Assembly: GCA_015232565.1 (NCBI GenBank) | Contig: JADFZK010000014.1 | Location: 1-61,518 of the forward strand | Length of the DNA stretch: 61,518 nucleotides | Direction of reading: 5' to 3' | From: Candidatus Omnitrophota bacterium | GTDB lineage: Bacteria > Omnitrophota > Gorgyraeia > Zapsychrales > Fredricksoniimonadaceae | Shown here: in pieces, positions 1 to 61,518 of the stretch | Layout: every line of letters begins with the position of its first letter | Position numbering within the stretch: the first letter of the stretch is position 1 | Notes under the pieces: generated by a model | Seen by the model: the letters and a program-made list of their open reading frames with translations, nothing else | Database searches by the model: none | What the model was told of the DNA's origin: nothing | Position numbers and translations under genes: made by a program

Positions 1-38
1 TACTATAGCTGTAATGGTCCGGGGCGGAAGCCTTCTAG

Positions 39-2054
39 ATGATTATCAACCTGAGTCCCTACGAAAAGAACCGCATTGTGCCGGAAGCCTTCGGCCAGAC
101 CGAAATGGGCCGCGATCTTCTGGCGCAGGATTATCTTTTGAAACAGATCACCGCTTCGGTTATTTACCCGGAAGGCGATATCGGCAAGCAATTCTGGGGC
201 CGGGTTTACGCCGAAGCGTTCCAGCGTTATGGCACGACCGATATTCCGGTGGATACGTTCAACAAGGTGTGGATCGTTCCGGCCAAGGCCGTGGTGTACG
301 AGAGCAAAGAAGCGGCCTATGTGGTGGAAAGTCACCTGAAAGTCATGCTGGAGACTGACTATTTAGCCACCCAGGTCTCAACCCCAACGCCAAACGACCC
401 CAACGATATCGCCAGGGAAGTCCTGCGCGAGATCGTGATCCCGATCCTGGAAAAAGAAGTGAACGAGGGAATGACCTTCGCCCCGCTCCGGCAGATCTAT
501 TATTCGCTGATCCTGGCCACATGGTATAAGCGGAAAGTCAAGGATAGCATTATGGGGCAAGCCTATGTTGACCGGAATAAAACCGCAGGTATCGATATAG
601 CCGATAAGAATCAGAAAGAGTGGATCTGGCAACAATACGTTGAGGCGTTCAGGAAGGGAGCGTATAATTACATCAAGGAAGATTACAATCTGGTAACGCA
701 AGAAGTGGTGCCCCGGGAATATTTTGCCGGCGGGGCCGACATGGGGCAGGTGGCCCGAACGTATGCGCCAACATTTGATGCCGCAGCGTTGCCTTCAGCG
801 AGTGATCGAATGCTGTCGGTTCAAATGGAAACTCAGCTGCTAGATCTTTCCCCGAAGCCTTCTGATAATGCCTCAACGTCCGGGCGCAAGCAACTGCTGG
901 TATGGGCAAAGGAACACCAGGGGCAGACAGTTGACGTGACACTGGAAGAATTGGCAACTCAATATAATTATACGCGTCAGAGGGTACATCAGATTGCCAG
1001 TAAATATGGCATTAAAACGAAAGGAAATGTGTCCAGAGAGGGAGTGCAGCTTTTGCGGGCATGGGCCGAAAAACATCGTGGAGAAATAGTCGACATAACT
1101 TTAGTGGAATTGGGGTTACAATTCGCCATTAATTCTTATACAGTGAGTGGGATATTGAAAAAATATGATATTAAGACAAGCGGTCAAAGAAGAAAGCGGG
1201 ACCCAACGAAAGGCGCGGAACGTTTGCGAGAGTTTGCAAAGAAACATCGCGATGAAACATTAGATATGTTTTCGAGAGAGATTGATCAAGAATATGGACT
1301 TTCACCAGGGAGGATTAAGCAAATATTGGGTGAAAATAATGTGAGGACTAAAGGCCAGGTGCAGACCGAGGGCGCGAAACGTTTGCGAGCGTTTGCAGAG
1401 AAACATCGCAATGAAACATTAGATATGGTTTTGAGTGAACTTGCTCAAGAATATAACCTTTCAATAAGGAGAGTACATGAAATATTGCGTGAATATAATA
1501 TTAAGACAAAAGGTAAACTGCAGACTGAGGGCGCGAAACTTTTGCGAGCGTTTGCTGAGAAACATCGTGATGAAACATTAGATATGTTTGCGAGAGAGAT
1601 TGGTCAAGAATATGTACTTTCAGGAAATAGAGTCATACAGATATTAGGTGAATATAATATCAAGACGAAAGGTATGGTTCAGCCCGAAGGCGAGGAACTT
1701 ATGCGAGGGTGGGCCAAGCAAAATCAGGGGCAAACAGTGAACGTTACTGCTGTGGAGCTAGGGAGAATATATAGCCTTAAGCCTTGGCGAGTGTATCAGA
1801 TTCTAAGAGAATTCAACATTAAGATCGCCGTAATGCGGGCTGGGCGTAAAGACTCCAGTATGTCTGACAATGCTGGTGGTATCAATCTTGATCCCGCGCA
1901 ACTTGATCTTAAAACGAAAAACAACGATGGAGAGATCAAGTTTGACCTTGATCCCGCCATGCTTCAGCGTGTGCAGAACGTTTCCGGAGTTACCCCGGTC
2001 ATTTTAAATATCCTTCCGCTGGGAAGTCTGCAAAAGTTCCTGGACATAAGGTAA
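39..2054 (+). CDS. NLSPYEK-family giant protein, 5'-truncated, with six HTH-like repeats
   Basis: Residues 1-240 match the exported proteins starting at 12044 and 52308, beginning exactly at their NLSPYEKxRIVP motif. The signal peptide and first ~105 family residues are missing. An in-frame TAG (36-38) lies immediately before this ATG and the DNA before it is unrelated, so the gene is cut here. Residues ~280-605 hold six imperfect repeats of ~53-55 aa (from about nt 879, 1032, 1207, 1372, 1532 and 1690). Each has an AWAEKHRGE-like helix, then a YNLSxxRVHQILxEYxIKTKG-like segment resembling a helix-turn-helix or sigma region 4 recognition helix. The repeats look AT-richer than the flanks. The last ~60 residues (GGINLDP, then PVILNILPL) match the tail of the 12044 protein. 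Function unknown. The family match is seen in the sequence; DNA binding is inference. Confidence 0.75.
   Translation: MIINLSPYEKNRIVPEAFGQTEMGRDLLAQDYLLKQITASVIYPEGDIGKQFWGRVYAEAFQRYGTTDIPVDTFNKVWIVPAKAVVYESKEAAYVVESHLKVMLETDYLATQVSTPTPNDPNDIAREVLREIVIPILEKEVNEGMTFAPLRQIYYSLILATWYKRKVKDSIMGQAYVDRNKTAGIDIADKNQKEWIWQQYVEAFRKGAYNYIKEDYNLVTQEVVPREYFAGGADMGQVARTYAPTFDAAALPSASDRMLSVQMETQLLDLSPKPSDNASTSGRKQLLVWAKEHQGQTVDVTLEELATQYNYTRQRVHQIASKYGIKTKGNVSREGVQLLRAWAEKHRGEIVDITLVELGLQFAINSYTVSGILKKYDIKTSGQRRKRDPTKGAERLREFAKKHRDETLDMFSREIDQEYGLSPGRIKQILGENNVRTKGQVQTEGAKRLRAFAEKHRNETLDMVLSELAQEYNLSIRRVHEILREYNIKTKGKLQTEGAKLLRAFAEKHRDETLDMFAREIGQEYVLSGNRVIQILGEYNIKTKGMVQPEGEELMRGWAKQNQGQTVNVTAVELGRIYSLKPWRVYQILREFNIKIAVMRAGRKDSSMSDNAGGINLDPAQLDLKTKNNDGEIKFDLDPAMLQRVQNVSGVTPVILNILPLGSLQKFLDIR
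879..1845 (+). repeat. Six tandem HTH-like coding repeats (~160-nt unit)
   Basis: The unit recurs with a period of about 155-165 nt inside the first gene. Units 3, 4 and 5 are closest at DNA level: each carries a near-identical stretch around GCGTTTGCAGAGAAACATCG followed by GAAACATTAGATATG. Units 1, 2 and 6 are more diverged. This points to recent internal duplication of the central units. Confidence 0.8.
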
Positions 2055-2129
2055 CTGGCTTTTCAGCCGACTATAGGTCAGCCAGGCCAATTGCCGAAAT
2101 TAATGCTTTCTTATCCGCCCGCCGGTCTA

Positions 2130-2135
2130 TATAAT
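2130..2135 (+). promoter_or_regulatory. Possible -10 box for the sugar-nucleotide operon
   Basis: A TATAAT hexamer lies in the AT-rich part of the 192-nt gap between the first gene and the 2247 gene. No good -35 box is visible at 16-18 bp, so this is weak. The rest of the gap shows only a short CTGGCT/AGCCAG inverted repeat (2055-2084). Confidence 0.3.
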
Positions 2136-2246
2136 ATAAAAATTTAAATGGCGCTTTTGAGTGCGTGGTCTGGCCGGTGCGTTGGTGCCGGGCTGGGCCG
2201 GGCATATTGGGGGCTTTAATCCCGGGGTATAAACAAGGAGGTTGGC

Positions 2247-3263
2247 GTGGTTTCTGTTGGCGTTATCGGGTGCGGTCATTGGGGCCCTAATCATATTCGT
2301 GTTTTCTCCCAGCTGGGTAATTCCCGGTGCCTGAGGTGTGCCGATATCGACCCGGCGCGTCTGAAGTCGGTAAAAGCGCTTTTCCCCGGGCTTACGGTAA
2401 CCGCCGATCACAATGATATTCTTAATGATCCGGCTATCGACGCGGTTTGTATCGCCGCGCCGACGCGTTTTCATTATCAGCTTTCCAAAGAAGCTTTGGC
2501 GGCCGGCAAGCATGTGCTGTGCGAGAAGCCGTTGGCCATGACCTCTGGCGAATGCCTGGACCTTAAGGCCCTGGCGGATAAAGCCGGCCGGTTTTTGATG
2601 GTCGGGCATGTTTTTACTTTTAACTCGGGCATCCGTTGGGTCAAGGAATATATCGAGGCCGGCGAGATGGGCAAGATCTATTACGCCCATTCCGAGCGTA
2701 CGAACCTGGGGCCGTTCCGTTACGACGTGAACGCGTTGTGGGACCTGGCGCCGCATGATATTTCGATCTTCGATTATTTGCTGGGCGCCTCGGCGGTGAA
2801 TGCTTCCGCGCGTGGGCTTAAATGCCTGGGCAACAAGCTGGAAGACCTTTCGTTCGCTACCCTGGATTATCCCGGCGGCGTGCTGGTGAACGTGCATGTG
2901 AGCTGGGCCGACCCGCGCAAGGTGCGCCAGATCACGATCGTGGGCGAGAAGAAGATGCTGGTCTGGGACGACCTCGACCCGATGGGCGCCGTGAAGGTTT
3001 ACGACAAGTATGTGGAGCGCACTACCAAATATTACGAAAGTTACGGCGAGTTCCAGCTTTTGTCGCGGGAAGGCTCCATTACCATCCCCAAGGTGAACCT
3101 GGCCGAGCCTTTGAAGGCGCAGGGGCAGTATTTTATTGATTGTGTGGAGAAGGGCGTCCAGCCCGTAATTGCCGATGCGCTTAAAGGCGCGTCGGTGGTG
3201 CGTACGCTGGCCGCGGTTCAGCAGTCTATGGACAACGGCGGGGCTTCGGTCAAGATTGTATGA
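2247..3263 (+). CDS. Gfo/Idh/MocA-family NAD-dependent oxidoreductase (WlbA-like)
   Basis: A 338-aa protein with an N-terminal Rossmann fold (VGVIGCGHWGPNHIRVF, GxGxxG type) and the family's CEKP motif near residue 90, followed by the usual alpha/beta C-terminal domain. The GTG start is preceded by AAGGAGG (2235-2241), which fixes it. It overlaps the next gene, a hexapeptide N-acetyltransferase, by 4 nt, and a glycosyltransferase follows. This pairing is the one known for WlbA and WlbB, which oxidise UDP-GlcNAcA at C3 and later acetylate the 3-amino sugar during synthesis of 2,3-diacetamido sugars. The oxidoreductase family is clear; the exact sugar substrate is inferred from context. No PLP-dependent 3-aminotransferase lies next to it. 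Confidence 0.88.
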   Translation: MVSVGVIGCGHWGPNHIRVFSQLGNSRCLRCADIDPARLKSVKALFPGLTVTADHNDILNDPAIDAVCIAAPTRFHYQLSKEALAAGKHVLCEKPLAMTSGECLDLKALADKAGRFLMVGHVFTFNSGIRWVKEYIEAGEMGKIYYAHSERTNLGPFRYDVNALWDLAPHDISIFDYLLGASAVNASARGLKCLGNKLEDLSFATLDYPGGVLVNVHVSWADPRKVRQITIVGEKKMLVWDDLDPMGAVKVYDKYVERTTKYYESYGEFQLLSREGSITIPKVNLAEPLKAQGQYFIDCVEKGVQPVIADALKGASVVRTLAAVQQSMDNGGASVKIV

Positions 3264-3763
3264 ACTATTTTAAACATCCCACAGCTTTGATAGGTGAGCA
3301 AGCGGTTATTGGCGCAGGTTCGCGGGTCTGGGCGTTCGTTAACATAATGGACGGGGCGCAGATCGGCTCGGGGTGTAACATTTGTGATCATTGCTATATT
3401 GAAGGCAAGGTCGAGATCGGCCGCAACGTGACCATCAAGAACAATGTGCCGGTTTATGACGGCGTGGTGTTGGAAGATAATGTTTTCGTGGGGCCCAATG
3501 CCACTTTTGTCAATGACCGTTACCCGCGCAGTCGTTGTGCACAGTGGAAGCTGGAGCGCACGGTGGTCGGCAAGGGCGCTTCGATCGGGGCCAATGCCAC
3601 GATCATGTGCGGGGTGACCATTGGCGAGTACGCGGTGATCGGCGCCGGTTGCGTGGTCCTTAAGGATGTCCCGGCGCATACCGTGGTGGTGGGCAATCCC
3701 GCTCGCGCCGTAGGGTTCGTGGACCAGAACGGCCGCCCGGTTAGCGCCGAGGAGCTGGCTTGA
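3260..3763 (+). CDS. Hexapeptide-repeat sugar N-acetyltransferase (WlbB/WbpD-like)
   Basis: A 167-aa left-handed beta-helix acyltransferase. The I/VGxxxxI hexapeptide rhythm runs through most of the protein (for example VIGAGSRVWAFVNI, QIGSGCNICDHCYI, TIGEYAVIGAGCVV), ending with VVGNPARAVGFVD, typical of NeuD/WbpD-like sugar acetyltransferases. The ATG overlaps the stop of the preceding oxidoreductase (ATGA) and its own TGA overlaps the TTG start of the glycosyltransferase, so the three are translationally coupled. It probably acetylates a UDP-3-amino-uronate or similar amino sugar with acetyl-CoA in the cytoplasm. Family certain, substrate inferred. Confidence 0.87.
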   Translation: MNYFKHPTALIGEQAVIGAGSRVWAFVNIMDGAQIGSGCNICDHCYIEGKVEIGRNVTIKNNVPVYDGVVLEDNVFVGPNATFVNDRYPRSRCAQWKLERTVVGKGASIGANATIMCGVTIGEYAVIGAGCVVLKDVPAHTVVVGNPARAVGFVDQNGRPVSAEELA

Positions 3764-4485
3764 AGACACTGGTGGCGCCTATAGCGTTCAATGAAGAGGT
3801 AAAATTGCGCAGTGTGGTGGAGCGGTTCTGTAAAAGCCCGCTTTACGGCCAGGCGGATTATCTGGTGATGGACGACGGCTCGACCGACGGCACGCAAAAG
3901 ATGTTGCAGGGTTTTGCGGCGCGCGGGGTGCGCACTCTGCGGCATAATTTCCAGAGCGGCGTGGGGGCGGCTATCCGCACCGTGATCAAGTATGCGCGGG
4001 CTAACAACTATGAGGTGCTGGTCATCATGGCCGGCAACGACAAGGACGACCCTAATGAATTGCCGGTATTGCTCAAAGAGATCGCCAACGGGTTCGAATT
4101 TGTGCAGGGTTCCCGCTACAAGGGCCGGGTGGGCGTGGGCGGCGATATGCCCTTTTACCGCAAGCTGGCCACCCGTATGCATCCGTGGCTGATGTCCCTG
4201 TTCCTGGGCGTCCGGATCACGGACAGCACCAACGGTTACCGGGCTATCCGGCTTTCCCTGTTTGACGACGCGCGGATCAATATCGACCAGCGCTGGCTGG
4301 ACGCTTACGAGCTGGAGCCTTACCTGATGTTCAAGGCCATACAGTTCAAGCATAAGTTCACCGAAGTTTTCGTGACCAAGATATATCCGCCGAAGAAACT
4401 GGGCTATACCAAAATGAAGCCTTTCTTCGGCTGGTGGAGTATTTTAAAACCGGTATTCTATTTGGGATTGGGGATGAGAAAATGA
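3760..4485 (+). CDS. Family 2 glycosyltransferase (dolichol-phosphate-mannose synthase-like)
   Basis: A 241-aa GT-A type transferase. The nucleotide-binding motif DDGSTDGT lies at about residues 46-53, with a degenerate AGNDKDDP in place of the usual DxD region near residue 90, and GSRYKGR further on. The C-terminus is aromatic and basic (FFGWWSILKPVFYLGLGMRK) without a clear transmembrane anchor. The TTG start overlaps the previous stop codon. It presumably transfers a sugar from a nucleotide donor to a lipid carrier or glycan intermediate, acting after the two upstream sugar-nucleotide enzymes. Acceptor unknown. Confidence 0.85.
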   Translation: MKTLVAPIAFNEEVKLRSVVERFCKSPLYGQADYLVMDDGSTDGTQKMLQGFAARGVRTLRHNFQSGVGAAIRTVIKYARANNYEVLVIMAGNDKDDPNELPVLLKEIANGFEFVQGSRYKGRVGVGGDMPFYRKLATRMHPWLMSLFLGVRITDSTNGYRAIRLSLFDDARINIDQRWLDAYELEPYLMFKAIQFKHKFTEVFVTKIYPPKKLGYTKMKPFFGWWSILKPVFYLGLGMRK

Positions 4486-5261
4486 AGATCTATGGCAAGA
4501 ATCCGGTAATGGAACGTTTGAAGGCGAATCCCAAGAGCGTGCGGGTGATCTTTGTGCAGACCGGGCATCCGGAGCATAGTTATATCGCCTCGAAGGCCCG
4601 CAAGCACGGCATTCCGGTGTCGGTGGTGGAGCCGCGTAAAATGCTCAAGCTGGGGCGCAGTCTGAATACCCAGGGCCTTATAATGGAGGTCCAGGATTTT
4701 GAATATGTGCCTTACGAGGATGTGCTGGACGAAGCGGCGGCCGGTAATACGGTGCTGGTTTTTATCGACGGGCTTAATGACCCGCAAAACCTGGGGGCCA
4801 TTATCCGCAGTTTGGGTTGTCTGGGCGGGTTTACTTTGGTTCTGCCTACCCACGATTCCGTGCACGTGACCGATGCCGTTATGCGCGTGGCCTGCGGCGG
4901 CGAGAATTATGTGCGGGTGGCCAAGGTCAATAATCTTAACCAGGCTATCGGCAAGGCGAAGGACAAAGGTATCTGGATCGCCGGCAGTGTGGTCAAGGAT
5001 GGGGCCGACCTGAAAGAAGCCAAACTGCCTTTTCCGCTGGCGCTGGTGATCGGGTCGGAAGAAAAAGGTATCCGGGATGTCACTCTGCAGAAGCTGGACG
5101 TAAAGCTGTCGATATACATGGCGCATCCCCGTATGTCGCTGAACGCCGCGCATGCCGCGAGTATTTTTTGTTATGAGATCAACAAACAAAAGCCGAAAAA
5201 TGCCAAAAAGCAAAATGCCCCCGCGGGCGAAAGAATCATCTACGACAACCTCCCGGAATAG
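4482..5261 (+). CDS. TrmH/SpoU-family rRNA 2'-O-ribose methyltransferase (RlmB-like)
   Basis: A 259-aa SpoU methyltransferase with an N-terminal substrate-binding domain (YGKNPVMERLKANP) and a trefoil-knot SAM domain. Knot motifs are GLNDPQNLGAIIRS (motif 1), ALVIGSEEKGIRD (motif 2) and MSLNAAHAASI (motif 3). The ATG at 4482 overlaps the glycosyltransferase stop (ATGA); an in-frame start further upstream would lie inside that gene and is not needed. Family members methylate a ribose in 23S rRNA or tRNA. Motif 3 usually reads SLNVSxAAxI, so SLNAAHAASI is slightly unusual. A second SpoU-family enzyme lies at 42828. Confidence 0.88.
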   Translation: MKIYGKNPVMERLKANPKSVRVIFVQTGHPEHSYIASKARKHGIPVSVVEPRKMLKLGRSLNTQGLIMEVQDFEYVPYEDVLDEAAAGNTVLVFIDGLNDPQNLGAIIRSLGCLGGFTLVLPTHDSVHVTDAVMRVACGGENYVRVAKVNNLNQAIGKAKDKGIWIAGSVVKDGADLKEAKLPFPLALVIGSEEKGIRDVTLQKLDVKLSIYMAHPRMSLNAAHAASIFCYEINKQKPKNAKKQNAPAGERIIYDNLPE

Positions 5262-5823
5262 CGCGCTGGATTTTTTTGCCGAAGCCGGCTTGCTCAAGCG
5301 GGTGAAGCGCAGTGGCTGGTGGGTGGCGGGTATTGAGGATCCGGAAAGCGTGGCGGACCATTGTTTCCGTTGCGCGGTGATCGGTTTTTACATGGCGCAT
5401 GAAGAAGGCGCGGACCCGTACCGGGTGCTGGCCATGACGCTTTTTAACGATATCCATGAAGCGCGTATTAACGACCTGCACAAGATGGGCCACTATTATA
5501 TCGATTTCAAAGCGGCCGAAAAGCGGGTCTTTGCCGACCAGGTAGCGGCTTTGCCGGCCAGGGTTAAGTCGGAGCTGGTCAGTGTTCGGGGGGATTACGA
5601 TACCCAGGCTTCACTGGAGGCGCTGGTAGCGCGCGACGCCGATATCCTGGAGTGCCTCGTACAGGCCAAAGAATATTGTGATAACGGGCATCCGGTGGCC
5701 CGTAAGTTCCTCAAGCGTGCGCCGGGGTTCCTTAAGACCCGCACGGCGAAGGAATTGTGGGAAGCTTTACAAACCTGGGATTCCACGGTCTGGTGGGAGA
5801 ACGTGGTAAAGTTTGAACGGTGA
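5152..5823 (+). CDS. HD-domain hydrolase (YfbR/HD_3-like)
   Basis: Up to 223 aa. The HD_3-type core starts at about residue 38 (ALDFFAEAGLLKRVKRSGW), with VADHCFRCAV supplying the first histidine and a later RDADILECLVQA segment supplying the distal aspartate. The central dyad, usually HDxxE, reads NDIHEARINDL, so the metal-binding His is replaced by Asn, although the second His may compensate. Relatives are 5'-deoxynucleotidases or unknown phosphohydrolases. The start is uncertain: ATG at 5152, 5173, 5200 and 5215 are all in frame within the end of the methyltransferase gene, none has a clear ribosome site, and the Lys/Arg-rich first ~37 residues may not all be translated. Confidence 0.72.
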   Translation: MPRVFFVMRSTNKSRKMPKSKMPPRAKESSTTTSRNSALDFFAEAGLLKRVKRSGWWVAGIEDPESVADHCFRCAVIGFYMAHEEGADPYRVLAMTLFNDIHEARINDLHKMGHYYIDFKAAEKRVFADQVAALPARVKSELVSVRGDYDTQASLEALVARDADILECLVQAKEYCDNGHPVARKFLKRAPGFLKTRTAKELWEALQTWDSTVWWENVVKFER

Positions 5824-6590
5824 GTATGCGTTTAAGAGTGTGGACAGTCGGGCTGGTTTTGTTTCTGGTGTCCGTTCAGGGGTGTTTAACCCTTAATCCG
5901 GCTACCGGCCGGGAAGAGTTCCTGGTTTTTACCACTCCGCTGGAAGTGATGATCGGGCAGGGCATTAATGCCCAAATGGGGATGGGCGCCCGGACGTCGG
6001 TCAACAAGGAGTCGGCGGACCGGCTGGAGCGGATCGGGCACCGCGTGGCCCAGGTCTCGGACCGGCAGGATTACGAATATCATTTTTATCTGGTTAACGA
6101 CGACAGCTTGAACGCTTTTACGACACCGGGCGGAAATATATACTTTAACACCGGGCTCTTTAACAAATTAAATTCGGATGACGAGATCGCGGCTGTGCTG
6201 GCGCATGAGGTGGGGCATTGTTCGGCGCGGCATGTGGCCAAGAAATTCCAGGCGGCTTTTGGCTACGACCTGCTGAGCGGCATGGTGATGGGCGGTATTC
6301 AGAACGATGTGCGCCGTAGGATAGCGCGGATGAGCGCCGATGCGCTGGTAAGCCTGGGCCTGGCGGCCTTCAGCCGTACCGATGAGAACGAAGCGGACCG
6401 CCTGGGGGTAAAATATACTTATCTGGCTGGCTACGACCCCAATGGCCTGGCGGAAGCTTTTGCGGTGCTGGCCGCGGAGTCTGGCGACGGCAAGGACGAG
6501 GGCTGGATAATGCTGCGTACCCATCCGCGCCTAGCCGACCGTATCGCGGCGGTCAAGAAAGAGATTGAATTGGTTAAAGCCCGGTATTAG
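5820..6590 (+). CDS. M48-family metalloprotease, lipoprotein
   Basis: A 256-aa Zn-dependent protease. The N-terminal hydrophobic segment ends in a lipobox (VQGC), implying a lipid-anchored periplasmic protein. The HEVGH zinc motif (H129, E130, H133, counted from GTG 5820) and the third ligand in ENEADRLG (E191) are both intact, followed by the family's HPRLADRI. It resembles BepA/LoiP-type periplasmic M48 peptidases, involved in outer-membrane protein quality control, without the TPR extension. GTG at 5820 overlaps the previous stop (GTGA); ATG at 5826 is an equally possible start. Confidence 0.88.
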   Translation: MSMRLRVWTVGLVLFLVSVQGCLTLNPATGREEFLVFTTPLEVMIGQGINAQMGMGARTSVNKESADRLERIGHRVAQVSDRQDYEYHFYLVNDDSLNAFTTPGGNIYFNTGLFNKLNSDDEIAAVLAHEVGHCSARHVAKKFQAAFGYDLLSGMVMGGIQNDVRRRIARMSADALVSLGLAAFSRTDENEADRLGVKYTYLAGYDPNGLAEAFAVLAAESGDGKDEGWIMLRTHPRLADRIAAVKKEIELVKARY

Positions 6591-6612
6591 AATTTGTTGT
6601 ACCCTTTAATGA

Positions 6613-8568
6613 ATGCCAAGGAAAAGCCCGACCAAAATGCCATTGAAGAACACGGATCATACAGATTTTATTGATTCCCTGAAGATCGGCATTGCCCGCA
6701 CTACTTACGGGGACAAGGCCCGGTTTGTTTTTGTGAACGCCGCCCTGGCAGGAATGCTGTGTTACAAGAAATCCGACCTGTTAGGCAAACCCTTTGCGGA
6801 TATTTTCCAGACCCGCAAGAGGCTCGAGGATGTCTTTCGGCTCATCGACCGCCAGGTTAGTTTTGACGGTTACGAGATCCAGCTCAAATGCCGGAAGACC
6901 GGGTTCATTTGGGCGGCGGTGTCGATTACTGTTGAGAACGACAAGAACGGCCGGCCGCGTTTTCTGGACCTGGTGATCAAGGATATTACCCGTCAGAAGG
7001 AGATCGAGCAGGATCTGGTGCGTTCCAAGGAGCTTTTCAAGGTGGTCTTCGACAATTCCGCCGCGGCGATAACTGTTATTGATGACCAGGAAAAGATCAT
7101 CGCCTGGAATCCTTTTACCGAGAAAATGCTGGATATGGGCCGGGAAGAGCTTTTTAACAAGCCCGTGAAGGATATTTATCCCGAACGGGAATGGCGCAAA
7201 CTGCGCAAGCTCAAGATCCGCCAGAAAGGCCTGGTTTCCGGGATCAGCACCCAGGTAATCAAAAAAGACGGGGCGATCCTGGATGTGGATGCGTCTATCT
7301 CCGTACTTAAAGACAGCAAAGGCAAGCTGGTGGGGTCGATCGGTATTCTGCGTGATATCAGCAAACAAAAGCGTATTCAGGAAGCTTTGCTTAACGCCAA
7401 GATCGCCGCCGAGGTCGCCAACAGTTCCAAGAGTATTTTCCTGGCCAAGATGTCGCATGAATTGCGCACGCCTATGAACGCGGTGCTCGGCATGCTGGAC
7501 CTGACTCTGGACACCCCGCTCTCCGACGAGCAAAGGGATAACCTGAAAGTGGCCAAAGAGGCGGCGGGCAATTTGCTGGGGGTTTTAAACGATATTCTCG
7601 ACCTCTCCAAAGCCGAGGCCGGCAAGATCACCGTGGAGCAGATCGAGATCAGTCTGCGCGATGTCATTAAAAGCGTTTGCAAGGGCCTGGCGGTGCTGGC
7701 CCAGAACAAGGGGCTCGAATTGCGCCATGCCATAGCCGACGATATTCCGGCGCTGGTGTTGGGCGATCCGGTGCGCATCCGGCAGATAATAATCAATCTG
7801 GTAAATAATTCGATCAAGTTCACCCATAAGGGCCAGGTGGAAGTCTCCGTGCGCCAGCTGGCTTGCCAGGACGGCCTGAGCGAACTGCAGTTTTCGGTTT
7901 CCGACTCGGGGATCGGCATACCCAAAGAGCGCCAGAATTCGTTGTTCGAGGTCTTCAGCCAGGTGGACGAAAGCACCTCCCGCCGTTATGGCGGCACGGG
8001 GTTGGGCCTGGCGATCTGCAAGAAGCTGGTGGAGATGATGGACGGGCGGATCTGGATCGAGAGCGAAGAGGGTAAAGGCAGTAGTTTCAATTTTTGTGTC
8101 CGGCTCAAGGTTTGTAACGGCGCCGCGCCTTTGGCCGGCGGGTCGGACCTGGCGGGAGTGCCCGGGAGTGCGGGGCCGGTGGGACGCTTGCGTATTCTTT
8201 TGGCCGAAGACAATTTGGTCAACCAGCGGATCGCCGCGCGCGTGCTGGAAAAACGCGGTTGGGAAGTGGTGTGCGCGGTTAATGGCCGTGAGGTCCTGGA
8301 TATCATGGGCAAGAGCCACTTTGACCTGATCCTGATGGATGACCAGATGCCGGAAATGACCGGGGTAGAAGCCACTATAATCATTCGCACCGAGGAGAAA
8401 CAAACCGGCTTGCATATACCGGTGATCGCGATGACCGCCAATGCCATGTCGGGCGACCGGGAGAAATACCTGGCCCAGGGTATGGATGCTTATATTTCCA
8501 AACCTATCGACCGGGACGTTTTGTTTGAAACGATCATTAACGTGGTACAACAGAGGAAATCGGAATGA
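6613..8568 (+). CDS. Hybrid sensor histidine kinase/response regulator with two PAS domains
   Basis: A 651-aa soluble kinase with no transmembrane segment. Order: PAS (~15-130), PAS/PAC (~135-250), HisKA with H-box KMSHELRTPMN (phosphorylated H282), HATPase with N box NLVNNSIKF, G1 DSGIGIP and G2 GGTGLGLAICKK, then a receiver domain (~520-645) with EDN, phospho-acceptor D576 in LILMDDQMPEMTG and the conserved Lys in SKPI. The next gene is a single-domain Hpt protein overlapping by 4 nt, so the phosphorelay His-Asp-His is encoded in two genes. No output regulator is adjacent. The input signal is unknown; PAS domains could bind a small ligand or cofactor. Confidence 0.93.
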   Translation: MPRKSPTKMPLKNTDHTDFIDSLKIGIARTTYGDKARFVFVNAALAGMLCYKKSDLLGKPFADIFQTRKRLEDVFRLIDRQVSFDGYEIQLKCRKTGFIWAAVSITVENDKNGRPRFLDLVIKDITRQKEIEQDLVRSKELFKVVFDNSAAAITVIDDQEKIIAWNPFTEKMLDMGREELFNKPVKDIYPEREWRKLRKLKIRQKGLVSGISTQVIKKDGAILDVDASISVLKDSKGKLVGSIGILRDISKQKRIQEALLNAKIAAEVANSSKSIFLAKMSHELRTPMNAVLGMLDLTLDTPLSDEQRDNLKVAKEAAGNLLGVLNDILDLSKAEAGKITVEQIEISLRDVIKSVCKGLAVLAQNKGLELRHAIADDIPALVLGDPVRIRQIIINLVNNSIKFTHKGQVEVSVRQLACQDGLSELQFSVSDSGIGIPKERQNSLFEVFSQVDESTSRRYGGTGLGLAICKKLVEMMDGRIWIESEEGKGSSFNFCVRLKVCNGAAPLAGGSDLAGVPGSAGPVGRLRILLAEDNLVNQRIAARVLEKRGWEVVCAVNGREVLDIMGKSHFDLILMDDQMPEMTGVEATIIIRTEEKQTGLHIPVIAMTANAMSGDREKYLAQGMDAYISKPIDRDVLFETIINVVQQRKSE

Positions 8569-8918
8569 GTCAGGTAATTGATGTCAAGGATGTACTGGAG
8601 CGCGTGCAGGGCGACAAAGAGTTCATGTTGGAATTGTTCGATATCTTCATGGAAGATTTTACGGGCAAGCGGGACACGTTCTGGAAGGCTTTTGAGAAAC
8701 ATGATACTTCGGGTTTCCAGATGATCGCGCATGGTTTGAAGGGTGCCACCGGCAATATTTCTGCCGCGCAGATGCACGACAACTGTGTTGCCCTCGACCT
8801 GATGGGCAAGGACGGAGATATCTCCAATGCCCGCCCCGCCCTGGAATTGCTGGACCGGCAGTTTGCCGAGTTCAAGATCGAGGCCGCGCGTTTGAAGGCC
8901 GAGATCCAGAAACAATAA
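8565..8918 (+). CDS. Histidine phosphotransfer (Hpt) domain protein
   Basis: A 117-aa four-helix Hpt domain with the motif AHGLKGATGNI, where H56 is the expected phosphorylated residue. The ATG overlaps the stop of the hybrid kinase (ATGA), so it is almost certainly the direct phosphorelay partner of that kinase's receiver domain, passing phosphate to a regulator encoded elsewhere. In many hybrid kinases this domain is fused at the C-terminus; here it is separate. Confidence 0.9.
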   Translation: MSQVIDVKDVLERVQGDKEFMLELFDIFMEDFTGKRDTFWKAFEKHDTSGFQMIAHGLKGATGNISAAQMHDNCVALDLMGKDGDISNARPALELLDRQFAEFKIEAARLKAEIQKQ

Positions 8919-8980
8919 GGCCGGTTATGGTTTTACGGTTTACGGGACTTTAATATTGAATAGCACAGGATTAACTTGGT

Positions 8981-9688
8981 ATGTCATTCGGCCTTATTGT
9001 GGGTATAGCGCTGGCGGTGTTGGGTGGGTTGTTGATCTTGGCCTGGCAGATCCCCGAAGCTATTGAGAAAGAAAAGAAAAAGCGCCTGCGGGCCGTGCCT
9101 CCGCCGCCGCCCAAAGAATGGCAGGCTATCGCCGAGCGGTTCGAGAAGCGCGTGAAGCTGATGGAAGCGGAAGCGCAGACCTTTCAAGTCCAGTTGCGTG
9201 AGAAGGACAAGCAGTCGGCGCAAGTTTCGGCCAGCCTGGCGGGAATGAAAAAACAGCTCGATCAGGAAAAAGCCTGGCGCGAGAAGGAAGAAGCGGAAAT
9301 GCAGAAAGAAAAAAGGCAGGAACGGGCCTTGCAGGAAGACCTGTTGCGTACGCGCCAGGCGCTTAACAGCGAATCGACCGAAAAGATCAAACTGGAACAT
9401 GAACTTAAAAGTTTGCGGCAGGCCCGGGAAGAACTTTCGGGTACCGGCCGGGGGTTGGCCACCCGGGTTTTGGAACTGGAGCGCCAGCAGGAAAGCAGTC
9501 TGAAGGAATTACGGCAGTTGCGTGAGGAGAATGCCCGGTTGAGTAAAAAGAAGGAAGATACCGAGTGGGTGGCTAAATCCGATTATAAACAGCTGGAAGC
9601 CCAGGCCAAACGCACCCGCTTTGAAGTGGAAGAGTTCCGCAAAGCCTTTCCGCCGTCCGAGTGGCCCGCGTCGTTGAAAAACCAATGA
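8981..9688 (+). CDS. Membrane-anchored coiled-coil protein of unknown function
   Basis: A 235-aa protein. One N-terminal transmembrane helix (residues ~4-25, LIVGIALAVLGGLLILAW) is followed by a Pro-rich segment (VPPPPPKEW) and a long charged coiled coil (~40-215) rich in Glu, Lys, Arg, Leu and Gln. There are no catalytic motifs. It is separated by 62 nt from the Hpt gene and by 9 nt from DAHP synthase, so it is probably transcribed with the latter. It may be a structural or division-type scaffold, but this cannot be decided from the sequence. Confidence 0.7.
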   Translation: MSFGLIVGIALAVLGGLLILAWQIPEAIEKEKKKRLRAVPPPPPKEWQAIAERFEKRVKLMEAEAQTFQVQLREKDKQSAQVSASLAGMKKQLDQEKAWREKEEAEMQKEKRQERALQEDLLRTRQALNSESTEKIKLEHELKSLRQAREELSGTGRGLATRVLELERQQESSLKELRQLREENARLSKKKEDTEWVAKSDYKQLEAQAKRTRFEVEEFRKAFPPSEWPASLKNQ

Positions 9689-9697
9689 GGATAATGT

Positions 9698-10729
9698 ATG
9701 TCTTTTAAATATCGCCAACAACTGCCGGCGGTAGCAGAGGTTATTCTGGAATTGCCGTTGAGCCCGGAACTGGCCGAGGTCAAGCGTGAGCGTGACCGGG
9801 CGGTTTCGGATATTATCTCGGGCCGGAGCGGGCGGTTCCTGCTGATCATCGGCCCTTGCTCGGCCGATAACGAGGATGCGGTCTGCGAATATGTTTCGCG
9901 GCTGGCCAAACTTCAGCAGAAAGTGGAACAAAAACTTTTGTTATTGCCGCGGATCTATACCAACAAGCCGCGCACTACCGGGATCGGGTACAAGGGTATG
10001 GCGCATCAGCCGGACCCCAACGATGAGCCGAATATCGTGGAAGGCCTGATTGCGATCCGCAAGATGCATATTCGGGCTTTGGGTGAATCGGGTTTAAGTT
10101 CGGCCGATGAAATGCTTTATCCGTTCAATTATCCTTATCTGGAAGATGTTTTGAGTTATGTGGCTATCGGGGCGCGGTCGGTGGAGAACCAGGAGCATCG
10201 CCTGACGGTCAGCGGGTTGGATATTCCGGCAGGCATGAAGAATCCTACGGGCGGCGACATGGGGGTGATGCTTAACTCTATTCGGGCTGGTCACGCGCCG
10301 CATATTTTTTCTTATACGGGCTGGGAAGTCGCCACACCCGGCAATCCTTTAACGCACGCGATCCTGCGCGGCGCGGTAAGCCCCTTTGGCCGTAATGTCC
10401 CCAATTACCATTACGAGGATATTATTAATTTGCACAAACTTTACCTGGAGTCCGGCCTGCCTAATCCGGCGGTTTTGGTAGACGTGAGCCATGCCAATTC
10501 CAACCGTCAGTTCAAGGAACAGCCGCGGGTGGCGCGGGAAGTTTTGGCCAGCCTGAAATACGACCCCCGCTTGCGGGGTTTTGTGCGCGGCCTGATGATC
10601 GAGAGCTATTTGTGTGAAGGCAGTCAGGATCCGTCGGGGTCGGTGTATGGCCAATCGATAACCGATGCCTGTCTGGGCTGGGAAGATTCCGAACGGCTGG
10701 TGCTGGACATCGCCGACTTAGTAGTATGA
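9698..10729 (+). CDS. 3-deoxy-7-phosphoheptulonate synthase (class I DAHP synthase)
   Basis: A 343-aa enzyme of the AroF/G/H type, close to the usual ~350 aa. It condenses phosphoenolpyruvate and erythrose 4-phosphate in the first step of the shikimate pathway. Landmarks: IIGPCSADNEDAV near residue 50, the PEP-binding KPRTTGIGYKG (usual form KPRTTVGWKG), the SVENQEHR segment, VDVSHANSNRQ and SYLCEGSQ. The ATG at 9698 has TGAGGA upstream (9686-9691). It overlaps the aminotransferase gene by 4 nt (ATGA), tying the two together and making aromatic amino acid synthesis the likely shared role. Confidence 0.94.
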   Translation: MSFKYRQQLPAVAEVILELPLSPELAEVKRERDRAVSDIISGRSGRFLLIIGPCSADNEDAVCEYVSRLAKLQQKVEQKLLLLPRIYTNKPRTTGIGYKGMAHQPDPNDEPNIVEGLIAIRKMHIRALGESGLSSADEMLYPFNYPYLEDVLSYVAIGARSVENQEHRLTVSGLDIPAGMKNPTGGDMGVMLNSIRAGHAPHIFSYTGWEVATPGNPLTHAILRGAVSPFGRNVPNYHYEDIINLHKLYLESGLPNPAVLVDVSHANSNRQFKEQPRVAREVLASLKYDPRLRGFVRGLMIESYLCEGSQDPSGSVYGQSITDACLGWEDSERLVLDIADLVV

Positions 10730-11943
10730 AATTCGCCCGCCGCACCGATTGGGAGTTGACGGATAATCCCTTGTCTTTGGCGCTGAAACAGCGGCGGGAA
10801 CAAGGCTTGCCGGTCTTTGACCTGACCGAGTCCAATCCCACGCGCGCCGGCATTGAGTATCCGCCGGACCTCTTCCTGGGCGCATTTAACAATAAAGAAA
10901 GTTTGCTTTATGCTCCCGAGCCCGCCGGTTTGTTAAAAGCCCGGCAGGCGGTGGCGGCGTATCTTAATGCGGCACAGGCCAGAAGGCAGGCGGGTGCAAA
11001 TACCTCGCCGTTGGCGGGCACAACACAGCCTGATGCGATAATGCCCGGGAACCTAACGCTGACCGCCAGCACTTCCGAGGCTTATTCGTTCTTGTTCCGT
11101 CTCCTGGCCGATCCTGGCGACCGGATCCTTCTGCCGGCGCCCAGCTATCCGTTGTTTTCTTATCTTGCCGATATCAACGATGTTGAGCCGGTGTATTATA
11201 ATTTGCGTTTTGACGGCAAGCGCTGGGCGATGGATCTGGACTCTATCGAGCAGGCCGCCCGGCTGGGTAAGGTGAAGGCGGTGGTGCTGGTAAGCCCCAA
11301 TAACCCTACGGGATCGTCGATCAGTCTGGACGAGCTTAAGCAACTTAACGCGCTTTGCACGCGTTATGCCATGGCGATCATCAGCGATGAAGTGTTCAGT
11401 GATTATTTGTTTGCGGGAGCGCGGGAGCAATATGTTTCACTGGCCGCTAATTCGCCAGTGCTTAGTTTTGCGCTGGGCGGCTTGTCCAAGGCGCTGGCTT
11501 TGCCGCAAATGAAACTGGGCTGGATAGCGGCCAATGGCCCGGCGGATATCTTAAGCACTGCACTGGCCCGGCTGGAAGTGATAACCGACACTTTCTTGTC
11601 GGTAAATACGCCGGTTCAGCACGCTTGTATTGAGTGGTTGCCGCAAGCCGCGTTGATACAGGATCAGATAATGGCGCGGATCACCGCAAATCTTGAGGCT
11701 TTGCGGGCCTGGGCGCCCCGGAGCGGGTTTGAGCTTTATCCGGTGGCCGGCGGCTGGTACGCGGTCCTGAAAGCCGACCTGCCTTTACCGGAAGACGAAT
11801 GGGCGGTTGAATTGTTGCACACGACCGGTGTGTATGTGCATCCGGGCTTTTATTTCGATTTTGCCTCCGAAGGCTATGTGGTCCTTAGCCTTTTGCCTCT
11901 CCCCGAAACCTTCCGCCTTGGCCTGAACGCGTTAATAAAATAA
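10726..11943 (+). CDS. PLP-dependent class I/II aminotransferase
   Basis: A 405-aa fold-type I aminotransferase. Landmarks are DLTESNPT near the N-terminus, the PLP-phosphate region TASTSEAYSFLF, SPNNPTGS, SDEVFSDY and the PLP lysine in LSKALALPQ (K255), followed by MKLGWIA. It resembles aspartate, alanine or tyrosine aminotransferases and, being translationally coupled to DAHP synthase, may transaminate an aromatic keto acid; the substrate is not proven. The final ~100 nt of the gene plus ~40 nt downstream recur at 17235-17375, which marks the border of an inserted block. Confidence 0.9.
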   Translation: MKFARRTDWELTDNPLSLALKQRREQGLPVFDLTESNPTRAGIEYPPDLFLGAFNNKESLLYAPEPAGLLKARQAVAAYLNAAQARRQAGANTSPLAGTTQPDAIMPGNLTLTASTSEAYSFLFRLLADPGDRILLPAPSYPLFSYLADINDVEPVYYNLRFDGKRWAMDLDSIEQAARLGKVKAVVLVSPNNPTGSSISLDELKQLNALCTRYAMAIISDEVFSDYLFAGAREQYVSLAANSPVLSFALGGLSKALALPQMKLGWIAANGPADILSTALARLEVITDTFLSVNTPVQHACIEWLPQAALIQDQIMARITANLEALRAWAPRSGFELYPVAGGWYAVLKADLPLPEDEWAVELLHTTGVYVHPGFYFDFASEGYVVLSLLPLPETFRLGLNALIK

Positions 11944-11983
11944 TTCGCCTTTAATATTTAGTGCTAATGCTCCCCCTTAACTG
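11842..11983 (+). repeat. Direct repeat, copy A (3' end of the aminotransferase gene)
   Basis: 142 nt that recur at 17235-17375 with about four substitutions and one single-base gap. Copy A includes the intact gene end and about 40 nt of downstream spacer, ending at CCTTAACTG. Confidence 0.95.
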
Positions 11984-12010
11984 GTTTTTATGCTTTTTAA
12001 GTGTTATCTT
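11981..12010 (+). promoter_or_regulatory. Promoter of the 12044 giant gene
   Basis: CTGGTT (11981-11986), an 18-nt spacer and TATCTT (12005-12010), 33 nt before the ATG. It fits the TTGG-type pattern seen before the other exported giant genes in this window. The -35 starts at the last three bases of direct repeat copy A. Confidence 0.55.
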
Positions 12011-12043
12011 TGACTTAAGAAGTGTGCGAACCGGGAGGCGGGG

Positions 12044-15000
12044 ATGGGTGATTTGGGGATCAAAAGGGCGGTGAGTTTAATTGTTCTGGTGGTATTTATA
12101 CTTACCAGCGTAGTGCCGCCATCCTGTGCTCAATCGTTGTTGCAGTTGCCGGCCGTGGATCAAATGGTGGCGTTAAGCCCTGCTTTTAATCCGGCCGTTT
12201 TAAAAGGGATCAAGGTGTATCCGCAAGATCCTTTGCGGCTGGATTTTATTCTGGCCAATGGGGAAGCTTCGGGCAATGGTGCCGGCCATGCACTGCAAGG
12301 TGAAGCCTCGCGCCTGATCAAGTATTTTCTCGCCTCCCTGACCATTCCGGAAAAAGACCTGTGGGTTAACTTAAGCCCGTACGAAAAAGACCGGATCGTG
12401 CCGGAAGTTTTCGGCCAGACCGAGATGGGGCGGGATCTTTTGGCGCAGGACTATATCTTAAAACAGGTTACGGCTTCCTTGCTTTATCCTGAAGGGGAGA
12501 CTGGCAAAAAGTTTTGGCAACGCATTTATGCCTTGGCGCAGGAGAAATACGGCACTACTGATGTTCCGTTTGACGCGTTTAACAAAGTGTGGATCGTTCC
12601 GGATAAAGCCGAGGTGTACGAGAACGCCAAGGCCGGAACAGCTTATGTCCTGGAAAGCCGCCTGAAAGTAATGCTGGAAGCCGATTATCTGGCATCTCAG
12701 GTCTCCCCCCAAACGCCAACCACCCCCAATGACATCGCCAAAAACGTCCTGCGTGAGATCGTGATCCCGATACTGGAGGAAGAGGTTAATTCCGGCCGGA
12801 ACTTTGCGCCACTCCGCCAGGTGTACCAATCGTTAATTTTGGCGGAGTGGTACAAGCGGAAGATCAAGGACTCGTTATTGGCCATGGTTTATGTTGACCG
12901 GAATAAAACGGACGGCGTTAATGTGGCCGATCGTGCGGAGGCCGAAAAGATCTGGAGCCGATATGTGGAAGCTTTTAAGGCGGGGGTCTACAACCTGGTT
13001 AAAGAAGAGCGCGACTTGCTCACGGATGAGTTGATCCCCAGGAAATATTTCTCCGGGGGATGTGTGATGGCGCTGGATTCGGCGATGAATATACATACGG
13101 ATGCCGCTGCTATAGGCCCAAGCCTTCCTGGAGCTTTTGTGGTCAGGGCGAGAATGGGTGGAGCTGTGCTGGATGGTGCCCTGGAACGGCAGGCGTTCAA
13201 TGAATACATGAGAAATGATGAACTGCTTGCACCATTTATGGATCAGCCTTTGCGGGAGGCTTTTACCCCGCGGGTCAGGCAGGCTCTTTTAAGTGACCGT
13301 ACATTGCGTCCAGCTTTTATGGTGGTCTTCGATGAGAAAAACGGGGAAGTGGGGCCGCTTGAGGGTGTTGATGTGGAAGCGCTGGACCAGTTAGGGGGCA
13401 TTGATCTGCTAAATGCGCACTCTTGTTTCCTGGCCGGGTCTCCCGAGCGAGCGAATGGGGAAATAATGCAAGGCCGCAAGATAATAGTGGGCGTGACCGA
13501 CCGTTTCTCCCGGCAAAGTTTGATGAATAATATTCAGGTGGCCAATGGCCGGCAGGTTTATTTCCCTTTGCCTGAAGGTTCATGGCTGGGAGTTAAGGGC
13601 TCGGGAGATTTTCTGGATCCGCGAGCGGCTGAGCCATTTTTGGTGGATAAGGTTGCGGGCCGGTTGTGGGGCCTGGCCAGTGAAGATGAGGCCCGGCGCG
13701 CTGAACGAGGGCGTCCATTATTGGAAGGCAAAGATTACCTGGCGGTCCAGTTCCTGGGATATCGCCGGTTGAATGTTTTGATCGATGGAACAGGGAACCG
13801 GGTCAATGCCGCGGATCTGGATGTGCTAAAAGGTGATCATCCGGCCCTGATCTTTAACCGGGTCTTTACGCCGCACCGGTTGGTGAAACTGCCGCAATTG
13901 CTGGAGAATGATCCGGGCCTTAAGCAGTTGCATGCCGCGATCGCCGAGGTATTCCGTAATAATGGCCAGGAAGCGCCGGAAAACGCGGGGTCTATGCTGG
14001 CCGGCATTATCCGGCAAATGGCTGTTAATGCGGCCTTCAAGAATAACAATCAGCTGTACAAGGAAACATTTCATTTGCAGGATGTGCTTTTTAGCGGACA
14101 CGAGGCCGATAATGAAGAATGGATCTCTTACGAGGATCTGCTGGAACGGGTCAGTCATTTGCACGTGTTTGAATATCAGCCTTATGTCCGGCATTTTTTG
14201 CAAACGCATAAGATCAATCTTGACGAATTAAGTTTTAGTTTTTATCTGATGCGTTCTTTGCTTGAGGTTTTCTCCCAAGCCCCTGGTTCAGCTGAGTTGT
14301 TGTTAGCTGCCCGGGGCTTGCTTGAAGAATTCTTTAGCGTTTATCTGGCTAAATTAAACGACGAAAATTTAAGGGCCTGGTTGAAAGAGTACGATGTAAT
14401 TGAATTTGGGCCACAACGCCGGGCGGTGGCGCGTCCTTTGCAGTCAATATTTGCGTTTCAGCATCTGGAACGATTCCATCCACAGCCTTCGGGTCTGCCG
14501 GCCCGGGACAGTTTTGAGGTTATGCTGAGGTTGCAAACCATGCTGGAGAAAGAATCTGGCCGCCGGGGGATTATGCCACTGCCGGTGGTTGTTCCGGAGG
14601 GTGGGGCCAGGGTGGCTCCGGAGGTTTTGTTATCCGGGGATTATTTGGCGCCTGGATATCGCAGGGTTACCAGGGAAGATGAGGCTTATGGTAAATCCAG
14701 CTATCCGGCGGTGGATAGGTTGGAGATCTTAAGGGCGCTTAAAGAGTTGGGGGATTCGGATCTTCTTCCTTTCATGAAAGACCTTTCGGTTAATGCCCGG
14801 GAAGCGATCGTTTTGTATGCGCAAGGGCTGCAGACTGCCGCGGCAGTGCAAGCGTTGATCAATGCCGAGTTAATGCTGGCGCGGCCCGATGCTCCCCGGC
14901 TGATCGAGATTGCTTTGCCGGTAGTAAGGCTGTGGGCAAAATATGGCATGCGTTCTTCCATTAATCTTTTCATTTTGCAGATCTATCTGCAGGACGATGC

Positions 15001-15394
15001 AAATGAGACCGGTGATGTTCCGCCGGAGGAGCGGGATCTTATTGCGGTGGCCAGGCGTGAATTTGTGGACTTATTGAACAATGATCTCCCGGCTTCCGAG
15101 CAGGTAATGGCGCGTTTGAATACTCTTGAGCTTGGCGACCGCAATACCCTGCGGGAGGTTGACGCCGCGGCGGGGCAAAGTTTGGGGATGGCAAAGGGTA
15201 TGTTAAAAGGCGGTATCGATTTTAATGCCGGCAAAATGGAGTTGTCTGGTAAGGCCGTTGCTGGCGAGATCAAGTTTATACTTGATCCGGCGCTGGTGAA
15301 AATGATGCAGGATGCCAGTGGTATTGTGCCGGTCATTCTCAATATTCAGCCGCTGAAAGATCCCAAGTTGTTCCTGGGTTTATCGGGTAGTTAA
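12044..15394 (+). CDS. NLSPYEK-family exported giant protein (1116 aa)
   Basis: Signal peptide 1-29 (AVSLIVLVVFILTS, then PSCAQ) and a start fixed by GGGAGG upstream of ATG 12044. Residues ~30-345 form the family's constant region (SPAFNPAVLKGIKVYPQDP, LWVNLSPYEKDRIVPEVF, FNKVWIVPDKAEVYE, REIVIPILEEEV, IPRKYFSGG). The body (~350-1040) is not recognised: it contains FMVVFDEKNGE, GSWLGVKGSGDF and a helical C-terminal half (LEILRALKELGDSDLLPFM). The last ~65 residues (KGGIDFNAGKM, GEIKFILDPAL, VPVILNIQPLK) match the tail of the first gene in the window. Probably exported by Sec; function unknown. It lies alone between two copies of the aminotransferase 3' end, suggesting it arrived as part of an insertion. 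Confidence 0.8.
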   Translation: MGDLGIKRAVSLIVLVVFILTSVVPPSCAQSLLQLPAVDQMVALSPAFNPAVLKGIKVYPQDPLRLDFILANGEASGNGAGHALQGEASRLIKYFLASLTIPEKDLWVNLSPYEKDRIVPEVFGQTEMGRDLLAQDYILKQVTASLLYPEGETGKKFWQRIYALAQEKYGTTDVPFDAFNKVWIVPDKAEVYENAKAGTAYVLESRLKVMLEADYLASQVSPQTPTTPNDIAKNVLREIVIPILEEEVNSGRNFAPLRQVYQSLILAEWYKRKIKDSLLAMVYVDRNKTDGVNVADRAEAEKIWSRYVEAFKAGVYNLVKEERDLLTDELIPRKYFSGGCVMALDSAMNIHTDAAAIGPSLPGAFVVRARMGGAVLDGALERQAFNEYMRNDELLAPFMDQPLREAFTPRVRQALLSDRTLRPAFMVVFDEKNGEVGPLEGVDVEALDQLGGIDLLNAHSCFLAGSPERANGEIMQGRKIIVGVTDRFSRQSLMNNIQVANGRQVYFPLPEGSWLGVKGSGDFLDPRAAEPFLVDKVAGRLWGLASEDEARRAERGRPLLEGKDYLAVQFLGYRRLNVLIDGTGNRVNAADLDVLKGDHPALIFNRVFTPHRLVKLPQLLENDPGLKQLHAAIAEVFRNNGQEAPENAGSMLAGIIRQMAVNAAFKNNNQLYKETFHLQDVLFSGHEADNEEWISYEDLLERVSHLHVFEYQPYVRHFLQTHKINLDELSFSFYLMRSLLEVFSQAPGSAELLLAARGLLEEFFSVYLAKLNDENLRAWLKEYDVIEFGPQRRAVARPLQSIFAFQHLERFHPQPSGLPARDSFEVMLRLQTMLEKESGRRGIMPLPVVVPEGGARVAPEVLLSGDYLAPGYRRVTREDEAYGKSSYPAVDRLEILRALKELGDSDLLPFMKDLSVNAREAIVLYAQGLQTAAAVQALINAELMLARPDAPRLIEIALPVVRLWAKYGMRSSINLFILQIYLQDDANETGDVPPEERDLIAVARREFVDLLNNDLPASEQVMARLNTLELGDRNTLREVDAAAGQSLGMAKGMLKGGIDFNAGKMELSGKAVAGEIKFILDPALVKMMQDASGIVPVILNIQPLKDPKLFLGLSGS

Positions 15395-15497
15395 AGAGGT
15401 CGGCGCATTTTTTAGATTTTGTTGACGTCGCGTATTCTCCATGTTACAAGATGCAATATGTGCAAATAAGGCCGATCATGCCAGACGCAGGAGTTGT

Positions 15498-15688
15498 ATG
15501 AATGATATTGTTAGAGAACTTGAGCTTTGCCGTCTCGAAAACAGGATCACTCAGCAGTAACTGGCCGAAAAGCTGGAAGTTGCGTATTCCACGGTCAGCG
15601 GTGGTTCAGTGGCAAGACCAGCCCAAGCAAGATCCAGCAGTATCATGTGGAGCAGTTTCTGCAAAAGAAAATAGGTAAGGCGAAATAA
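15498..15688 (+). pseudogene. Decayed Xre-type HTH regulator
   Basis: Starting at ATG 15498 with AGGAG upstream, a ~63-residue HTH protein can be read only by passing an in-frame TAA at 15558-15560 (between ITQQ and LAEKLEVAYSTVS) and restoring one missing base near 15600, after which WFSGKTSPSKIQQY and HVEQFLQKK follow. This is the shape of the small HTH regulators (LxxxLGVSxxTVxRWExGKxxPS) that precede AlbA_2/RecG-like regulators. The TAA stands where Gln or a similar residue is expected and could come from one C-to-T change. Spacing to the next gene is 18 nt. Too broken to be made in one piece. Confidence 0.75.
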
Positions 15689-15706
15689 GCGGGTGAGGTA
15701 TTCTTT

Positions 15707-17203
15707 ATGGCGCTACCGATCAACATAGAACAGTTGCTTCATGGCCGCGTGGTTGAGACCGAGCGGCTGGAATTTAAAGCGGGCTGGAATCCTGAAGCCG
15801 TACTGCATACCATGTGCGCTTTTGCCAATGATGTCAATAATTGGGGCGGCGGGTATATCGTTATCGGCGTAGAGGAGAATCAGAAGATCTGGGAATTCAC
15901 GCCTAAGGGGTTGACAACTTCCGAGATTGGAAGAATTCAAAAAGAGCTTTTGAGCCTTTCATATATGATAAGGCCTGAATATTTCCCTATCGTCTAACTA
16001 ACACAATATAAGGGCAGGGATATTGTCATTATTTGGGTTCCTGGGGGATCGCATCGGCCTTATAAAGCCGCAGTGTCATTGGGCAAGAAGGTTGCGGAGT
16101 CTGCGTATTACATCCGGCGAAATGCCATCACAAAGCGTGCAACCGTTACGGATGAACGCGGTCTGATGAAAATGGCTAACGATATTCCTTTCGATGATCG
16201 CGTTAATCACAACGCTTCAATTGATGATTTAAACGTTCAGTTGGTCAGACAGTATTTGTATGCAGTAAAAAGCGCGCTTCTTGATGAGATGTCACGGATA
16301 ACCAGCAAGGAGCTGTTCCGCCGGATGAATATTGTCGGCGGGCCCGATGAGGGTATGAAGCCCAAGAACATCGGGCTTATGCTTTTTTCTGATGATCCTC
16401 AGAAATTCTTTCCGCGCACAACGATTGATGTTGTTAAATACAAAGATGATGTTGGTGATGACTTTGATGAAAAGATATTTACCGGGCCTGCTCATGAGCA
16501 GGTGCGCGCGGCTTTGGTTTATATCAAGAATTTGGTGATTGTCGAGTATGTTCATAAGGTAGACGGGCGTGCCGAGGCAGACCGATTCTTCAATTATCCA
16601 TATGCGGCAATTGAGGAGTCTTTGGTTAATGCCGTTTATCATCGAAGCTATGAAAAACGTGAGCCAATAGAAGTGCGGATATATCCTGACAAGATCTATG
16701 TGATCAGTTATCCGGGGCCCATGCCGCCGTTGGGTAAGGATAACATCAACGAGCCGAACGTTACGCCGCATTGTTACCGTAACAGCCGGTTAGGTGATTC
16801 CTTAAAGGAGCTTGAGTTAACAGAGGGCCGGTGTACTGGGTTTCCGAAGATCCGCCGGGCGCTTAAGAACAACGGATCGCCGGCGCCGGTTTTTGAAACG
16901 GATGATGATCGCGAATACTTTATGGTCACGCTGAAGATCAATCCCCGAGCCCAGGAAATGGCTGCGAAGATTGCTCCCTCCAGAGGTAGATTAAGTGAGG
17001 GATTAAGTGAGGTATTAAGTGAGGGATTAAAATCACTTCTAAGGATTATTCAGGAGAATCCCGGTATTAAAGCGAAGAATTTGAGTCCACATCTCAAAGA
17101 CCGGCCGATTAAAACAATTGAACGGCAAATAAAGATCCTTGTCGATAAAGAATTGATCGAGCGCAGGGGAAGCCGCAAGACGGGCGGATATTTTATTAAG
17201 TGA
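15707..17203 (+). pseudogene. AlbA_2 (Schlafen-type)/ATPase-fold transcriptional regulator, broken by one stop
   Basis: Two in-frame pieces, 15707-15997 and 15998-17203, form one ~498-codon gene interrupted by TAA 15995-15997; the reading frame continues without shift (LTQYKGRD, IVIIWVPGGSHRPYKA) into the second piece. The N-terminal part is an AlbA_2 DNA-binding domain (ESxRLEFKxxW-type start ETERLEFKAGW, GGGYIVIGVEE). The middle contains the HATPase_c_4-like segment of RecG-like regulators (YPYAAIEESLVNAVYHRSYE, then EVRIYPDKIYVISYPGPMPP, RNSRLGD). The C-terminus is a winged helix (NPGIKAKNLSPHL, LIERRGSRKTGGYF). The second piece alone could start at an internal codon (ATG at 16073) but would lack the DNA-binding domain. 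Together with the decayed HTH gene upstream it looks like a dying regulatory module. Confidence 0.8.
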
Positions 17204-17554
17204 AAACATGGCAATACCGCTGATCCGATCATTCCCGGGCTTTTATTTTGATTTTGCCTCCGAAGGCTATGTGGTCCTTAGCCTTTTGCCTCTCCCCGAA
17301 ACCTTCCGCCTTGGCCTGAACGCTTTAATAAAATAATTTGCCTTCAATATTTAGTGCTAATGTCCCCCTTAACTGTAACAGCAAAGTGATAATGTCGTAA
17401 TTTAGCAAAAATAAAATGCCATTGGTGTAATCCTGCACAATGGGGACTTCTTTCAATTGCGCTTCTATGTTTTATTGGTCTTTTGCACAGCTTGGCATCG
17501 GGGATTATGGCAAGTTGAGACGTTATAATAAAGGTGGAGAGTTTAGGGTGGGGC
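17204..17554. other. Non-coding gap holding direct repeat copy B
   Basis: Between the broken regulator and the toxin remnant. It holds the second copy of the aminotransferase tail (17235-17375). The remaining ~180 nt contain short open frames on both strands but none with family features or a ribosome site. Confidence 0.6.
17235..17375 (+). repeat. Direct repeat, copy B (detached aminotransferase 3' end)
   Basis: 141 nt matching 11842-11983 in the same orientation, including codons for the last ~33 aminotransferase residues, the TAA and the downstream spacer. No aminotransferase gene precedes it here. The pair brackets 11984-17234 like the left and right junctions of an inserted block. Confidence 0.95.
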
Positions 17555-17824
17555 TCAGTAGGCGGTGGTTTTATTGGCATCTATCCGCCGCACAACTGAC
17601 GGGGATGGAGTCGTATCAGATAATTCAATGAACGATTTTGAGTTTTTAAAGTTTTGTGTGTATATGGCAAGGCATTCTTTACCGTCGAAGCGGGAAGGAT
17701 AGAGTATCCCTTGAATGCCCGCTTCATAAACGAATTGGCCAAAGAGTTGATTTGTCGCCGGGATATCAAACTGCATTGGAGCTGTTTTTCTTGAGGCTTT
17801 ATTACGTTTCTTGTGCTTGGGCAT
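17555..17824 (-). CDS. Truncated RES-domain toxin (C-terminal part only)
   Basis: An 89-aa minus-strand frame 5 nt downstream of the antitoxin gene. Residues ~25-75 (FGQFVYEAGIQGILYPSRFD, ECLAIYTQNFKNSKSFIEL) match the C-terminal half of RES toxins, where the pattern GxxGIxYPSxR followed by NLALF is typical. RES toxins degrade NAD+ and are usually 150-230 aa; the N-terminal half with the conserved Arg and Tyr residues is missing. The first ~18 residues are Lys/Arg-rich and not RES-like. It is probably an inactive remnant of the toxin of an Xre-RES pair. The family call rests on pattern recall; a profile search would settle it. Confidence 0.6.
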   Translation of the reverse strand: MPKHKKRNKASRKTAPMQFDIPATNQLFGQFVYEAGIQGILYPSRFDGKECLAIYTQNFKNSKSFIELSDTTPSPSVVRRIDANKTTAY

Positions 17825-17829
17825 GATAG

Positions 17830-18225
17830 TTAAACGTTGCCGCTTCTTGCCTGGATAATGAATTTATACAGTTTTCTTGATCGACCCAGTCTTATCATAT
17901 CTCTCGGAGTTATAGTCCCGCCTAACAACGGATTGGGAGTTCTGAACCACATCGCCGCTTTCTCTCTGTCTGCATTAAAATGTTCTGCGACCAAATTAAA
18001 TAGTACAGCCCATTCACTCAAGCGTTCGTCGAGTTCTTTATTTGCTCTATGATCGTAACGAATAGAAGCGACGGACAGTCCGGTCGCTTTGGCCACATCC
18101 TCTTTCTTGAGATTCAAGAAATCAACAATGTTTTCTCGATAATTCGCAGAGCTTTTTGGATAAAGGTGAAGGTAATCGTTTAGGGGCATATTAGAAAAGA
18201 CATCATTTCTTACTAATGATTCCAT
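17830..18225 (-). CDS. Xre/MbcA/ParS-type antitoxin
   Basis: 131 aa on the minus strand. The N-terminal half has an HTH (LNLKKEDVAKATGLSVASIR); the C-terminal half matches the toxin-binding (DUF2384) domain, with a helical segment followed by AAMWFRTPNPLLGG and TPRDMIRLGR, like the WLxxPNxxLGGxxPxDLL signature. Such proteins repress their own promoter and neutralise RES toxins. The adjacent RES gene is truncated, so this antitoxin may be orphaned. Two direct repeats of TTATGGAAAAWT (read on the minus strand) upstream look like its operator. Confidence 0.8.
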   Translation of the reverse strand: MESLVRNDVFSNMPLNDYLHLYPKSSANYRENIVDFLNLKKEDVAKATGLSVASIRYDHRANKELDERLSEWAVLFNLVAEHFNADREKAAMWFRTPNPLLGGTITPRDMIRLGRSRKLYKFIIQARSGNV

Positions 18226-18248
18226 ATCAGGCTCCGCGTGGTGTTTTT

Positions 18249-18289
18249 ACAATTTTCCATAATATGCCACGATTTTTCCATAAAAGCAA
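18249..18289 (-). promoter_or_regulatory. Antitoxin promoter with paired direct-repeat operator
   Basis: On the minus strand TTGCTT (plus 18284-18289), a 17-nt spacer and CATATT (plus 18261-18266) form a plausible promoter 35 nt from the ATG. Two direct repeats, ACAATTTTCCATAA (18249-18262) and ACGATTTTTCCATAA (18269-18283), start 20 nt apart, two helical turns, and overlap both promoter boxes. This is the expected layout for autorepression by the Xre antitoxin. Confidence 0.55.
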
Positions 18290-18600
18290 CATCTTTATTA
18301 CGTCAGTATCTAATCTTGAAAGTCGGGTTATCTTCGGGTCTGTTTTCTCGTTCTTTATATGTCGCTGTCGTTGAAATATTGTTAATTTGTTTCGGGAATA
18401 TCTGGAAACTGTCTTATCAAGAATAAGTTCTTACCGTTTGGCTATATTTTGTTACCCGCCTCGTAGAAAGCTTCTGTTCCTGTCATTCCCAGATTATTGG
18501 ATAGTATACAATCGTTGACTCATTGGAAAATGTTACCCGTTGGGTTGGTTTGGTGGTTTTTGCTATGGATTTTGCCAAGTTAAATAAGTTCGATTTATTT
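18290..18600. other. AT-rich intergenic region with no gene found
   Basis: No frame here shows family features; the longest (18238-18426, plus) has no ribosome site and runs over the antitoxin operator. It holds the left copy of the 37-bp repeat (18513-18549). Confidence 0.6.
18513..18549 (+). repeat. 37-bp direct repeat, left copy
   Basis: Begins CGTTGACTCATTGGAAAATG and continues TTACCCGTTGGG. It matches 39387-39423 in the same orientation with three mismatches in 37. The two copies lie on either side of the three-subtilase cluster. Confidence 0.9.
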
Positions 18601-18641
18601 TTGGCACATCTTTGAAAGATATGGCATACTATGTCAAAGAT
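18601..18641 (+). promoter_or_regulatory. Promoter and inverted-repeat operator of the first subtilase gene
   Basis: TTGGCA (18601-18606), 18-nt spacer, CATACT (18625-18630). Perfect 8-bp arms ATCTTTGA (18608-18615) and TCAAAGAT (18634-18641) bracket the -10 box, a typical repressor-site layout. The leader to the ATG at 18808 is long (177 nt) and has no recognised riboswitch. Confidence 0.5.
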
Positions 18642-18807
18642 AGGGTGCTATTGTGGCTCTTATGTGAAGAATCGAGGCCGCTTCTGTAAAAAGTTGTGAG
18701 GCTTGCCGCGCTTTTTTATATTTGTGTTTAGCGCTCTTACGATTTAAAGAAGTATTAGACTCACTACACTAAACAATCTTTCTATTTTCTTCTAAACAGG
18801 GACAATC

Positions 18808-21800
18808 ATGATTAACAGGACAGTAGTTTTAGTGAAATTATTGCTTGTCCTGGTATTCCTGTTTTTTTCTTTATCCCTGCCGGCCCTGGCTGGTGAGCGC
18901 GAGTTCCTGCCGGATTTTCAGTCCGATCCATCTATTCCCATACCGCCCGAATCGGGCTCTTTATTATTAAGAAGCAAGATGGCTTCATCCCGGGTAATCG
19001 TAAAAGTCAGGAGTGGCAAGACGGTCGGTGACCTGAAAGCTTTTCGTGCAAAGAACAAGCGGTCTGCGCACAAGTACCGGAATACTTTTGCGGCGCGGGT
19101 GGATCATCAGGGCCGTTTGAGCGCGCTGAGAAATGAGCGCGCGCGTTATGGCAGGAAAAAGTCGGCTGACCCCAAGGCGCTCGACCTGGACCGGCGTTTG
19201 CAGGTAAAGGAAGTTCTGGTTGAGCGTATGAACCGGCGTGCCTTGCGGGCCGGGCACGGCCGGAAACATAATGCGCCGGCTTTGGAGAATGTATATTTTG
19301 TGGAAGTGCCCAAGGGCGAAGATGTGAACTCCGTGCTTAAGGATTATCGGAGTGATCCGAATGTGGAATATGCCCAGCCGGATTATGAAATGAAAGCTTT
19401 TGTTTATCCCGAAACGCTCCCCAATGATATGGCGGTTAACTTGGTGCAGGACGGCTTGACATGGCGTGCCAATACCTGGGGGCAGGGTTATGAGGATATG
19501 TGGGGTTTGAAGATAATCAAGGCGGATAAAGCCTGGCCGCTGTCTCTGGGCGCCGGGGTAACTGTGGCGGTGGTGGATACGGGCGTGGATCGGAACCATC
19601 CCGACCTTAACGGTGCAATGTGGGTGAATAGCGGCGAGATCCCGGGAAACAGGACTGATGACGACGGCAACGGGTATATTGATGATTATATCGGCTGGGA
19701 TTTCGCGGGTGCCAGCGTGATCAACAGCAGTTTTCCCGACAATGATCCGGCCGATGGTCACGGCCATGGCACGCATGTCAGCGGCACGATCGCGGCGCGG
19801 GCTAATAATGAAGAAGGCATCAGCGGGGTTGCGCCGCTGGCCACTATCATGGCAGTCAAGGGGCTGGACAATTCGGGCAATGGCTATGTGTCGGGTTTGG
19901 CGAATGCGATAAAGTATGCGGTGGATAACGGAGCGGATATCATTAATTGCTCCTGGGGCGGCGGGGCGAGCGGAGTTATTGCTGATGCGGTTCATTACGC
20001 CGAGAGTAAAGGTGTGGTGGTGGTGGCGGCGGCGGGGAATAGTTCTGCTGATGTGGCCGGCATTTCACCGGGCGGGATCGATTCGGTAATTACCGTCAGC
20101 GCGTCGGACCATAATGACAAGATCTGTGATTTTTCGAATTTCGGCGATAAGGTCGATGTGGCGGCGCCGGGCGGGGAGAGTGGTTATGCCGTGGACAATT
20201 CGGCCACCCGTAATTACAGTAAAGCCAGTATTGTTTCTTTGCGTTCGGCAGGCACTGACGTGTCGAGTTCTGGCGGGCTGACTTTTTATCCGGCTATTGG
20301 CGATGCCGGGGCCAGGTATGTGCGGGCCCTGGGCACTTCGATGGCCGCGCCGCATGTGAGCGGAGTGGCGGCTTTAATGCTGGGGCGCAATGGCGCGCTA
20401 AATACGGACCAGGTAAAAAGCATTATTCAGTCCACGGCGGAAGATGTGAATGATAATGGCCCGGATGTGTATTTCGGGTACGGCCGCCTGGATGCTCGGA
20501 AAGCTTGCGAGGAAGCGGACAAGAGTCCCGCTATCAAGGCGCCGGGCGCGGGGGTTTTTGTTAAAGGTGCTTTTAATCTGCTGGGCACGGCTCGGGATCG
20601 CTTTGAGGTGTTCTGGGCGCCGGCCGATGATCCGGGAACGCGTACAGGTTTGTTCGCGGGGCAAGGGGTAACGGACGGGCTTTTGGGGGTAGTAGACACT
20701 TCCGGCATGCCCGAGGGCCAGGTTATCATCACGCTGGTTATGCAAAGTGCGGACCGAATTCGGGAGGTTGCGGTCCGGGTCAATGTGGATAATGTATCCC
20801 AGCCTCCGGTGTTGGCAGTTACGGACCTGGCGGTGGTGGTAGGGCAGGCTAACAAGTTTACGGTGACGGCCAGCGATACCGATGATCCGGCCACGCCGCA
20901 AGGGACTTTAACGTATTCGGCCGCCGGGTTACCGACCGGCGCGAGCCTGGATTCGCTGACTGGCTTGTTTACCTGGACGCCGGCTATGAAAGACCGCGGG
21001 TTTTATCAAGTGGCTTTTACGGTTAAGGATAATGGGGTGCCAGCGCATCAGGTAACCCGGACGGTCGCCTTGACCACAGTTACGCTGGAAGAGATCGCGC
21101 TCCCGGCTATCGACACCAGTACGGTGATCTTAAAAGACGATAAAGTGATCTGGCCGGAGTTCCGCGACGAGTATTACCATTTGTATTCTTTTGATATACG
21201 GTCAGGCAAGCTGGAGCAGTTAACTGCGGTTAACATGGATGATTATAACCCCGACGCGGATAATGGCCGGGTGGTTTTCTCTCGTCGTAATAATGCGCAG
21301 AAGAACGTGCCCGGCTGGGGCAGTGTTTCCACGTCCGATATTTTCTTGCGGGAGGCCGACGGCTCGGAGCGGCAGATCACCAATGATGAGTTCACGCAAA
21401 CCTGGGCGAAGATATCCGGCGACCGGGTGGCCTGGATGGACCTGCGCCATAGCGATCCCGTGACCGGGCAGTACGATCTGTATATGCGCGATATCAAGCC
21501 GGGCGGCCAGGAGACCCTGATCTCGGACAATCCGTTCCCCCAGTATATGCTCAGCCCGCTCTCCGGCGATCTGCTGGCCTGGTTCGACCATCGCAATGGC
21601 AATTACGACCTCTTCCTTTATGATATGGCCAGGCAGTCCCAGCGCCAATTTACGCAAAGCACCTATGATGATATCCTGCCGCAATTGGATGCTGACCAGG
21701 TTGTCTGGTTGCGGAATGTGTCGGATGGGACGCACATAATGTATGCGCGCGAGAATGGGCCGGAGCGGGTATTGGTGAAAGCCGGTGCGGTATTTTCTTC

Positions 21801-24800
21801 GCCGCGTTTTGATGATAATAAAGTGGTGTGGGCCGACGGGCGCGACGGGCGGAATTACCATATATATTTGTACGACCTCTCCCGGGAGACCGCCCTGCAA
21901 TTAACTTTCTCCGATGGCAAGGACCATATTTATCCCAAGGTGCTGGGTAATTGGATTATGTGGATGGATTATGAATATATTCAGAACAGTTATGGCGTAT
22001 TTACGGAACGCAAAAACCGGTTATTCGAGATATCTTTTGCCCCCCGGTTGAACGCGTTAGACCGGACGAGCGCCTCCCGTTGTTCGGTGGTAACTTTGAG
22101 CGGCGCAGGGTTTGGGGCCCGCGAAGGCAGTACGGCGCGGGTAGTGCTTAACGGCCTGGCGTTGCCGGTACAGTCGTGGTCGGATACGGAAATAGAGGTG
22201 AGTGTCCCTCAGGGGGGGGCTTCCGGCCTGTTGACGGTGGAAACCCGGGGCGGCACCAGTAATGCGCTTTCTTTGGCGGTAACCGGTAATTGTGCGCTGG
22301 ATACGGAAGCTCCGGTCACCACGGCCTCCGGGATCACGGAAGGCTGGGGCGGGGTGCAGACGGTGACCTTAAAGGCCCGGGATTATAATTCCGGGGTGGC
22401 GGCAATTTCTTATTCGCTTAACGGCGGCCAGCCGAATCTTGCCTATACGGCGCCTTTCATGGTTAATAAGGAAGGTGTGTACGACCTTAAGTTCTCGGCC
22501 CGGGATAATGCCGGTAATATTGAAGCGGTGCAAGTCTATCCTACACCGATCCGTATCGATCTTTCCCTGCCGACGGGGTCGGTGGTGATCGCTCGTACCA
22601 CGCCGGGTGAGAATAATACTATCGATGCCGACCTGGCCCTTTATGCCAGCGACCAGATCAGCGGTATGGGGCTTAATTCCCAGATGCGTTTCTCTTCCGA
22701 CAACAGCCAATGGACGGGGGCCGAAACTTTTGCGTTTACCCGGCGGTGGAGTTTTACTTCGGAAGACGGGCTCAAGACCGTTTATGTAAAATTTAAAGAT
22801 GACGCCGGTAACTGGTCGATCCCTTATTCGGCCGCCTTTCTGGTTGATGACCAGCCGCCGGTAACTACCGTGAGCGGGTTTCCCGCCAGCGGCTGGGCGC
22901 GCGAGCTGGATCTTAAATTCCAGGCGAACGATGCCGGCTCGGGAGTGGGTGCTGTTCTGTATTCCCTGGATGGCGCAGCCACGTTCACGCCACTGCAGTG
23001 TTATTCCAGTTCTTGTGAAACCTATTTATTTCTAAATATTCCGGGAACATACAATATCAGGTATTACGCGCTGGATAATGCCGGGCATAGGGAGCAGACC
23101 AGAACGCTTCCGACACTGAGCATTGACCGTACGCCGCCGGAGGGCACGCTGGCTATAAATGGCGGCGTTGCGCCGGTAACTTCCCTGAACGTAACCCTGG
23201 CCTTGACGGCTTTCGATATTGGCGGCAGTGGGGCCGGTCCGGGTACAATGGTGAAAGTTTCCAATGACCGGGTAACTTGGGTCGAAATGCCTTTCCAGGC
23301 CAGCCTGAGCTGGACGCTGGCTTCCGGTCTGGCGGACAAGACGGTCTATGCTGTTATAAGCGACCGGGTCGGTAATCAGACCGAGCTTGTGGCCCGGACC
23401 ATGGTCACGGATGTGACTGCGCCGGTCACCACTACGGTTGTTCCTTTGGACTGGACGAATCAGCCGTTGGCGTTAACGGCGGTAGATGATATTTCCGGGG
23501 TGCAGGAAACCCGTTATTCTATTGATGGCGGCTTATATCTTTCTCAATATGTGGCGCCGCTGGTGCTGGCCGACGGGATCTATCGCTTAAAGTATCAATC
23601 GGTTGACCGGGCGGGCAATGTGGAAACGCTCAAGACCGCGGAACGTGACCTGAAGGTGGACCGTATGCCGCCGGTAGGCAGTGTCAGCTTTGGCAGGATG
23701 ATATCAAACGCTAATTCGTTGGAATCGCTTCTTACGTGGGTTAATGTTAATTTGTCCGCCGAGGACGCTTTCAGCGGCGTGTCCCAGGTGCGGTTGTCCA
23801 GTGATAATGTTGGCTGGCATTCTCCCCAGGCCTATCAGACCACCGTGCTCTGGCCGGAAGCGGTGCCGGATGGCACGCGGCAGTTCTATGTCAAGTTCAA
23901 GGACGGGGCCGGGAACTGGTCTACGGCGTCTTCCTGTTCGGTAACTATTGATCACCTGCCGCCCTTTACCTACTTTCGTGGTGTTCCAATGATGGCATAT
24001 TGGGTAAATGTTGCCGAGCTTAAGGTGTATTCCTCCGACGCCGGATTGGGAGTGGACAAGGTGTATTATTCACTGAATGGCAGTCAGCCGGACATTGAAC
24101 TGACGCTGGAATGTACAGGTAAAGATTGTGTTGGGACTATCCCTTTGCCGGAACCAGGCATATATAATTTGCGATATTATGCGGTTGACAAAGCGGGTCA
24201 CCAGGAAAGTATCATGGGCTGGCCGACTTTCGAGGTGGAGCGTATTCCGCCTACCGGAACTCTCCTTGTTAATGGCGGGGCCGCTTTTATCACTTCGCTG
24301 GATGTTACTTTAACCTTGACCGTCGCAGATCAGGGCGGCAGTGGCGCGGGCACGGGCACGAAGGTCAAGTTGTCCAATGACCGTATCAATTGGACAGAAA
24401 AAGATTTCCAGGCCAGTTTGCCCTGGCGCCTGAATAGCGCTTCAAATATGGTTTACGCCATGATCCGGGATAAGGCCGGTAATGAGAAAGAGTTGAGCGC
24501 CGCGGTGGGCTTTGCCGATACCCTGGCCCCGGAAACTACTGCGTTGATCTCCGCGGACTGGACCACCGAGCCTCAGGGGTTAAGCGCGAGCGACGATCTT
24601 TCCGGCGTCCGGGATACAGAATATTCCATTGATGGCGGCAATACTTTCGTTAAGTATACGGGGCCCATTGTACTGCCGGATGGCGTGTATCGTTTTAAGT
24701 ATCGTTCCACTGACCGGGCGGGTAATGTTGAGGCGCTGAAGACCGCGAACCGGGATTACAAGGTGGATCGTACACCTCCGCATGGCAGTATAAATTATGA

Positions 24801-25971
24801 GGGCAATATTAAGTTATTAGCGGGAGGCAGGGCGAAGGATGGCTCGAATGGCGGAGCTTTTTATTCGGTGGAGGTGCATCTGGCGGCGGCGGATAATTTG
24901 AGCGGTATCCGCAGCGTGCGGTTCTCTGATGATTATGTGGCCTTGTCTGGCGAATTGACTTTTCAGCCGGAAATGCCCTGGCCGTTCCCGGTGAAAGAAG
25001 GTCCTCAGCGCTTCTATGCCAGATTTAAGGACGGGGCTGGAAACTGGTCGGTAGCGGCGTCCTGTTCTTTTGTGCTCGATGTGTTGCCGCCGAAATCTGA
25101 AGTGTCCATTAACAGAGGGGCGCCTTTTAACGGTTGGAGCCGGTCGGCCAATGTTACCATATTGGCACATGACCTGGCCAGCACGCCTGCGGCAATTTAC
25201 TATTCAATTGATGGCAGTGATCCCGATACTATGTTAGACCTGGAATGTTATGGGAACGGCATGTGCACCGGGATTTTCGACCTGACCGAACCGGGCGTCT
25301 ACAACCTGAGGTATTTTGCGGTGGATGCTTCCGGTAACCGGGAACAGCTCCGGACTTTTGGGCCGATTGGCATCGATACCACGCCGCCAACCGGTGTGTT
25401 GACGATCGGCGGAGCGGCTTCTTTGAATGTCGATCTGAACTTTAATGTTGCGGACCAGGGCGGCAGCGGCTCTGGACCGGGCACTAAGGTCAGGCTTTCC
25501 AATGACCGGATAAATTGGGTAGAGCGGGATTTTCTGGTAAGTATGGCCTGGACCATGAAAAATGATACCGGGACGGTTTACGCAATTATTCGCGATAAGG
25601 CCGGGAATGAAACCGAGCTCTCCGCAAGCCGTATCACCCAGAAGATCACACCGCAACGGGTTGAGACGCATTCCTTCCAGAACGTGAACATGACGTTCAG
25701 CGTGCCCTACAATGCGGTGGCCAGTAAACTTTTTGTTACCTGTGATGCCGGGCTGACGATTGGGCTGGGTACGGTGGCCAACATTTGTAACCGCTGGCAA
25801 ACATTGAATTTACCTCCCAACACAAATCAGCCAATGGCCTTTCGGGTCACCAACCGCACCGGCCGGGTGCTTAAAGCCGTGCCGAGTTTCTACATCTACA
25901 AAGCCGACCGCCCCAACTACGCCAACGGCGTCTCGGGCGAGATCACCGTTAATCCCAATTCCGGATTGTAA
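18808..25971 (+). CDS. Giant exported subtilisin-like protease (S8), 2387 aa, first of three paralogues
   Basis: Signal peptide 1-28 (SLPALA|G). Prodomain-like basic region ~55-195 ending NVEYAQPDYEMKAF. The S8 domain (~240-575) has an intact catalytic triad: D257 in VAVVDTGVD, H320 in GHGTHVSG and S511 in GTSMAAPHVSG. Then an Ig-like segment, a He_PIG-like domain (~670-755), a TolB-like six-bladed propeller (~760-1080), an IPT/TIG domain (~1080-1160) and about twelve alternating modules (~1166-2277). One module type begins APVTT and carries YSLDG and YYAxDxAGN; the other begins PPTG and carries LSNDRxxW and KDxAGN. The last ~110 residues (from ITQKITPQ to EITVNPN) are shared with both downstream paralogues. 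Probably a cell-surface or secreted protease adhesin for polymer or prey degradation; substrate unknown. Confidence 0.88.
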   Translation: MINRTVVLVKLLLVLVFLFFSLSLPALAGEREFLPDFQSDPSIPIPPESGSLLLRSKMASSRVIVKVRSGKTVGDLKAFRAKNKRSAHKYRNTFAARVDHQGRLSALRNERARYGRKKSADPKALDLDRRLQVKEVLVERMNRRALRAGHGRKHNAPALENVYFVEVPKGEDVNSVLKDYRSDPNVEYAQPDYEMKAFVYPETLPNDMAVNLVQDGLTWRANTWGQGYEDMWGLKIIKADKAWPLSLGAGVTVAVVDTGVDRNHPDLNGAMWVNSGEIPGNRTDDDGNGYIDDYIGWDFAGASVINSSFPDNDPADGHGHGTHVSGTIAARANNEEGISGVAPLATIMAVKGLDNSGNGYVSGLANAIKYAVDNGADIINCSWGGGASGVIADAVHYAESKGVVVVAAAGNSSADVAGISPGGIDSVITVSASDHNDKICDFSNFGDKVDVAAPGGESGYAVDNSATRNYSKASIVSLRSAGTDVSSSGGLTFYPAIGDAGARYVRALGTSMAAPHVSGVAALMLGRNGALNTDQVKSIIQSTAEDVNDNGPDVYFGYGRLDARKACEEADKSPAIKAPGAGVFVKGAFNLLGTARDRFEVFWAPADDPGTRTGLFAGQGVTDGLLGVVDTSGMPEGQVIITLVMQSADRIREVAVRVNVDNVSQPPVLAVTDLAVVVGQANKFTVTASDTDDPATPQGTLTYSAAGLPTGASLDSLTGLFTWTPAMKDRGFYQVAFTVKDNGVPAHQVTRTVALTTVTLEEIALPAIDTSTVILKDDKVIWPEFRDEYYHLYSFDIRSGKLEQLTAVNMDDYNPDADNGRVVFSRRNNAQKNVPGWGSVSTSDIFLREADGSERQITNDEFTQTWAKISGDRVAWMDLRHSDPVTGQYDLYMRDIKPGGQETLISDNPFPQYMLSPLSGDLLAWFDHRNGNYDLFLYDMARQSQRQFTQSTYDDILPQLDADQVVWLRNVSDGTHIMYARENGPERVLVKAGAVFSSPRFDDNKVVWADGRDGRNYHIYLYDLSRETALQLTFSDGKDHIYPKVLGNWIMWMDYEYIQNSYGVFTERKNRLFEISFAPRLNALDRTSASRCSVVTLSGAGFGAREGSTARVVLNGLALPVQSWSDTEIEVSVPQGGASGLLTVETRGGTSNALSLAVTGNCALDTEAPVTTASGITEGWGGVQTVTLKARDYNSGVAAISYSLNGGQPNLAYTAPFMVNKEGVYDLKFSARDNAGNIEAVQVYPTPIRIDLSLPTGSVVIARTTPGENNTIDADLALYASDQISGMGLNSQMRFSSDNSQWTGAETFAFTRRWSFTSEDGLKTVYVKFKDDAGNWSIPYSAAFLVDDQPPVTTVSGFPASGWARELDLKFQANDAGSGVGAVLYSLDGAATFTPLQCYSSSCETYLFLNIPGTYNIRYYALDNAGHREQTRTLPTLSIDRTPPEGTLAINGGVAPVTSLNVTLALTAFDIGGSGAGPGTMVKVSNDRVTWVEMPFQASLSWTLASGLADKTVYAVISDRVGNQTELVARTMVTDVTAPVTTTVVPLDWTNQPLALTAVDDISGVQETRYSIDGGLYLSQYVAPLVLADGIYRLKYQSVDRAGNVETLKTAERDLKVDRMPPVGSVSFGRMISNANSLESLLTWVNVNLSAEDAFSGVSQVRLSSDNVGWHSPQAYQTTVLWPEAVPDGTRQFYVKFKDGAGNWSTASSCSVTIDHLPPFTYFRGVPMMAYWVNVAELKVYSSDAGLGVDKVYYSLNGSQPDIELTLECTGKDCVGTIPLPEPGIYNLRYYAVDKAGHQESIMGWPTFEVERIPPTGTLLVNGGAAFITSLDVTLTLTVADQGGSGAGTGTKVKLSNDRINWTEKDFQASLPWRLNSASNMVYAMIRDKAGNEKELSAAVGFADTLAPETTALISADWTTEPQGLSASDDLSGVRDTEYSIDGGNTFVKYTGPIVLPDGVYRFKYRSTDRAGNVEALKTANRDYKVDRTPPHGSINYEGNIKLLAGGRAKDGSNGGAFYSVEVHLAAADNLSGIRSVRFSDDYVALSGELTFQPEMPWPFPVKEGPQRFYARFKDGAGNWSVAASCSFVLDVLPPKSEVSINRGAPFNGWSRSANVTILAHDLASTPAAIYYSIDGSDPDTMLDLECYGNGMCTGIFDLTEPGVYNLRYFAVDASGNREQLRTFGPIGIDTTPPTGVLTIGGAASLNVDLNFNVADQGGSGSGPGTKVRLSNDRINWVERDFLVSMAWTMKNDTGTVYAIIRDKAGNETELSASRITQKITPQRVETHSFQNVNMTFSVPYNAVASKLFVTCDAGLTIGLGTVANICNRWQTLNLPPNTNQPMAFRVTNRTGRVLKAVPSFYIYKADRPNYANGVSGEITVNPNSGL

Positions 25972-25972
25972 T
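25762..25972 (+). repeat. Near-identical 211-nt 3' end, copy 1
   Basis: Differs from 32400-32610 by a single base, while the sequence just upstream of both copies is clearly diverged. It covers the last ~69 codons and the stop. A partial, more diverged third copy ends the third paralogue (to 39328). Confidence 0.95.
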
Positions 25973-25989
25973 ATTTCTGGCCTCTCCGA

Positions 25990-26019
25990 TTGGCACGATG
26001 CAAAAACGTCGTGTATACT
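25990..26019 (+). promoter_or_regulatory. Promoter of the second subtilase gene
   Basis: TTGGCA (25990-25995), 18-nt spacer, TATACT (26014-26019), 50 nt before the ATG at 26070. The same boxes and spacing precede the third paralogue. A small leader hairpin (ACGCC/GGCGT) lies between promoter and ribosome site. Confidence 0.65.
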
Positions 26020-26069
26020 TGTTTCAGGCAACGCCATTGGCGTGCTTGAACAGGTTTACGGGGAGGCGT

Positions 26070-29000
26070 ATGATTTGGAGACTGATCCGTTCAAGGAGGG
26101 TGATATTCGCGGGGCTTGCGCTGGCCTTGTCCTTGGCGGTGCCGTCTTTTGCCGGGATCCCGGAATTCCTGCCTGATTACCAGTCTGACCCCACTATTCC
26201 AGTCCCGCCAGATGCGGCTGCGGTGATGGCGAAATCCAAAACAGCGCCGTTTAGGATCATTGTTAAAGTGAAGAGCGGCAAAACAACCCGCGACCTGACG
26301 GCCTTCCGTGCAAAGAACCGCAAATCCACTCATCGCTACAAGAATACTTTCTCGCCAAAGGTAGACCATCAGGCCCATTTGAATGCGCTCAGGAATGAAC
26401 GCGCGCGGTACGGCAGGGCTAAATCATCAGATCCTAGAGTGCTCGATCTTGATCGCCGTACGAGGATTAAAGAAGCGCTGGTTGCGCGGATGACCAAGCG
26501 CGAACAGCGTGCCGGGCACGGGAAGAAGCGCAAAGCGCCGGCTCTGGAAGATGTCTATATAGTGGAAGTGCCTAAAACCGAAGATGTTGGCACGGTGCTC
26601 AAGGAATATCAGAGCGACCTGAATGTGGAATACGCCCAGCCTGATTACGAGATGAAGGCCTTTGCTTATCCCGCAACGCTGCCGAATGATATGGCGGTAA
26701 ATCCTTCTTATGACGGGATGACATGGCGCACCAACACCTGGGGTCAGGGTTACGCAGATATGTGGGGCCTTAAGATCATCAAGGCTGATAAAGCCTGGCC
26801 GTTCACCCAGGGTGCCGGGGTTATTGTCGCGGTGGTGGATACAGGAGTGGATCGGAACCATCCCGACCTTAACGGTGCGATGTGGGTGAATACTGCTGAG
26901 ACCCCGGGTAATGAGATCGATGATGATGGCAACGGGTTTATTGACGATTATGTGGGCTGGGATTTTGCCGGTGCCAGCGCGGCGGGCGGCAGTGCTCCGG
27001 ATAATGATCCTTCCGACGGTAACGGCCATGGCACGCATGTTAGCGGGACAATTGCGGCGCGGGCTAATAATGGCGAAGGGATCGCCGGAGTGGCACCGCT
27101 GGCCACGATCATGGCGGTCAAGGGGCTGGACGATTCGGGTAATGGCTATGCGTCGGGTTTGGCGAAGGCTGTTAGATATGCGGTTGATAACGGAGCGGAT
27201 GTGATCAACTGTTCCTGGGGCGGCGGTGCCAGCGGGGTGGTGACGGATGCGGTGCATTATGCCGAGAGCCAGGGCGTGGTGGTAGTGGCGGCGGCGGGGA
27301 ATAGTGCGGAAGATACAGTTAATGTTGCGCCGGCGGGGATCGATTCGGTTATCACGGTCAGTGCTTCCAGCCAGGAGGACAAGATCTGTGATTTTTCAAA
27401 TTTTGGCGAGAAGCTTGATGTGTCGGCGCCAGGCGGTGACAGTGGGTATAAACCAGAGGGTTCAACGGCCCGGGATTATTCCAGGGCGAATATCGTTGCA
27501 TTGCGGGCGGCGGGCACGGATGTGCTTAAATCCGGCGGGTTAACGCATTATCCTGTGACGGGTGATTCTGTAGCGAAATATACCCGCGCGCTGGGCACGT
27601 CGATGGCGGCGCCCCACGTGAGCGGAGTGGCGGCATTAATGCTGGGGATGAACCCCGCACTTAACACCGACCAGGTAAAAAGCATACTGCAGTCAACTGC
27701 GGTGGATGTGAATGATAATGGTAAAGATGTTTCTTTCGGTTATGGACGAGTGGATGCGCGTAAGGCGTGCGAGGAAGCCGCTAAAACTCCGATTATCACG
27801 GCACCGGTCACGGGAGTTTTTGTTAAAGGCACCGTTAATTTGCTGGGTACGGCTAGGGATAAATTTGTGGTGTTCTGGGCGCCGGCCGATGATCCGGGCT
27901 CGCGTACCAGTTTGTTCGAGGGGCAGGCGGTAACGGACGGGATTCTGGGTGGAGTAAATACTTCCGGTATGCCCGAGGGGCAAGTTATCATTACGGTAGT
28001 TATGGAAGGCGCTGATAAAGAACGGGAAGTGTCAGTTAAGGTGAATGTTGATAATGTATCGGATGCCCCTGTTCTTGATATTACCGATAAAGCGGTGGTG
28101 GCCGGGCAGGAGAACGTATTTGCAATTCAGGCCAGTGATCCAGATGATCCAGCTACGCCTCAGGGAACCTTGACCTGTTCTGTAACAGGATTACCTGGTG
28201 GGGCGCATTTTGATCCGGCCACTAAATTAGTTACCTGGGCGCCAACGCTGAATGACCGCAGGAGCTATCAGATCTTAGTTACCGCGGCAGACGATGCGCA
28301 TCAGGTGTCGAAGACGGTTTTCGTGACTACCGTTACGTTATCCGAGATCACCATGCCGGCTGTCAATACCAGCACGTCGATATTGAGGGATGGTAAAGTT
28401 ATCTGGCCGGCAATGACCGGAGATTACACTCATTTGCAGTCATTTGATATTCGTTCGGGTAAGGCCGCACAGTTAACCTCGGCAAATAACGATGATTTTA
28501 CGCCCGACGCGGATAATGGCCGGGTGGTTTTTGCGCGCAGGAATAGCGTTCAGAACAATCTTTCAACGGCCGATATCTTCCTGCGTGATGCATTCGGCCT
28601 GGAGAAGCAGATCACCAATCTCAATACTCATCAGACCTGGCCCAAGCTTTCCGGCGACAAGATCGCGTGGATGGATTTGCGTTACAGCGATCAGTCGGAG
28701 TTGCAGTATGACTTGTATATGTACGACCTTGCGAAGGGCGAAGAAACACCGGTCTCGCGCAACAGTTTTCCGCAATATATGTTAAGCCCTTTGTCCGGTA
28801 ACAATCTGGTGTGGTTTGACCGCCGGAATGGCAATTCTGACGTGTTCCTTTATAACATGGAAGATAAGAGCCAGCGGCAGATGACCTATAGCCTGGACGA
28901 TGATATTTTGCCGCAGGTGGTTGGGGACAAGATCGTTTGGATCAGGAACAGTGTTTCAGGCAGTTCTATCATGCTTGCCCAGGGAGTGGGGAGTGAGCAG

Positions 29001-32000
29001 TCGCTGGATAAAACTTCGGCTGTTTATGCCAGTCCCTCTTTTTCTGGTGACCGGATTGTTTGGGCGGATGGCCGCGATGGCAAGAATTACCAGATATATA
29101 TGTATGATCTGGCGCGGCAGGTTGGTTTTCAGTTGACGCAAGTTGATGGTAAGGATCACTTGTATCCAAAGGTTATGGGTTCATGGGTCATGTGGATGGA
29201 ATATGCTTATAACCAGAATGAATACGGAAATTTTCTATATAAAACGACGCGTTTGTTCGAGATTCAGTTCGCTCCCCGGATCACGGCGATTTATAAAACG
29301 GGTTCACCGCGCTGTGCGACCGTAACGCTTGCCGGTTTGGGCTTTGGCGGCCAGGAGGGGAATGATTCCCGGGTTCTTCTGAATGGCCAGGCTGTTCCAG
29401 TTGAAGCGTGGTCGGATAACCGGATCGTAGTTGGCATTCCGGAGAATGCAAGCTCCGGCGAGCTTCTGGTAGAAACAAAGGGAGGGATCAGCAACGGTAT
29501 ATCCTGGGTTGCCGGGGGTGTCTGTCCGGCTGATGTGGCGGCGCCAGAGACGACAGCCTCCGGGATTAGTGATGGTTGGGGTGGCAAACAGACGATTGTT
29601 TTAGATGCTAAGGATCTTAATTCTGGTGTGGCGGCCACCTATTATTCTCTGGATGGCTCTCAGCCTGCTATTTTGTATACGGCGCCCTTTACCGTTAATC
29701 AAGAGGGGGCATATGTTTTGAAGTATTATTCGCGTGATATTGCCGGCAATCTGGAGACAGAGCAGACATATCCGATCTCGATCAAGGTGGATCTTATGCC
29801 GCCGACCGGTGCGGTGACTTTTTCCAATGTGGTTGCAAACGCAGATGGTGATATGGAAGTTGATTTGCGTTTTGAAGCGAAAGACACAGGAAGCGGGATG
29901 GGCCCGGGCGCCCGGATGAAGTTCTCCACGGATAACAGCACTTGGACTAAGCCCGAACCCTTTTTGGAGAAACGGCACTGGGTTTTTGAAGGTGGAATTA
30001 GCGGAAAGAATATATATGTTATGTTTAGCGACGTGTCCGGAAAGTGGTCGGACTCTTACGGGTGTTCAATTGTTGGTTATTTTGATCAGATACCGCCAGT
30101 CACAACTACAATGATCTCCAAGGATTGGACCAACCAGCCGGTGGTCTTAAATGTGTTTGAGGACAATTCCGGTGTAAAGAAAACCTTATATTCTATCGAC
30201 GGCAGTTTTCCGACGGTGCTATATACGGGGCCGATCGTGCCTTTTGACGGGATATACCGGTTGCGATATTACTCCGAAGATAAGGCCGGTAATGTGGAAG
30301 CGCCGCAAGAGGCAGCCAATTTGCTCAAGTTTGACCGTACGCCACCCACGGGCTCGGTGGTGATCGTCAATGCTGTGCAGGGCGCAGGTGGCAATCTGGA
30401 CGTTGATTTGCAGATTTATGCGAATGATGTGGTGAGCGGCATGGGCCCGGAAGGACAGATGAAGTTTTCAACGGATAATAAATTCTGGACCGTGCCCGAA
30501 TCTTTTGCGCAGACGCGAGACTGGACTTTTAATGGGGAAGAAGGTGAAAAGGCGCTATATGTCGCGTTCACGGATCGGGCCGGGAATTGGTCGAGTGGCT
30601 ATCTGGCCAGGTTCATGTTTGACAAGACGCCTCCGGTGACATCGGCAACGATCTCCCAGGACTGGACGAATCAGCCGGTGGTTTTGAATGTTTTTGAAGC
30701 GTCTTCCGGTGTCAAGAAAACCTGTTATTCGACCGACGGCAGTTTTCCGGCTTTGCCCTATACCAAGCCTATTGTCCTTACTGACGGGATTTATAGGTTG
30801 CGTTACTATTCCGAGGATAAGGCCGGAAATGTGGAAGCGCCGCAGGAGGCGGCCAATCTGGTAAAGATCGATAAAACTCCGCCGAGTGGAACGCTGTCTA
30901 TTAATAGTAACGCGGCGACGACCGATTCCTTGAATGTCCAGTTAACATTGTCTGTGGCAGATACGGGTGGAAGCGGAACAGGCATTGGCACGAAGATCAG
31001 GGTCTGGAATAATGATGGGATTGCTACCGAGATGGATTTTCAGAGTAATTTTACCTGGGCTTTGAAAGTCTGGGGACCAAAAACGTGGGTTTATGTTGAG
31101 ATCCGTGATAAGGCGGGGAATGTTACCCTGTTAAGTGATTCAATAATTTTTGTGGGGGATAAAGTTCCGCCTGTAACAACCGCCAATATTCCTGAAGATT
31201 GGACAAATAAGGGTATCTTTTTAACGGTGACGGATGACCGTTGTTCAGCAGGGCTGTCGTCTTTGACGGAGAATATGTATTCGTTCTATTCAACAAATGG
31301 AGGTCGAACGTATCTTCGGTATTTCAATTCTTTGCCCATTCGCCCTTCTGATGGGATATATCGTTTGATGTATTACTCCGAAGATTGTTTCGGAAATAAG
31401 GAGGCAGTCAAAACGGCAGAAAGAGATCTTAAGGTCGACCGGACGCCTCCGGCCGCTGGGACCATAAGTTGCTGGGGCAAACGAAATATGCAGGATTACA
31501 GGGTCCAGCTGAATTTATCGGCGACAGACGCCTATAGCGGTGTTTCCCAAGCGAGATATGTGGTGCCTAATGATGCTTCAAAGAATTGGCTTCAGCCGTA
31601 TCAAGCCGCTGGCATAGCGGCTATTCTGCCGATTACAGCACCTAACTCGCTATTGATCTCGTTTCTGGACAAAGCGGGGAATGAATCGGCGCAGGTTTCT
31701 TATGTTATTGCTGATGATAATACGGCGCCGATAACTACAGTGTCTAATATTCCCGCGGATGGCTGGGCCCGTTCAGCGGATATTGAGCTGTCCTCATCGG
31801 ATGATGAGTCGGGTGTTTCGGCCATTTATTATTCCTTAAACGGGGAAGAGCCGGCGACAGTATTAACGGGCAGTTGCCCGGGGGCGGTTTGTACCGGGCG
31901 GATCTTGTTGCGGGATGAGGGTATTTATAACGTGAAATATTTGGCGATAGATCATCTTGGTAATACAGGGCGGGTCGGGGGATTGCTGCCAATAAAGATC

Positions 32001-32609
32001 GACAGGACGCCGCCCACCGGTGGTTCACTGGTTATTGGCGGGTTGTCGGATCAGGGAGTGCTACTAACATTGACAGCAGAGGATTCATTAAGCGGTGTTG
32101 CGCTAATGAATTTTTCGAATGATGGAACGATCTGGTCCGATCCGGTGCCATATGCTGAGACTAAGGAATGGACGCTGGCGGATGGAGACGGAATTAAGAC
32201 CGTTTATGCCAAATTTTATGATGCCGCAGGCAATGAGTCGCCGGTGGCTTCAAATACGATCACTGTCCCGGTTAAGCAAAAGATCGTAAAGCAACGTATT
32301 GCGGCGCATTCCGGGCAGACCGTGAACATGACGTTTGGAGTGCCTAAAGATGCGGTTGCAAGCAAGTTGTTCATGACTTGTGACACCGGGCTAATGATCG
32401 GGCTGGGTACGGTGGCCAACATTTGTAACCGCTGGCAAACATTGAATTTACCTCCCAACACAAATCAGCCAATGGCCTTTCGGGTCACCAACCGCACCGG
32501 CCGGGTGCTTAAAGCCGTGCCGAGTTTCTACATCTACAAAGCCGACCGCCCCAACTACGCCAACGGCGTCTCGGGCGAGATCACCGTTAATCCTAATTCC
32601 GGATTGTAA
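26070..32609 (+). CDS. Giant exported subtilisin-like protease (S8), 2179 aa, second paralogue
   Basis: ATG 26070 is chosen because GGGGAGG lies just upstream and a signal peptide follows (VIFAGLALALSLAVPSFAG); an earlier in-frame ATG at 25998 falls inside the promoter. Same plan as the first paralogue, with an intact triad D257, H320 and S511. Then Ig-like, He_PIG-like, propeller and IPT/TIG domains, about ten alternating APxTT/PPTG modules and the shared ~110-aa C-terminal domain. Two modules (DWTNQPVVLNVF and following, nt ~30123 and ~30660) are near copies of each other, showing internal duplication. It has its own promoter and sits 98 nt after the first paralogue. Likely extracellular or surface-attached. 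Confidence 0.88.
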   Translation: MIWRLIRSRRVIFAGLALALSLAVPSFAGIPEFLPDYQSDPTIPVPPDAAAVMAKSKTAPFRIIVKVKSGKTTRDLTAFRAKNRKSTHRYKNTFSPKVDHQAHLNALRNERARYGRAKSSDPRVLDLDRRTRIKEALVARMTKREQRAGHGKKRKAPALEDVYIVEVPKTEDVGTVLKEYQSDLNVEYAQPDYEMKAFAYPATLPNDMAVNPSYDGMTWRTNTWGQGYADMWGLKIIKADKAWPFTQGAGVIVAVVDTGVDRNHPDLNGAMWVNTAETPGNEIDDDGNGFIDDYVGWDFAGASAAGGSAPDNDPSDGNGHGTHVSGTIAARANNGEGIAGVAPLATIMAVKGLDDSGNGYASGLAKAVRYAVDNGADVINCSWGGGASGVVTDAVHYAESQGVVVVAAAGNSAEDTVNVAPAGIDSVITVSASSQEDKICDFSNFGEKLDVSAPGGDSGYKPEGSTARDYSRANIVALRAAGTDVLKSGGLTHYPVTGDSVAKYTRALGTSMAAPHVSGVAALMLGMNPALNTDQVKSILQSTAVDVNDNGKDVSFGYGRVDARKACEEAAKTPIITAPVTGVFVKGTVNLLGTARDKFVVFWAPADDPGSRTSLFEGQAVTDGILGGVNTSGMPEGQVIITVVMEGADKEREVSVKVNVDNVSDAPVLDITDKAVVAGQENVFAIQASDPDDPATPQGTLTCSVTGLPGGAHFDPATKLVTWAPTLNDRRSYQILVTAADDAHQVSKTVFVTTVTLSEITMPAVNTSTSILRDGKVIWPAMTGDYTHLQSFDIRSGKAAQLTSANNDDFTPDADNGRVVFARRNSVQNNLSTADIFLRDAFGLEKQITNLNTHQTWPKLSGDKIAWMDLRYSDQSELQYDLYMYDLAKGEETPVSRNSFPQYMLSPLSGNNLVWFDRRNGNSDVFLYNMEDKSQRQMTYSLDDDILPQVVGDKIVWIRNSVSGSSIMLAQGVGSEQSLDKTSAVYASPSFSGDRIVWADGRDGKNYQIYMYDLARQVGFQLTQVDGKDHLYPKVMGSWVMWMEYAYNQNEYGNFLYKTTRLFEIQFAPRITAIYKTGSPRCATVTLAGLGFGGQEGNDSRVLLNGQAVPVEAWSDNRIVVGIPENASSGELLVETKGGISNGISWVAGGVCPADVAAPETTASGISDGWGGKQTIVLDAKDLNSGVAATYYSLDGSQPAILYTAPFTVNQEGAYVLKYYSRDIAGNLETEQTYPISIKVDLMPPTGAVTFSNVVANADGDMEVDLRFEAKDTGSGMGPGARMKFSTDNSTWTKPEPFLEKRHWVFEGGISGKNIYVMFSDVSGKWSDSYGCSIVGYFDQIPPVTTTMISKDWTNQPVVLNVFEDNSGVKKTLYSIDGSFPTVLYTGPIVPFDGIYRLRYYSEDKAGNVEAPQEAANLLKFDRTPPTGSVVIVNAVQGAGGNLDVDLQIYANDVVSGMGPEGQMKFSTDNKFWTVPESFAQTRDWTFNGEEGEKALYVAFTDRAGNWSSGYLARFMFDKTPPVTSATISQDWTNQPVVLNVFEASSGVKKTCYSTDGSFPALPYTKPIVLTDGIYRLRYYSEDKAGNVEAPQEAANLVKIDKTPPSGTLSINSNAATTDSLNVQLTLSVADTGGSGTGIGTKIRVWNNDGIATEMDFQSNFTWALKVWGPKTWVYVEIRDKAGNVTLLSDSIIFVGDKVPPVTTANIPEDWTNKGIFLTVTDDRCSAGLSSLTENMYSFYSTNGGRTYLRYFNSLPIRPSDGIYRLMYYSEDCFGNKEAVKTAERDLKVDRTPPAAGTISCWGKRNMQDYRVQLNLSATDAYSGVSQARYVVPNDASKNWLQPYQAAGIAAILPITAPNSLLISFLDKAGNESAQVSYVIADDNTAPITTVSNIPADGWARSADIELSSSDDESGVSAIYYSLNGEEPATVLTGSCPGAVCTGRILLRDEGIYNVKYLAIDHLGNTGRVGGLLPIKIDRTPPTGGSLVIGGLSDQGVLLTLTAEDSLSGVALMNFSNDGTIWSDPVPYAETKEWTLADGDGIKTVYAKFYDAAGNESPVASNTITVPVKQKIVKQRIAAHSGQTVNMTFGVPKDAVASKLFMTCDTGLMIGLGTVANICNRWQTLNLPPNTNQPMAFRVTNRTGRVLKAVPSFYIYKADRPNYANGVSGEITVNPNSGL

Positions 32610-32610
32610 T
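32400..32610 (+). repeat. Near-identical 211-nt 3' end, copy 2
   Basis: Partner of 25762-25972 with one mismatch (CCC versus CCT in a Pro/Asn stretch near the end). The contrast with the divergent upstream sequence suggests gene conversion between the tandem genes. Confidence 0.95.
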
Positions 32611-32639
32611 TATAATTCCGTAGTTTTTGCCCTCCCCGA

Positions 32640-32669
32640 TTGGCAGAATTGAAAAACGTCGTATATACT
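32640..32669 (+). promoter_or_regulatory. Promoter of the third subtilase gene
   Basis: TTGGCA (32640-32645), 18-nt spacer, TATACT (32664-32669), 50 nt before ATG 32720. The leader has the same length as that of the second paralogue and keeps a hairpin (AGCGC/GCGCT). Confidence 0.65.
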
Positions 32670-32719
32670 TGTTCAAGGTAGCGCAGAGGGCGCTCTTGAA
32701 TGAGTTTGCGGGGAGGCGT

Positions 32720-35700
32720 ATGGCTTGTAATCTGATCCGATCAGGGAAGGTGATCTTTGCGGGGGTGGCGCTGGCTTTGTTGTTGGCGGGGTCCTCTTTT
32801 GCCGGGATCCCGGAATTCCTGCCTGATTATCAGTCTGATTCTTCTATTCCAGTCCCGCCGGACGCAGTTGCGGTGCAGGCGAAATCCAAAACAGCGCCGT
32901 TTCGGATCATTGTTAAAGTGAAGAGCGGTAAAACAACTCGTGATCTGTCGACCTTCCGTGCAAAGAATCGCAAATCCACTCATCGCTACAAGAATACTTT
33001 CTCTCCGAGGGTTAATCATCAGGCCCAGTTGAACTCGCTTAGGAATGAACGCGCGCGGTACGGCAGGGCTAAATCATCAGATCCTAGAGTGCTCGATCTT
33101 GATCGCCGCACGAGGATTAAAGAAGCGCTGGTGGCGCGGATGGCAAAACGCGAACAGCGTGCCAGGCACGGGAAGAAGCGTAAAGCGCCGGCCTTGGAAG
33201 ACATCTATATAGTAGAAGTGCCAAAAACTGAGAATGTCAGCACTGTGCTCAAGGAATATCAGAGCGACCCGAACGTGGAATATGCCCAGCCTGATTATGA
33301 AATGAAAGCCTTTGCTTATCCCGAAACGCTTCCGAATGATACGGCGGTAAATCCTTCTTATGACGGGATGACATGGCGCAAGAATTCCTGGGGTCAGGAT
33401 TACGAAGATATGTGGGGCCTGAAGATCATCAAGGCTGATAAAGCCTGGCCGTTGTCACAGGGAAATAACGTTATCGTCGCGGTGGTAGACTCAGGCGTGG
33501 ACCGTCATCATCCAGACCTAAACGGCGCGATGTGGGTGAATAGCGCCGAGATCCCGGGGAACAGGATCGACGATGACAACAACGGGTTTGTAGATGATTG
33601 TCTGGGCTGGGATTTTGTCGGTGCCGATGTGCGTGTTGCTGCGACAGATAATGATCCGATTGATGGTCTTGGGCATGGGACTCACGTGAGCGGTACCATT
33701 GCGGCGCGCGGGAATAATGGCGAAGGGATCATTGGCGTGGCGCCGTTAGCCACGATCATGGCGGTGAAGGGGCTGGATGATTCGGGCAAAGGGACTTCTA
33801 TAAGCACGGCGAATGCGGTTAAGTACGCGGTAGATAACGGGGCGGAGGTGATCAACTGCTCCTGGGGCGGCACTCCGAACCGGGTGGTGATGGACGCGAT
33901 CCATTATGCCGAAAGCCATGGCGTGGTGGTAGTGGCGGCGGCGGGGAACAGCACGGCCGATGCGTCGGATGAGTCGCCGGCGGGGATCGATTCGGTCATT
34001 ACGGTCAGCGCGTCCAGCCAGGAAGACAAGATCTGCGATTTCTCCAATTATGGCGACAAGATCGATGTGTCGGCGCCGGGCGGTGACAGCGGGTATATTG
34101 TGGCGAATTCATCCGCCCGGGATTATTCCAAAGTGAATATCGTGTCGTTACGGGCGGCGGGGACGGATATGTATGGGGCCGGCGGCCAGACGTTCTATCC
34201 GTTGACAGCAGAAATGGGCGCGAAATATATGCGTGCGATGGGCACGTCGATGGCGGCGCCCCATGTGAGCGGTGTAGCGGCGTTAATGCTGGGAGTGAAC
34301 CCGGCGCTCAATACGGATCAGGTGAAAAGCATCCTGCAGTCAACGGCCGTGGATGTGAACAATGATGGCAAAGATATTTACTTCGGGTTTGGCCGGGTAG
34401 ATGCGCGCAAAGCGTGTGAGGAAGCGCAAAAGAGCCCGATCATTACCAGCCCGCAAGCGTTCAGCTATGTGCGGGGGATTGTTGATCTGGTTGGAACGGC
34501 GGCATTGCCGGAGGGGTTTAACGGTTACGAAGTATTCTGGGCGCCGGGCGATCATCCTGAAGACCGGACCCGATTAGGTTCGTTCCAGAGTGCCGTTACA
34601 AACGGACGGCTGGCGTCGGTCAATACGGCGGTGATGCCGGAAAAACAGGTGATTTTGACCGTTGTTTTATCGGTCGCCGACAAGGACAGGGAAGTGTCGG
34701 TGAGAGTGAATGTCGACAATGTGTCCCAGGAACCGGTATTTAATGTTTCGAACATGGCGATGGTGGTGGGCCAGCCGAACAGGTTTGTGGTGACGGCCAG
34801 TGATACCGATGATCCGGCTACGCCGCAGGGGACGTTGACGTATTCAGCCGCCGGGTTGCCGGTGGGGGCGAGTCTTGATTCAACGACCGGAGCACTTTCC
34901 TGGACGCCGGCTCGAAGTGACTGCGGGACTTATTCACTGGTTTTCACGGTGCGTGATGATATTCATCAGGTATCAAAACCCGTGTCGCTGACCACGGTCA
35001 CTCTGGATGAGATCCCCGTGCCGGCGATCAATACCAGCACGTGGATCATGAAGGAAGGCAAGATCATCTGGCATGAAACCCGCGACGGGTTTTTGCATCT
35101 GATCTCTTTTGATATTGCGTCGGGCAAGCTCGAGCAGTTGACTTCCGCAAAGAATAATGATCTTACGCCGGACCTCGATAATGGCCGTCTCGTCTTTGCC
35201 CGCCGGAACAATGTGGAGACGAATGTGCCGATGTGGGGCAGTCTAACCTCGGCGGATATTTTCTGGCGGGACCCTTCGGGTGTCGAGCGGCAGATCACCA
35301 ATTATCCCACACATCAGACCTGGCCCAAACTTTCCGGCGACAAGGTTGCCTGGATGGACCTGCGGCACAGCAACCAGGTGGAGGGCCAGTACGACCTGTA
35401 TATGTATGATTTTGTGAAAGGCATTGAAACCCCGATCTCGGAGAATCCGTTCCCGCAGTATCTGCTGGGGGGCCCTTTGTCGGGTGACAAACTGGCCTGG
35501 TTCGATCGGCGTAACGGCAATTACGATATCTTCCTTTATGACATGAAGACGCAGGTTCAGCGGCAGTTTACCAGTAACAAGAGTGATGATGTTCTGCCGC
35601 AGTTATTCGAGGACAAGATCGTCTGGCTTCGCCGCAGTGGCATGGATGGTACCTCGATCATGCTGGCGCAGGGGGATGGGCCGGAGCGGGTGCTGGATCA

Positions 35701-38700
35701 AACCAGCGCGGTGTATTCTTTTCCCCGGTTCAATGACAACAAGGTGGTGTGGGCCGACGGCCGTGACGGCCGGAATTATCATATTTTCATGAATGACCTG
35801 ACACGACAGTCGAATTTTCAGTTAACCCTGTTTGATAAAAAAGACCATCTTTATCCCGCGGTATCCGGTTCCTGGGTCATGTGGATGGATTATGAGTATG
35901 TGAATGGGGATTTCGGCCCGTATACCGTCAGGACGTGCCGTTTGTTCAAGATGTCGTACCCGCCGTTTATCACGGCGGTCGAGCCTGCGGCCGCGTCGCG
36001 GTGTTCTACCATTGCCATTAGCGGAACCGGGTTTGGCGACCGGGAAGAGGAGGGATCTCGTGTTTTTCTTGATGGCAAGCCATTGCCGGTGTTGTCGTGG
36101 ACGGATACCCGGATCACGGTGGTGCTTCCGGCGGATGTTTCTTCCGGGACAGTGTCATTGTCAGGAAGCGGCGGGGCCAGTAACGGGGTTCTGTTAACGG
36201 TGGCCGATCAGTGCCCGGCCGATACCGAGCCCCCGATCACCACTCTTTTCGGGTTAAAGCCCGGCTGGGGCGGGGCGCAGACGTTCCGGTTGTATGCAAA
36301 AGATTATAATTCGGGGGTGGCGGCGATCAAATATTCGCTGGACGGGTTGTCGGCCGTTGATTATACCGGGCCGGTGACGATTACCCAGGAAGGCGTGCAT
36401 TCAGTAAAATACTTTTCTGTTGATAAAGCCGGGATCACGGAGGATGTTCGGGAGCTCCCTTATTCTATCCAGGTAGACACAACGCCTCCCTCAGGCACAA
36501 TGGAGATCGTAAATACAACGATGGATGCTAACGGGATCGATATTGAATTGAAGCTGCAGGCTGCCGATTCGCTCAGCGGGATGGGGCTCAATTCGCAGAT
36601 GATGTTCTCGTACGATGGCCTTTCCTGGATGTCACCGGAACCCTACGCTGTTTCGAAGCACATGTCCTTTCCCCCGGGTGATGGGATCAAATCTGTTTAT
36701 GCGAAGTTTTGTGATACAGCCGGCAACTGGTCGGCGGTCAGTTCGGTTTCAAAGATCGTTGATACAACGCCGCCGGTAACGACCTTTGACGCGCTTATCC
36801 CGGACAATGGTTTTATCAAACTGAACTCAGAGCTCCGGTTGACGGCAACGGACGCGGTGTCCGGGGTGGACAAAATTTACTATTCGCTTACGGGCGGTAA
36901 GCCGTTTAACCTGCTTCCTGGCGATTGTCCGGGAAAATCTTGCGGTGGGACGGTGGTTTTTACCACTTCCGGGCAATATACCCTGGCGTATTATGCGGTG
37001 GACACCCTGGGAAACAAGGAGGCGGTGAAGGTTGCGCCCCGTTCGTTTGTGGTTGATGCGTCGCCTCCCGTGGTAACATTGCAGATCAATGGCGGGGCTG
37101 ATGAAACAATATCTTCGGAAGTGAGTGTGACGGTGACGGCCAGCGATGAAGGCGGGAGCGGTATTGATCCGGTGATTCAAATCTCCAATGATGCGGTTCA
37201 CTGGACTCAGATGGATCTGTCTTCAGATATTAATTGGACGCTCTATCCGGGGGACGGTCCCAGGACCGTGCTGGTTTTGGTCAAGGATATGATGGGGTTG
37301 GAAACAAGAACGCGTGCGACTATCCAGGCGGTGGATATAGCGCCGCCCGAGACCACGGTGAAAGTGCCGAAGGAGCCGGGGAATTATTCTTTACAGTTTA
37401 CAGTGGTGGATGATATGTCGGGGGTCAGTCAAACATATTATTCAGTGGATGGGAGCGATCCTTCGATCTTGTGCACCGGTTTGTTAGAACTTCCGGATGG
37501 TGTCTATCGCCTCAAATACTATTCGGTGGATAAGGCAGGGAATAAGGAAGCGATCAAGACTGCGCCCTGGGATTTGAAGATCGATAAGTCGCTTCCGGTA
37601 TTGCCAACATTGACCGTTGAAAAAGAGTATGCCAGTTTTGGGTATGTTGATCTGCATATATACAATCCCAATGGGATCGTAGGCCAGACTCAAATGCAAT
37701 TAACAACGATCAAGGATGTATGGTATAACGCCCCTGAGCCGTATCAGCTAACCTGGTGCTGGTATCTGGATTATTCTCGGTTTGCGGGGCCGCAAACGGT
37801 TTATGCGCGGTTCAGTGATCAGCAGGGCAACTGGGGCCCGGTGGTGACTTGTTCCATTATTGTGGATAAGGATCCACCGATTGTGAATTTTTATATTAAT
37901 AAAAAGTCTGAAATGCAGACACGGTCGCGAGAGGTGCTTTTGCATATCTTGGTCGATGAAGGAGAAGGTTCCGGCCCGGAGCTCATGCAGTTTTCCGAGA
38001 ATCTGGTCAGGAAAAACTATTACGAATATACCGCGGACTGGACACCGCCCGAGCCCTATGTTTACGAAAAGCTTTGGACATTGTCGGCAGGAAGCGGTAG
38101 CAAGAACGTGGCCGTGCGGGTGATGGATAAAGCGGGGAATTGGTCTGAGCCGAAAGACTGGACGATCGGGCTTAACATTTTCTACATTAATAATGATGCC
38201 GTTTATACGAATACGCAAAATGTGACATTGAATTTTAATTTACCGGATCCTTCAAAGCCAAAATCTGATTATTCGATAAGATATGGGTTTGATGTGACCG
38301 GAAGCTGGCAGCCATTCGCGACTCAGGCAACGTTTAAATTGTTTGGGTCGGATGGGCCTCAAAAGGTTACTGGGCAGATTTGGAAAAAAGGTGCTACCGG
38401 TTATGCGTATTATTCCGATACGATCATTCTGGACACGCGCCCTCCCGTCCCCGGCACGATCATTATTAACAGCGGATCGGCGGCGGTGCCTGATCCGTCG
38501 GTAACGTTAACCTTAAACGCTTCGGATGCAACAAGCGGGGTCGCTCAAATGCAGTTTTCCGATGACGGCACTGTGTGGACCACACCGGAGCCATACGCGC
38601 CCTCAAAAGCCTGGACCATGAAAGGTTCGCAAGGGGTAAAAACAGTTTATGCGAAATTCATCGATGCGGCCGGTAATGTGTCGGGGGTAATTTCCGGGTC

Positions 38701-39328
38701 TGTTATCATCGACAGCGACCTGCCCACTGGTAGCATTGTAATTAATTCCGGAGCGCCGTTCACCGCACAGAATGAGGTGGTGCTGGCCCTGTCGGCCAGT
38801 GACGCGACCAGCGGCATGGGCACGGGCGCACGGATGAAGTTTTCCAACGACGGAGCGCACTGGACAGAAACAGACTACAGCGCGGAGTATAACTGGACGC
38901 TCTCGGCGGGCGACGGGGTAAAGACCGTTTACGCCCGGTTCATGGACGCGGCCGGAAACTGGTCTTTGCCGGTTTCCGACACGATCACGGTAAGCCGCAT
39001 CACCCAGCAGATCACGCCCCAGCGGGTGGCGGCGGTTTCCGGGCAGACCGTGGGCATGACGTTCAGTGTCCCTTATGATGCGGTGAGCAGTAAGCTTTTT
39101 GTTTCTTGTCCTGCCGGGCTGACGATCGGCCTGGGGGCGGTGAATAATGTGTGTAACCGCTGGCAGACATTAAGTTTTCAGCCCAACACCAATCGCCCAA
39201 TGGCCTTTCGGGTTACCAACCGCACCGGCCAAGTGCTCAAAGCCGTGCCGAATTTCTACATCTACAAAGCCGACCGCCCCAACTACGCCAACGGCGTCTC
39301 GGGTGAGATCACCGTTAATCCCAATTAA
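32720..39328 (+). CDS. Giant exported subtilisin-like protease (S8), 2202 aa, third paralogue
   Basis: ATG 32720 follows GGGGAGG, and a signal peptide follows (VIFAGVALALLLAGSSFAG). Triad intact: D257 in VAVVDSGVD, H319 in GLGHGTHVSG and S510 in GTSMAAPHVSG. The first ~590 residues are close to the second paralogue. Downstream come the He_PIG-like segment, TolB-like propeller, IPT/TIG domain and about ten Ig-like modules, several of them unlike those of its neighbours (for example LPVLPTLTVEKEY and NIFYINNDAVYTN). The C-terminal ~110 aa is the shared domain but lacks the terminal SGL. So the protease is conserved while the binding modules vary, as expected for surface proteins with different ligands. 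Confidence 0.88.
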   Translation: MACNLIRSGKVIFAGVALALLLAGSSFAGIPEFLPDYQSDSSIPVPPDAVAVQAKSKTAPFRIIVKVKSGKTTRDLSTFRAKNRKSTHRYKNTFSPRVNHQAQLNSLRNERARYGRAKSSDPRVLDLDRRTRIKEALVARMAKREQRARHGKKRKAPALEDIYIVEVPKTENVSTVLKEYQSDPNVEYAQPDYEMKAFAYPETLPNDTAVNPSYDGMTWRKNSWGQDYEDMWGLKIIKADKAWPLSQGNNVIVAVVDSGVDRHHPDLNGAMWVNSAEIPGNRIDDDNNGFVDDCLGWDFVGADVRVAATDNDPIDGLGHGTHVSGTIAARGNNGEGIIGVAPLATIMAVKGLDDSGKGTSISTANAVKYAVDNGAEVINCSWGGTPNRVVMDAIHYAESHGVVVVAAAGNSTADASDESPAGIDSVITVSASSQEDKICDFSNYGDKIDVSAPGGDSGYIVANSSARDYSKVNIVSLRAAGTDMYGAGGQTFYPLTAEMGAKYMRAMGTSMAAPHVSGVAALMLGVNPALNTDQVKSILQSTAVDVNNDGKDIYFGFGRVDARKACEEAQKSPIITSPQAFSYVRGIVDLVGTAALPEGFNGYEVFWAPGDHPEDRTRLGSFQSAVTNGRLASVNTAVMPEKQVILTVVLSVADKDREVSVRVNVDNVSQEPVFNVSNMAMVVGQPNRFVVTASDTDDPATPQGTLTYSAAGLPVGASLDSTTGALSWTPARSDCGTYSLVFTVRDDIHQVSKPVSLTTVTLDEIPVPAINTSTWIMKEGKIIWHETRDGFLHLISFDIASGKLEQLTSAKNNDLTPDLDNGRLVFARRNNVETNVPMWGSLTSADIFWRDPSGVERQITNYPTHQTWPKLSGDKVAWMDLRHSNQVEGQYDLYMYDFVKGIETPISENPFPQYLLGGPLSGDKLAWFDRRNGNYDIFLYDMKTQVQRQFTSNKSDDVLPQLFEDKIVWLRRSGMDGTSIMLAQGDGPERVLDQTSAVYSFPRFNDNKVVWADGRDGRNYHIFMNDLTRQSNFQLTLFDKKDHLYPAVSGSWVMWMDYEYVNGDFGPYTVRTCRLFKMSYPPFITAVEPAAASRCSTIAISGTGFGDREEEGSRVFLDGKPLPVLSWTDTRITVVLPADVSSGTVSLSGSGGASNGVLLTVADQCPADTEPPITTLFGLKPGWGGAQTFRLYAKDYNSGVAAIKYSLDGLSAVDYTGPVTITQEGVHSVKYFSVDKAGITEDVRELPYSIQVDTTPPSGTMEIVNTTMDANGIDIELKLQAADSLSGMGLNSQMMFSYDGLSWMSPEPYAVSKHMSFPPGDGIKSVYAKFCDTAGNWSAVSSVSKIVDTTPPVTTFDALIPDNGFIKLNSELRLTATDAVSGVDKIYYSLTGGKPFNLLPGDCPGKSCGGTVVFTTSGQYTLAYYAVDTLGNKEAVKVAPRSFVVDASPPVVTLQINGGADETISSEVSVTVTASDEGGSGIDPVIQISNDAVHWTQMDLSSDINWTLYPGDGPRTVLVLVKDMMGLETRTRATIQAVDIAPPETTVKVPKEPGNYSLQFTVVDDMSGVSQTYYSVDGSDPSILCTGLLELPDGVYRLKYYSVDKAGNKEAIKTAPWDLKIDKSLPVLPTLTVEKEYASFGYVDLHIYNPNGIVGQTQMQLTTIKDVWYNAPEPYQLTWCWYLDYSRFAGPQTVYARFSDQQGNWGPVVTCSIIVDKDPPIVNFYINKKSEMQTRSREVLLHILVDEGEGSGPELMQFSENLVRKNYYEYTADWTPPEPYVYEKLWTLSAGSGSKNVAVRVMDKAGNWSEPKDWTIGLNIFYINNDAVYTNTQNVTLNFNLPDPSKPKSDYSIRYGFDVTGSWQPFATQATFKLFGSDGPQKVTGQIWKKGATGYAYYSDTIILDTRPPVPGTIIINSGSAAVPDPSVTLTLNASDATSGVAQMQFSDDGTVWTTPEPYAPSKAWTMKGSQGVKTVYAKFIDAAGNVSGVISGSVIIDSDLPTGSIVINSGAPFTAQNEVVLALSASDATSGMGTGARMKFSNDGAHWTETDYSAEYNWTLSAGDGVKTVYARFMDAAGNWSLPVSDTITVSRITQQITPQRVAAVSGQTVGMTFSVPYDAVSSKLFVSCPAGLTIGLGAVNNVCNRWQTLSFQPNTNRPMAFRVTNRTGQVLKAVPNFYIYKADRPNYANGVSGEITVNPN

Positions 39329-39331
39329 AAC

Positions 39332-39388
39332 CGGGACACATACAATTATTGTTGAAAAGCAAGCAAGGCAAGAATTGTATGTGTCCCG
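39332..39388 (+). terminator. Perfect 16-bp hairpin after the subtilase cluster
   Basis: CGGGACACATACAATT (39332-39347) pairs exactly with AATTGTATGTGTCCCG (39373-39388) around a 25-nt loop, starting 4 nt after the last stop codon. No T-run follows; the right arm runs straight into the 37-bp repeat. It could stop transcription, protect the mRNA 3' end or be a small mobile palindrome. Confidence 0.6.
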
Positions 39389-39423
39389 TTGACTCATTGA
39401 ACAATGTTACCCGTTGGGCTGGT
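39387..39423 (+). repeat. 37-bp direct repeat, right copy
   Basis: Matches 18513-18549 (three mismatches). It overlaps the last two bases of the 16-bp hairpin and ends just before the AbiE promoter. Confidence 0.9.
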
Positions 39424-39443
39424 GGGGTACATGACATTTTTTC

Positions 39444-39511
39444 TTGTTTTCCTATGAACCTCATGCTATATTTATTCCAGAAACTGGCGAATGATGACAG
39501 TTGCTGGAATA
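39444..39511 (+). promoter_or_regulatory. AbiE promoter and inverted-repeat operator
   Basis: TTGTTT (39444-39449), 17-nt spacer, TATATT (39467-39472). Directly downstream, TATTCCAGAAACTG (39473-39486) and CAGTTGCTGGAATA (39498-39511) form 14-bp arms with one mismatch and an 11-nt spacer. AbiEi antitoxins are known to repress their own promoter through inverted repeats, so this is the likely operator. It lies between the -10 box and ATG 39513. Confidence 0.65.
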
Positions 39512-39512
39512 T

Positions 39513-40139
39513 ATGACAAAACTTACCGAAGTAATTATTGACCAAATTGATGCAGATATTTTTTCACATGCTGCTTTGATGTCCTGCGTAACGGGTTCCG
39601 CGGGGAGAAGGTATTCGTTATTAAAACGTGCGATGGCTTGCGGAGAGATTGTCCAAATTCGCCGAGGACTATATTGCCTGGCGGAGAAGTATCGCCGGCG
39701 GCCCTTTGACCTTTTCGAAGCGGCTCAGCGGATTTATGGCCCGTCGTATATTAGTTTCGAGTCTGCATTATCTTTCCATGGCTGGATTCCCGAATCGGTT
39801 ACGTCGGTTACCAGCGCCTCTCTGGGAAAGGCCAAGGAATTCAAATCATCCCTGAAAACGTTCAGTTTTGCTTCAGTACCATCGAAGATCTTTTTTGACG
39901 GTGTTGATCGTCTGGATAACGGAGTCATGATGGCCAGGCCATTTAAAGCTCTTCTGGATTACATTTATATTTATAAAAAGAACTGGATCGGATGGGGGCC
40001 GGTAGTTGAGGGCATGCGGGTTGATCGCGACTTGTTAGGAAAGATCTCAAGGGCCGAGATCCATCGGAATCGGCAGAATTATCCACAAAAAAGAATTCAG
40101 GATTTTTTACGGTCACTGGAGGCTGGCGATGAGCATTGA
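39513..40139 (+). CDS. AbiEi-type antitoxin/transcriptional regulator
   Basis: 208 aa. An N-terminal winged helix (GRRYSLLKRAMACGEIVQIR, then RGLYCLAEKYRRRP) is followed by the AbiEi-type C-terminal domain (GPSYISFESALSFHGWIPE, ARPFKALLDYIYIYKK). This is the antitoxin half of the AbiE type IV toxin-antitoxin phage-defence system. An upstream in-frame TTG (39501) lies inside the inverted-repeat operator, so ATG 39513 is preferred. It overlaps the toxin gene by 11 nt, the usual coupling of this pair. Confidence 0.85.
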   Translation: MTKLTEVIIDQIDADIFSHAALMSCVTGSAGRRYSLLKRAMACGEIVQIRRGLYCLAEKYRRRPFDLFEAAQRIYGPSYISFESALSFHGWIPESVTSVTSASLGKAKEFKSSLKTFSFASVPSKIFFDGVDRLDNGVMMARPFKALLDYIYIYKKNWIGWGPVVEGMRVDRDLLGKISRAEIHRNRQNYPQKRIQDFLRSLEAGDEH

Positions 40140-40986
40140 TATTATCCAAAAGAAACTCGACAGTTATCGTTGCGCGTCCCGGCAGGAAGAAGAACAGGCG
40201 ATCCGGGAGATCACGCAGGAAATTGCCTTGACGGCGCTTTCCCGTACGGACTTTTTTGCTCACGCTGCATTTCAGGGAGGAACATGTCTCAGGATTTTTT
40301 ACGCCCTCAACCGGTTTTCTGAGGATCTGGATTTTATTTTGAAGGCTCCGGAGAAGGATTTTCAACTCGAGAAGTATTTGCCCGGCATGGCCAGAGAATT
40401 TGCGGCTTATGGGTATCGCCTGGAAGTCGTTGATCGAGAGAGGCAGAAGTCAACGGTGCAGAAGGTCTTTTTGAAGGATGAGTCCCTGGGCAAGGTGTTG
40501 CATCTTCAGCATATCCGCCAGGATCGTTCCATGGCCAAGATCAGGATTAAAATGGAGATCGATACGAATCCTCCGGCTGGTGGTAATCATGAGGTAAAAT
40601 ATTTGATGTTTCCTTTTGCCGCCGATATTGTTTGTCAGGATGAGCCTAGTTTGTTGGCGGGTAAATTGCATGCTTTGCTTTGCCGGGAATATGTTAAAGG
40701 GAGGGACTGGTATGATCTTCTTTTTTATTCTGCTCGACGGACGAGGCCGAACCTGACATTTTTGTCTGCGGCGATCGAACAGAACGGTCCGTGGGCGGGG
40801 CAGAAGGTGTTGGTGGACCAGGCTTGGTGTTACGCCAGGCTTTGTGAGCGCATCCGTGCCATGGACTGGGCCGCGGTCAGCGCTGATGTGCGACGTTTTG
40901 TCCAGGCTCATGAACAGCCATCGCTAAACATCTGGAGTGTTGATTTGTTTTTATCATGCATCAAATGGCTGAGCCCAGGAGCCTGA
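40129..40986 (+). CDS. AbiEii/AbiGii-type nucleotidyltransferase toxin
   Basis: 285 aa with the nucleotidyltransferase signature FQGGTCLRIFYALNRFSEDL followed by DF near residues 48-70 (GGTxLR and the RFSEDLDF catalytic Asp pair), then DEPSLLAGKLHALLCREYVKG and KGRDWYDLLFY, the conserved KxxALxxRxxxRDxxDL region of AbiEii. Known AbiEii toxins block growth during phage infection by transferring nucleotides, in some homologues to tRNA ends. Key residues look intact and the antitoxin is complete, so the pair may be functional, unlike the RES locus at 17555. Confidence 0.88.
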   Translation: MSIDIIQKKLDSYRCASRQEEEQAIREITQEIALTALSRTDFFAHAAFQGGTCLRIFYALNRFSEDLDFILKAPEKDFQLEKYLPGMAREFAAYGYRLEVVDRERQKSTVQKVFLKDESLGKVLHLQHIRQDRSMAKIRIKMEIDTNPPAGGNHEVKYLMFPFAADIVCQDEPSLLAGKLHALLCREYVKGRDWYDLLFYSARRTRPNLTFLSAAIEQNGPWAGQKVLVDQAWCYARLCERIRAMDWAAVSADVRRFVQAHEQPSLNIWSVDLFLSCIKWLSPGA

Positions 40987-41056
40987 TAACGTATCGATAC
41001 GATCTGGCTGTTCAAGAAGATCATCTGGAAAATCACTGGAGGGAGCCCGGCCCGCG

Positions 41057-41085
41057 TTGACCTTTCGATATTATATGTTATTATT
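41057..41085 (+). promoter_or_regulatory. Promoter for the dCMP deaminase operon
   Basis: TTGACC (41057-41062), 17-nt spacer, ATTATT (41080-41085), 37 nt before ATG 41123. The palindrome TTAACCCGTTAA follows directly and may be an operator. Confidence 0.45.
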
Positions 41086-41122
41086 AACCCGTTAATATTA
41101 ATAATCCCTTTGGAGAGACTTT

Positions 41123-41602
41123 ATGGCCAGACCGAGTTGGGACGAATATTTCATGAAACTGGCGATGATCGCTTCCGAACGCGCCACTTGCCCGCGGATG
41201 CATTGCGGCTGTGTGCTGGTGAAGGACCGCGAAGTGATCGCCACCGGTTATAACGGGTCTATCCCCGGCGATGACCATTGCGAGGATGTGGGCTGTCTGG
41301 TGGTGGAGAATCATTGTGTGCGCACGAATCACGCCGAGATGAACGCCATCGTACAGGCCGCCCGCAAGGGGCATATCGTCGACGGCGGCACGGCTTATGT
41401 TACCAATATGCCCTGCACAACCTGTGCCAAGGCGCTTATTGCCGCCGGGGTCCAGCGGGTGGTGATCTTCTCCGATTATCACGACACGCTGGCCACGGAT
41501 TTCTTCGCCAAGGGCAAGGTGCGCATCGACAAGATCCCCATGCCCTCAAAGCAGATCGTTTATGACCTGGAGAAATACTCCTCGGCCAGGAAGGCGGCCT
41601 GA
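41123..41602 (+). CDS. dCMP deaminase-family cytidine/deoxycytidylate deaminase
   Basis: 159 aa. It has a zinc-dependent deaminase core with TNHAEMNAI (H70, E72) and the PCTTCAK motif near residue 98, and the insertion typical of dCMP deaminase/ComEB proteins (YNGSIPGDDHCEDVGC, with Cys and His for an extra zinc). It converts dCMP to dUMP for thymidylate synthesis. Its stop overlaps the next ATG by one base, linking it to the glycosidase gene, with which it has no obvious functional tie. Confidence 0.9.
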   Translation: MARPSWDEYFMKLAMIASERATCPRMHCGCVLVKDREVIATGYNGSIPGDDHCEDVGCLVVENHCVRTNHAEMNAIVQAARKGHIVDGGTAYVTNMPCTTCAKALIAAGVQRVVIFSDYHDTLATDFFAKGKVRIDKIPMPSKQIVYDLEKYSSARKAA

Positions 41603-41613
41603 TGGAGAAGCCA

Positions 41614-42795
41614 ATGGATTTCCTGAAAGTACACCAGGGGCGCATTACCCAGCGCGGCCGGCCGGTGCATTTAAAAGGCGTTAACCTCGGCGGCTGGTTA
41701 ATGCCCGAGGCTTATTTCCTGCATGCCCCCAACCGCGGGCATCGGTATTTCCGGGACGGTTTCATCAAGGCCCGGGGTGAGAAAGCGTATCAGGAGATTG
41801 AAAAGGCTTTTCGCGCCAATTTCATTGTGGAAGATGATTTCCGGCGGATCGCGGCGTGCGGGTTCGATCATGTGCGCCTGCCGTTCCATTACGAATTAAT
41901 TGAAACCGCTCCGTATGTATATTCTAAGGACGGCCTGCAGTACCTGGTCCAGGCAGTGGCCTGGGGCAAGAGGCATGGCCTGCGGCTGATACTGGACATG
42001 CATGCGGTGCCGGGTGCCCAGAACCACGACTGGCATGCCGACTCCGACGGCCGGGTCCTTTTTTATTCTTCCAAGGTTTATCAACAGCGGGCCGCCGCGC
42101 TGTGGCAGGTTATTGCCGCCCGCTTTAAAGATGAACCGGCGGTGATCGGATACGATATTTTGAATGAAACGGTCATTAAAGATCCGGCTCCGATGAACGC
42201 GTATTATCACGCCGCGATCAAGGCTATCCGTGCGGTCGATACAAAGCATATTCTATTTGTGGAAGGTAATACCTGGGCGCAGGATATTGCCTGCCTGGAT
42301 GTATTCGACGACGATAAGCTGGTGCTCGGGATCCATTCGTATAAACCGCAGGATTTTACCTTTAACCTGGTGCCGGGCCTGAAATACCCGTTGGCCGGGG
42401 AAGGCCGGGCGGTTATCCGTAAGCGTATGGAAGGGCTGGCGGCTATCGCGCGCAAGCGCGGCCGGGCGCTGTGGTGCGGCGAGTTCGGCACCAATGCTCG
42501 CGGGGGGCTGTACGGCGATGATGTGTGGGTGAAAGACATTACCGCGGCTTTTCAGGCGTGCGAGATCCACTGGAGTTACTGGACCTGGAAAGCGGTCAAG
42601 CATTTTATGTATCCCGACGGAATATTCAGTTATTACCCCAATGACCCCTGGGTGAATCGCATGGGGCCGGTGTTCGGCTGGGATACCTGGGCGAGCCTGT
42701 GGCCGGAACACCGGAAAGCCATGGCCGCGTCCTGGCGGACAGATAAATTCACCCTGAATAAAGAAATATGCCAGGCGCTTAAGAGCGCATTATAA
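41614..42795 (+). CDS. Glycoside hydrolase family 5-type enzyme
   Basis: About 393 aa from ATG 41614 (GGAG six bases upstream); ATG 41602, overlapping the previous stop, is the alternative. A TIM-barrel GH5 pattern is visible: HLKGVNLGGWLMPE at the start, DHVRLPFHYE, LILDMHAVPGAQN, the acid/base Glu in DILNETV (E185 from 41614) and the nucleophile in LWCGEFGTN (E290), then SYWTWK near the end. There is no signal peptide, so it is predicted cytoplasmic, unlike most cellulases. It may act on internal beta-glucan or glycosylated lipid; specificity not determinable. Confidence 0.87.
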   Translation: MDFLKVHQGRITQRGRPVHLKGVNLGGWLMPEAYFLHAPNRGHRYFRDGFIKARGEKAYQEIEKAFRANFIVEDDFRRIAACGFDHVRLPFHYELIETAPYVYSKDGLQYLVQAVAWGKRHGLRLILDMHAVPGAQNHDWHADSDGRVLFYSSKVYQQRAAALWQVIAARFKDEPAVIGYDILNETVIKDPAPMNAYYHAAIKAIRAVDTKHILFVEGNTWAQDIACLDVFDDDKLVLGIHSYKPQDFTFNLVPGLKYPLAGEGRAVIRKRMEGLAAIARKRGRALWCGEFGTNARGGLYGDDVWVKDITAAFQACEIHWSYWTWKAVKHFMYPDGIFSYYPNDPWVNRMGPVFGWDTWASLWPEHRKAMAASWRTDKFTLNKEICQALKSAL

Positions 42796-42827
42796 ATAAC
42801 TGATTGTTTTGATCCGGGAAAGATCCT

Positions 42828-43631
42828 ATGCCGGTCGAGAAAATAACCAGCCTGCAGAATTCGGGCATCAAGCGCGTGGTGCGTTTGCGCACCAAGAAAA
42901 CGCGCGAGGCCAAGGGTTTAACCATCGTGGAAGGCGTGCGCGAGGTGCGTCAGGCGCTGAGGGCAGGCGTGCGTTTTGCCGGGGCGTATGTGTGCCGGGA
43001 AGGCGTTTACCATTGCCCCGACGATCTGGTGGCCGAGCTGGAAGCCGCCCAGGTCCGGGTGTTCGATTCGGTCTGCAGTGTTTACGCCAAAATGGCTTAT
43101 GGCGACCGCAAGGAAGGCGTGCTGGCGCTGGTGGAACAACCCGAGCACAGCCTGGCCAGCCTCAAGCTTTCGGCCCGGCCTTTGGTGGTGGTGATGGAGC
43201 GGGTGGAGAAGCCGGGGAACCTGGGCGCGGTTCTGCGCACTTGCGATGGCGCGGGCGTGGAAGCCTTGCTGGTCTGCGATGAATTGACCGACATTTACAA
43301 TCCGAACGTGGTGCGTTCCAGCCTGGGCGCGGCGTTTACCGTGCCGACGGTGATGTGCACCAGCCGTGAGGCGGTGGAGTTCCTGCGCGGGAAGGGCATT
43401 CGCACCCTGGCCGCGGTGGTTCAGGCGGAGCGTGAATATTTTCACAATGATTTAGCGGGCTCTTGTGCTATTGTATTGGGCAGTGAACAGGATGGTTTAA
43501 GCGATTTCTGGCTGCGTAACGCCGATGACAAGGTGCGTATTCCGATGCGGGGCAGTATTGATTCGCTGAACGTATCGGTGAGCGCGGCGATAATGATCTA
43601 TGAAGCGGTAAGACAAAGGATGTTGTCCTGA
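42828..43631 (+). CDS. TrmH/SpoU-family RNA methyltransferase
   Basis: 267 aa. N-terminal substrate-binding domain (EKITSLQNSGIKRVVRLRTK, TIVEGVREVRQAL) and a SpoU knot domain with VEKPGNLGAVLRTCDGAG (motif 1), AIVLGSEQDGLSDFWL (motif 2) and SIDSLNVSVSAAIMIYE (motif 3). It transfers methyl from SAM to a ribose 2'-OH in rRNA. Motif 3 is canonical here, in contrast to the RlmB-like protein at 4482, so the two are probably specialised for different sites. It is followed by a pseudouridine synthase, forming a small RNA-modification group. Confidence 0.9.
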   Translation: MPVEKITSLQNSGIKRVVRLRTKKTREAKGLTIVEGVREVRQALRAGVRFAGAYVCREGVYHCPDDLVAELEAAQVRVFDSVCSVYAKMAYGDRKEGVLALVEQPEHSLASLKLSARPLVVVMERVEKPGNLGAVLRTCDGAGVEALLVCDELTDIYNPNVVRSSLGAAFTVPTVMCTSREAVEFLRGKGIRTLAAVVQAEREYFHNDLAGSCAIVLGSEQDGLSDFWLRNADDKVRIPMRGSIDSLNVSVSAAIMIYEAVRQRMLS

Positions 43632-43671
43632 AGGCCGGTACAGCGGCGTATACGGACCACAGGTTGAAATT

Positions 43672-45120
43672 ATGAAACTCATGCTTTTTTTATCCCACAA
43701 CGGCATACTCTCCCGGCGCAAGGCTTTTGAGGCCATCAAGAACGGCGCGGTGGCGGTGAACGGCCGGGTCAACCTGGAGCCTTCTACCGACGTGGATCCG
43801 GCTAGGGATAAAGTGCATTTTCATGCGCGCCTGGTGAACGACAAGATCTTTGAATATGTCATGCTGAACAAGCCGGAGAATTATGTGACCAGTTGCGAGC
43901 GGCAGTTCGGTGAGGCCACGGTGATGGACCTGCTGCCCAAGGAATTGAAACATTTGCGTCCCGTAGGCCGTCTGGACAAGGATACCGAGGGCCTGCTTTT
44001 GTTCACCAACGACGGCGAGCTGGCGAACCAGCTGGCCCATCCGAGCTATGATGTGAATAAAACCTATCTGGTGCGGGTGCGCGGCAAGATAACTGCCGAC
44101 GAGATCCGTAACCTGGAAGCCGGTGTTATTATTGACGGCAAAAAGACCGCGCCGGCAGTGGTAGCGCTTATTCGGGCGGGGGAAGACGTAAGTGAATTCC
44201 AGATAACGATCCACGAGGGCCGCAAGCACCAGGTGCGTTTAATGGCCGATGCTATTTCCCATCCGGTGGTGTATTTAAGCCGCTTAAGCCAGGGGCCGCT
44301 CGAGCTGGGCAGTTTGCCCCGGGGCGAGTACCGCCGGCTTTCGGAAGAAGAGGCCATGCTGTTAAAGCGCATCAAGCGTTCGGCGGCGCGGGGAGTAAAG
44401 AAGAATGAGGTCAAGCCGGTCGACGAGCCGAAATACGTGGGCCGCCGCGGCCGGGGTGAGTTTAACCGGGAACAGCGTTTGTTGAGGGAGAATAACTTGC
44501 GGGAAAAACAGAGATTAAGCGACGAGCGCCCGCGTGCGCCGCGTCCGGAATTCAAGCCTCGTGAAGGCCAGCGCAGCAATGCTCGGGAAGAACGCCCGCG
44601 GGCCGGCAGTGCGCGCCCTGAACGTCCACGCGCCGGCAGTGCGCGGCCGGAGCGTTCCCGGACCAGTAGCGCGCGTGAAGAGCGTCCTCGTGCGTATGCT
44701 CCCCGGGTAGACAGCCGCCCGGCAGAAGCGCGCCGCAGTGCTTATGTGCCCAGAGAGGGCGGCGCCGGCCGTCCCCAGGATCCGCGCCGCAAGCCTTATG
44801 TGCCTAAAGAAGGTAGTCGTTCGGAGGGGGCGCGTCAGCCGCGGCCCTATGCCGAGCGGGCGTCCGGGCGTCCGGATGAGTCGCGTCCGCGTGCGCCGCG
44901 ACCGGAATATTCTTCCCGGGAAGGGCATCGCAGTACCCCGCGTGCGGGCGAAGCGCGCCGCAGTACCGAGCGCCCGGCCTTTGGCGCCAAACCGCTGTTT
45001 TCCTCGAATTCGGAAAAACGCCGCTTCTCGAATACGCGCGAATGGCACGCCGATTCCGATGTGCATTCTTCGGCCAATTCTCCCAAGCCTTTTAACAAGA
45101 AGCCTTTCAGAAAAGCCTAA
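43672..45120 (+). CDS. RsuA/RluB-family pseudouridine synthase with long Arg-rich tail
   Basis: 482 aa. An S4 RNA-binding domain (residues 1-60, LSRRKAFEAIKNGAVAVNGR) is followed by the synthase core with the catalytic Asp in GRLDKDTEGLLLFTNDG and the EGRKHQVRLM motif. The core ends near residue 235. The remaining ~245 residues are low-complexity, rich in Arg, Pro, Glu and Ser, with near repeats of RPRAGSARPE and PRAPRPE. Such tails occur in some RluB/RluE proteins but this one doubles the usual length. It probably binds RNA or the ribosome loosely; the core should isomerise uridine in 23S or 16S rRNA. Confidence 0.9.
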   Translation: MKLMLFLSHNGILSRRKAFEAIKNGAVAVNGRVNLEPSTDVDPARDKVHFHARLVNDKIFEYVMLNKPENYVTSCERQFGEATVMDLLPKELKHLRPVGRLDKDTEGLLLFTNDGELANQLAHPSYDVNKTYLVRVRGKITADEIRNLEAGVIIDGKKTAPAVVALIRAGEDVSEFQITIHEGRKHQVRLMADAISHPVVYLSRLSQGPLELGSLPRGEYRRLSEEEAMLLKRIKRSAARGVKKNEVKPVDEPKYVGRRGRGEFNREQRLLRENNLREKQRLSDERPRAPRPEFKPREGQRSNAREERPRAGSARPERPRAGSARPERSRTSSAREERPRAYAPRVDSRPAEARRSAYVPREGGAGRPQDPRRKPYVPKEGSRSEGARQPRPYAERASGRPDESRPRAPRPEYSSREGHRSTPRAGEARRSTERPAFGAKPLFSSNSEKRRFSNTREWHADSDVHSSANSPKPFNKKPFRKA

Positions 45121-45135
45121 CCCCAAAGACCAGCT

Positions 45136-47088
45136 ATGATCTCCTTAACCAACGTTTCCAAAAACTTCGATGAGCGCATGCTCATGGATAATGTGACCTT
45201 AAGCATTTTCCGTAACGAGCGCATCGGCCTCACCGGGCCCAACGGCGCGGGCAAGACTACGCTGTTCCATTTGATAATGGGCGACATGCAGCCCACGCAG
45301 GGCAATATCACTGCCCAGCGCGGGATCAAGATCGGTTACCTCCCGCAGGAAGCGCATTTTGATTCCGCGCGCACTGTGATGGAGGAGGTTACTTCAGGAG
45401 ACGACGAGATCCGCGGCTTGCTGGACGAAAAGCACCGTTTGGAGGAAACAAATCTTTGCGGCGAGCACCGTTACGGGGATGTAATGGAGAAGCTCGAAGC
45501 GCTCGGCATCTACGACCTGGAGCACAAGGCCGAAAAGATCCTCGCCGGGCTGGGTTTCAAGGAGAATGAATTCAACAAGCCCATAGTGCAGTTGTCCGGC
45601 GGCTGGCAAATGCGCACGCTGTTGGCCAAACTGCTTACCTATAATTACGACCTGCTTCTGCTCGACGAGCCGACCAATTACCTGGACCTTTCCGCCACGC
45701 TGTGGCTCAAGGAGTTCCTGGGTAAATACCCGGGCTCTTTCATCATGATCTCGCACGACAAGATCTTCCTTAACGACGTTACCAACTATACCATAGTGCT
45801 CGAGAACGGCCGGATGGCCAAGGTCAAGGGCAGTTACGACGTTTACGAGGAGCAGAAAGACCTGGAATACCGCACGCTGGAAAAGCGCATGAAGGTCATC
45901 GACAAGAAAAAAGACCAGCTGGAGCGTTTTACCAGCCGTTTTCACGCCCAGCCCAACCGGGCTTCGGCGGTGCAGAACAAGATGAAGATGCTCGACAAGC
46001 TGGAAGACGAGAGCGTGGACCTGCCGCGCACCCGCACCAGCATAAAGGAATTCAATTTCCCCGAGACCACCGAAAGCGGTTATACGGTGCTGAATCTGGA
46101 GCATATCAAAAAGTCCTATACCGACAAGGTGATCTATACCGACCTTAATTTTGAGGTCACCAAGGGGCAGAAGGTGTGCCTGGTAGGCCCCAACGGCGCC
46201 GGTAAATCGACCTTGCTCAAGATCCTGGCCGATGTTATTCCCTACGACAGCGGCACCCGCCGCCTGGGGCATGGGGTCAAAATGGGGTATTTCTCCCAGA
46301 CCCGCCTGGATGTGCTTAACCCCAACCGCTCGGCGCTGGAAGAGTTGCTCAGTGCGGTGGGCGGCAGTTTTCCGCAGACCCAGGCCCGTAATTTGCTGGG
46401 CATGTTCAATTATCATGGCGACGATGTGTTCAAGCCGGTGGCCGTGCTTTCGGGCGGCGAGAAAAGCCGTTTGATCCTGGCCAAATTGCTCATTAATCCG
46501 CCCAATCTTATTTTGCTGGACGAGCCGACTACCCACCTGGACGTGGCGGGGGTCGAGGCGCTGGTAAAAGCGCTCAAGAATTATCGCGGCACGATCTGTT
46601 TTATCAGCCATGACCTGTATTTCATCCGTGAGATCGCCAATCATATAGCCGAGGTCGAAGGCGGCGATATCCGCCAGTACCCCGGCGGCCTGGATTATTA
46701 CCTGGATAAAAAACAGGCGCGTGTTTCTGTGCAGGACGAGAATGCCCGTAAAGCCGCGGCCCGCCAGGCGTACGAAGCGCAAAAGAAGCCCAAGCATGAC
46801 CCGAATGAGCCCCAGCATTTAAGGGCCGCCCGGGAGAAACATGAGCAGGCATTAAAGCGTATAACCGAGATCAAGAACCGCCTTAAGGTCATCGAGAAGG
46901 AAGAAAAGGACCTCGAGACCGAGACGTATGTTAAATCACGGGTAATGAATACCGCTTTCACCGGCCGGGGCCGCGAGGAAGCCATAGAGTGCGGCCGCCG
47001 GCTTAAAGAGATCCAGTTAAAAATGCGCGAGCTGGGCAGTGAGAAGTCCCGTTTGACCGAGGAACGCAACCGCATCAGCCAGGGGTGA
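45136..47088 (+). CDS. ABC-F family ribosome-associated ATPase
   Basis: 650 aa with two ABC ATPase domains and no membrane segments. Domain 1: Walker A GPNGAGKTT, signature LSGGWQMR, Walker B LLLLDEPTNYLD. Linker with the KKKDQLERFTSRF helix. Domain 2: Walker A GPNGAGKST, signature LSGGEKSR, Walker B LILLDEPTTHLD. A C-terminal coiled coil (~555-650) resembles Uup/YheS-type proteins. ABC-F proteins act on translating ribosomes. It starts 15 nt after the pseudouridine synthase, fitting the RNA-modification and translation theme of this run. Confidence 0.92.
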   Translation: MISLTNVSKNFDERMLMDNVTLSIFRNERIGLTGPNGAGKTTLFHLIMGDMQPTQGNITAQRGIKIGYLPQEAHFDSARTVMEEVTSGDDEIRGLLDEKHRLEETNLCGEHRYGDVMEKLEALGIYDLEHKAEKILAGLGFKENEFNKPIVQLSGGWQMRTLLAKLLTYNYDLLLLDEPTNYLDLSATLWLKEFLGKYPGSFIMISHDKIFLNDVTNYTIVLENGRMAKVKGSYDVYEEQKDLEYRTLEKRMKVIDKKKDQLERFTSRFHAQPNRASAVQNKMKMLDKLEDESVDLPRTRTSIKEFNFPETTESGYTVLNLEHIKKSYTDKVIYTDLNFEVTKGQKVCLVGPNGAGKSTLLKILADVIPYDSGTRRLGHGVKMGYFSQTRLDVLNPNRSALEELLSAVGGSFPQTQARNLLGMFNYHGDDVFKPVAVLSGGEKSRLILAKLLINPPNLILLDEPTTHLDVAGVEALVKALKNYRGTICFISHDLYFIREIANHIAEVEGGDIRQYPGGLDYYLDKKQARVSVQDENARKAAARQAYEAQKKPKHDPNEPQHLRAAREKHEQALKRITEIKNRLKVIEKEEKDLETETYVKSRVMNTAFTGRGREEAIECGRRLKEIQLKMRELGSEKSRLTEERNRISQG

Positions 47089-47389
47089 GCTCTGGGCTGT
47101 GGCCGGGTGCGGATAGAATTGTTTTACAAGGGGTAAAACATGGTTTGCAACAATATATTTTGATTTCGAACTCTCTTCGTCTGCAGTTTACTTGTTGGCT
47201 GCCAACAGGTACCGCTTTTTTTGGTAACGTTTTCTCCAAATCATTGAAATGCCATTGCTTATGACCAAGGAATGTTCTATACTTAAGGTAGGCCTGTAAC
47301 ATTCGAGCGGCATTCTGGCGCTTAATTTCTTGGGTGCGAGGCATGAGTTTCTGGTTTTCTTTGTTGCTATCTTTTACCAGGAGGTTCAT
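47089..47389. other. Intergenic region with small hairpins and promoter
   Basis: Contains GTTTTAC/GTAAAAC (47121-47139) and TTGTTGG/CCAACAG (47193-47207), the latter followed after a short gap by a run of T, which could end the ABC-F operon. GGTAACGTTTTCTC (47223-47236) resembles a LacI-type operator. No gene is seen apart from the promoter listed separately. Confidence 0.5.
47255..47283 (+). promoter_or_regulatory. Promoter of the cysteine-rich protein gene
   Basis: TTGCTT (47255-47260), 17-nt spacer, TATACT (47278-47283), about 106 nt before the proposed ACG start. Confidence 0.5.
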
Positions 47390-50300
47390 ACGTATCGAGC
47401 AACGCGGCACTTCAGTCTTCCTCTATTAGCCCTCAGCCTGGCGATGCTGGTGTCTGCCGCCAGCGAAACCTGGGCCTGGACAATGACTAACAATAATGTT
47501 TCGAATACCAAGGATAACTTCTATACCGTTGAACAGGCCGCGGCAATCGCGGCGGAGAGTGCGGGGCAATCCGGTGGTCGTAAAAAGAGTACGCCTGCGA
47601 ATGTATATACTCCTACTATCTATAACTTTAGAAGTTTTATAGATATAAAAAGGGTTGCCCAAGTTGGCGCTTCTCCTTCGGCGGTTGAGATAGAGTACAA
47701 AGACAATATGATGGAGGATTATGATATCAACGGGGTAATAATCGACGGCGATCAGCCGGTTACTTTGTTTATGCCGGCGGACTTGCGTACTACTAAGTAT
47801 GGGGATAAAGTCATTCAGAAATCATCAACTGAACCTTCGTTCTTTATTCCGACCAGAACGTATAAAGAATGGAAAAGCTTTGTTGATGCCAAATTTCCGG
47901 GTTCTTACGAGTGTCAATGCTCCTCCGGAAGTGCGAATTGCGACAACAATTGCAGTCTTAATGGTTGTGAAACCAATATTACCCAGGCCGCCAATTGCGG
48001 CGCTTGTGGAATTGTCTGCACGATAAACCAGGCTTGCGTAGCCACCGGAGCAACCTGGGCCTGTCAGGACACTGCGACTTGCACGGACAACATTCAAAAT
48101 GGCGCGGAAACCGGCGTCGATTGCGGCGGGCCTTCGTGTTCTGCCTGTGTGGCCGGGCCAACTTGTTCGGATCTCACCAGGAATGGCGGTGAGGCGGGAG
48201 TTGATTGCGGTGGTTCTTGCGCCCCCTGTCCGGATTCTTGCGGTATTGCGTGTGAGGCAACGTCGGGTATTATTAACACCAGGGCGTCAAGTTCTGCCCC
48301 TATAGACTTGGCCTTCCAATGTAGCAAGGGCCGTTTGCTGGCAGTCAAGAATGCGGCCAATCCTGGTGTGGTTTTGAATTATTCTGACCTGCGGGTGGTT
48401 TGTCCGACCGTAGGGGCTTTGGAAATGACCGCTTATAATTCATCCAATAATTCCGATCCGTATACATTGGTCTGTTCCGGCGGCTTCCTGAAAAAAATAT
48501 GCCTGAACAGTTCGACAGCGCTTCCGCCCACTATAAGCACTTGTGATGACGGCAGTATTCCGGCCGGGTTTCCGGCAGGCGGCGTTTTCTGTAATTTCGA
48601 TGGCTGGATGCATATGACGGCCAGCGATGCAAATGGACTTTCGGCCGCTGATGTCCTGTGTGAGAACAATATGGTTATGGGTGTCAGGCAAGCCAATAAT
48701 GCAGTGGACTCGATGTTCGCCAAGTTGCAATGTTGCAATGCCGGTTACTGGTGGGATACAAACGTTCAAAGTTGCAAGGCTAATACTTGCCTGGGCACGC
48801 GTCCGGTTGGTGCAGTTCCGGCTTCCGCTTTCGAGGAAAACAGTATACCGGTGAATGATACGCCCTGGTCGATGGTTACCGCTAATACTGCGGCAGTGTG
48901 TGAAAGTGTGTGCAGTGGCGCGGGGCTGGTCTGGAATGGGGTTGCCTGTGCCAGGTGTGGGAACAGGATAATAGAACCCGGGGAGCAGTGTGATACAGAT
49001 TTCAGCGGGTGCACAAGCAGTTGTCAGTTAGAAGTGCAAGAGGTCTCTTGTGTTGTGGATGATCCTTTAAAGCATAAATTACATACGCCAAACGAAAAAA
49101 TTACTAAAACATGCATTACGCCTGGGAGAGACCAGTGTGAGGCTTGGTCAACTCCGACGTCTGCGGTTCCTTTTGGTCCTGGGGGCGTTCCAGTGATGGG
49201 GGCGCATTATGACGGATCTTCCGAGGGGCCATGTCAGTATGATTGCAATGCCTACACTACCTGGAATGGCTCGGCTTGTGTAGCTCCGTTATGTGGTAAT
49301 GGGCGCATAGATCGCCCGGACGAGCAGTGTGACGGAGCTGATGGCTGTAACGCTATATGCCGGTGGAATACCGAGATTTGGCCGTGTATTTTGCCCGCAA
49401 CCGAGAGTCCGACTTCAGCAGTGTTTAATACGACCGGGCAGATCACCTGTACTCGTGTTGGTCTGTGGGATCTGGTTTGTCCCGGTTTGAGTTCGGGTCA
49501 ACCTGCCAGTACTACAGTATATAGTTTGACGCCATCTACCACTCAGTGCAGATTTAAATGCAACACGGGCTACGTATGGAACTCTTCCGCGTCGGTATGT
49601 CAGTTGTCGGCTGTTATGGCGTGCGTCTTGCCCGGCAGTAATGTTGCCCAGGTGCTTAATCCCCCGGCGAGCATTACTCAGGTATATAACGCAGCAACAG
49701 CAGCCTGGTCGCCTTCGGGCTATGCTACATATAGTGCAACGCCGGTGGCTGACAGTTGTACCTATTCGTGCAATTCCGGGAATGGTTATTTCTTTAATGG
49801 TACGGCTTGTGTTCTTCCGAGTTGCAGTGACGGTATTATTAACGGCAGTGAACAGGCAGTTGACTGCGGCGGAACGTGCGCGGCTTGTGTTTGTGGCAGC
49901 GGGGTGGTGACTGCGGGTATGCAGTGCGACGGCGGCCGAGGGTGTAATAATTGTACTTGTTTGCCGGACTATGTGCCAACAACGCCTCCGGGGAAAGCGT
50001 GCAAGTTGCAAACATGTAATGGGGTCGCTTTTATGGGAGTTACGCGTAATAACGGGGAAGAATGTGACGGGGGCAATGGTTGTGAGAATTGCGCTTGTCA
50101 GGCTGGCTGGCAGCCCACTACCCCCCCGAGTAAAGATTGTGTCAGGATCGTGTGTGGCAATGGCCTGCGCGACTCCGGTGAGGATTGTGATAATGGGGCC
50201 AATTGTACTGCTTGCCGTTGTAACAAGGGCTATGGCCCGACCAGCGCAACCAGCACGGCGTGTCAATTACTGCCTTGCGGCACCGGAGCTGTTTTAGCGG

Positions 50301-50791
50301 GTAATCCTCTGGGCTGTTCAGGTGTGCCATCATGCGAGCTGGCTTCCAATTATCCGCTTAATCCTTTGGGCTGGACCACGGATGAAGTGTTTCTTTACCG
50401 GCGCGGACACGGCTGGCATCCGTCCTTTACTACGGAGTCTTTTGTCGTGACGAAAATAGTCACCGCCGATGACTTTACGGAAGATATTCCCTTGCCGGCC
50501 GGATTCAGTTCCGGGAAGATCTATGTGGCTATAGACAATTGTGGTGTTATTAACGCGGTGGATGCGAGCGGTGGAAATACGGTGTTGGACAAGATCAATA
50601 CGGTTAACGGGACCGGCTGTACTGAGGACGTTGGCTGGCCGTTTGCATCGGAACGTACGGTCAATATTGCTCCGCCCGCGGGTACTGCTTATAAATCCAT
50701 TAAGATTAAAGTTATTCAGATCAAGCCGGGTAATTTTATGTCGCCTCTTGGCGTCAGGTATCGTATACAATATTGCGGTGTTAATCCATAA
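47390..50791 (+). CDS. Cysteine-rich exported protein with DUF4215-like repeats
   Basis: About 1133 aa. A strong ribosome site (CAGGAGG, 47378-47384) lies five bases before an ACG codon at 47390, and a signal peptide follows directly (FSLPLLALSLAMLVSAASETWA); the only canonical start in frame nearby is TTG 47330, which has no ribosome site and would put 20 extra residues ahead. The mature protein is rich in Cys: repeats of NGAETGVDCGGPSCSAC type, CGNGRIDRPDEQCDGADGC type (Myxococcales Cys-rich, DUF4215-like) and a NGCETNI...NCGACG block. The C-terminal ~150 aa (GFSSGKIYVAIDNCGVINAV) may be a beta-sandwich. Probably a surface protein stabilised by disulfides; function unknown. Confidence 0.8.
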   Translation, partial: TYRATRHFSLPLLALSLAMLVSAASETWAWTMTNNNVSNTKDNFYTVEQAAAIAAESAGQSGGRKKSTPANVYTPTIYNFRSFIDIKRVAQVGASPSAVEIEYKDNMMEDYDINGVIIDGDQPVTLFMPADLRTTKYGDKVIQKSSTEPSFFIPTRTYKEWKSFVDAKFPGSYECQCSSGSANCDNNCSLNGCETNITQAANCGACGIVCTINQACVATGATWACQDTATCTDNIQNGAETGVDCGGPSCSACVAGPTCSDLTRNGGEAGVDCGGSCAPCPDSCGIACEATSGIINTRASSSAPIDLAFQCSKGRLLAVKNAANPGVVLNYSDLRVVCPTVGALEMTAYNSSNNSDPYTLVCSGGFLKKICLNSSTALPPTISTCDDGSIPAGFPAGGVFCNFDGWMHMTASDANGLSAADVLCENNMVMGVRQANNAVDSMFAKLQCCNAGYWWDTNVQSCKANTCLGTRPVGAVPASAFEENSIPVNDTPWSMVTANTAAVCESVCSGAGLVWNGVACARCGNRIIEPGEQCDTDFSGCTSSCQLEVQEVSCVVDDPLKHKLHTPNEKITKTCITPGRDQCEAWSTPTSAVPFGPGGVPVMGAHYDGSSEGPCQYDCNAYTTWNGSACVAPLCGNGRIDRPDEQCDGADGCNAICRWNTEIWPCILPATESPTSAVFNTTGQITCTRVGLWDLVCPGLSSGQPASTTVYSLTPSTTQCRFKCNTGYVWNSSASVCQLSAVMACVLPGSNVAQVLNPPASITQVYNAATAAWSPSGYATYSATPVADSCTYSCNSGNGYFFNGTACVLPSCSDGIINGSEQAVDCGGTCAACVCGSGVVTAGMQCDGGRGCNNCTCLPDYVPTTPPGKACKLQTCNGVAFMGVTRNNGEECDGGNGCENCACQAGWQPTTPPSKDCVRIVCGNGLRDSGEDCDNGANCTACRCNKGYGPTSATSTACQLLPCGTGAVLAGNPLGCSGVPSCELASNYPLNPLGWTTDEVFLYRRGHGWHPSFTTESFVVTKIVTADDFTEDIPLPAGFSSGKIYVAIDNCGVINAVDASGGNTVLDKINTVNGTGCTEDVGWPFASERTVNIAPPAGTAYKSIKIKVIQIKPGNFMSPLGVRYRIQYCGVNP

Positions 50792-50893
50792 GTTATGATC
50801 AGGCAGGAGAGTTCTTGGGGCTTTTGACCGGCCCTGAATAAGAGTTAATGTTAGTCCGATCGACAATCCCATAACTTTACTACAGGAGGTAAC

Positions 50894-51766
50894 ATGTCAT
50901 CAGAGATCTTTTATTTTGTCCTTATTGGTATTGTGGTGGTTTTTATCTCGGGGATACGCATTGTGCGGCCTACCCAACGCGGGCTTATTGAACGGCTGGG
51001 TAAGTACAATCGTTTTGCCAATCCGGGTTTTAACTGGATATTTCCGGTGATCGAGGTGATTTATATCCTTAATGTTACCGAACAGATGATCGAGGCCAAT
51101 CCTCAGGAGATCATTACCAATGACAATCTGAATGCCAAGGTCGACGCGCAGGTTTATTTCAAGATCCGCTCGGACGAACAAAGCGTGAAGAACGCGGTTT
51201 ATAACGTGCAGAACTGCCAGTACCAGATCGTGAACCTGGCGCGGACCACCTTGCGCAATATTATCGGCACTATGACGCTCAAGTCGGCCAATAGCGAGCG
51301 CGGCAAGATCAACGCCGACCTGCATTCCGTTTTGCTCAGGGAGACCGAGAGCTGGGGCCTGCAGATCGTGCGCACTGAGCTTAAAGAGATCGATCCTCCT
51401 AAGGATGTGCAGGAAACCATGAACAAGGTGGTAAAGGCCGAGAACGAGAAGATCGCGGCTATCGACTATGCCACTGCCACCGAGACAGTGGCCGATGGCG
51501 CCAAGCGTGCGGAGATCAAGAAGGCCGAGGGCATCAAGCAGGCCAAGATCCTGGCGGCGGAAGGCGAAGCCGAGGCGATCCGCCTGGTGAATGAAGCGGC
51601 CGAGCAGTATTTCGTGGGCAATGCCCAGGTCTTGCGCCGGCTGGAGATGGTGGAGACCGCCCTTAAGTCGAACGCCAAGATCGTGGTGCCTTCCGGCAGT
51701 GATCTGGTGAACGTGATCGGCGAAATGGCCGGTATCCTGCCAATTAAAACGCCGGACAAGAAGTGA
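50894..51766 (+). CDS. SPFH/band 7 membrane protein (QmcA/stomatin-like)
   Basis: 290 aa. One N-terminal transmembrane segment (IFYFVLIGIVVVFISG), then the band 7 domain (IVRPTQRGLIERLGKYNRFA, ANPGFNWIFPVIE) and a long Ala/Glu/Lys-rich helix (~175-240, AEIKKAEGIKQAKILAAEGE) typical of oligomer-forming SPFH proteins, followed by a VVPSGSDLVNVIGEMAG tail. The start is fixed by CAGGAGG seven bases upstream. Homologues form rings in the inner membrane that modulate proteases or membrane domains. The usual NfeD partner is not adjacent. Confidence 0.92.
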   Translation: MSSEIFYFVLIGIVVVFISGIRIVRPTQRGLIERLGKYNRFANPGFNWIFPVIEVIYILNVTEQMIEANPQEIITNDNLNAKVDAQVYFKIRSDEQSVKNAVYNVQNCQYQIVNLARTTLRNIIGTMTLKSANSERGKINADLHSVLLRETESWGLQIVRTELKEIDPPKDVQETMNKVVKAENEKIAAIDYATATETVADGAKRAEIKKAEGIKQAKILAAEGEAEAIRLVNEAAEQYFVGNAQVLRRLEMVETALKSNAKIVVPSGSDLVNVIGEMAGILPIKTPDKK

Positions 51767-51779
51767 TCTTGCGTGATAT

Positions 51780-52037
51780 ATGAAGCTTAAGCTTGACCTG
51801 CATAATATTTTCTCCAATACCTCGGCCATCGACGCCGCTTTGCGCGGCGTCATGGCCGAGGCTATTGACAAGCGCGCCGAATATGTAGAGATCATCCCCG
51901 GCAAGGGCAGTGGCCAGTTAAAAAAGTCGGTCCTGCGTTTCCTGGAGAAGAATTACAAGAACCGTTATCACCGTATTGAGAAAGACGACCAGAACTTCGG
52001 CCGCATCTTTGTCCATTTCCGCCATCCTCCGCGTTAG
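51780..52037 (+). CDS. Small Smr-domain protein
   Basis: 85 aa, essentially a single Smr (small MutS-related) domain: LDLHN at the start (LDLHxxx motif), IIPGKGSGQLKKSV matching the HGKGxGxL motif with Pro replacing His, and a final F(H)VHFR-like strand. Smr domains are nucleases acting on branched DNA or on mRNA in ribosome rescue. It lies 13 nt after the SPFH gene and is probably cotranscribed with it. Confidence 0.82.
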   Translation: MKLKLDLHNIFSNTSAIDAALRGVMAEAIDKRAEYVEIIPGKGSGQLKKSVLRFLEKNYKNRYHRIEKDDQNFGRIFVHFRHPPR

Positions 52038-52160
52038 TGTGGTGATTCATATATTTCTGAACATTTGAATCACCACACTGGAGCAATGGAGCAATCGAAA
52101 ATAGAGAAATAATTAAACATTTAGGCTCCATTGCGGTCTATTTTCGATTTTCTATTGCTC
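52036..52160 (+). terminator. Stacked inverted repeats with alternative pairings
   Basis: First hairpin: AGTGTGGTGATTCA (52036-52049) and TGAATCACCACACT (52066-52079), perfect 14 bp. Then two mutually exclusive pairings share bases: GCAATGGAGC (52083-52092) with GCTCCATTGC (52125-52134), or GAGCAAT plus ATCGAAAATAGA (52081-52105) with TCTATTTTCGAT plus ATTGCTC (52137-52160). It begins at the Smr stop codon, so it could end that operon; no T-run follows. Confidence 0.55.
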
Positions 52161-52230
52161 TGCAGTTGTCTTCTCTAAGATGTTACATGCCAATGCCTTG
52201 TGCTAACTAAGCTGCCTGTTCGGCCGTAAA

Positions 52231-52260
52231 TTGGTTTTTTCTATATTTATATGGCATACT
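52231..52260 (+). promoter_or_regulatory. Promoter of the 2822-aa giant gene
   Basis: TTGGTT (52231-52236), 18-nt spacer, CATACT (52255-52260), 47 nt before ATG 52308. Same boxes and spacing as at 61073. Confidence 0.6.
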
Positions 52261-52307
52261 TCAACAGGTAAGGGTTACTGGCGTTGTATCATATTGAGGG
52301 TATGTTG

Positions 52308-55300
52308 ATGTTCGCTTTGAATAACGTTTTAATAAAACGTCCGCTGGCTTTTATTGTGGCGGTGTTATTTTCTGCCCAGACGGCGCTTCCGGCCGCGGTA
52401 TTGGGCCAGGCTTTGCCGCGCCTTGATATTGCGGCGAGTCCGGTTATGCCTCTGGCCGCCTTTCAGCCGGCGGTGCTCAAGGGTCTGCGTGTTTCCCCCG
52501 ATAAACCATTCGCTTTCGATTTTATTGTGGAAGAAGGCAATACCGCGCGCTCGGCGGCCGGTTTGCGCATTGAGGCCGGTAAGCTTATTAAAGATTTCGT
52601 CGTGGCGCTGGCTATTCCCGAAAAAGATCTGTGGGTAAACTTAAGCCCGTATGAACCCGACCGGATCATGCCCGCGGCTTTTGCCGCTACGGCCATGGGG
52701 CGTAATTTACTGGAGCAGGACGCAGTGCTTAAGCGTCTGGCCGCGTCTTTAACTCATCCGGATACCACTTTGGGCCGGGAGTTCTGGCGCCGGGTTTATG
52801 CCCGCGTCCGTGAGAAGTATGGCACGGTGGATGTGCCGCTGGATGCGCTCACCAAGGTCTGGATAGCGCCCGACAAAGCGGTGGTTTACGAGAAGCCGAC
52901 CCAAGGGCCGGCCAGTGACGAAAGCAAAATAGTTTATGTGAGTGAAGCCAGCCTGAAAGTCTTGCTGGAGAAAGATTATGTGGCGCTGGCGCGGCAGGGT
53001 ACCGGATCCGCGGGTGAGCTGTTGGCGTCATCGGCGCCGGCCAATGACAGCATCAGTGAAGAGGTGGCTCGGGAAGTGCTTTTGCCGGAGCTTAACCGGG
53101 AAGTTAACGAGGGAGCCCAGTTTGCCGGGTTAAGGCAGGTTTACAATGCGGTTATCCTGGCGGCGTGGTATAAGGCGCGGCTGAAGGCTTCGCTCCTGGG
53201 CCAGGGTTTTGCCAATAAGGGCCAGATCGCGCCGTCGCAAGCGGCCAGCCCGCAGGCTCGCGAGCGGATCTACCAGGAGTATCTGTCTGTTTTTCGTAAG
53301 GGTGTTTACAGCCTTATCCGGGAAGAGGCCGATCCGGACACCGGCGAAATGATCCCGCGTAAATATTTCTCCGGCGGTGTTTCGCTGGAGGTTGAGCCCG
53401 AGGTTACCGCCCGCTTGCCTGGCATCGGAACGCGCCGGCATTCGGTGGTGAGTGGTTTTATGAAAGGGCCGGACCATGCGGAAGTTAATTCGCAAAGTAT
53501 GGACTGGCCAAAAGCGGAGTATGGCCCGGCTTTGCGGCTGGCTGGCGGTGCGGGGTTATTGTCGGCTGGCGGGAAGTTCATGGCGATGGTTGAGCCTCGG
53601 CCGGCAAGCGAGGAATGTTTGGTGCATGTTCAGGGTACTGACCCGGGGGCTAAAGAGACGTGGGTAAGGTCCTCTCAGCTCATTACTATGGCTGCAGTCT
53701 CGGATGATGGTAAATATCTGGTTACAGTAAGTAATTTTTCTAACTGGAATTCGGTTGTTTTATTATGGGCACGCTCTGGCAATGGGGGTTTTGTTCCCGT
53801 TATAAGAGATAATGAAATGGGCGTGGATATCACTAGCCGTATTGTTCATGCCGAATGGTCAGTTAAGAACGAACTTATGCTGGTTACGGCCGACAGACGT
53901 TTTATGGTCCTGGACCAGAAAGGGAGTCAGCTTTGGGAGAACCAGTTAGCGCCGACGGCTAAGCCGGTGGCGCATTTTATACACGAAGGATTACTGGTGT
54001 CAGCGATCATGCCGGATGGAAAATTGACTTTCTTTAATGGTTCAACAGGTGAAAAGATGGACGCAATCAGCGCGGGCGGGTCAAGTTATGTTTATACACC
54101 ACCTGGATTTGATGATAGCTATTCTGATGAGGCGCGCGTTCAAGGGGGTGAGCTGAAGTGGTTTTGGATGCAGGATAAGAAGTGGCAAAATATCCAGTTC
54201 AGTCATCCAGCCGAAGTGATCAGTATAAAATTCTCGGATAAGGCCGACCATTTGCTTACGCTCGATGCCAACGGTACCGTGCGGATATTCCAGAAAGGTA
54301 AGGGGCTGGTAAAAGAGTTTCCAGTCGATCCTGGCACGACCAACGCCTTCTTCTGGCCCGGCACCAACCATATAGTGGCTGGCTTTACCCGCGAGAGCGG
54401 CAAGATCTACGCTCCTATGTCTCTTGCGGCAACCCCTTCGGAGATTTCCGGGAAGGGCCGTGTTGATTGGGAGAAAGTCTCTGCAAATTATTTTCCGTTG
54501 CTCAACGAAAATATCGACCTGGAGGTTACATTAGCGCTTTCGCCGTTGCTGGACGGAACGGCAGCCACTTATCCCTGGGGGCAAAGATCCCTTATGGTGG
54601 TACCGACATCTCAACCGGGGGTAGAGATTTTCTTTCCAGAGAATATAAATTCGGTAGTTTTTATTGGGAATAGCGGAAAGCTGGCGGTGGGGTTTGAGTC
54701 GGGGCATGTCCAGCTTCTGGATGTTGCTACCCTTCCCAAGTCGGGCGAGTATGCAATGGAATTGCCTGCTATGCCCCCCGGTCTGGCGCCTGGGCAGAAG
54801 TCGACCCCGGCCCGGGTGTTCACCGGGCAGAATGCGGATAATTATATGGTCAATCGCAATGGCCGGCTGGAATTCTGGTCGGTAGCGGCGGGTGAAATGT
54901 TTGAGGTTGTTCCTATTAGCAATGGTGCCACCGTAAAGGCCGCGGCCATGTCTTTGGATGGCCGGAGAGTTGCTTTTCTCAACAGCAATCGGGATGTTAT
55001 CTTGATGGAGATCGCTTCGGGCAAGATCCTTATGATGCAGAACAATGTGGCGGCCATAGAGGGGGCCGTGGATCTGATGTTTTCTCCCGGCGGTCAAGAA
55101 GTGCTGGTCTTTGTGCCACAGGTAGAAGAATTGAAGGCGGTGGTCTTCGATCCTTCTTTACCGAGAGAAAGCGGCCAGATCGCGGCGGATTTCCGGATGT
55201 CCCCTGACATTCCAAAGAAAGTCATAGGGACGTCTTTTAGTTCCGGTACGAAAGTTGCCTGGTTAGACCTGCCCCAGAAATTGGTGGTTGTGCCGCCTTC

Positions 55301-58300
55301 TGCCGCGCCGGAGCTGGTTACGGGGTCTATTGCCGATGCATTGAAGAATGGCGGGTATTTGGCGGCATTCGCGCAATACATTCTGCCTGGCGGGTCTAAC
55401 GTCCCGATGCCGCCGGGAGGTATTGATCTGACGCCAGCGAAAGCGCCCTCTAATCCCAAGGGGGCAGGTGGCCAGAAGCAAGCGCAGGGCAACTTCTATG
55501 CTGGGATGATAAATGGAATGAATAATGTGTTGGGTTTCAGTCCGCTTGATTTAATTAAATCTCTTAAGGAAATGGGCGAGCAAGTAGAAATCACGGGATT
55601 TGCGCCGTCCATACCCGGTGCCGACCACTTGCAGGTGGTCTTGGTATCGATGTCGCAGAATACTCCGGTTACTCCTTTAATCGGTGGGCTTGCTTCGCCG
55701 AGCCTGGCTTCGGGTAATGGTTATAATTTCATTGGGAGCATTCTGCCGGTGATTGAGGCTACTGGGCCGGCAGGGGCGCCTGACAGGACTGTTATGGAGA
55801 TCGACCCTCTGGGTTTCTCTCCGGTCCGCTATGAGGTGCTTACGCAAGATATCCCTCAGCCAAATCCGCAGGTTATTAAAATGCGGACGCTGAGCAGGCG
55901 GTTTATCCGGCTGAATAATGATCTGCTCTCCTTGTTGGGAAAAGGCTCCAGTGCGGAGGAGGTTAAAACTTTCTTTGCCAAACTGCGCGAGTTTGTGCAG
56001 GTGTACCTGGTATTGTGTAAGGCCGGTGTTATGGGCGATGGCTATGGTATTAATAATCACCCGCAAGGCCTGCCTGACCTGGAGCTGGTAGCCGCGGATA
56101 GTGGTGACCTTGAGGGCGGACGCGCGTCGGCCAGGATCTATTTGCGTTTGTATAAACAATTCATGGGCGGCGATCGTCCCCGGATAGCCAGGGAATCCTC
56201 CTCTGTTATCTTTCAGGAACTGGCACTGGTTAACGTGGTGCAAAAAGATAAAACCACTACTCTTATCGGCCAGCCTTTTGAAACTACAGAACAAAAAAGC
56301 CCTGCGGTTCTGGACGGTATTACTGCTCATGAGCTGATAAATATTCTGCATCAGAAAGCCAATCGTAATATGGCCGCCATTTACGCCAGAATGAATGTGA
56401 AACGGCACGTGGCCAGGATTGCGGCTTGGTCGGCGCAAGGTGGTAAGGAATGGGGTATCCATTATCTGGATGGCCGGCAGAATCCGGACAAGCCGGTGGC
56501 AGGCGCTATGCTGGTGCTGGCCCGGGCTTTGGCCCGGAATCAATTTATGCACCCGGCCGATCCGCCGTTCCCGTTTGATTCCTCCAATACGAGTGTGGTA
56601 AGTATTTCTGCCGACGATGTCTCGGCCGAAGCCGCTTTCACGCTTGGTCTGCATTCCGCCGAGGTGGCTTTCGACCTGCGGCCTTTCAGCCAGGGCGGCA
56701 TGATCCAGATCGGCTATACGGATAGCGGTAATGCTTATAAGCCGGGCAGCAGTATTCGGTTTGAAGCGCTGATCCAGGCTTTTACGGCTTTTGGTTTTAA
56801 AGTTACCCGGGCCGCCGAGGTCATGCATTTTGATGCGGTTATCGATAAAGAGAATGCCGCGGGCGTGCGCTCGGCCGGGGAGTTGATAGCGCGGCTGGAG
56901 TCCGCCATCCAGGTTTTGATGTATAGCAAGGATCTGGACTTGTGGAGCATGGGGTGGACGGCGGCTGATTGGTCAAATATGATGCGTTTTATTCAGGAAA
57001 CGAGAGTAAATCCGTTAGCTGTTTTGGGAGCAAGAGACATTTTAAACGGCTTGAGTCCGCTTAGGTTATTGACGGATGATGATAGGGATTTGTTCCCGGT
57101 TTTTTCCGCATTCCAGTTTGGTGCTTTAAAGAATCTACTTAATAAGATCTTCGTGGCAAGACCCGGACAAAATTTAGCGGATCTGCAACAGCGTTTGGCG
57201 GAGTTTATGACGGCCAACGGCTATTTAGATCGTAATGCGGTGCGTCTTGGGGCTGAGGCGGGCGCGGTGAAGTCCTGGGAGGCTTTAACTGTGGAGGCCG
57301 AGCGTTTGCATATTCCCCTGGCCCTGCCCAATGGCCAGCGGCGTCTGGATGCGTTTCAGGCTGAACTGGCCAAAAGGCTGGCCAGCGGAGCGATCATTGT
57401 GGAAAACGGGGCTTTGCAGGTTAATTCGGCCTACACTGAGGCCGAGAGCGGGGTTTCGCGGGTGCAGGCTTTGTTAACTCATCTGGAGCAGGCCAATGCC
57501 CAGGAGCGGGAGGAAGGCGCGCGTATCGCCTTGCTGGCCGACCTGCTGGCGCCGTTGATGGCCGAGCGGCCCGAGGCGGCGGTGGTGGGCGGTTACGCCA
57601 TGACCCGGGAGCGGTTTACCTGGCTGGGTGAAGATATAACTTTCTTTGTTCTGCGGGATGCCAATGGCCGCGCGGTCTTTGCCGAAGCGGTGATGGGCGA
57701 GTTCTATTTTGCCCGGCCGCGTTTTGACCCCTGGCGTTTGCGTCAATTGCCGGATAACCGGCTGGGTTTTAATGATCTGGTAGAGATCCTGCGCTCCCGG
57801 GACATAAGTATCCAGGATGAGTTCAGCGCGCGTTTTACGCCGGGCAGTTTAAATGCCGGCGGGGAAGAAACGGTCGATTATTATGAGAGGTTGCGGCAGG
57901 TCCCGGTGACTGACCTGGGAGTAATAGATGAACAGGTGTTCTTGCAACCGGCGCTGGTCGGCAGTGTAGCAGTAGGTCCGGTGGCTTTGAACGGGCAGGT
58001 TAATGTGGCGGCATCAGCTTTCGGGTTGGCGGTGGATATAGCGGAACCCGACCCGGGCAAGTTCGCCGGGGCGATAATACTGTCCAATAGTATTGATACC
58101 CGTAACGATGCGCTTTTGGCCGAGGTTGCGCGCACTGGCGGCGCTTTGTTAATGACCGGCGGCGGGTCCAATTCCCATGGCTCAATTTGTGCGCGCCAGC
58201 TCAAGCTGGCTTCCGGTATTATGCCGCTGGCAACCTACGACGGGCGGGGTTTGCATTTTGCGGCGCCTTCCGCCGAGCGTGCGCGGACCACGGTAAACTT

Positions 58301-60776
58301 TGCCGGGCGCGACCTGGTGGCCTACGAAAGTGCGGGCCATTCCCGGACCACGCAGGTAATTTCCCAGGGCGACCTGGTGTATTACGATGGCCACCAGGCG
58401 GCCGCTTATCTGGTAGCCAGGGCGGAGGACAGTAAAACCCAGGCGGCGTTTAAGGCTTATAGTGAATGGCGGAGCGATTCAACGCTTGAAGGGCGCGGCC
58501 GGCGTTTGGCGGAAATATTGCAAAGTTCCGAGGCGCCGGGCTTCCTGAGGGCGGCGCTCAGCGATGTTATGGACCACGAGCGGCTTACGCCTGATGAATT
58601 TAATCAAATGATGGGCGTGTTGCAAGGCGCCGCGACGGGGCAGTTTCAGATATTGCAAGAGTTTCTGGCCCATATCGTTAATAATGTGGCCGGCCAGTAT
58701 CGGGAGGTGGTCACACAGGTGAAACAGCAGTTGCAAGACGATAAAGAGGGCGTTTTACCGGCCAATGAGTTGGCGCTTTTGGCGTACCGGATAGAAACGG
58801 TATGGCAGCGTTTGACAGATCTGGTTACTTTGGCCAACGGGGGTGTGGCCGATCCCCAGGCGGTCCTGGCTCCGGCCCGGGCAGAGCGGTCGGGGATCTT
58901 TCAGGAGCTTAGTAAGCGGGTGGAGAAAGAGCGTTTACTGGTGAGCAACGAGGCCAGAAAGGCGGAGGCCCGCGCGCAGGAATTGCTGGACCAGAAGTTC
59001 TACGGCGATGCCGGCAATGAACGCCGGCTCAATCCCGAGGATGCGCTATATTTGAGAAGGCTGGAGAAATTGCAGGAGCGCATCGATATTATGGGGATCG
59101 ATGGGCCGCGGGAGTTTCCTTCTTTAACCAAAATTGCGGCTTTGCTTAACGCTCGTTACCGGGTCTTGAACGCCGGGCTGGCCAGGGATGGCATAATCTG
59201 GAAACAGGATGTTAGTGATCCGGGGATCCGGGATCTTATCGGGGGCAAGGGTGCGCATTCGGCGGAGCTGTATCGGCTTATTAATGCGATCAATGGCCAT
59301 GATGGTGCCGTGCCGCAGTCTTTTCTGCAGGGCCTCCGGGTGGCTGTTCCGCCGGGGTTCTTTATTACTACCGCTGAATATCAGAATTGGCTGGCCGACG
59401 GTCAGGGCGAGTTTCGGCCGGAGTTCAAAAAAGCCCTGGAGACCGCTTACTTGGATCTGTTTGTTAGTCAGGGGGCCGAGATCGTTGCTTTTATAGAAAA
59501 TGATAATGATACTCCTGAGGATAGCAGGGTAGTAATCAAATTATTGGATCTTAAAGAAAGAGTAAAGAATGCTGATGTAGACAGAAGAATGATATCCCGG
59601 TTAATCAATTTTAGGCGGTTGATGCTGGAGTCATCGCAAGAAATTACTCCTGCTTTAAAGCTGCGCCTGGAAGGCTGGGGGCGGGTGGCGGTGCGTTCTT
59701 CGGGCCTGGTGGAAGACAGCCAGGCCAATGCCGCGGCAGGGAAGTTCAAGACGGTGGTTAATGTAATAGGCCTGTGGCCGTATGAGGAGGTAAATGTTGA
59801 GCGCTTTCCGGAAGATCAAAGGCAAGCCATTATTGCCAGTTTAAGCCTTCGGGGTTGGGTGAATACGCAATCGAATAAAGTGTTTGTGGATCAGGATTTT
59901 CTTGACCTGGATGAAGAGTTCCGGCGAGAATTTCCGGGTTTAACCAGGGATCAGCTCAATGATATTCAAACCGCCCTGGAGGAAGCGCAGGGTTTGTACG
60001 CTGCGGTAAAGCGGGTATGGCGTTCCGGCGCGGAGGGTGTGGAGGTGGATGGCATGATCGCGGGGGCGCGTTCGGCGGTTATTATCACGGCCGATGTGGC
60101 CCGGCATACATTGCGGCGGGTTAAGATCGACGGAGCCCATGGCGCGGCCGGCCCGTTGGTAAGCAGCCGGATACAGGACCCGGATACCTATTATGTGGAT
60201 GCGCTAAGCGGAGTTACTCAGGAGCGGCATGTAGGCGCTCAAATAGTGGATGGTAAGGCTCGGGACGGTAACGGCGAGCCGGTATTTACCGAACGTGAGC
60301 GGGCGGTTATGGCCGCGCTGGCCGTGATAATCAACAGGAATATGGGTTATATAGCTTCCGACCAGGAAGCGCTTATGGATGCTGAAGGGCTTTTGTATTA
60401 CTTACAAACCCGCCCGGAAACAACTCTCCGGGCAAAAGTGAAAGCCGGTTTGGCCGTGCTGAGCCGGAATGATTACGCCGCGGGTAGCACCACGGATGCC
60501 GCGGTTGCCGACTCGCAGAATGTCCGGACCGTTCGCCAGCCGGTGGATAATGCGGCCAGGCGCACCGACCAGCTCGGCGGCATAACCCTGGATCCCCGGT
60601 TCATGAACGATGCCGCCCGGGGCCCGGTGGCGCAGGGTAATGGGGCCGCTGGCATAAAGCGTGCCAATTTATTGCCGGGATCCGGGCCAAATTTCGCCGG
60701 CGGCCTGGTCCCGCAAATAACCGCCGTCCAGCACATCTCCAGCCGCGACCTGACCCGGCTACTTTCCGGCCGTTAA
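52308..60776 (+). CDS. NLSPYEK-family exported giant protein with WD40-like and C-terminal dikinase-like module (2822 aa)
   Basis: ATG 52308 has GAGGG at a good distance; ATG 52302 is too close to it. Signal peptide ~1-35 (LAFIVAVLFSAQTALPAA). Residues ~35-360 are the family constant region (LWVNLSPYEPDRIMP, IPRKYFSGG). Residues ~400-1020 look like a WD40-type propeller (VSDDGKYLVTVS, FSDKADHLLTLDANGTVRIF). Around residue 1035 there is an internal PPGGIDLTPAK, like the family tail motif. Residues ~1040-1880 are unrecognised. At ~1935-1975 lies a PEP-utiliser mobile-like domain with the phosphohistidine motif GGGSNSHGSICARQ (H1957). At ~2300-2705 lies a PPDK_N-like ATP-grasp domain (LIGGKGAHSAEL, VPPGFFITT, VAVRSSGLVEDSQAN, YYLQTRPET). 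The His domain before the ATP domain is the order of alpha-glucan water dikinases, not PEP synthase. Tail LGGITLDPRF. Confidence 0.82.
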   Translation: MFALNNVLIKRPLAFIVAVLFSAQTALPAAVLGQALPRLDIAASPVMPLAAFQPAVLKGLRVSPDKPFAFDFIVEEGNTARSAAGLRIEAGKLIKDFVVALAIPEKDLWVNLSPYEPDRIMPAAFAATAMGRNLLEQDAVLKRLAASLTHPDTTLGREFWRRVYARVREKYGTVDVPLDALTKVWIAPDKAVVYEKPTQGPASDESKIVYVSEASLKVLLEKDYVALARQGTGSAGELLASSAPANDSISEEVAREVLLPELNREVNEGAQFAGLRQVYNAVILAAWYKARLKASLLGQGFANKGQIAPSQAASPQARERIYQEYLSVFRKGVYSLIREEADPDTGEMIPRKYFSGGVSLEVEPEVTARLPGIGTRRHSVVSGFMKGPDHAEVNSQSMDWPKAEYGPALRLAGGAGLLSAGGKFMAMVEPRPASEECLVHVQGTDPGAKETWVRSSQLITMAAVSDDGKYLVTVSNFSNWNSVVLLWARSGNGGFVPVIRDNEMGVDITSRIVHAEWSVKNELMLVTADRRFMVLDQKGSQLWENQLAPTAKPVAHFIHEGLLVSAIMPDGKLTFFNGSTGEKMDAISAGGSSYVYTPPGFDDSYSDEARVQGGELKWFWMQDKKWQNIQFSHPAEVISIKFSDKADHLLTLDANGTVRIFQKGKGLVKEFPVDPGTTNAFFWPGTNHIVAGFTRESGKIYAPMSLAATPSEISGKGRVDWEKVSANYFPLLNENIDLEVTLALSPLLDGTAATYPWGQRSLMVVPTSQPGVEIFFPENINSVVFIGNSGKLAVGFESGHVQLLDVATLPKSGEYAMELPAMPPGLAPGQKSTPARVFTGQNADNYMVNRNGRLEFWSVAAGEMFEVVPISNGATVKAAAMSLDGRRVAFLNSNRDVILMEIASGKILMMQNNVAAIEGAVDLMFSPGGQEVLVFVPQVEELKAVVFDPSLPRESGQIAADFRMSPDIPKKVIGTSFSSGTKVAWLDLPQKLVVVPPSAAPELVTGSIADALKNGGYLAAFAQYILPGGSNVPMPPGGIDLTPAKAPSNPKGAGGQKQAQGNFYAGMINGMNNVLGFSPLDLIKSLKEMGEQVEITGFAPSIPGADHLQVVLVSMSQNTPVTPLIGGLASPSLASGNGYNFIGSILPVIEATGPAGAPDRTVMEIDPLGFSPVRYEVLTQDIPQPNPQVIKMRTLSRRFIRLNNDLLSLLGKGSSAEEVKTFFAKLREFVQVYLVLCKAGVMGDGYGINNHPQGLPDLELVAADSGDLEGGRASARIYLRLYKQFMGGDRPRIARESSSVIFQELALVNVVQKDKTTTLIGQPFETTEQKSPAVLDGITAHELINILHQKANRNMAAIYARMNVKRHVARIAAWSAQGGKEWGIHYLDGRQNPDKPVAGAMLVLARALARNQFMHPADPPFPFDSSNTSVVSISADDVSAEAAFTLGLHSAEVAFDLRPFSQGGMIQIGYTDSGNAYKPGSSIRFEALIQAFTAFGFKVTRAAEVMHFDAVIDKENAAGVRSAGELIARLESAIQVLMYSKDLDLWSMGWTAADWSNMMRFIQETRVNPLAVLGARDILNGLSPLRLLTDDDRDLFPVFSAFQFGALKNLLNKIFVARPGQNLADLQQRLAEFMTANGYLDRNAVRLGAEAGAVKSWEALTVEAERLHIPLALPNGQRRLDAFQAELAKRLASGAIIVENGALQVNSAYTEAESGVSRVQALLTHLEQANAQEREEGARIALLADLLAPLMAERPEAAVVGGYAMTRERFTWLGEDITFFVLRDANGRAVFAEAVMGEFYFARPRFDPWRLRQLPDNRLGFNDLVEILRSRDISIQDEFSARFTPGSLNAGGEETVDYYERLRQVPVTDLGVIDEQVFLQPALVGSVAVGPVALNGQVNVAASAFGLAVDIAEPDPGKFAGAIILSNSIDTRNDALLAEVARTGGALLMTGGGSNSHGSICARQLKLASGIMPLATYDGRGLHFAAPSAERARTTVNFAGRDLVAYESAGHSRTTQVISQGDLVYYDGHQAAAYLVARAEDSKTQAAFKAYSEWRSDSTLEGRGRRLAEILQSSEAPGFLRAALSDVMDHERLTPDEFNQMMGVLQGAATGQFQILQEFLAHIVNNVAGQYREVVTQVKQQLQDDKEGVLPANELALLAYRIETVWQRLTDLVTLANGGVADPQAVLAPARAERSGIFQELSKRVEKERLLVSNEARKAEARAQELLDQKFYGDAGNERRLNPEDALYLRRLEKLQERIDIMGIDGPREFPSLTKIAALLNARYRVLNAGLARDGIIWKQDVSDPGIRDLIGGKGAHSAELYRLINAINGHDGAVPQSFLQGLRVAVPPGFFITTAEYQNWLADGQGEFRPEFKKALETAYLDLFVSQGAEIVAFIENDNDTPEDSRVVIKLLDLKERVKNADVDRRMISRLINFRRLMLESSQEITPALKLRLEGWGRVAVRSSGLVEDSQANAAAGKFKTVVNVIGLWPYEEVNVERFPEDQRQAIIASLSLRGWVNTQSNKVFVDQDFLDLDEEFRREFPGLTRDQLNDIQTALEEAQGLYAAVKRVWRSGAEGVEVDGMIAGARSAVIITADVARHTLRRVKIDGAHGAAGPLVSSRIQDPDTYYVDALSGVTQERHVGAQIVDGKARDGNGEPVFTERERAVMAALAVIINRNMGYIASDQEALMDAEGLLYYLQTRPETTLRAKVKAGLAVLSRNDYAAGSTTDAAVADSQNVRTVRQPVDNAARRTDQLGGITLDPRFMNDAARGPVAQGNGAAGIKRANLLPGSGPNFAGGLVPQITAVQHISSRDLTRLLSGR

Positions 60777-60781
60777 GCAGT

Positions 60782-60915
60782 CATTGTTCAACAAGTCGAG
60801 GAAATAAATCGTGTGCGTAGCGGACTTTATGCCCTGGCCCCCGCCAGGGGGTCCGCCCGGCAATTAAACGATGATTTATTTTTGAACATTGTCGACGGGC
60901 CGACACAAGGTCGGC
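60782..60915 (+). terminator. Long nested palindrome plus second hairpin
   Basis: Nested arms: CATTGTTCAA/TTGAACATTG (60782-60791 and 60882-60891, one mismatch), AAATAAATC/GATTTATTT (60802-60810 and 60873-60881, perfect), GGAC/GTCC, and CCCTGGC/GCCAGGG (60832-60849) with a CCCC loop. A second hairpin GCCGAC/GTCGGC follows at 60899-60915. Lies 5 nt after the giant gene's stop codon. It may terminate transcription or be a small non-autonomous mobile palindrome. Confidence 0.55.
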
Positions 60916-61072
60916 TACGAGAATGATTAAATCTCTCGATTCGCAAAACATGTACTAAATAAGTTTGAAAAAATATTTCTTCTTTTCGTGCTTTAATCCC
61001 GCATTAAACTCACACAATGTCAAACGGTTACAGGAAACTCGGAAAACGTTTTCTTGTAAACTGTTCCCCGGA
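60916..61072. other. Upstream region of the last gene with palindromic operator candidate
   Basis: No gene found. The perfect 12-bp palindrome GAAAACGTTTTC (61042-61053) lies 19 nt before the -35 box, within looser arms TTACAGGAAAC/GTTTTCTTGTAA (61028-61059). It resembles LacI-family operators. Confidence 0.5.
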
Positions 61073-61102
61073 TTGGTTTTTTGGCGATTTATGTGCCATA
61101 CT
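61073..61102 (+). promoter_or_regulatory. Promoter of the last NLSPYEK gene
   Basis: TTGGTT (61073-61078), 18-nt spacer, CATACT (61097-61102), 55 nt before ATG 61158. Confidence 0.6.
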
Positions 61103-61157
61103 TTGTAGTGGTGGCGCATTATTGTGATGTATGCATTACATGAACGGGGAGATCGTT

Positions 61158-61481
61158 ATGCGAAAACTTACTTCCAGTCTTATTCTTGCGGTATTTGTTT
61201 TAAGCTGTATCACGCCTCCGGCCGGGTTAGCGCAAACGCTGGTGGGCGCGGGCCTTCTGCCTGCTCCGGGTACGATGTTGCCGCCGTCCGCGGCTTATGT
61301 GCCGGCGCATTTGCGCGCGGTGACCATCGACCCCCGGGATCCTTTCCGTTTCGAGTTTCTGATCCGTAAAAGTGAAATGCCCATGAGCGATGCCGAAAAG
61401 CAATCCGCTTACCGGGACCTGTTGAAATATTTCCTGGCCGCGCTGGCGGTGCCCGACGAGCAACAATGGGTCACCCATTAG
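61158..61481 (+). CDS. N-terminal stub of an NLSPYEK-family exported protein
   Basis: 107 aa ending at TAG 61479-61481. ATG 61158 is chosen for GGGGA upstream and the signal peptide that follows (KLTSSLILAVFVLSCITPPA, then GLAQ); an earlier in-frame ATG at 61131 lacks these. The mature part matches the family constant region (PAHLRAVTIDPRDPFRFEFL, LKYFLAALAVPDEQQWV) and stops abruptly at WV, just where relatives continue NLSPYEK. The following bases TAGAAGGCTT are the reverse complement of AAGCCTTCTA at 28-37, next to the truncated gene at position 39. Either the gene is really interrupted or this is an assembly edge. Confidence 0.7.
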   Translation: MRKLTSSLILAVFVLSCITPPAGLAQTLVGAGLLPAPGTMLPPSAAYVPAHLRAVTIDPRDPFRFEFLIRKSEMPMSDAEKQSAYRDLLKYFLAALAVPDEQQWVTH

Positions 61482-61518
61482 AAGGCTTGTGTCAAGAGAA
61501 AAAAGCTCCGCCCCGTCA

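What the first reader, a model, noticed from the sequence alone, without database searches (positions are those of the whole stretch)
58020..60450. Glucan-water-dikinase-like module in a protein with a signal peptide
The phosphohistidine motif GGGSNSHGSICARQ (H1957) precedes a PPDK_N-like ATP-grasp domain ending in YYLQTRPET. This order is that of alpha-glucan water dikinases, not of PEP synthase or PPDK, and the PEP TIM barrel is missing. The N-terminus carries a signal peptide, but ATP is scarce outside the cytoplasm. Either the protein is kept inside, or cleaved, or acts on a substrate at a special site, or is delivered into another cell.
Basis: partly seen in the sequence, partly recalled or inferred. 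Interest (0 to 1): 0.65.

Follow-up and report, generated by a model that had tools for sequence, protein, structure and literature searches.

The report
Exported dikinase on a carrier scaffold
A bacterium of the poorly known, probably predatory phylum Omnitrophota makes a large protein with an export signal that carries an apparently intact ATP-using phosphate-transfer enzyme; it belongs to a family of dozens of such proteins per genome that put ordinary 'inside-the-cell' enzymes, even whole runs of sugar-breakdown enzymes, behind the same export signal and carrier domain, which nobody seems to have described.

Summary
The His-before-ATP order matches GWD, but the sequence is nearest PEP synthase, and GWD membership could not be tested.

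The larger result is the context. The protein is one of about 60 in its genome with a signal peptide, a ~320-aa domain absent from Pfam that ends in PRKYFSGG, a variable middle, and usually a ~55-aa C-terminal 'GGID' tail (degenerate or absent here). The carrier domain occurs in 99 of 286 Omnitrophota genomes. Recognisable middles are mostly cytoplasmic-type enzymes: phosphoglucomutase, adenylate kinase, starch synthase, PPDK-type dikinases and, in relatives, runs of glycolytic enzymes in one polypeptide (GAPDH-GAPDH-PGK-enolase-aldolase). One enolase and one phosphoglycerate mutase are circularly permuted, so the dikinase order is more simply a permuted PEP-synthase type than a glucan dikinase.

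Best reading: a catalytically competent dikinase displayed or delivered outside its own cytoplasm by a lineage-specific carrier system. Export, destination and substrate are inferred, not shown.

The parts
52302..52412 (+). Sec-type signal peptide (start ATG 52302, with GAGGG just upstream; ATG 52308 also possible)
   Evidence: Hydropathy and n-region scan; sequence; conserved in paralogues and distant orthologues. No SignalP available.
52413..53378 (+). Carrier domain, ~320 aa, ending in the near-invariant junction motif PRKYFSGG (53355-53378); no Pfam family
   Evidence: 85 matches in own genome; alignment A2 of 39 paralogues; junction motif; Pfam negative.
53466..55403 (+). Repeat region with weak WD40-like matches, possible beta-propeller
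   Evidence: Pfam WD40-type matches below cut-off only; inference.
55821..57920 (+). N-terminal half of the conserved dikinase core (aa 1180-1880), candidate acceptor-binding or regulatory region
   Evidence: 31% identity to G086 over aa 1180-1553, E=2e-39; 5-6 row alignments; no PDB fold match on a moderate-confidence model.
57951..58448 (+). Phosphohistidine (PEP-utilizer-type) swivel domain, catalytic His codon 58176-58178
   Evidence: Alignment, Pfam in orthologues, Foldseek to the PPDK carrier domain.
58449..59189 (+). ~250-aa linker between His domain and ATP-grasp
   Evidence: Position from alignment A3; no family match.
59190..60458 (+). PPDK_N-type ATP-grasp domain with K2322, R2471, D2693, E2695, Q2708, R2710, and an ~80-aa insertion after the VRSSG...NV segment
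   Evidence: Pfam E=7e-16; alignments; coordinates.
60576..60773 (+). C-terminal segment beginning GGITLD, at the position of the family's GGID tail; not statistically recognisable as a tail
   Evidence: Tail profile misses it at E<=0.001; it scores like shuffled sequence.
12044..15394 (+). Second carrier-family protein in the window (signal peptide, PRKYFSGG, cargo without Pfam match, good GGID tail)
39..2054 (+). Carrier-family gene lacking its 5' part: begins at MIINLSPYE, PREYFAGG, helix-turn-helix-like repeats, good GGID tail
61137..61478 (+). 5' part of another carrier-family gene, interrupted at WVTH*

Best explanation
The protein is an exported, modular 'carrier' protein of Omnitrophota whose cargo is a probably active ATP-dependent dikinase of PEP-synthase/PPDK descent with swapped domain order. 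Proposed working: (1) inferred: the Sec signal peptide takes it out of the cytoplasm; (2) inferred: the PRKYFSGG carrier domain anchors, passes on or is cut from the cargo, with the GGID tail doing the same at the other end in most family members; (3) shown only as conserved residues: the ATP-grasp binds ATP and the His1965 swivel domain takes a phosphoryl group, leaving AMP; (4) inferred: phosphate passes to an acceptor held by the upstream 700-aa core region, since the pyruvate barrel is missing. The family as a whole puts central-carbon and other cytoplasmic-type enzymes outside the producer's own cytoplasm. The places where their nucleotide and sugar-phosphate substrates would exist are a partner or prey cell's cytosol or the contact zone with it, which fits the predatory or parasitic life proposed for the phylum.
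For: Catalytic residues kept in P0001 and five distant orthologues. The core is confined to Omnitrophota and retained behind export signals in different frameworks. About 60 paralogues in the genome share signal peptide, junction motif and tail. Carrier domain in 99/286 genomes of the phylum; in 60 carriers from other genomes the junction is present in 60, a hydrophobic signal segment in 55, and a tail in 50 (52 are 3'-complete). Cargo domains are mostly cytoplasmic types: PGM/PMM, ABC1 kinase, HATPase, methyltransferases, receiver, DnaJ, adenylate kinase, starch synthase, LpxC, PFK, iPGM, PGK, enolase, GAPDH, PPDK. Catalytic motifs are kept in fused enolase, iPGM and GAPDH. Housekeeping copies exist besides in nearly all cases. 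PPDK_N lies in ORFs of at least 1200 aa in at least 18 of 54 same-order genomes, and all 8 such proteins held complete are carriers. Omnitrophota are proposed predators or parasites (PMC10066038).
Against: No experiment shows export, activity or delivery. The C-terminal tail is not recognisable in this protein. No secretion machine was identified. The carrier domain has no known fold match and its model is poor. ATP/ADP translocase was not found in 54 same-order genomes, but the control was silent. Some glycolytic cargo looks degenerate (TIM, aldolase). Most cargo (about three quarters) has no Pfam match.
Confidence: 0.5

Rival explanations
1. It is a true bacterial alpha-glucan water dikinase: the His and ATP-grasp domains phosphorylate a storage glucan held by the N-terminal regions.
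For: Same domain order and no PEP barrel. Related cargo in the same family includes starch synthase and phosphoglucomutase.
Against: Nearest solved relatives are PEP synthases; the orthologues' His motif is of PEP-synthase form; no carbohydrate-binding module found by Pfam; two other enzymes of the family are circularly permuted, so order is a weak marker.
Confidence: 0.1
2. The carrier system serves the producer's own cell envelope: cargo enzymes work in the periplasm or another membrane-bound space (a compartmentalised glycolysis), or on the surface as hard-wired versions of the well-known moonlighting glycolytic adhesins.
For: Signal peptides with clear cleavage sites; the recurrent cargo set GAPDH, PGK, enolase, FBA, TIM, PFK and PGM is the classical list of surface-moonlighting enzymes; consecutive pathway steps sit in one polypeptide.
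Against: ATP, NAD and sugar phosphates are not expected in an ordinary periplasm; cargo also includes DNA-binding, SAM-dependent and receiver domains; catalytic residues are kept where surface binding would not need them.
Confidence: 0.28
3. Domain scrap: giant proteins of these genomes take up and shuffle housekeeping domains without keeping their activity; the dikinase is a relic.
For: Most cargo has no recognisable domain; TIM and aldolase pieces lack catalytic motifs; circular permutation and 25-35% identity to housekeeping copies.
Against: All key residues kept in P0001 and across six dikinase cores at 23-41% identity; the permuted enolase and iPGM keep their active-site residues.
Confidence: 0.15
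4. The hydrophobic N-terminus does not export the protein; the family is cytoplasmic or faces the cytoplasm.
For: Cargo is cytoplasmic in type; ATP is available there.
Against: Textbook tripartite signal peptides with AxA-Q ends in about 50 paralogues of the genome and 55/60 elsewhere, and different signal peptides on orthologues in other frameworks.
Confidence: 0.1

Closest known systems
PEP synthase / pyruvate, phosphate dikinase (PF01326 + PF00391 + PF02896)
   Same: ATP-grasp with Lys, Arg, Asp-x-Glu and Gln-x-Arg; His swivel domain; nearest sequence relatives
   Different: Order reversed (His before ATP-grasp), no PEP/pyruvate barrel, ~700 aa of extra conserved core upstream, export signal
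Alpha-glucan water dikinase (GWD/PWD)
   Same: Order His domain then C-terminal ATP-grasp; no barrel
Rifampin phosphotransferase (RPH)
   Same: ATP-grasp plus His domain without PEP barrel; Foldseek and PDB hits
   Different: RPH has ATP-grasp first, His last, and a rifampin-binding domain between
Other carrier-mounted dikinases of Omnitrophota (L046, L070/L307, L291-L297, L301)
   Same: Same signal peptide, carrier domain, junction motif; tail present there
   Different: Where both domains are detected they are in PPDK order (ATP-grasp before His), and they lack the 1550-aa core
Polymorphic toxin / effector systems and C-terminal-tail sorting systems (T9SS CTD, PEP-CTERM)
   Same: Constant export frame with highly variable cargo, many paralogues per genome
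   Different: No toxin or immunity domains recognised; the GGID tail and PRKYFSGG domain are not in Pfam; cargo is metabolic
Eukaryotic TPI-GAPDH fusion proteins targeted to mitochondria (PMC3527533)
   Same: Consecutive glycolytic enzymes fused behind a targeting signal
   Different: Bacterial, Sec signal, up to five enzymes, extra carrier domain and tail

Membership tests
Alpha-glucan water dikinase | Phosphohistidine domain N-terminal to ATP-grasp, no PEP barrel | tested here: met
Alpha-glucan water dikinase | Catalytic His and ATP-binding residues | tested here: met
Alpha-glucan water dikinase | N-terminal starch-binding modules (CBM45/CBM20) | tested here: inconclusive
   No carbohydrate-binding family hit by Pfam in P0001 or three orthologues; presence of a CBM45 model in the library not checked
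Alpha-glucan water dikinase | Groups with GWD sequences rather than PEP synthase in sequence or tree | not testable with these tools
   No GWD sequence in the collections searched; the best PDB relatives are PEP synthases
Alpha-glucan water dikinase | Phosphorylates alpha-glucan | not testable with these tools
   needs an enzyme assay
PEP synthase / PPDK | Order ATP-grasp, His, PEP barrel | tested here: not met
   Swapped matches to 8a8e and 5hv2; no barrel
PEP synthase / PPDK | ATP-site and His residues | tested here: met
Rifampin phosphotransferase | Order ATP-grasp, rifampin domain, His; NCBIfam cut-off | tested here: not met
   Order; NCBIfam RPH models far below cut-off, orthologue only
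Omnitrophota PRKYFSGG carrier family (described here) | Sec signal peptide | tested here: met
   (hydropathy-based)
Omnitrophota PRKYFSGG carrier family (described here) | ~320-aa carrier domain with terminal PRKYFSGG | tested here: met
Omnitrophota PRKYFSGG carrier family (described here) | C-terminal GGID tail (common in the family, not universal) | tested here: not met
   GGITLD at the right place but not significant; present in most other members

The most novel reading that the evidence does not exclude
Omnitrophota possess a dedicated export scaffold (signal peptide, PRKYFSGG domain, GGID tail) that mounts active central-metabolism enzymes, including consecutive glycolytic steps, PPDK-type dikinases and adenylate kinase, for work outside the producer's cytoplasm, probably inside or at the surface of a partner or prey cell; the window's protein is its dikinase member with a swapped domain order.
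Probability: 0.4. Interest if true: 0.95.

Novelty: categorically new. Interest (0 to 1): 0.85.

Why it matters
Giant and large ORFs of Omnitrophota are described as having few annotated domains and unknown roles (PMC10066038). The constant frame found here gives a handle on a large share of them: dozens per genome, recognisable by motif, with a striking bias to cytoplasmic-type enzymes. If they are exported and active, bacteria run parts of glycolysis and phosphotransfer outside their own cytoplasm, and predation or parasitism in this phylum may work by sending metabolic enzymes rather than toxins. The dikinase also adds a permuted member to the ATP-grasp/phosphohistidine superfamily with an unknown acceptor.

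Tried and rejected
Single-sequence PDB search of the module found nothing; the 6-row profile was needed. The structure model of the carrier domain was too weak (pLDDT 59) and matched nothing. The N-terminal half of the core gave no fold match. GWD filing was rejected for lack of a sequence test and because order is not diagnostic in this family. ATP/ADP translocase as an ATP route: not found in own genome or 54 relatives, with a silent control, so neither supported nor excluded. Interrupted carrier genes as Rfam introns: no Rfam match in the one 600-bp flank available. Literature searches for Omnitrophota giant or secreted proteins, permuted enolase and exported glycolytic fusions found no description of the family; only the held open-access library was searched.

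Full report
What is in the window. The ORF 52284-60776 (2830 codons, likely start ATG 52302 or 52308) encodes a protein with a Sec-type signal peptide and, near its end, a phosphohistidine motif followed by a PPDK_N ATP-grasp domain. Pfam sees PPDK_N at aa 2317-2720 with E=7e-16 and no PEP barrel. The His domain is too diverged for Pfam in this protein, but orthologues carry it significantly in the same alignment columns.

Is the enzyme intact? A second copy of the whole ~1550-aa core was found in a 3443-aa protein of another Omnitrophota genome (G086; 24-31% identity over aa 1180-2726, E down to 5e-52). Further copies were found in G128, G130, G132 and G135 out of 384 genomes of the phylum sampled. 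In the six-row alignment the catalytic His, the GGK lysine, the RSSG arginine and, where the row reaches that far, the D-x-E and Q-x-R residues are kept by every row, this protein included. Against solved structures the profile hits PEP synthase best (8a8e, E=5e-52), but with the two domains in exchanged order: His at profile 699-777 before ATP-grasp at 1105-1441, against ATP-grasp 17-365 and His 377-456 in PEP synthase. The structure model of the orthologue's core N-half plus His domain (mean pLDDT 66, His domain 82-91) matches the phosphoryl-carrier domain of PPDK (2fm4, TMt 0.71); the 650 residues before it match nothing solved. A scan of 84,980 species genomes returned full-core relatives only from Omnitrophota; among the 80 best loci kept, the others matched only parts, mostly the ATP-grasp half. 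The three orthologues whose N-terminus is held (G086, G132, G135) also begin with a signal peptide, but then have a different N-terminal domain (by eye TraB/ChaN-like, 'QDAH') instead of the carrier. So the same dikinase core sits behind export signals in two unrelated frames.

The frame of this protein. The first ~360 residues recur 85 times in the 2.64-Mb genome. I extracted 73 ORFs carrying it. The domain is not in Pfam. Every full example where the motif search succeeded ends in [IV]PRKYFSGG or a one-letter variant (39-row alignment). Signal peptides are uniform: basic n-region, 12-15 hydrophobic residues, AxA-Q ends. Almost all members with an intact 3' end finish in a ~55-aa tail GGID(L/F)...GLxPVIxxIxPL (54 of 60 ORFs longer than 500 aa). 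Of 56 tails found independently in the genome, about 49 are in ORFs that also have the carrier domain. In this protein the tail is only suggested by GGITLD at 60576; the tail profile does not find it above shuffled sequence.

Distribution. The carrier domain is found in 99 of 286 Omnitrophota genomes of at least 85% completeness, and in nearly all same-order genomes listed, where the first look finds about 5 to 80 candidates each. In 60 carrier proteins from other genomes, 60 have the junction motif and 55 a strongly hydrophobic signal segment; 52 are 3'-complete, and the tail profile finds a tail in 50 of the 60.

Cargo. In this genome Pfam recognises, behind the carrier, three dikinase-type modules (this protein, C41 and C65), phosphoglucomutase with all four domains, ABC1 kinase, SAM methyltransferases, two HATPases, a receiver domain, DnaJ, M48 peptidase, HEAT repeats and helix-turn-helix repeats; most middles have no match. 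In other genomes the cargo includes adenylate kinase with aldose epimerase, starch synthase, GNAT, LpxC, radical SAM with B12-binding, phosphofructokinase with iPGM, PGK and enolase. Single polypeptides hold runs of glycolysis: GAPDH-GAPDH-PGK-enolase-aldolase in 2991 aa (L304, G043), TIM-aldolase-enolase in 2281 aa (L305, G047), PGK-enolase in 2819 aa (L303, G065); all have signal peptide, carrier domain, junction and tail. Active-site motifs are kept in the fused GAPDH, PGK, enolase and iPGM that I read, but not in the TIM and aldolase pieces. Housekeeping copies exist beside the carrier copies, except for enolase in G048, a 95%-complete genome. PPDK_N occurs in ORFs of at least 1200 aa in at least 18 of 54 same-order genomes, and all eight of these proteins held complete are carriers.

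Why the order is probably not a GWD mark. The carrier enolase of G048 has its C-domain (chain 138-414) before its N-domain (chain 3-134), and the iPGM of G067 has chain 230-505 before chain 3-193: both circularly permuted against solved structures. Within the same family, the dikinases in which both domains were detected otherwise keep ATP-grasp before His. A swapped PEP-synthase-type dikinase is therefore the simpler account. The motif of real GWDs could not be tested, because no GWD sequence was in any collection searched; my memory of it is a lead only.

Mechanism, with status. Export: inferred from signal peptides. ATP binding and His phosphorylation: inferred from conserved residues. Acceptor: unknown; the upstream core region is the candidate binding site. 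Destination: inferred. The cargo as a whole (kinases, mutases, NAD- and SAM-type domains, DNA-binding repeats) makes sense only where nucleotides and sugar phosphates exist, that is in another cell or an interface with one, or in an enclosed space of the producer. Omnitrophota are proposed predators or parasites, with giant ORFs of unknown role (PMC10066038). An ATP/ADP translocase that could link exported ATP chemistry to the producer was not found in this order, but the control search was silent.

Verdict. Observation confirmed; interpretation partly supported. The dikinase is real and looks intact, but it is one item of an apparently undescribed, phylum-wide carrier system whose cargo is the surprising part. 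That system, not the single module, deserves follow-up. The claim that it is undescribed rests on searches of the held open-access library only.

Noticed in passing
window 1-50 and 61473-61518; L047, L048, L053, L058, L068, L073-L076, L082, L083, L085-L091: Ten carrier genes are interrupted at exactly the same codon (WVN|LSPYE): ten 5' halves end in the same '...ACCCATTAGAAGGCTTGTGTCAAGAG...' and ten 3' halves begin with the same '...CGGAAGCCTTCTAGATGATTATCAA', nearly all at contig ends. This suggests a multi-copy element inserted at one conserved site of paralogues, or programmed joining of gene halves (TAGAAGGCTT/AAGCCTTCTA inverted ends).
   Followed up: partly
L085:1-640: The only case where a 5' half runs on (~590 bp): no long ORF, no Rfam match; it ends in another repeated sequence also seen at the ends of L037 and L039.
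   Followed up: partly
L077, L079 ends and L070 start: A palindromic in-frame repeat (GCTATGCCAACCAGGGGACATGATGCCCCGCC...) lies inside carrier domains of several genes and breaks the assembly there.
   Followed up: no
window 18808-39328: Three tandem ~2200-2390 aa proteins, by eye subtilisin-like protease domains plus Ig-like repeats, with near-identical C-termini (...NYANGVSGEITVNPN).
   Followed up: no
L195:278-2499 and L196:278-2499: Two IMG/VR contigs carry a carrier gene with a good tail near two genes that look like radical SAM/SPASM proteins; possible modifiers of the PRKYFSGG or GGID motifs (by eye). The contigs may be misassigned bacterial DNA.
   Followed up: no
window 55416-55445: An internal 'GGIDLT' at aa 1045, right after the propeller-like region, resembles the start of a family tail; possibly a scar of fusion between a carrier/propeller protein and the dikinase core.
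   Followed up: no
L036, L106, L109 N-termini: Exported proteins of other Omnitrophota share an N-terminal domain with 'QDAHxxxxAQ', by eye TraB/ChaN-like, in place of the PRKYFSGG carrier; perhaps a second carrier type.
   Followed up: no
G034:C5 around 80786: A PPDK_N-like stretch (E=1e-7) inside an ORF of 33383 aa.
   Followed up: no
window 47330-50791: A 1153-aa cysteine-rich protein with repeats of 'CGNGxxDxGExCD' type, no Pfam match.
   Followed up: no
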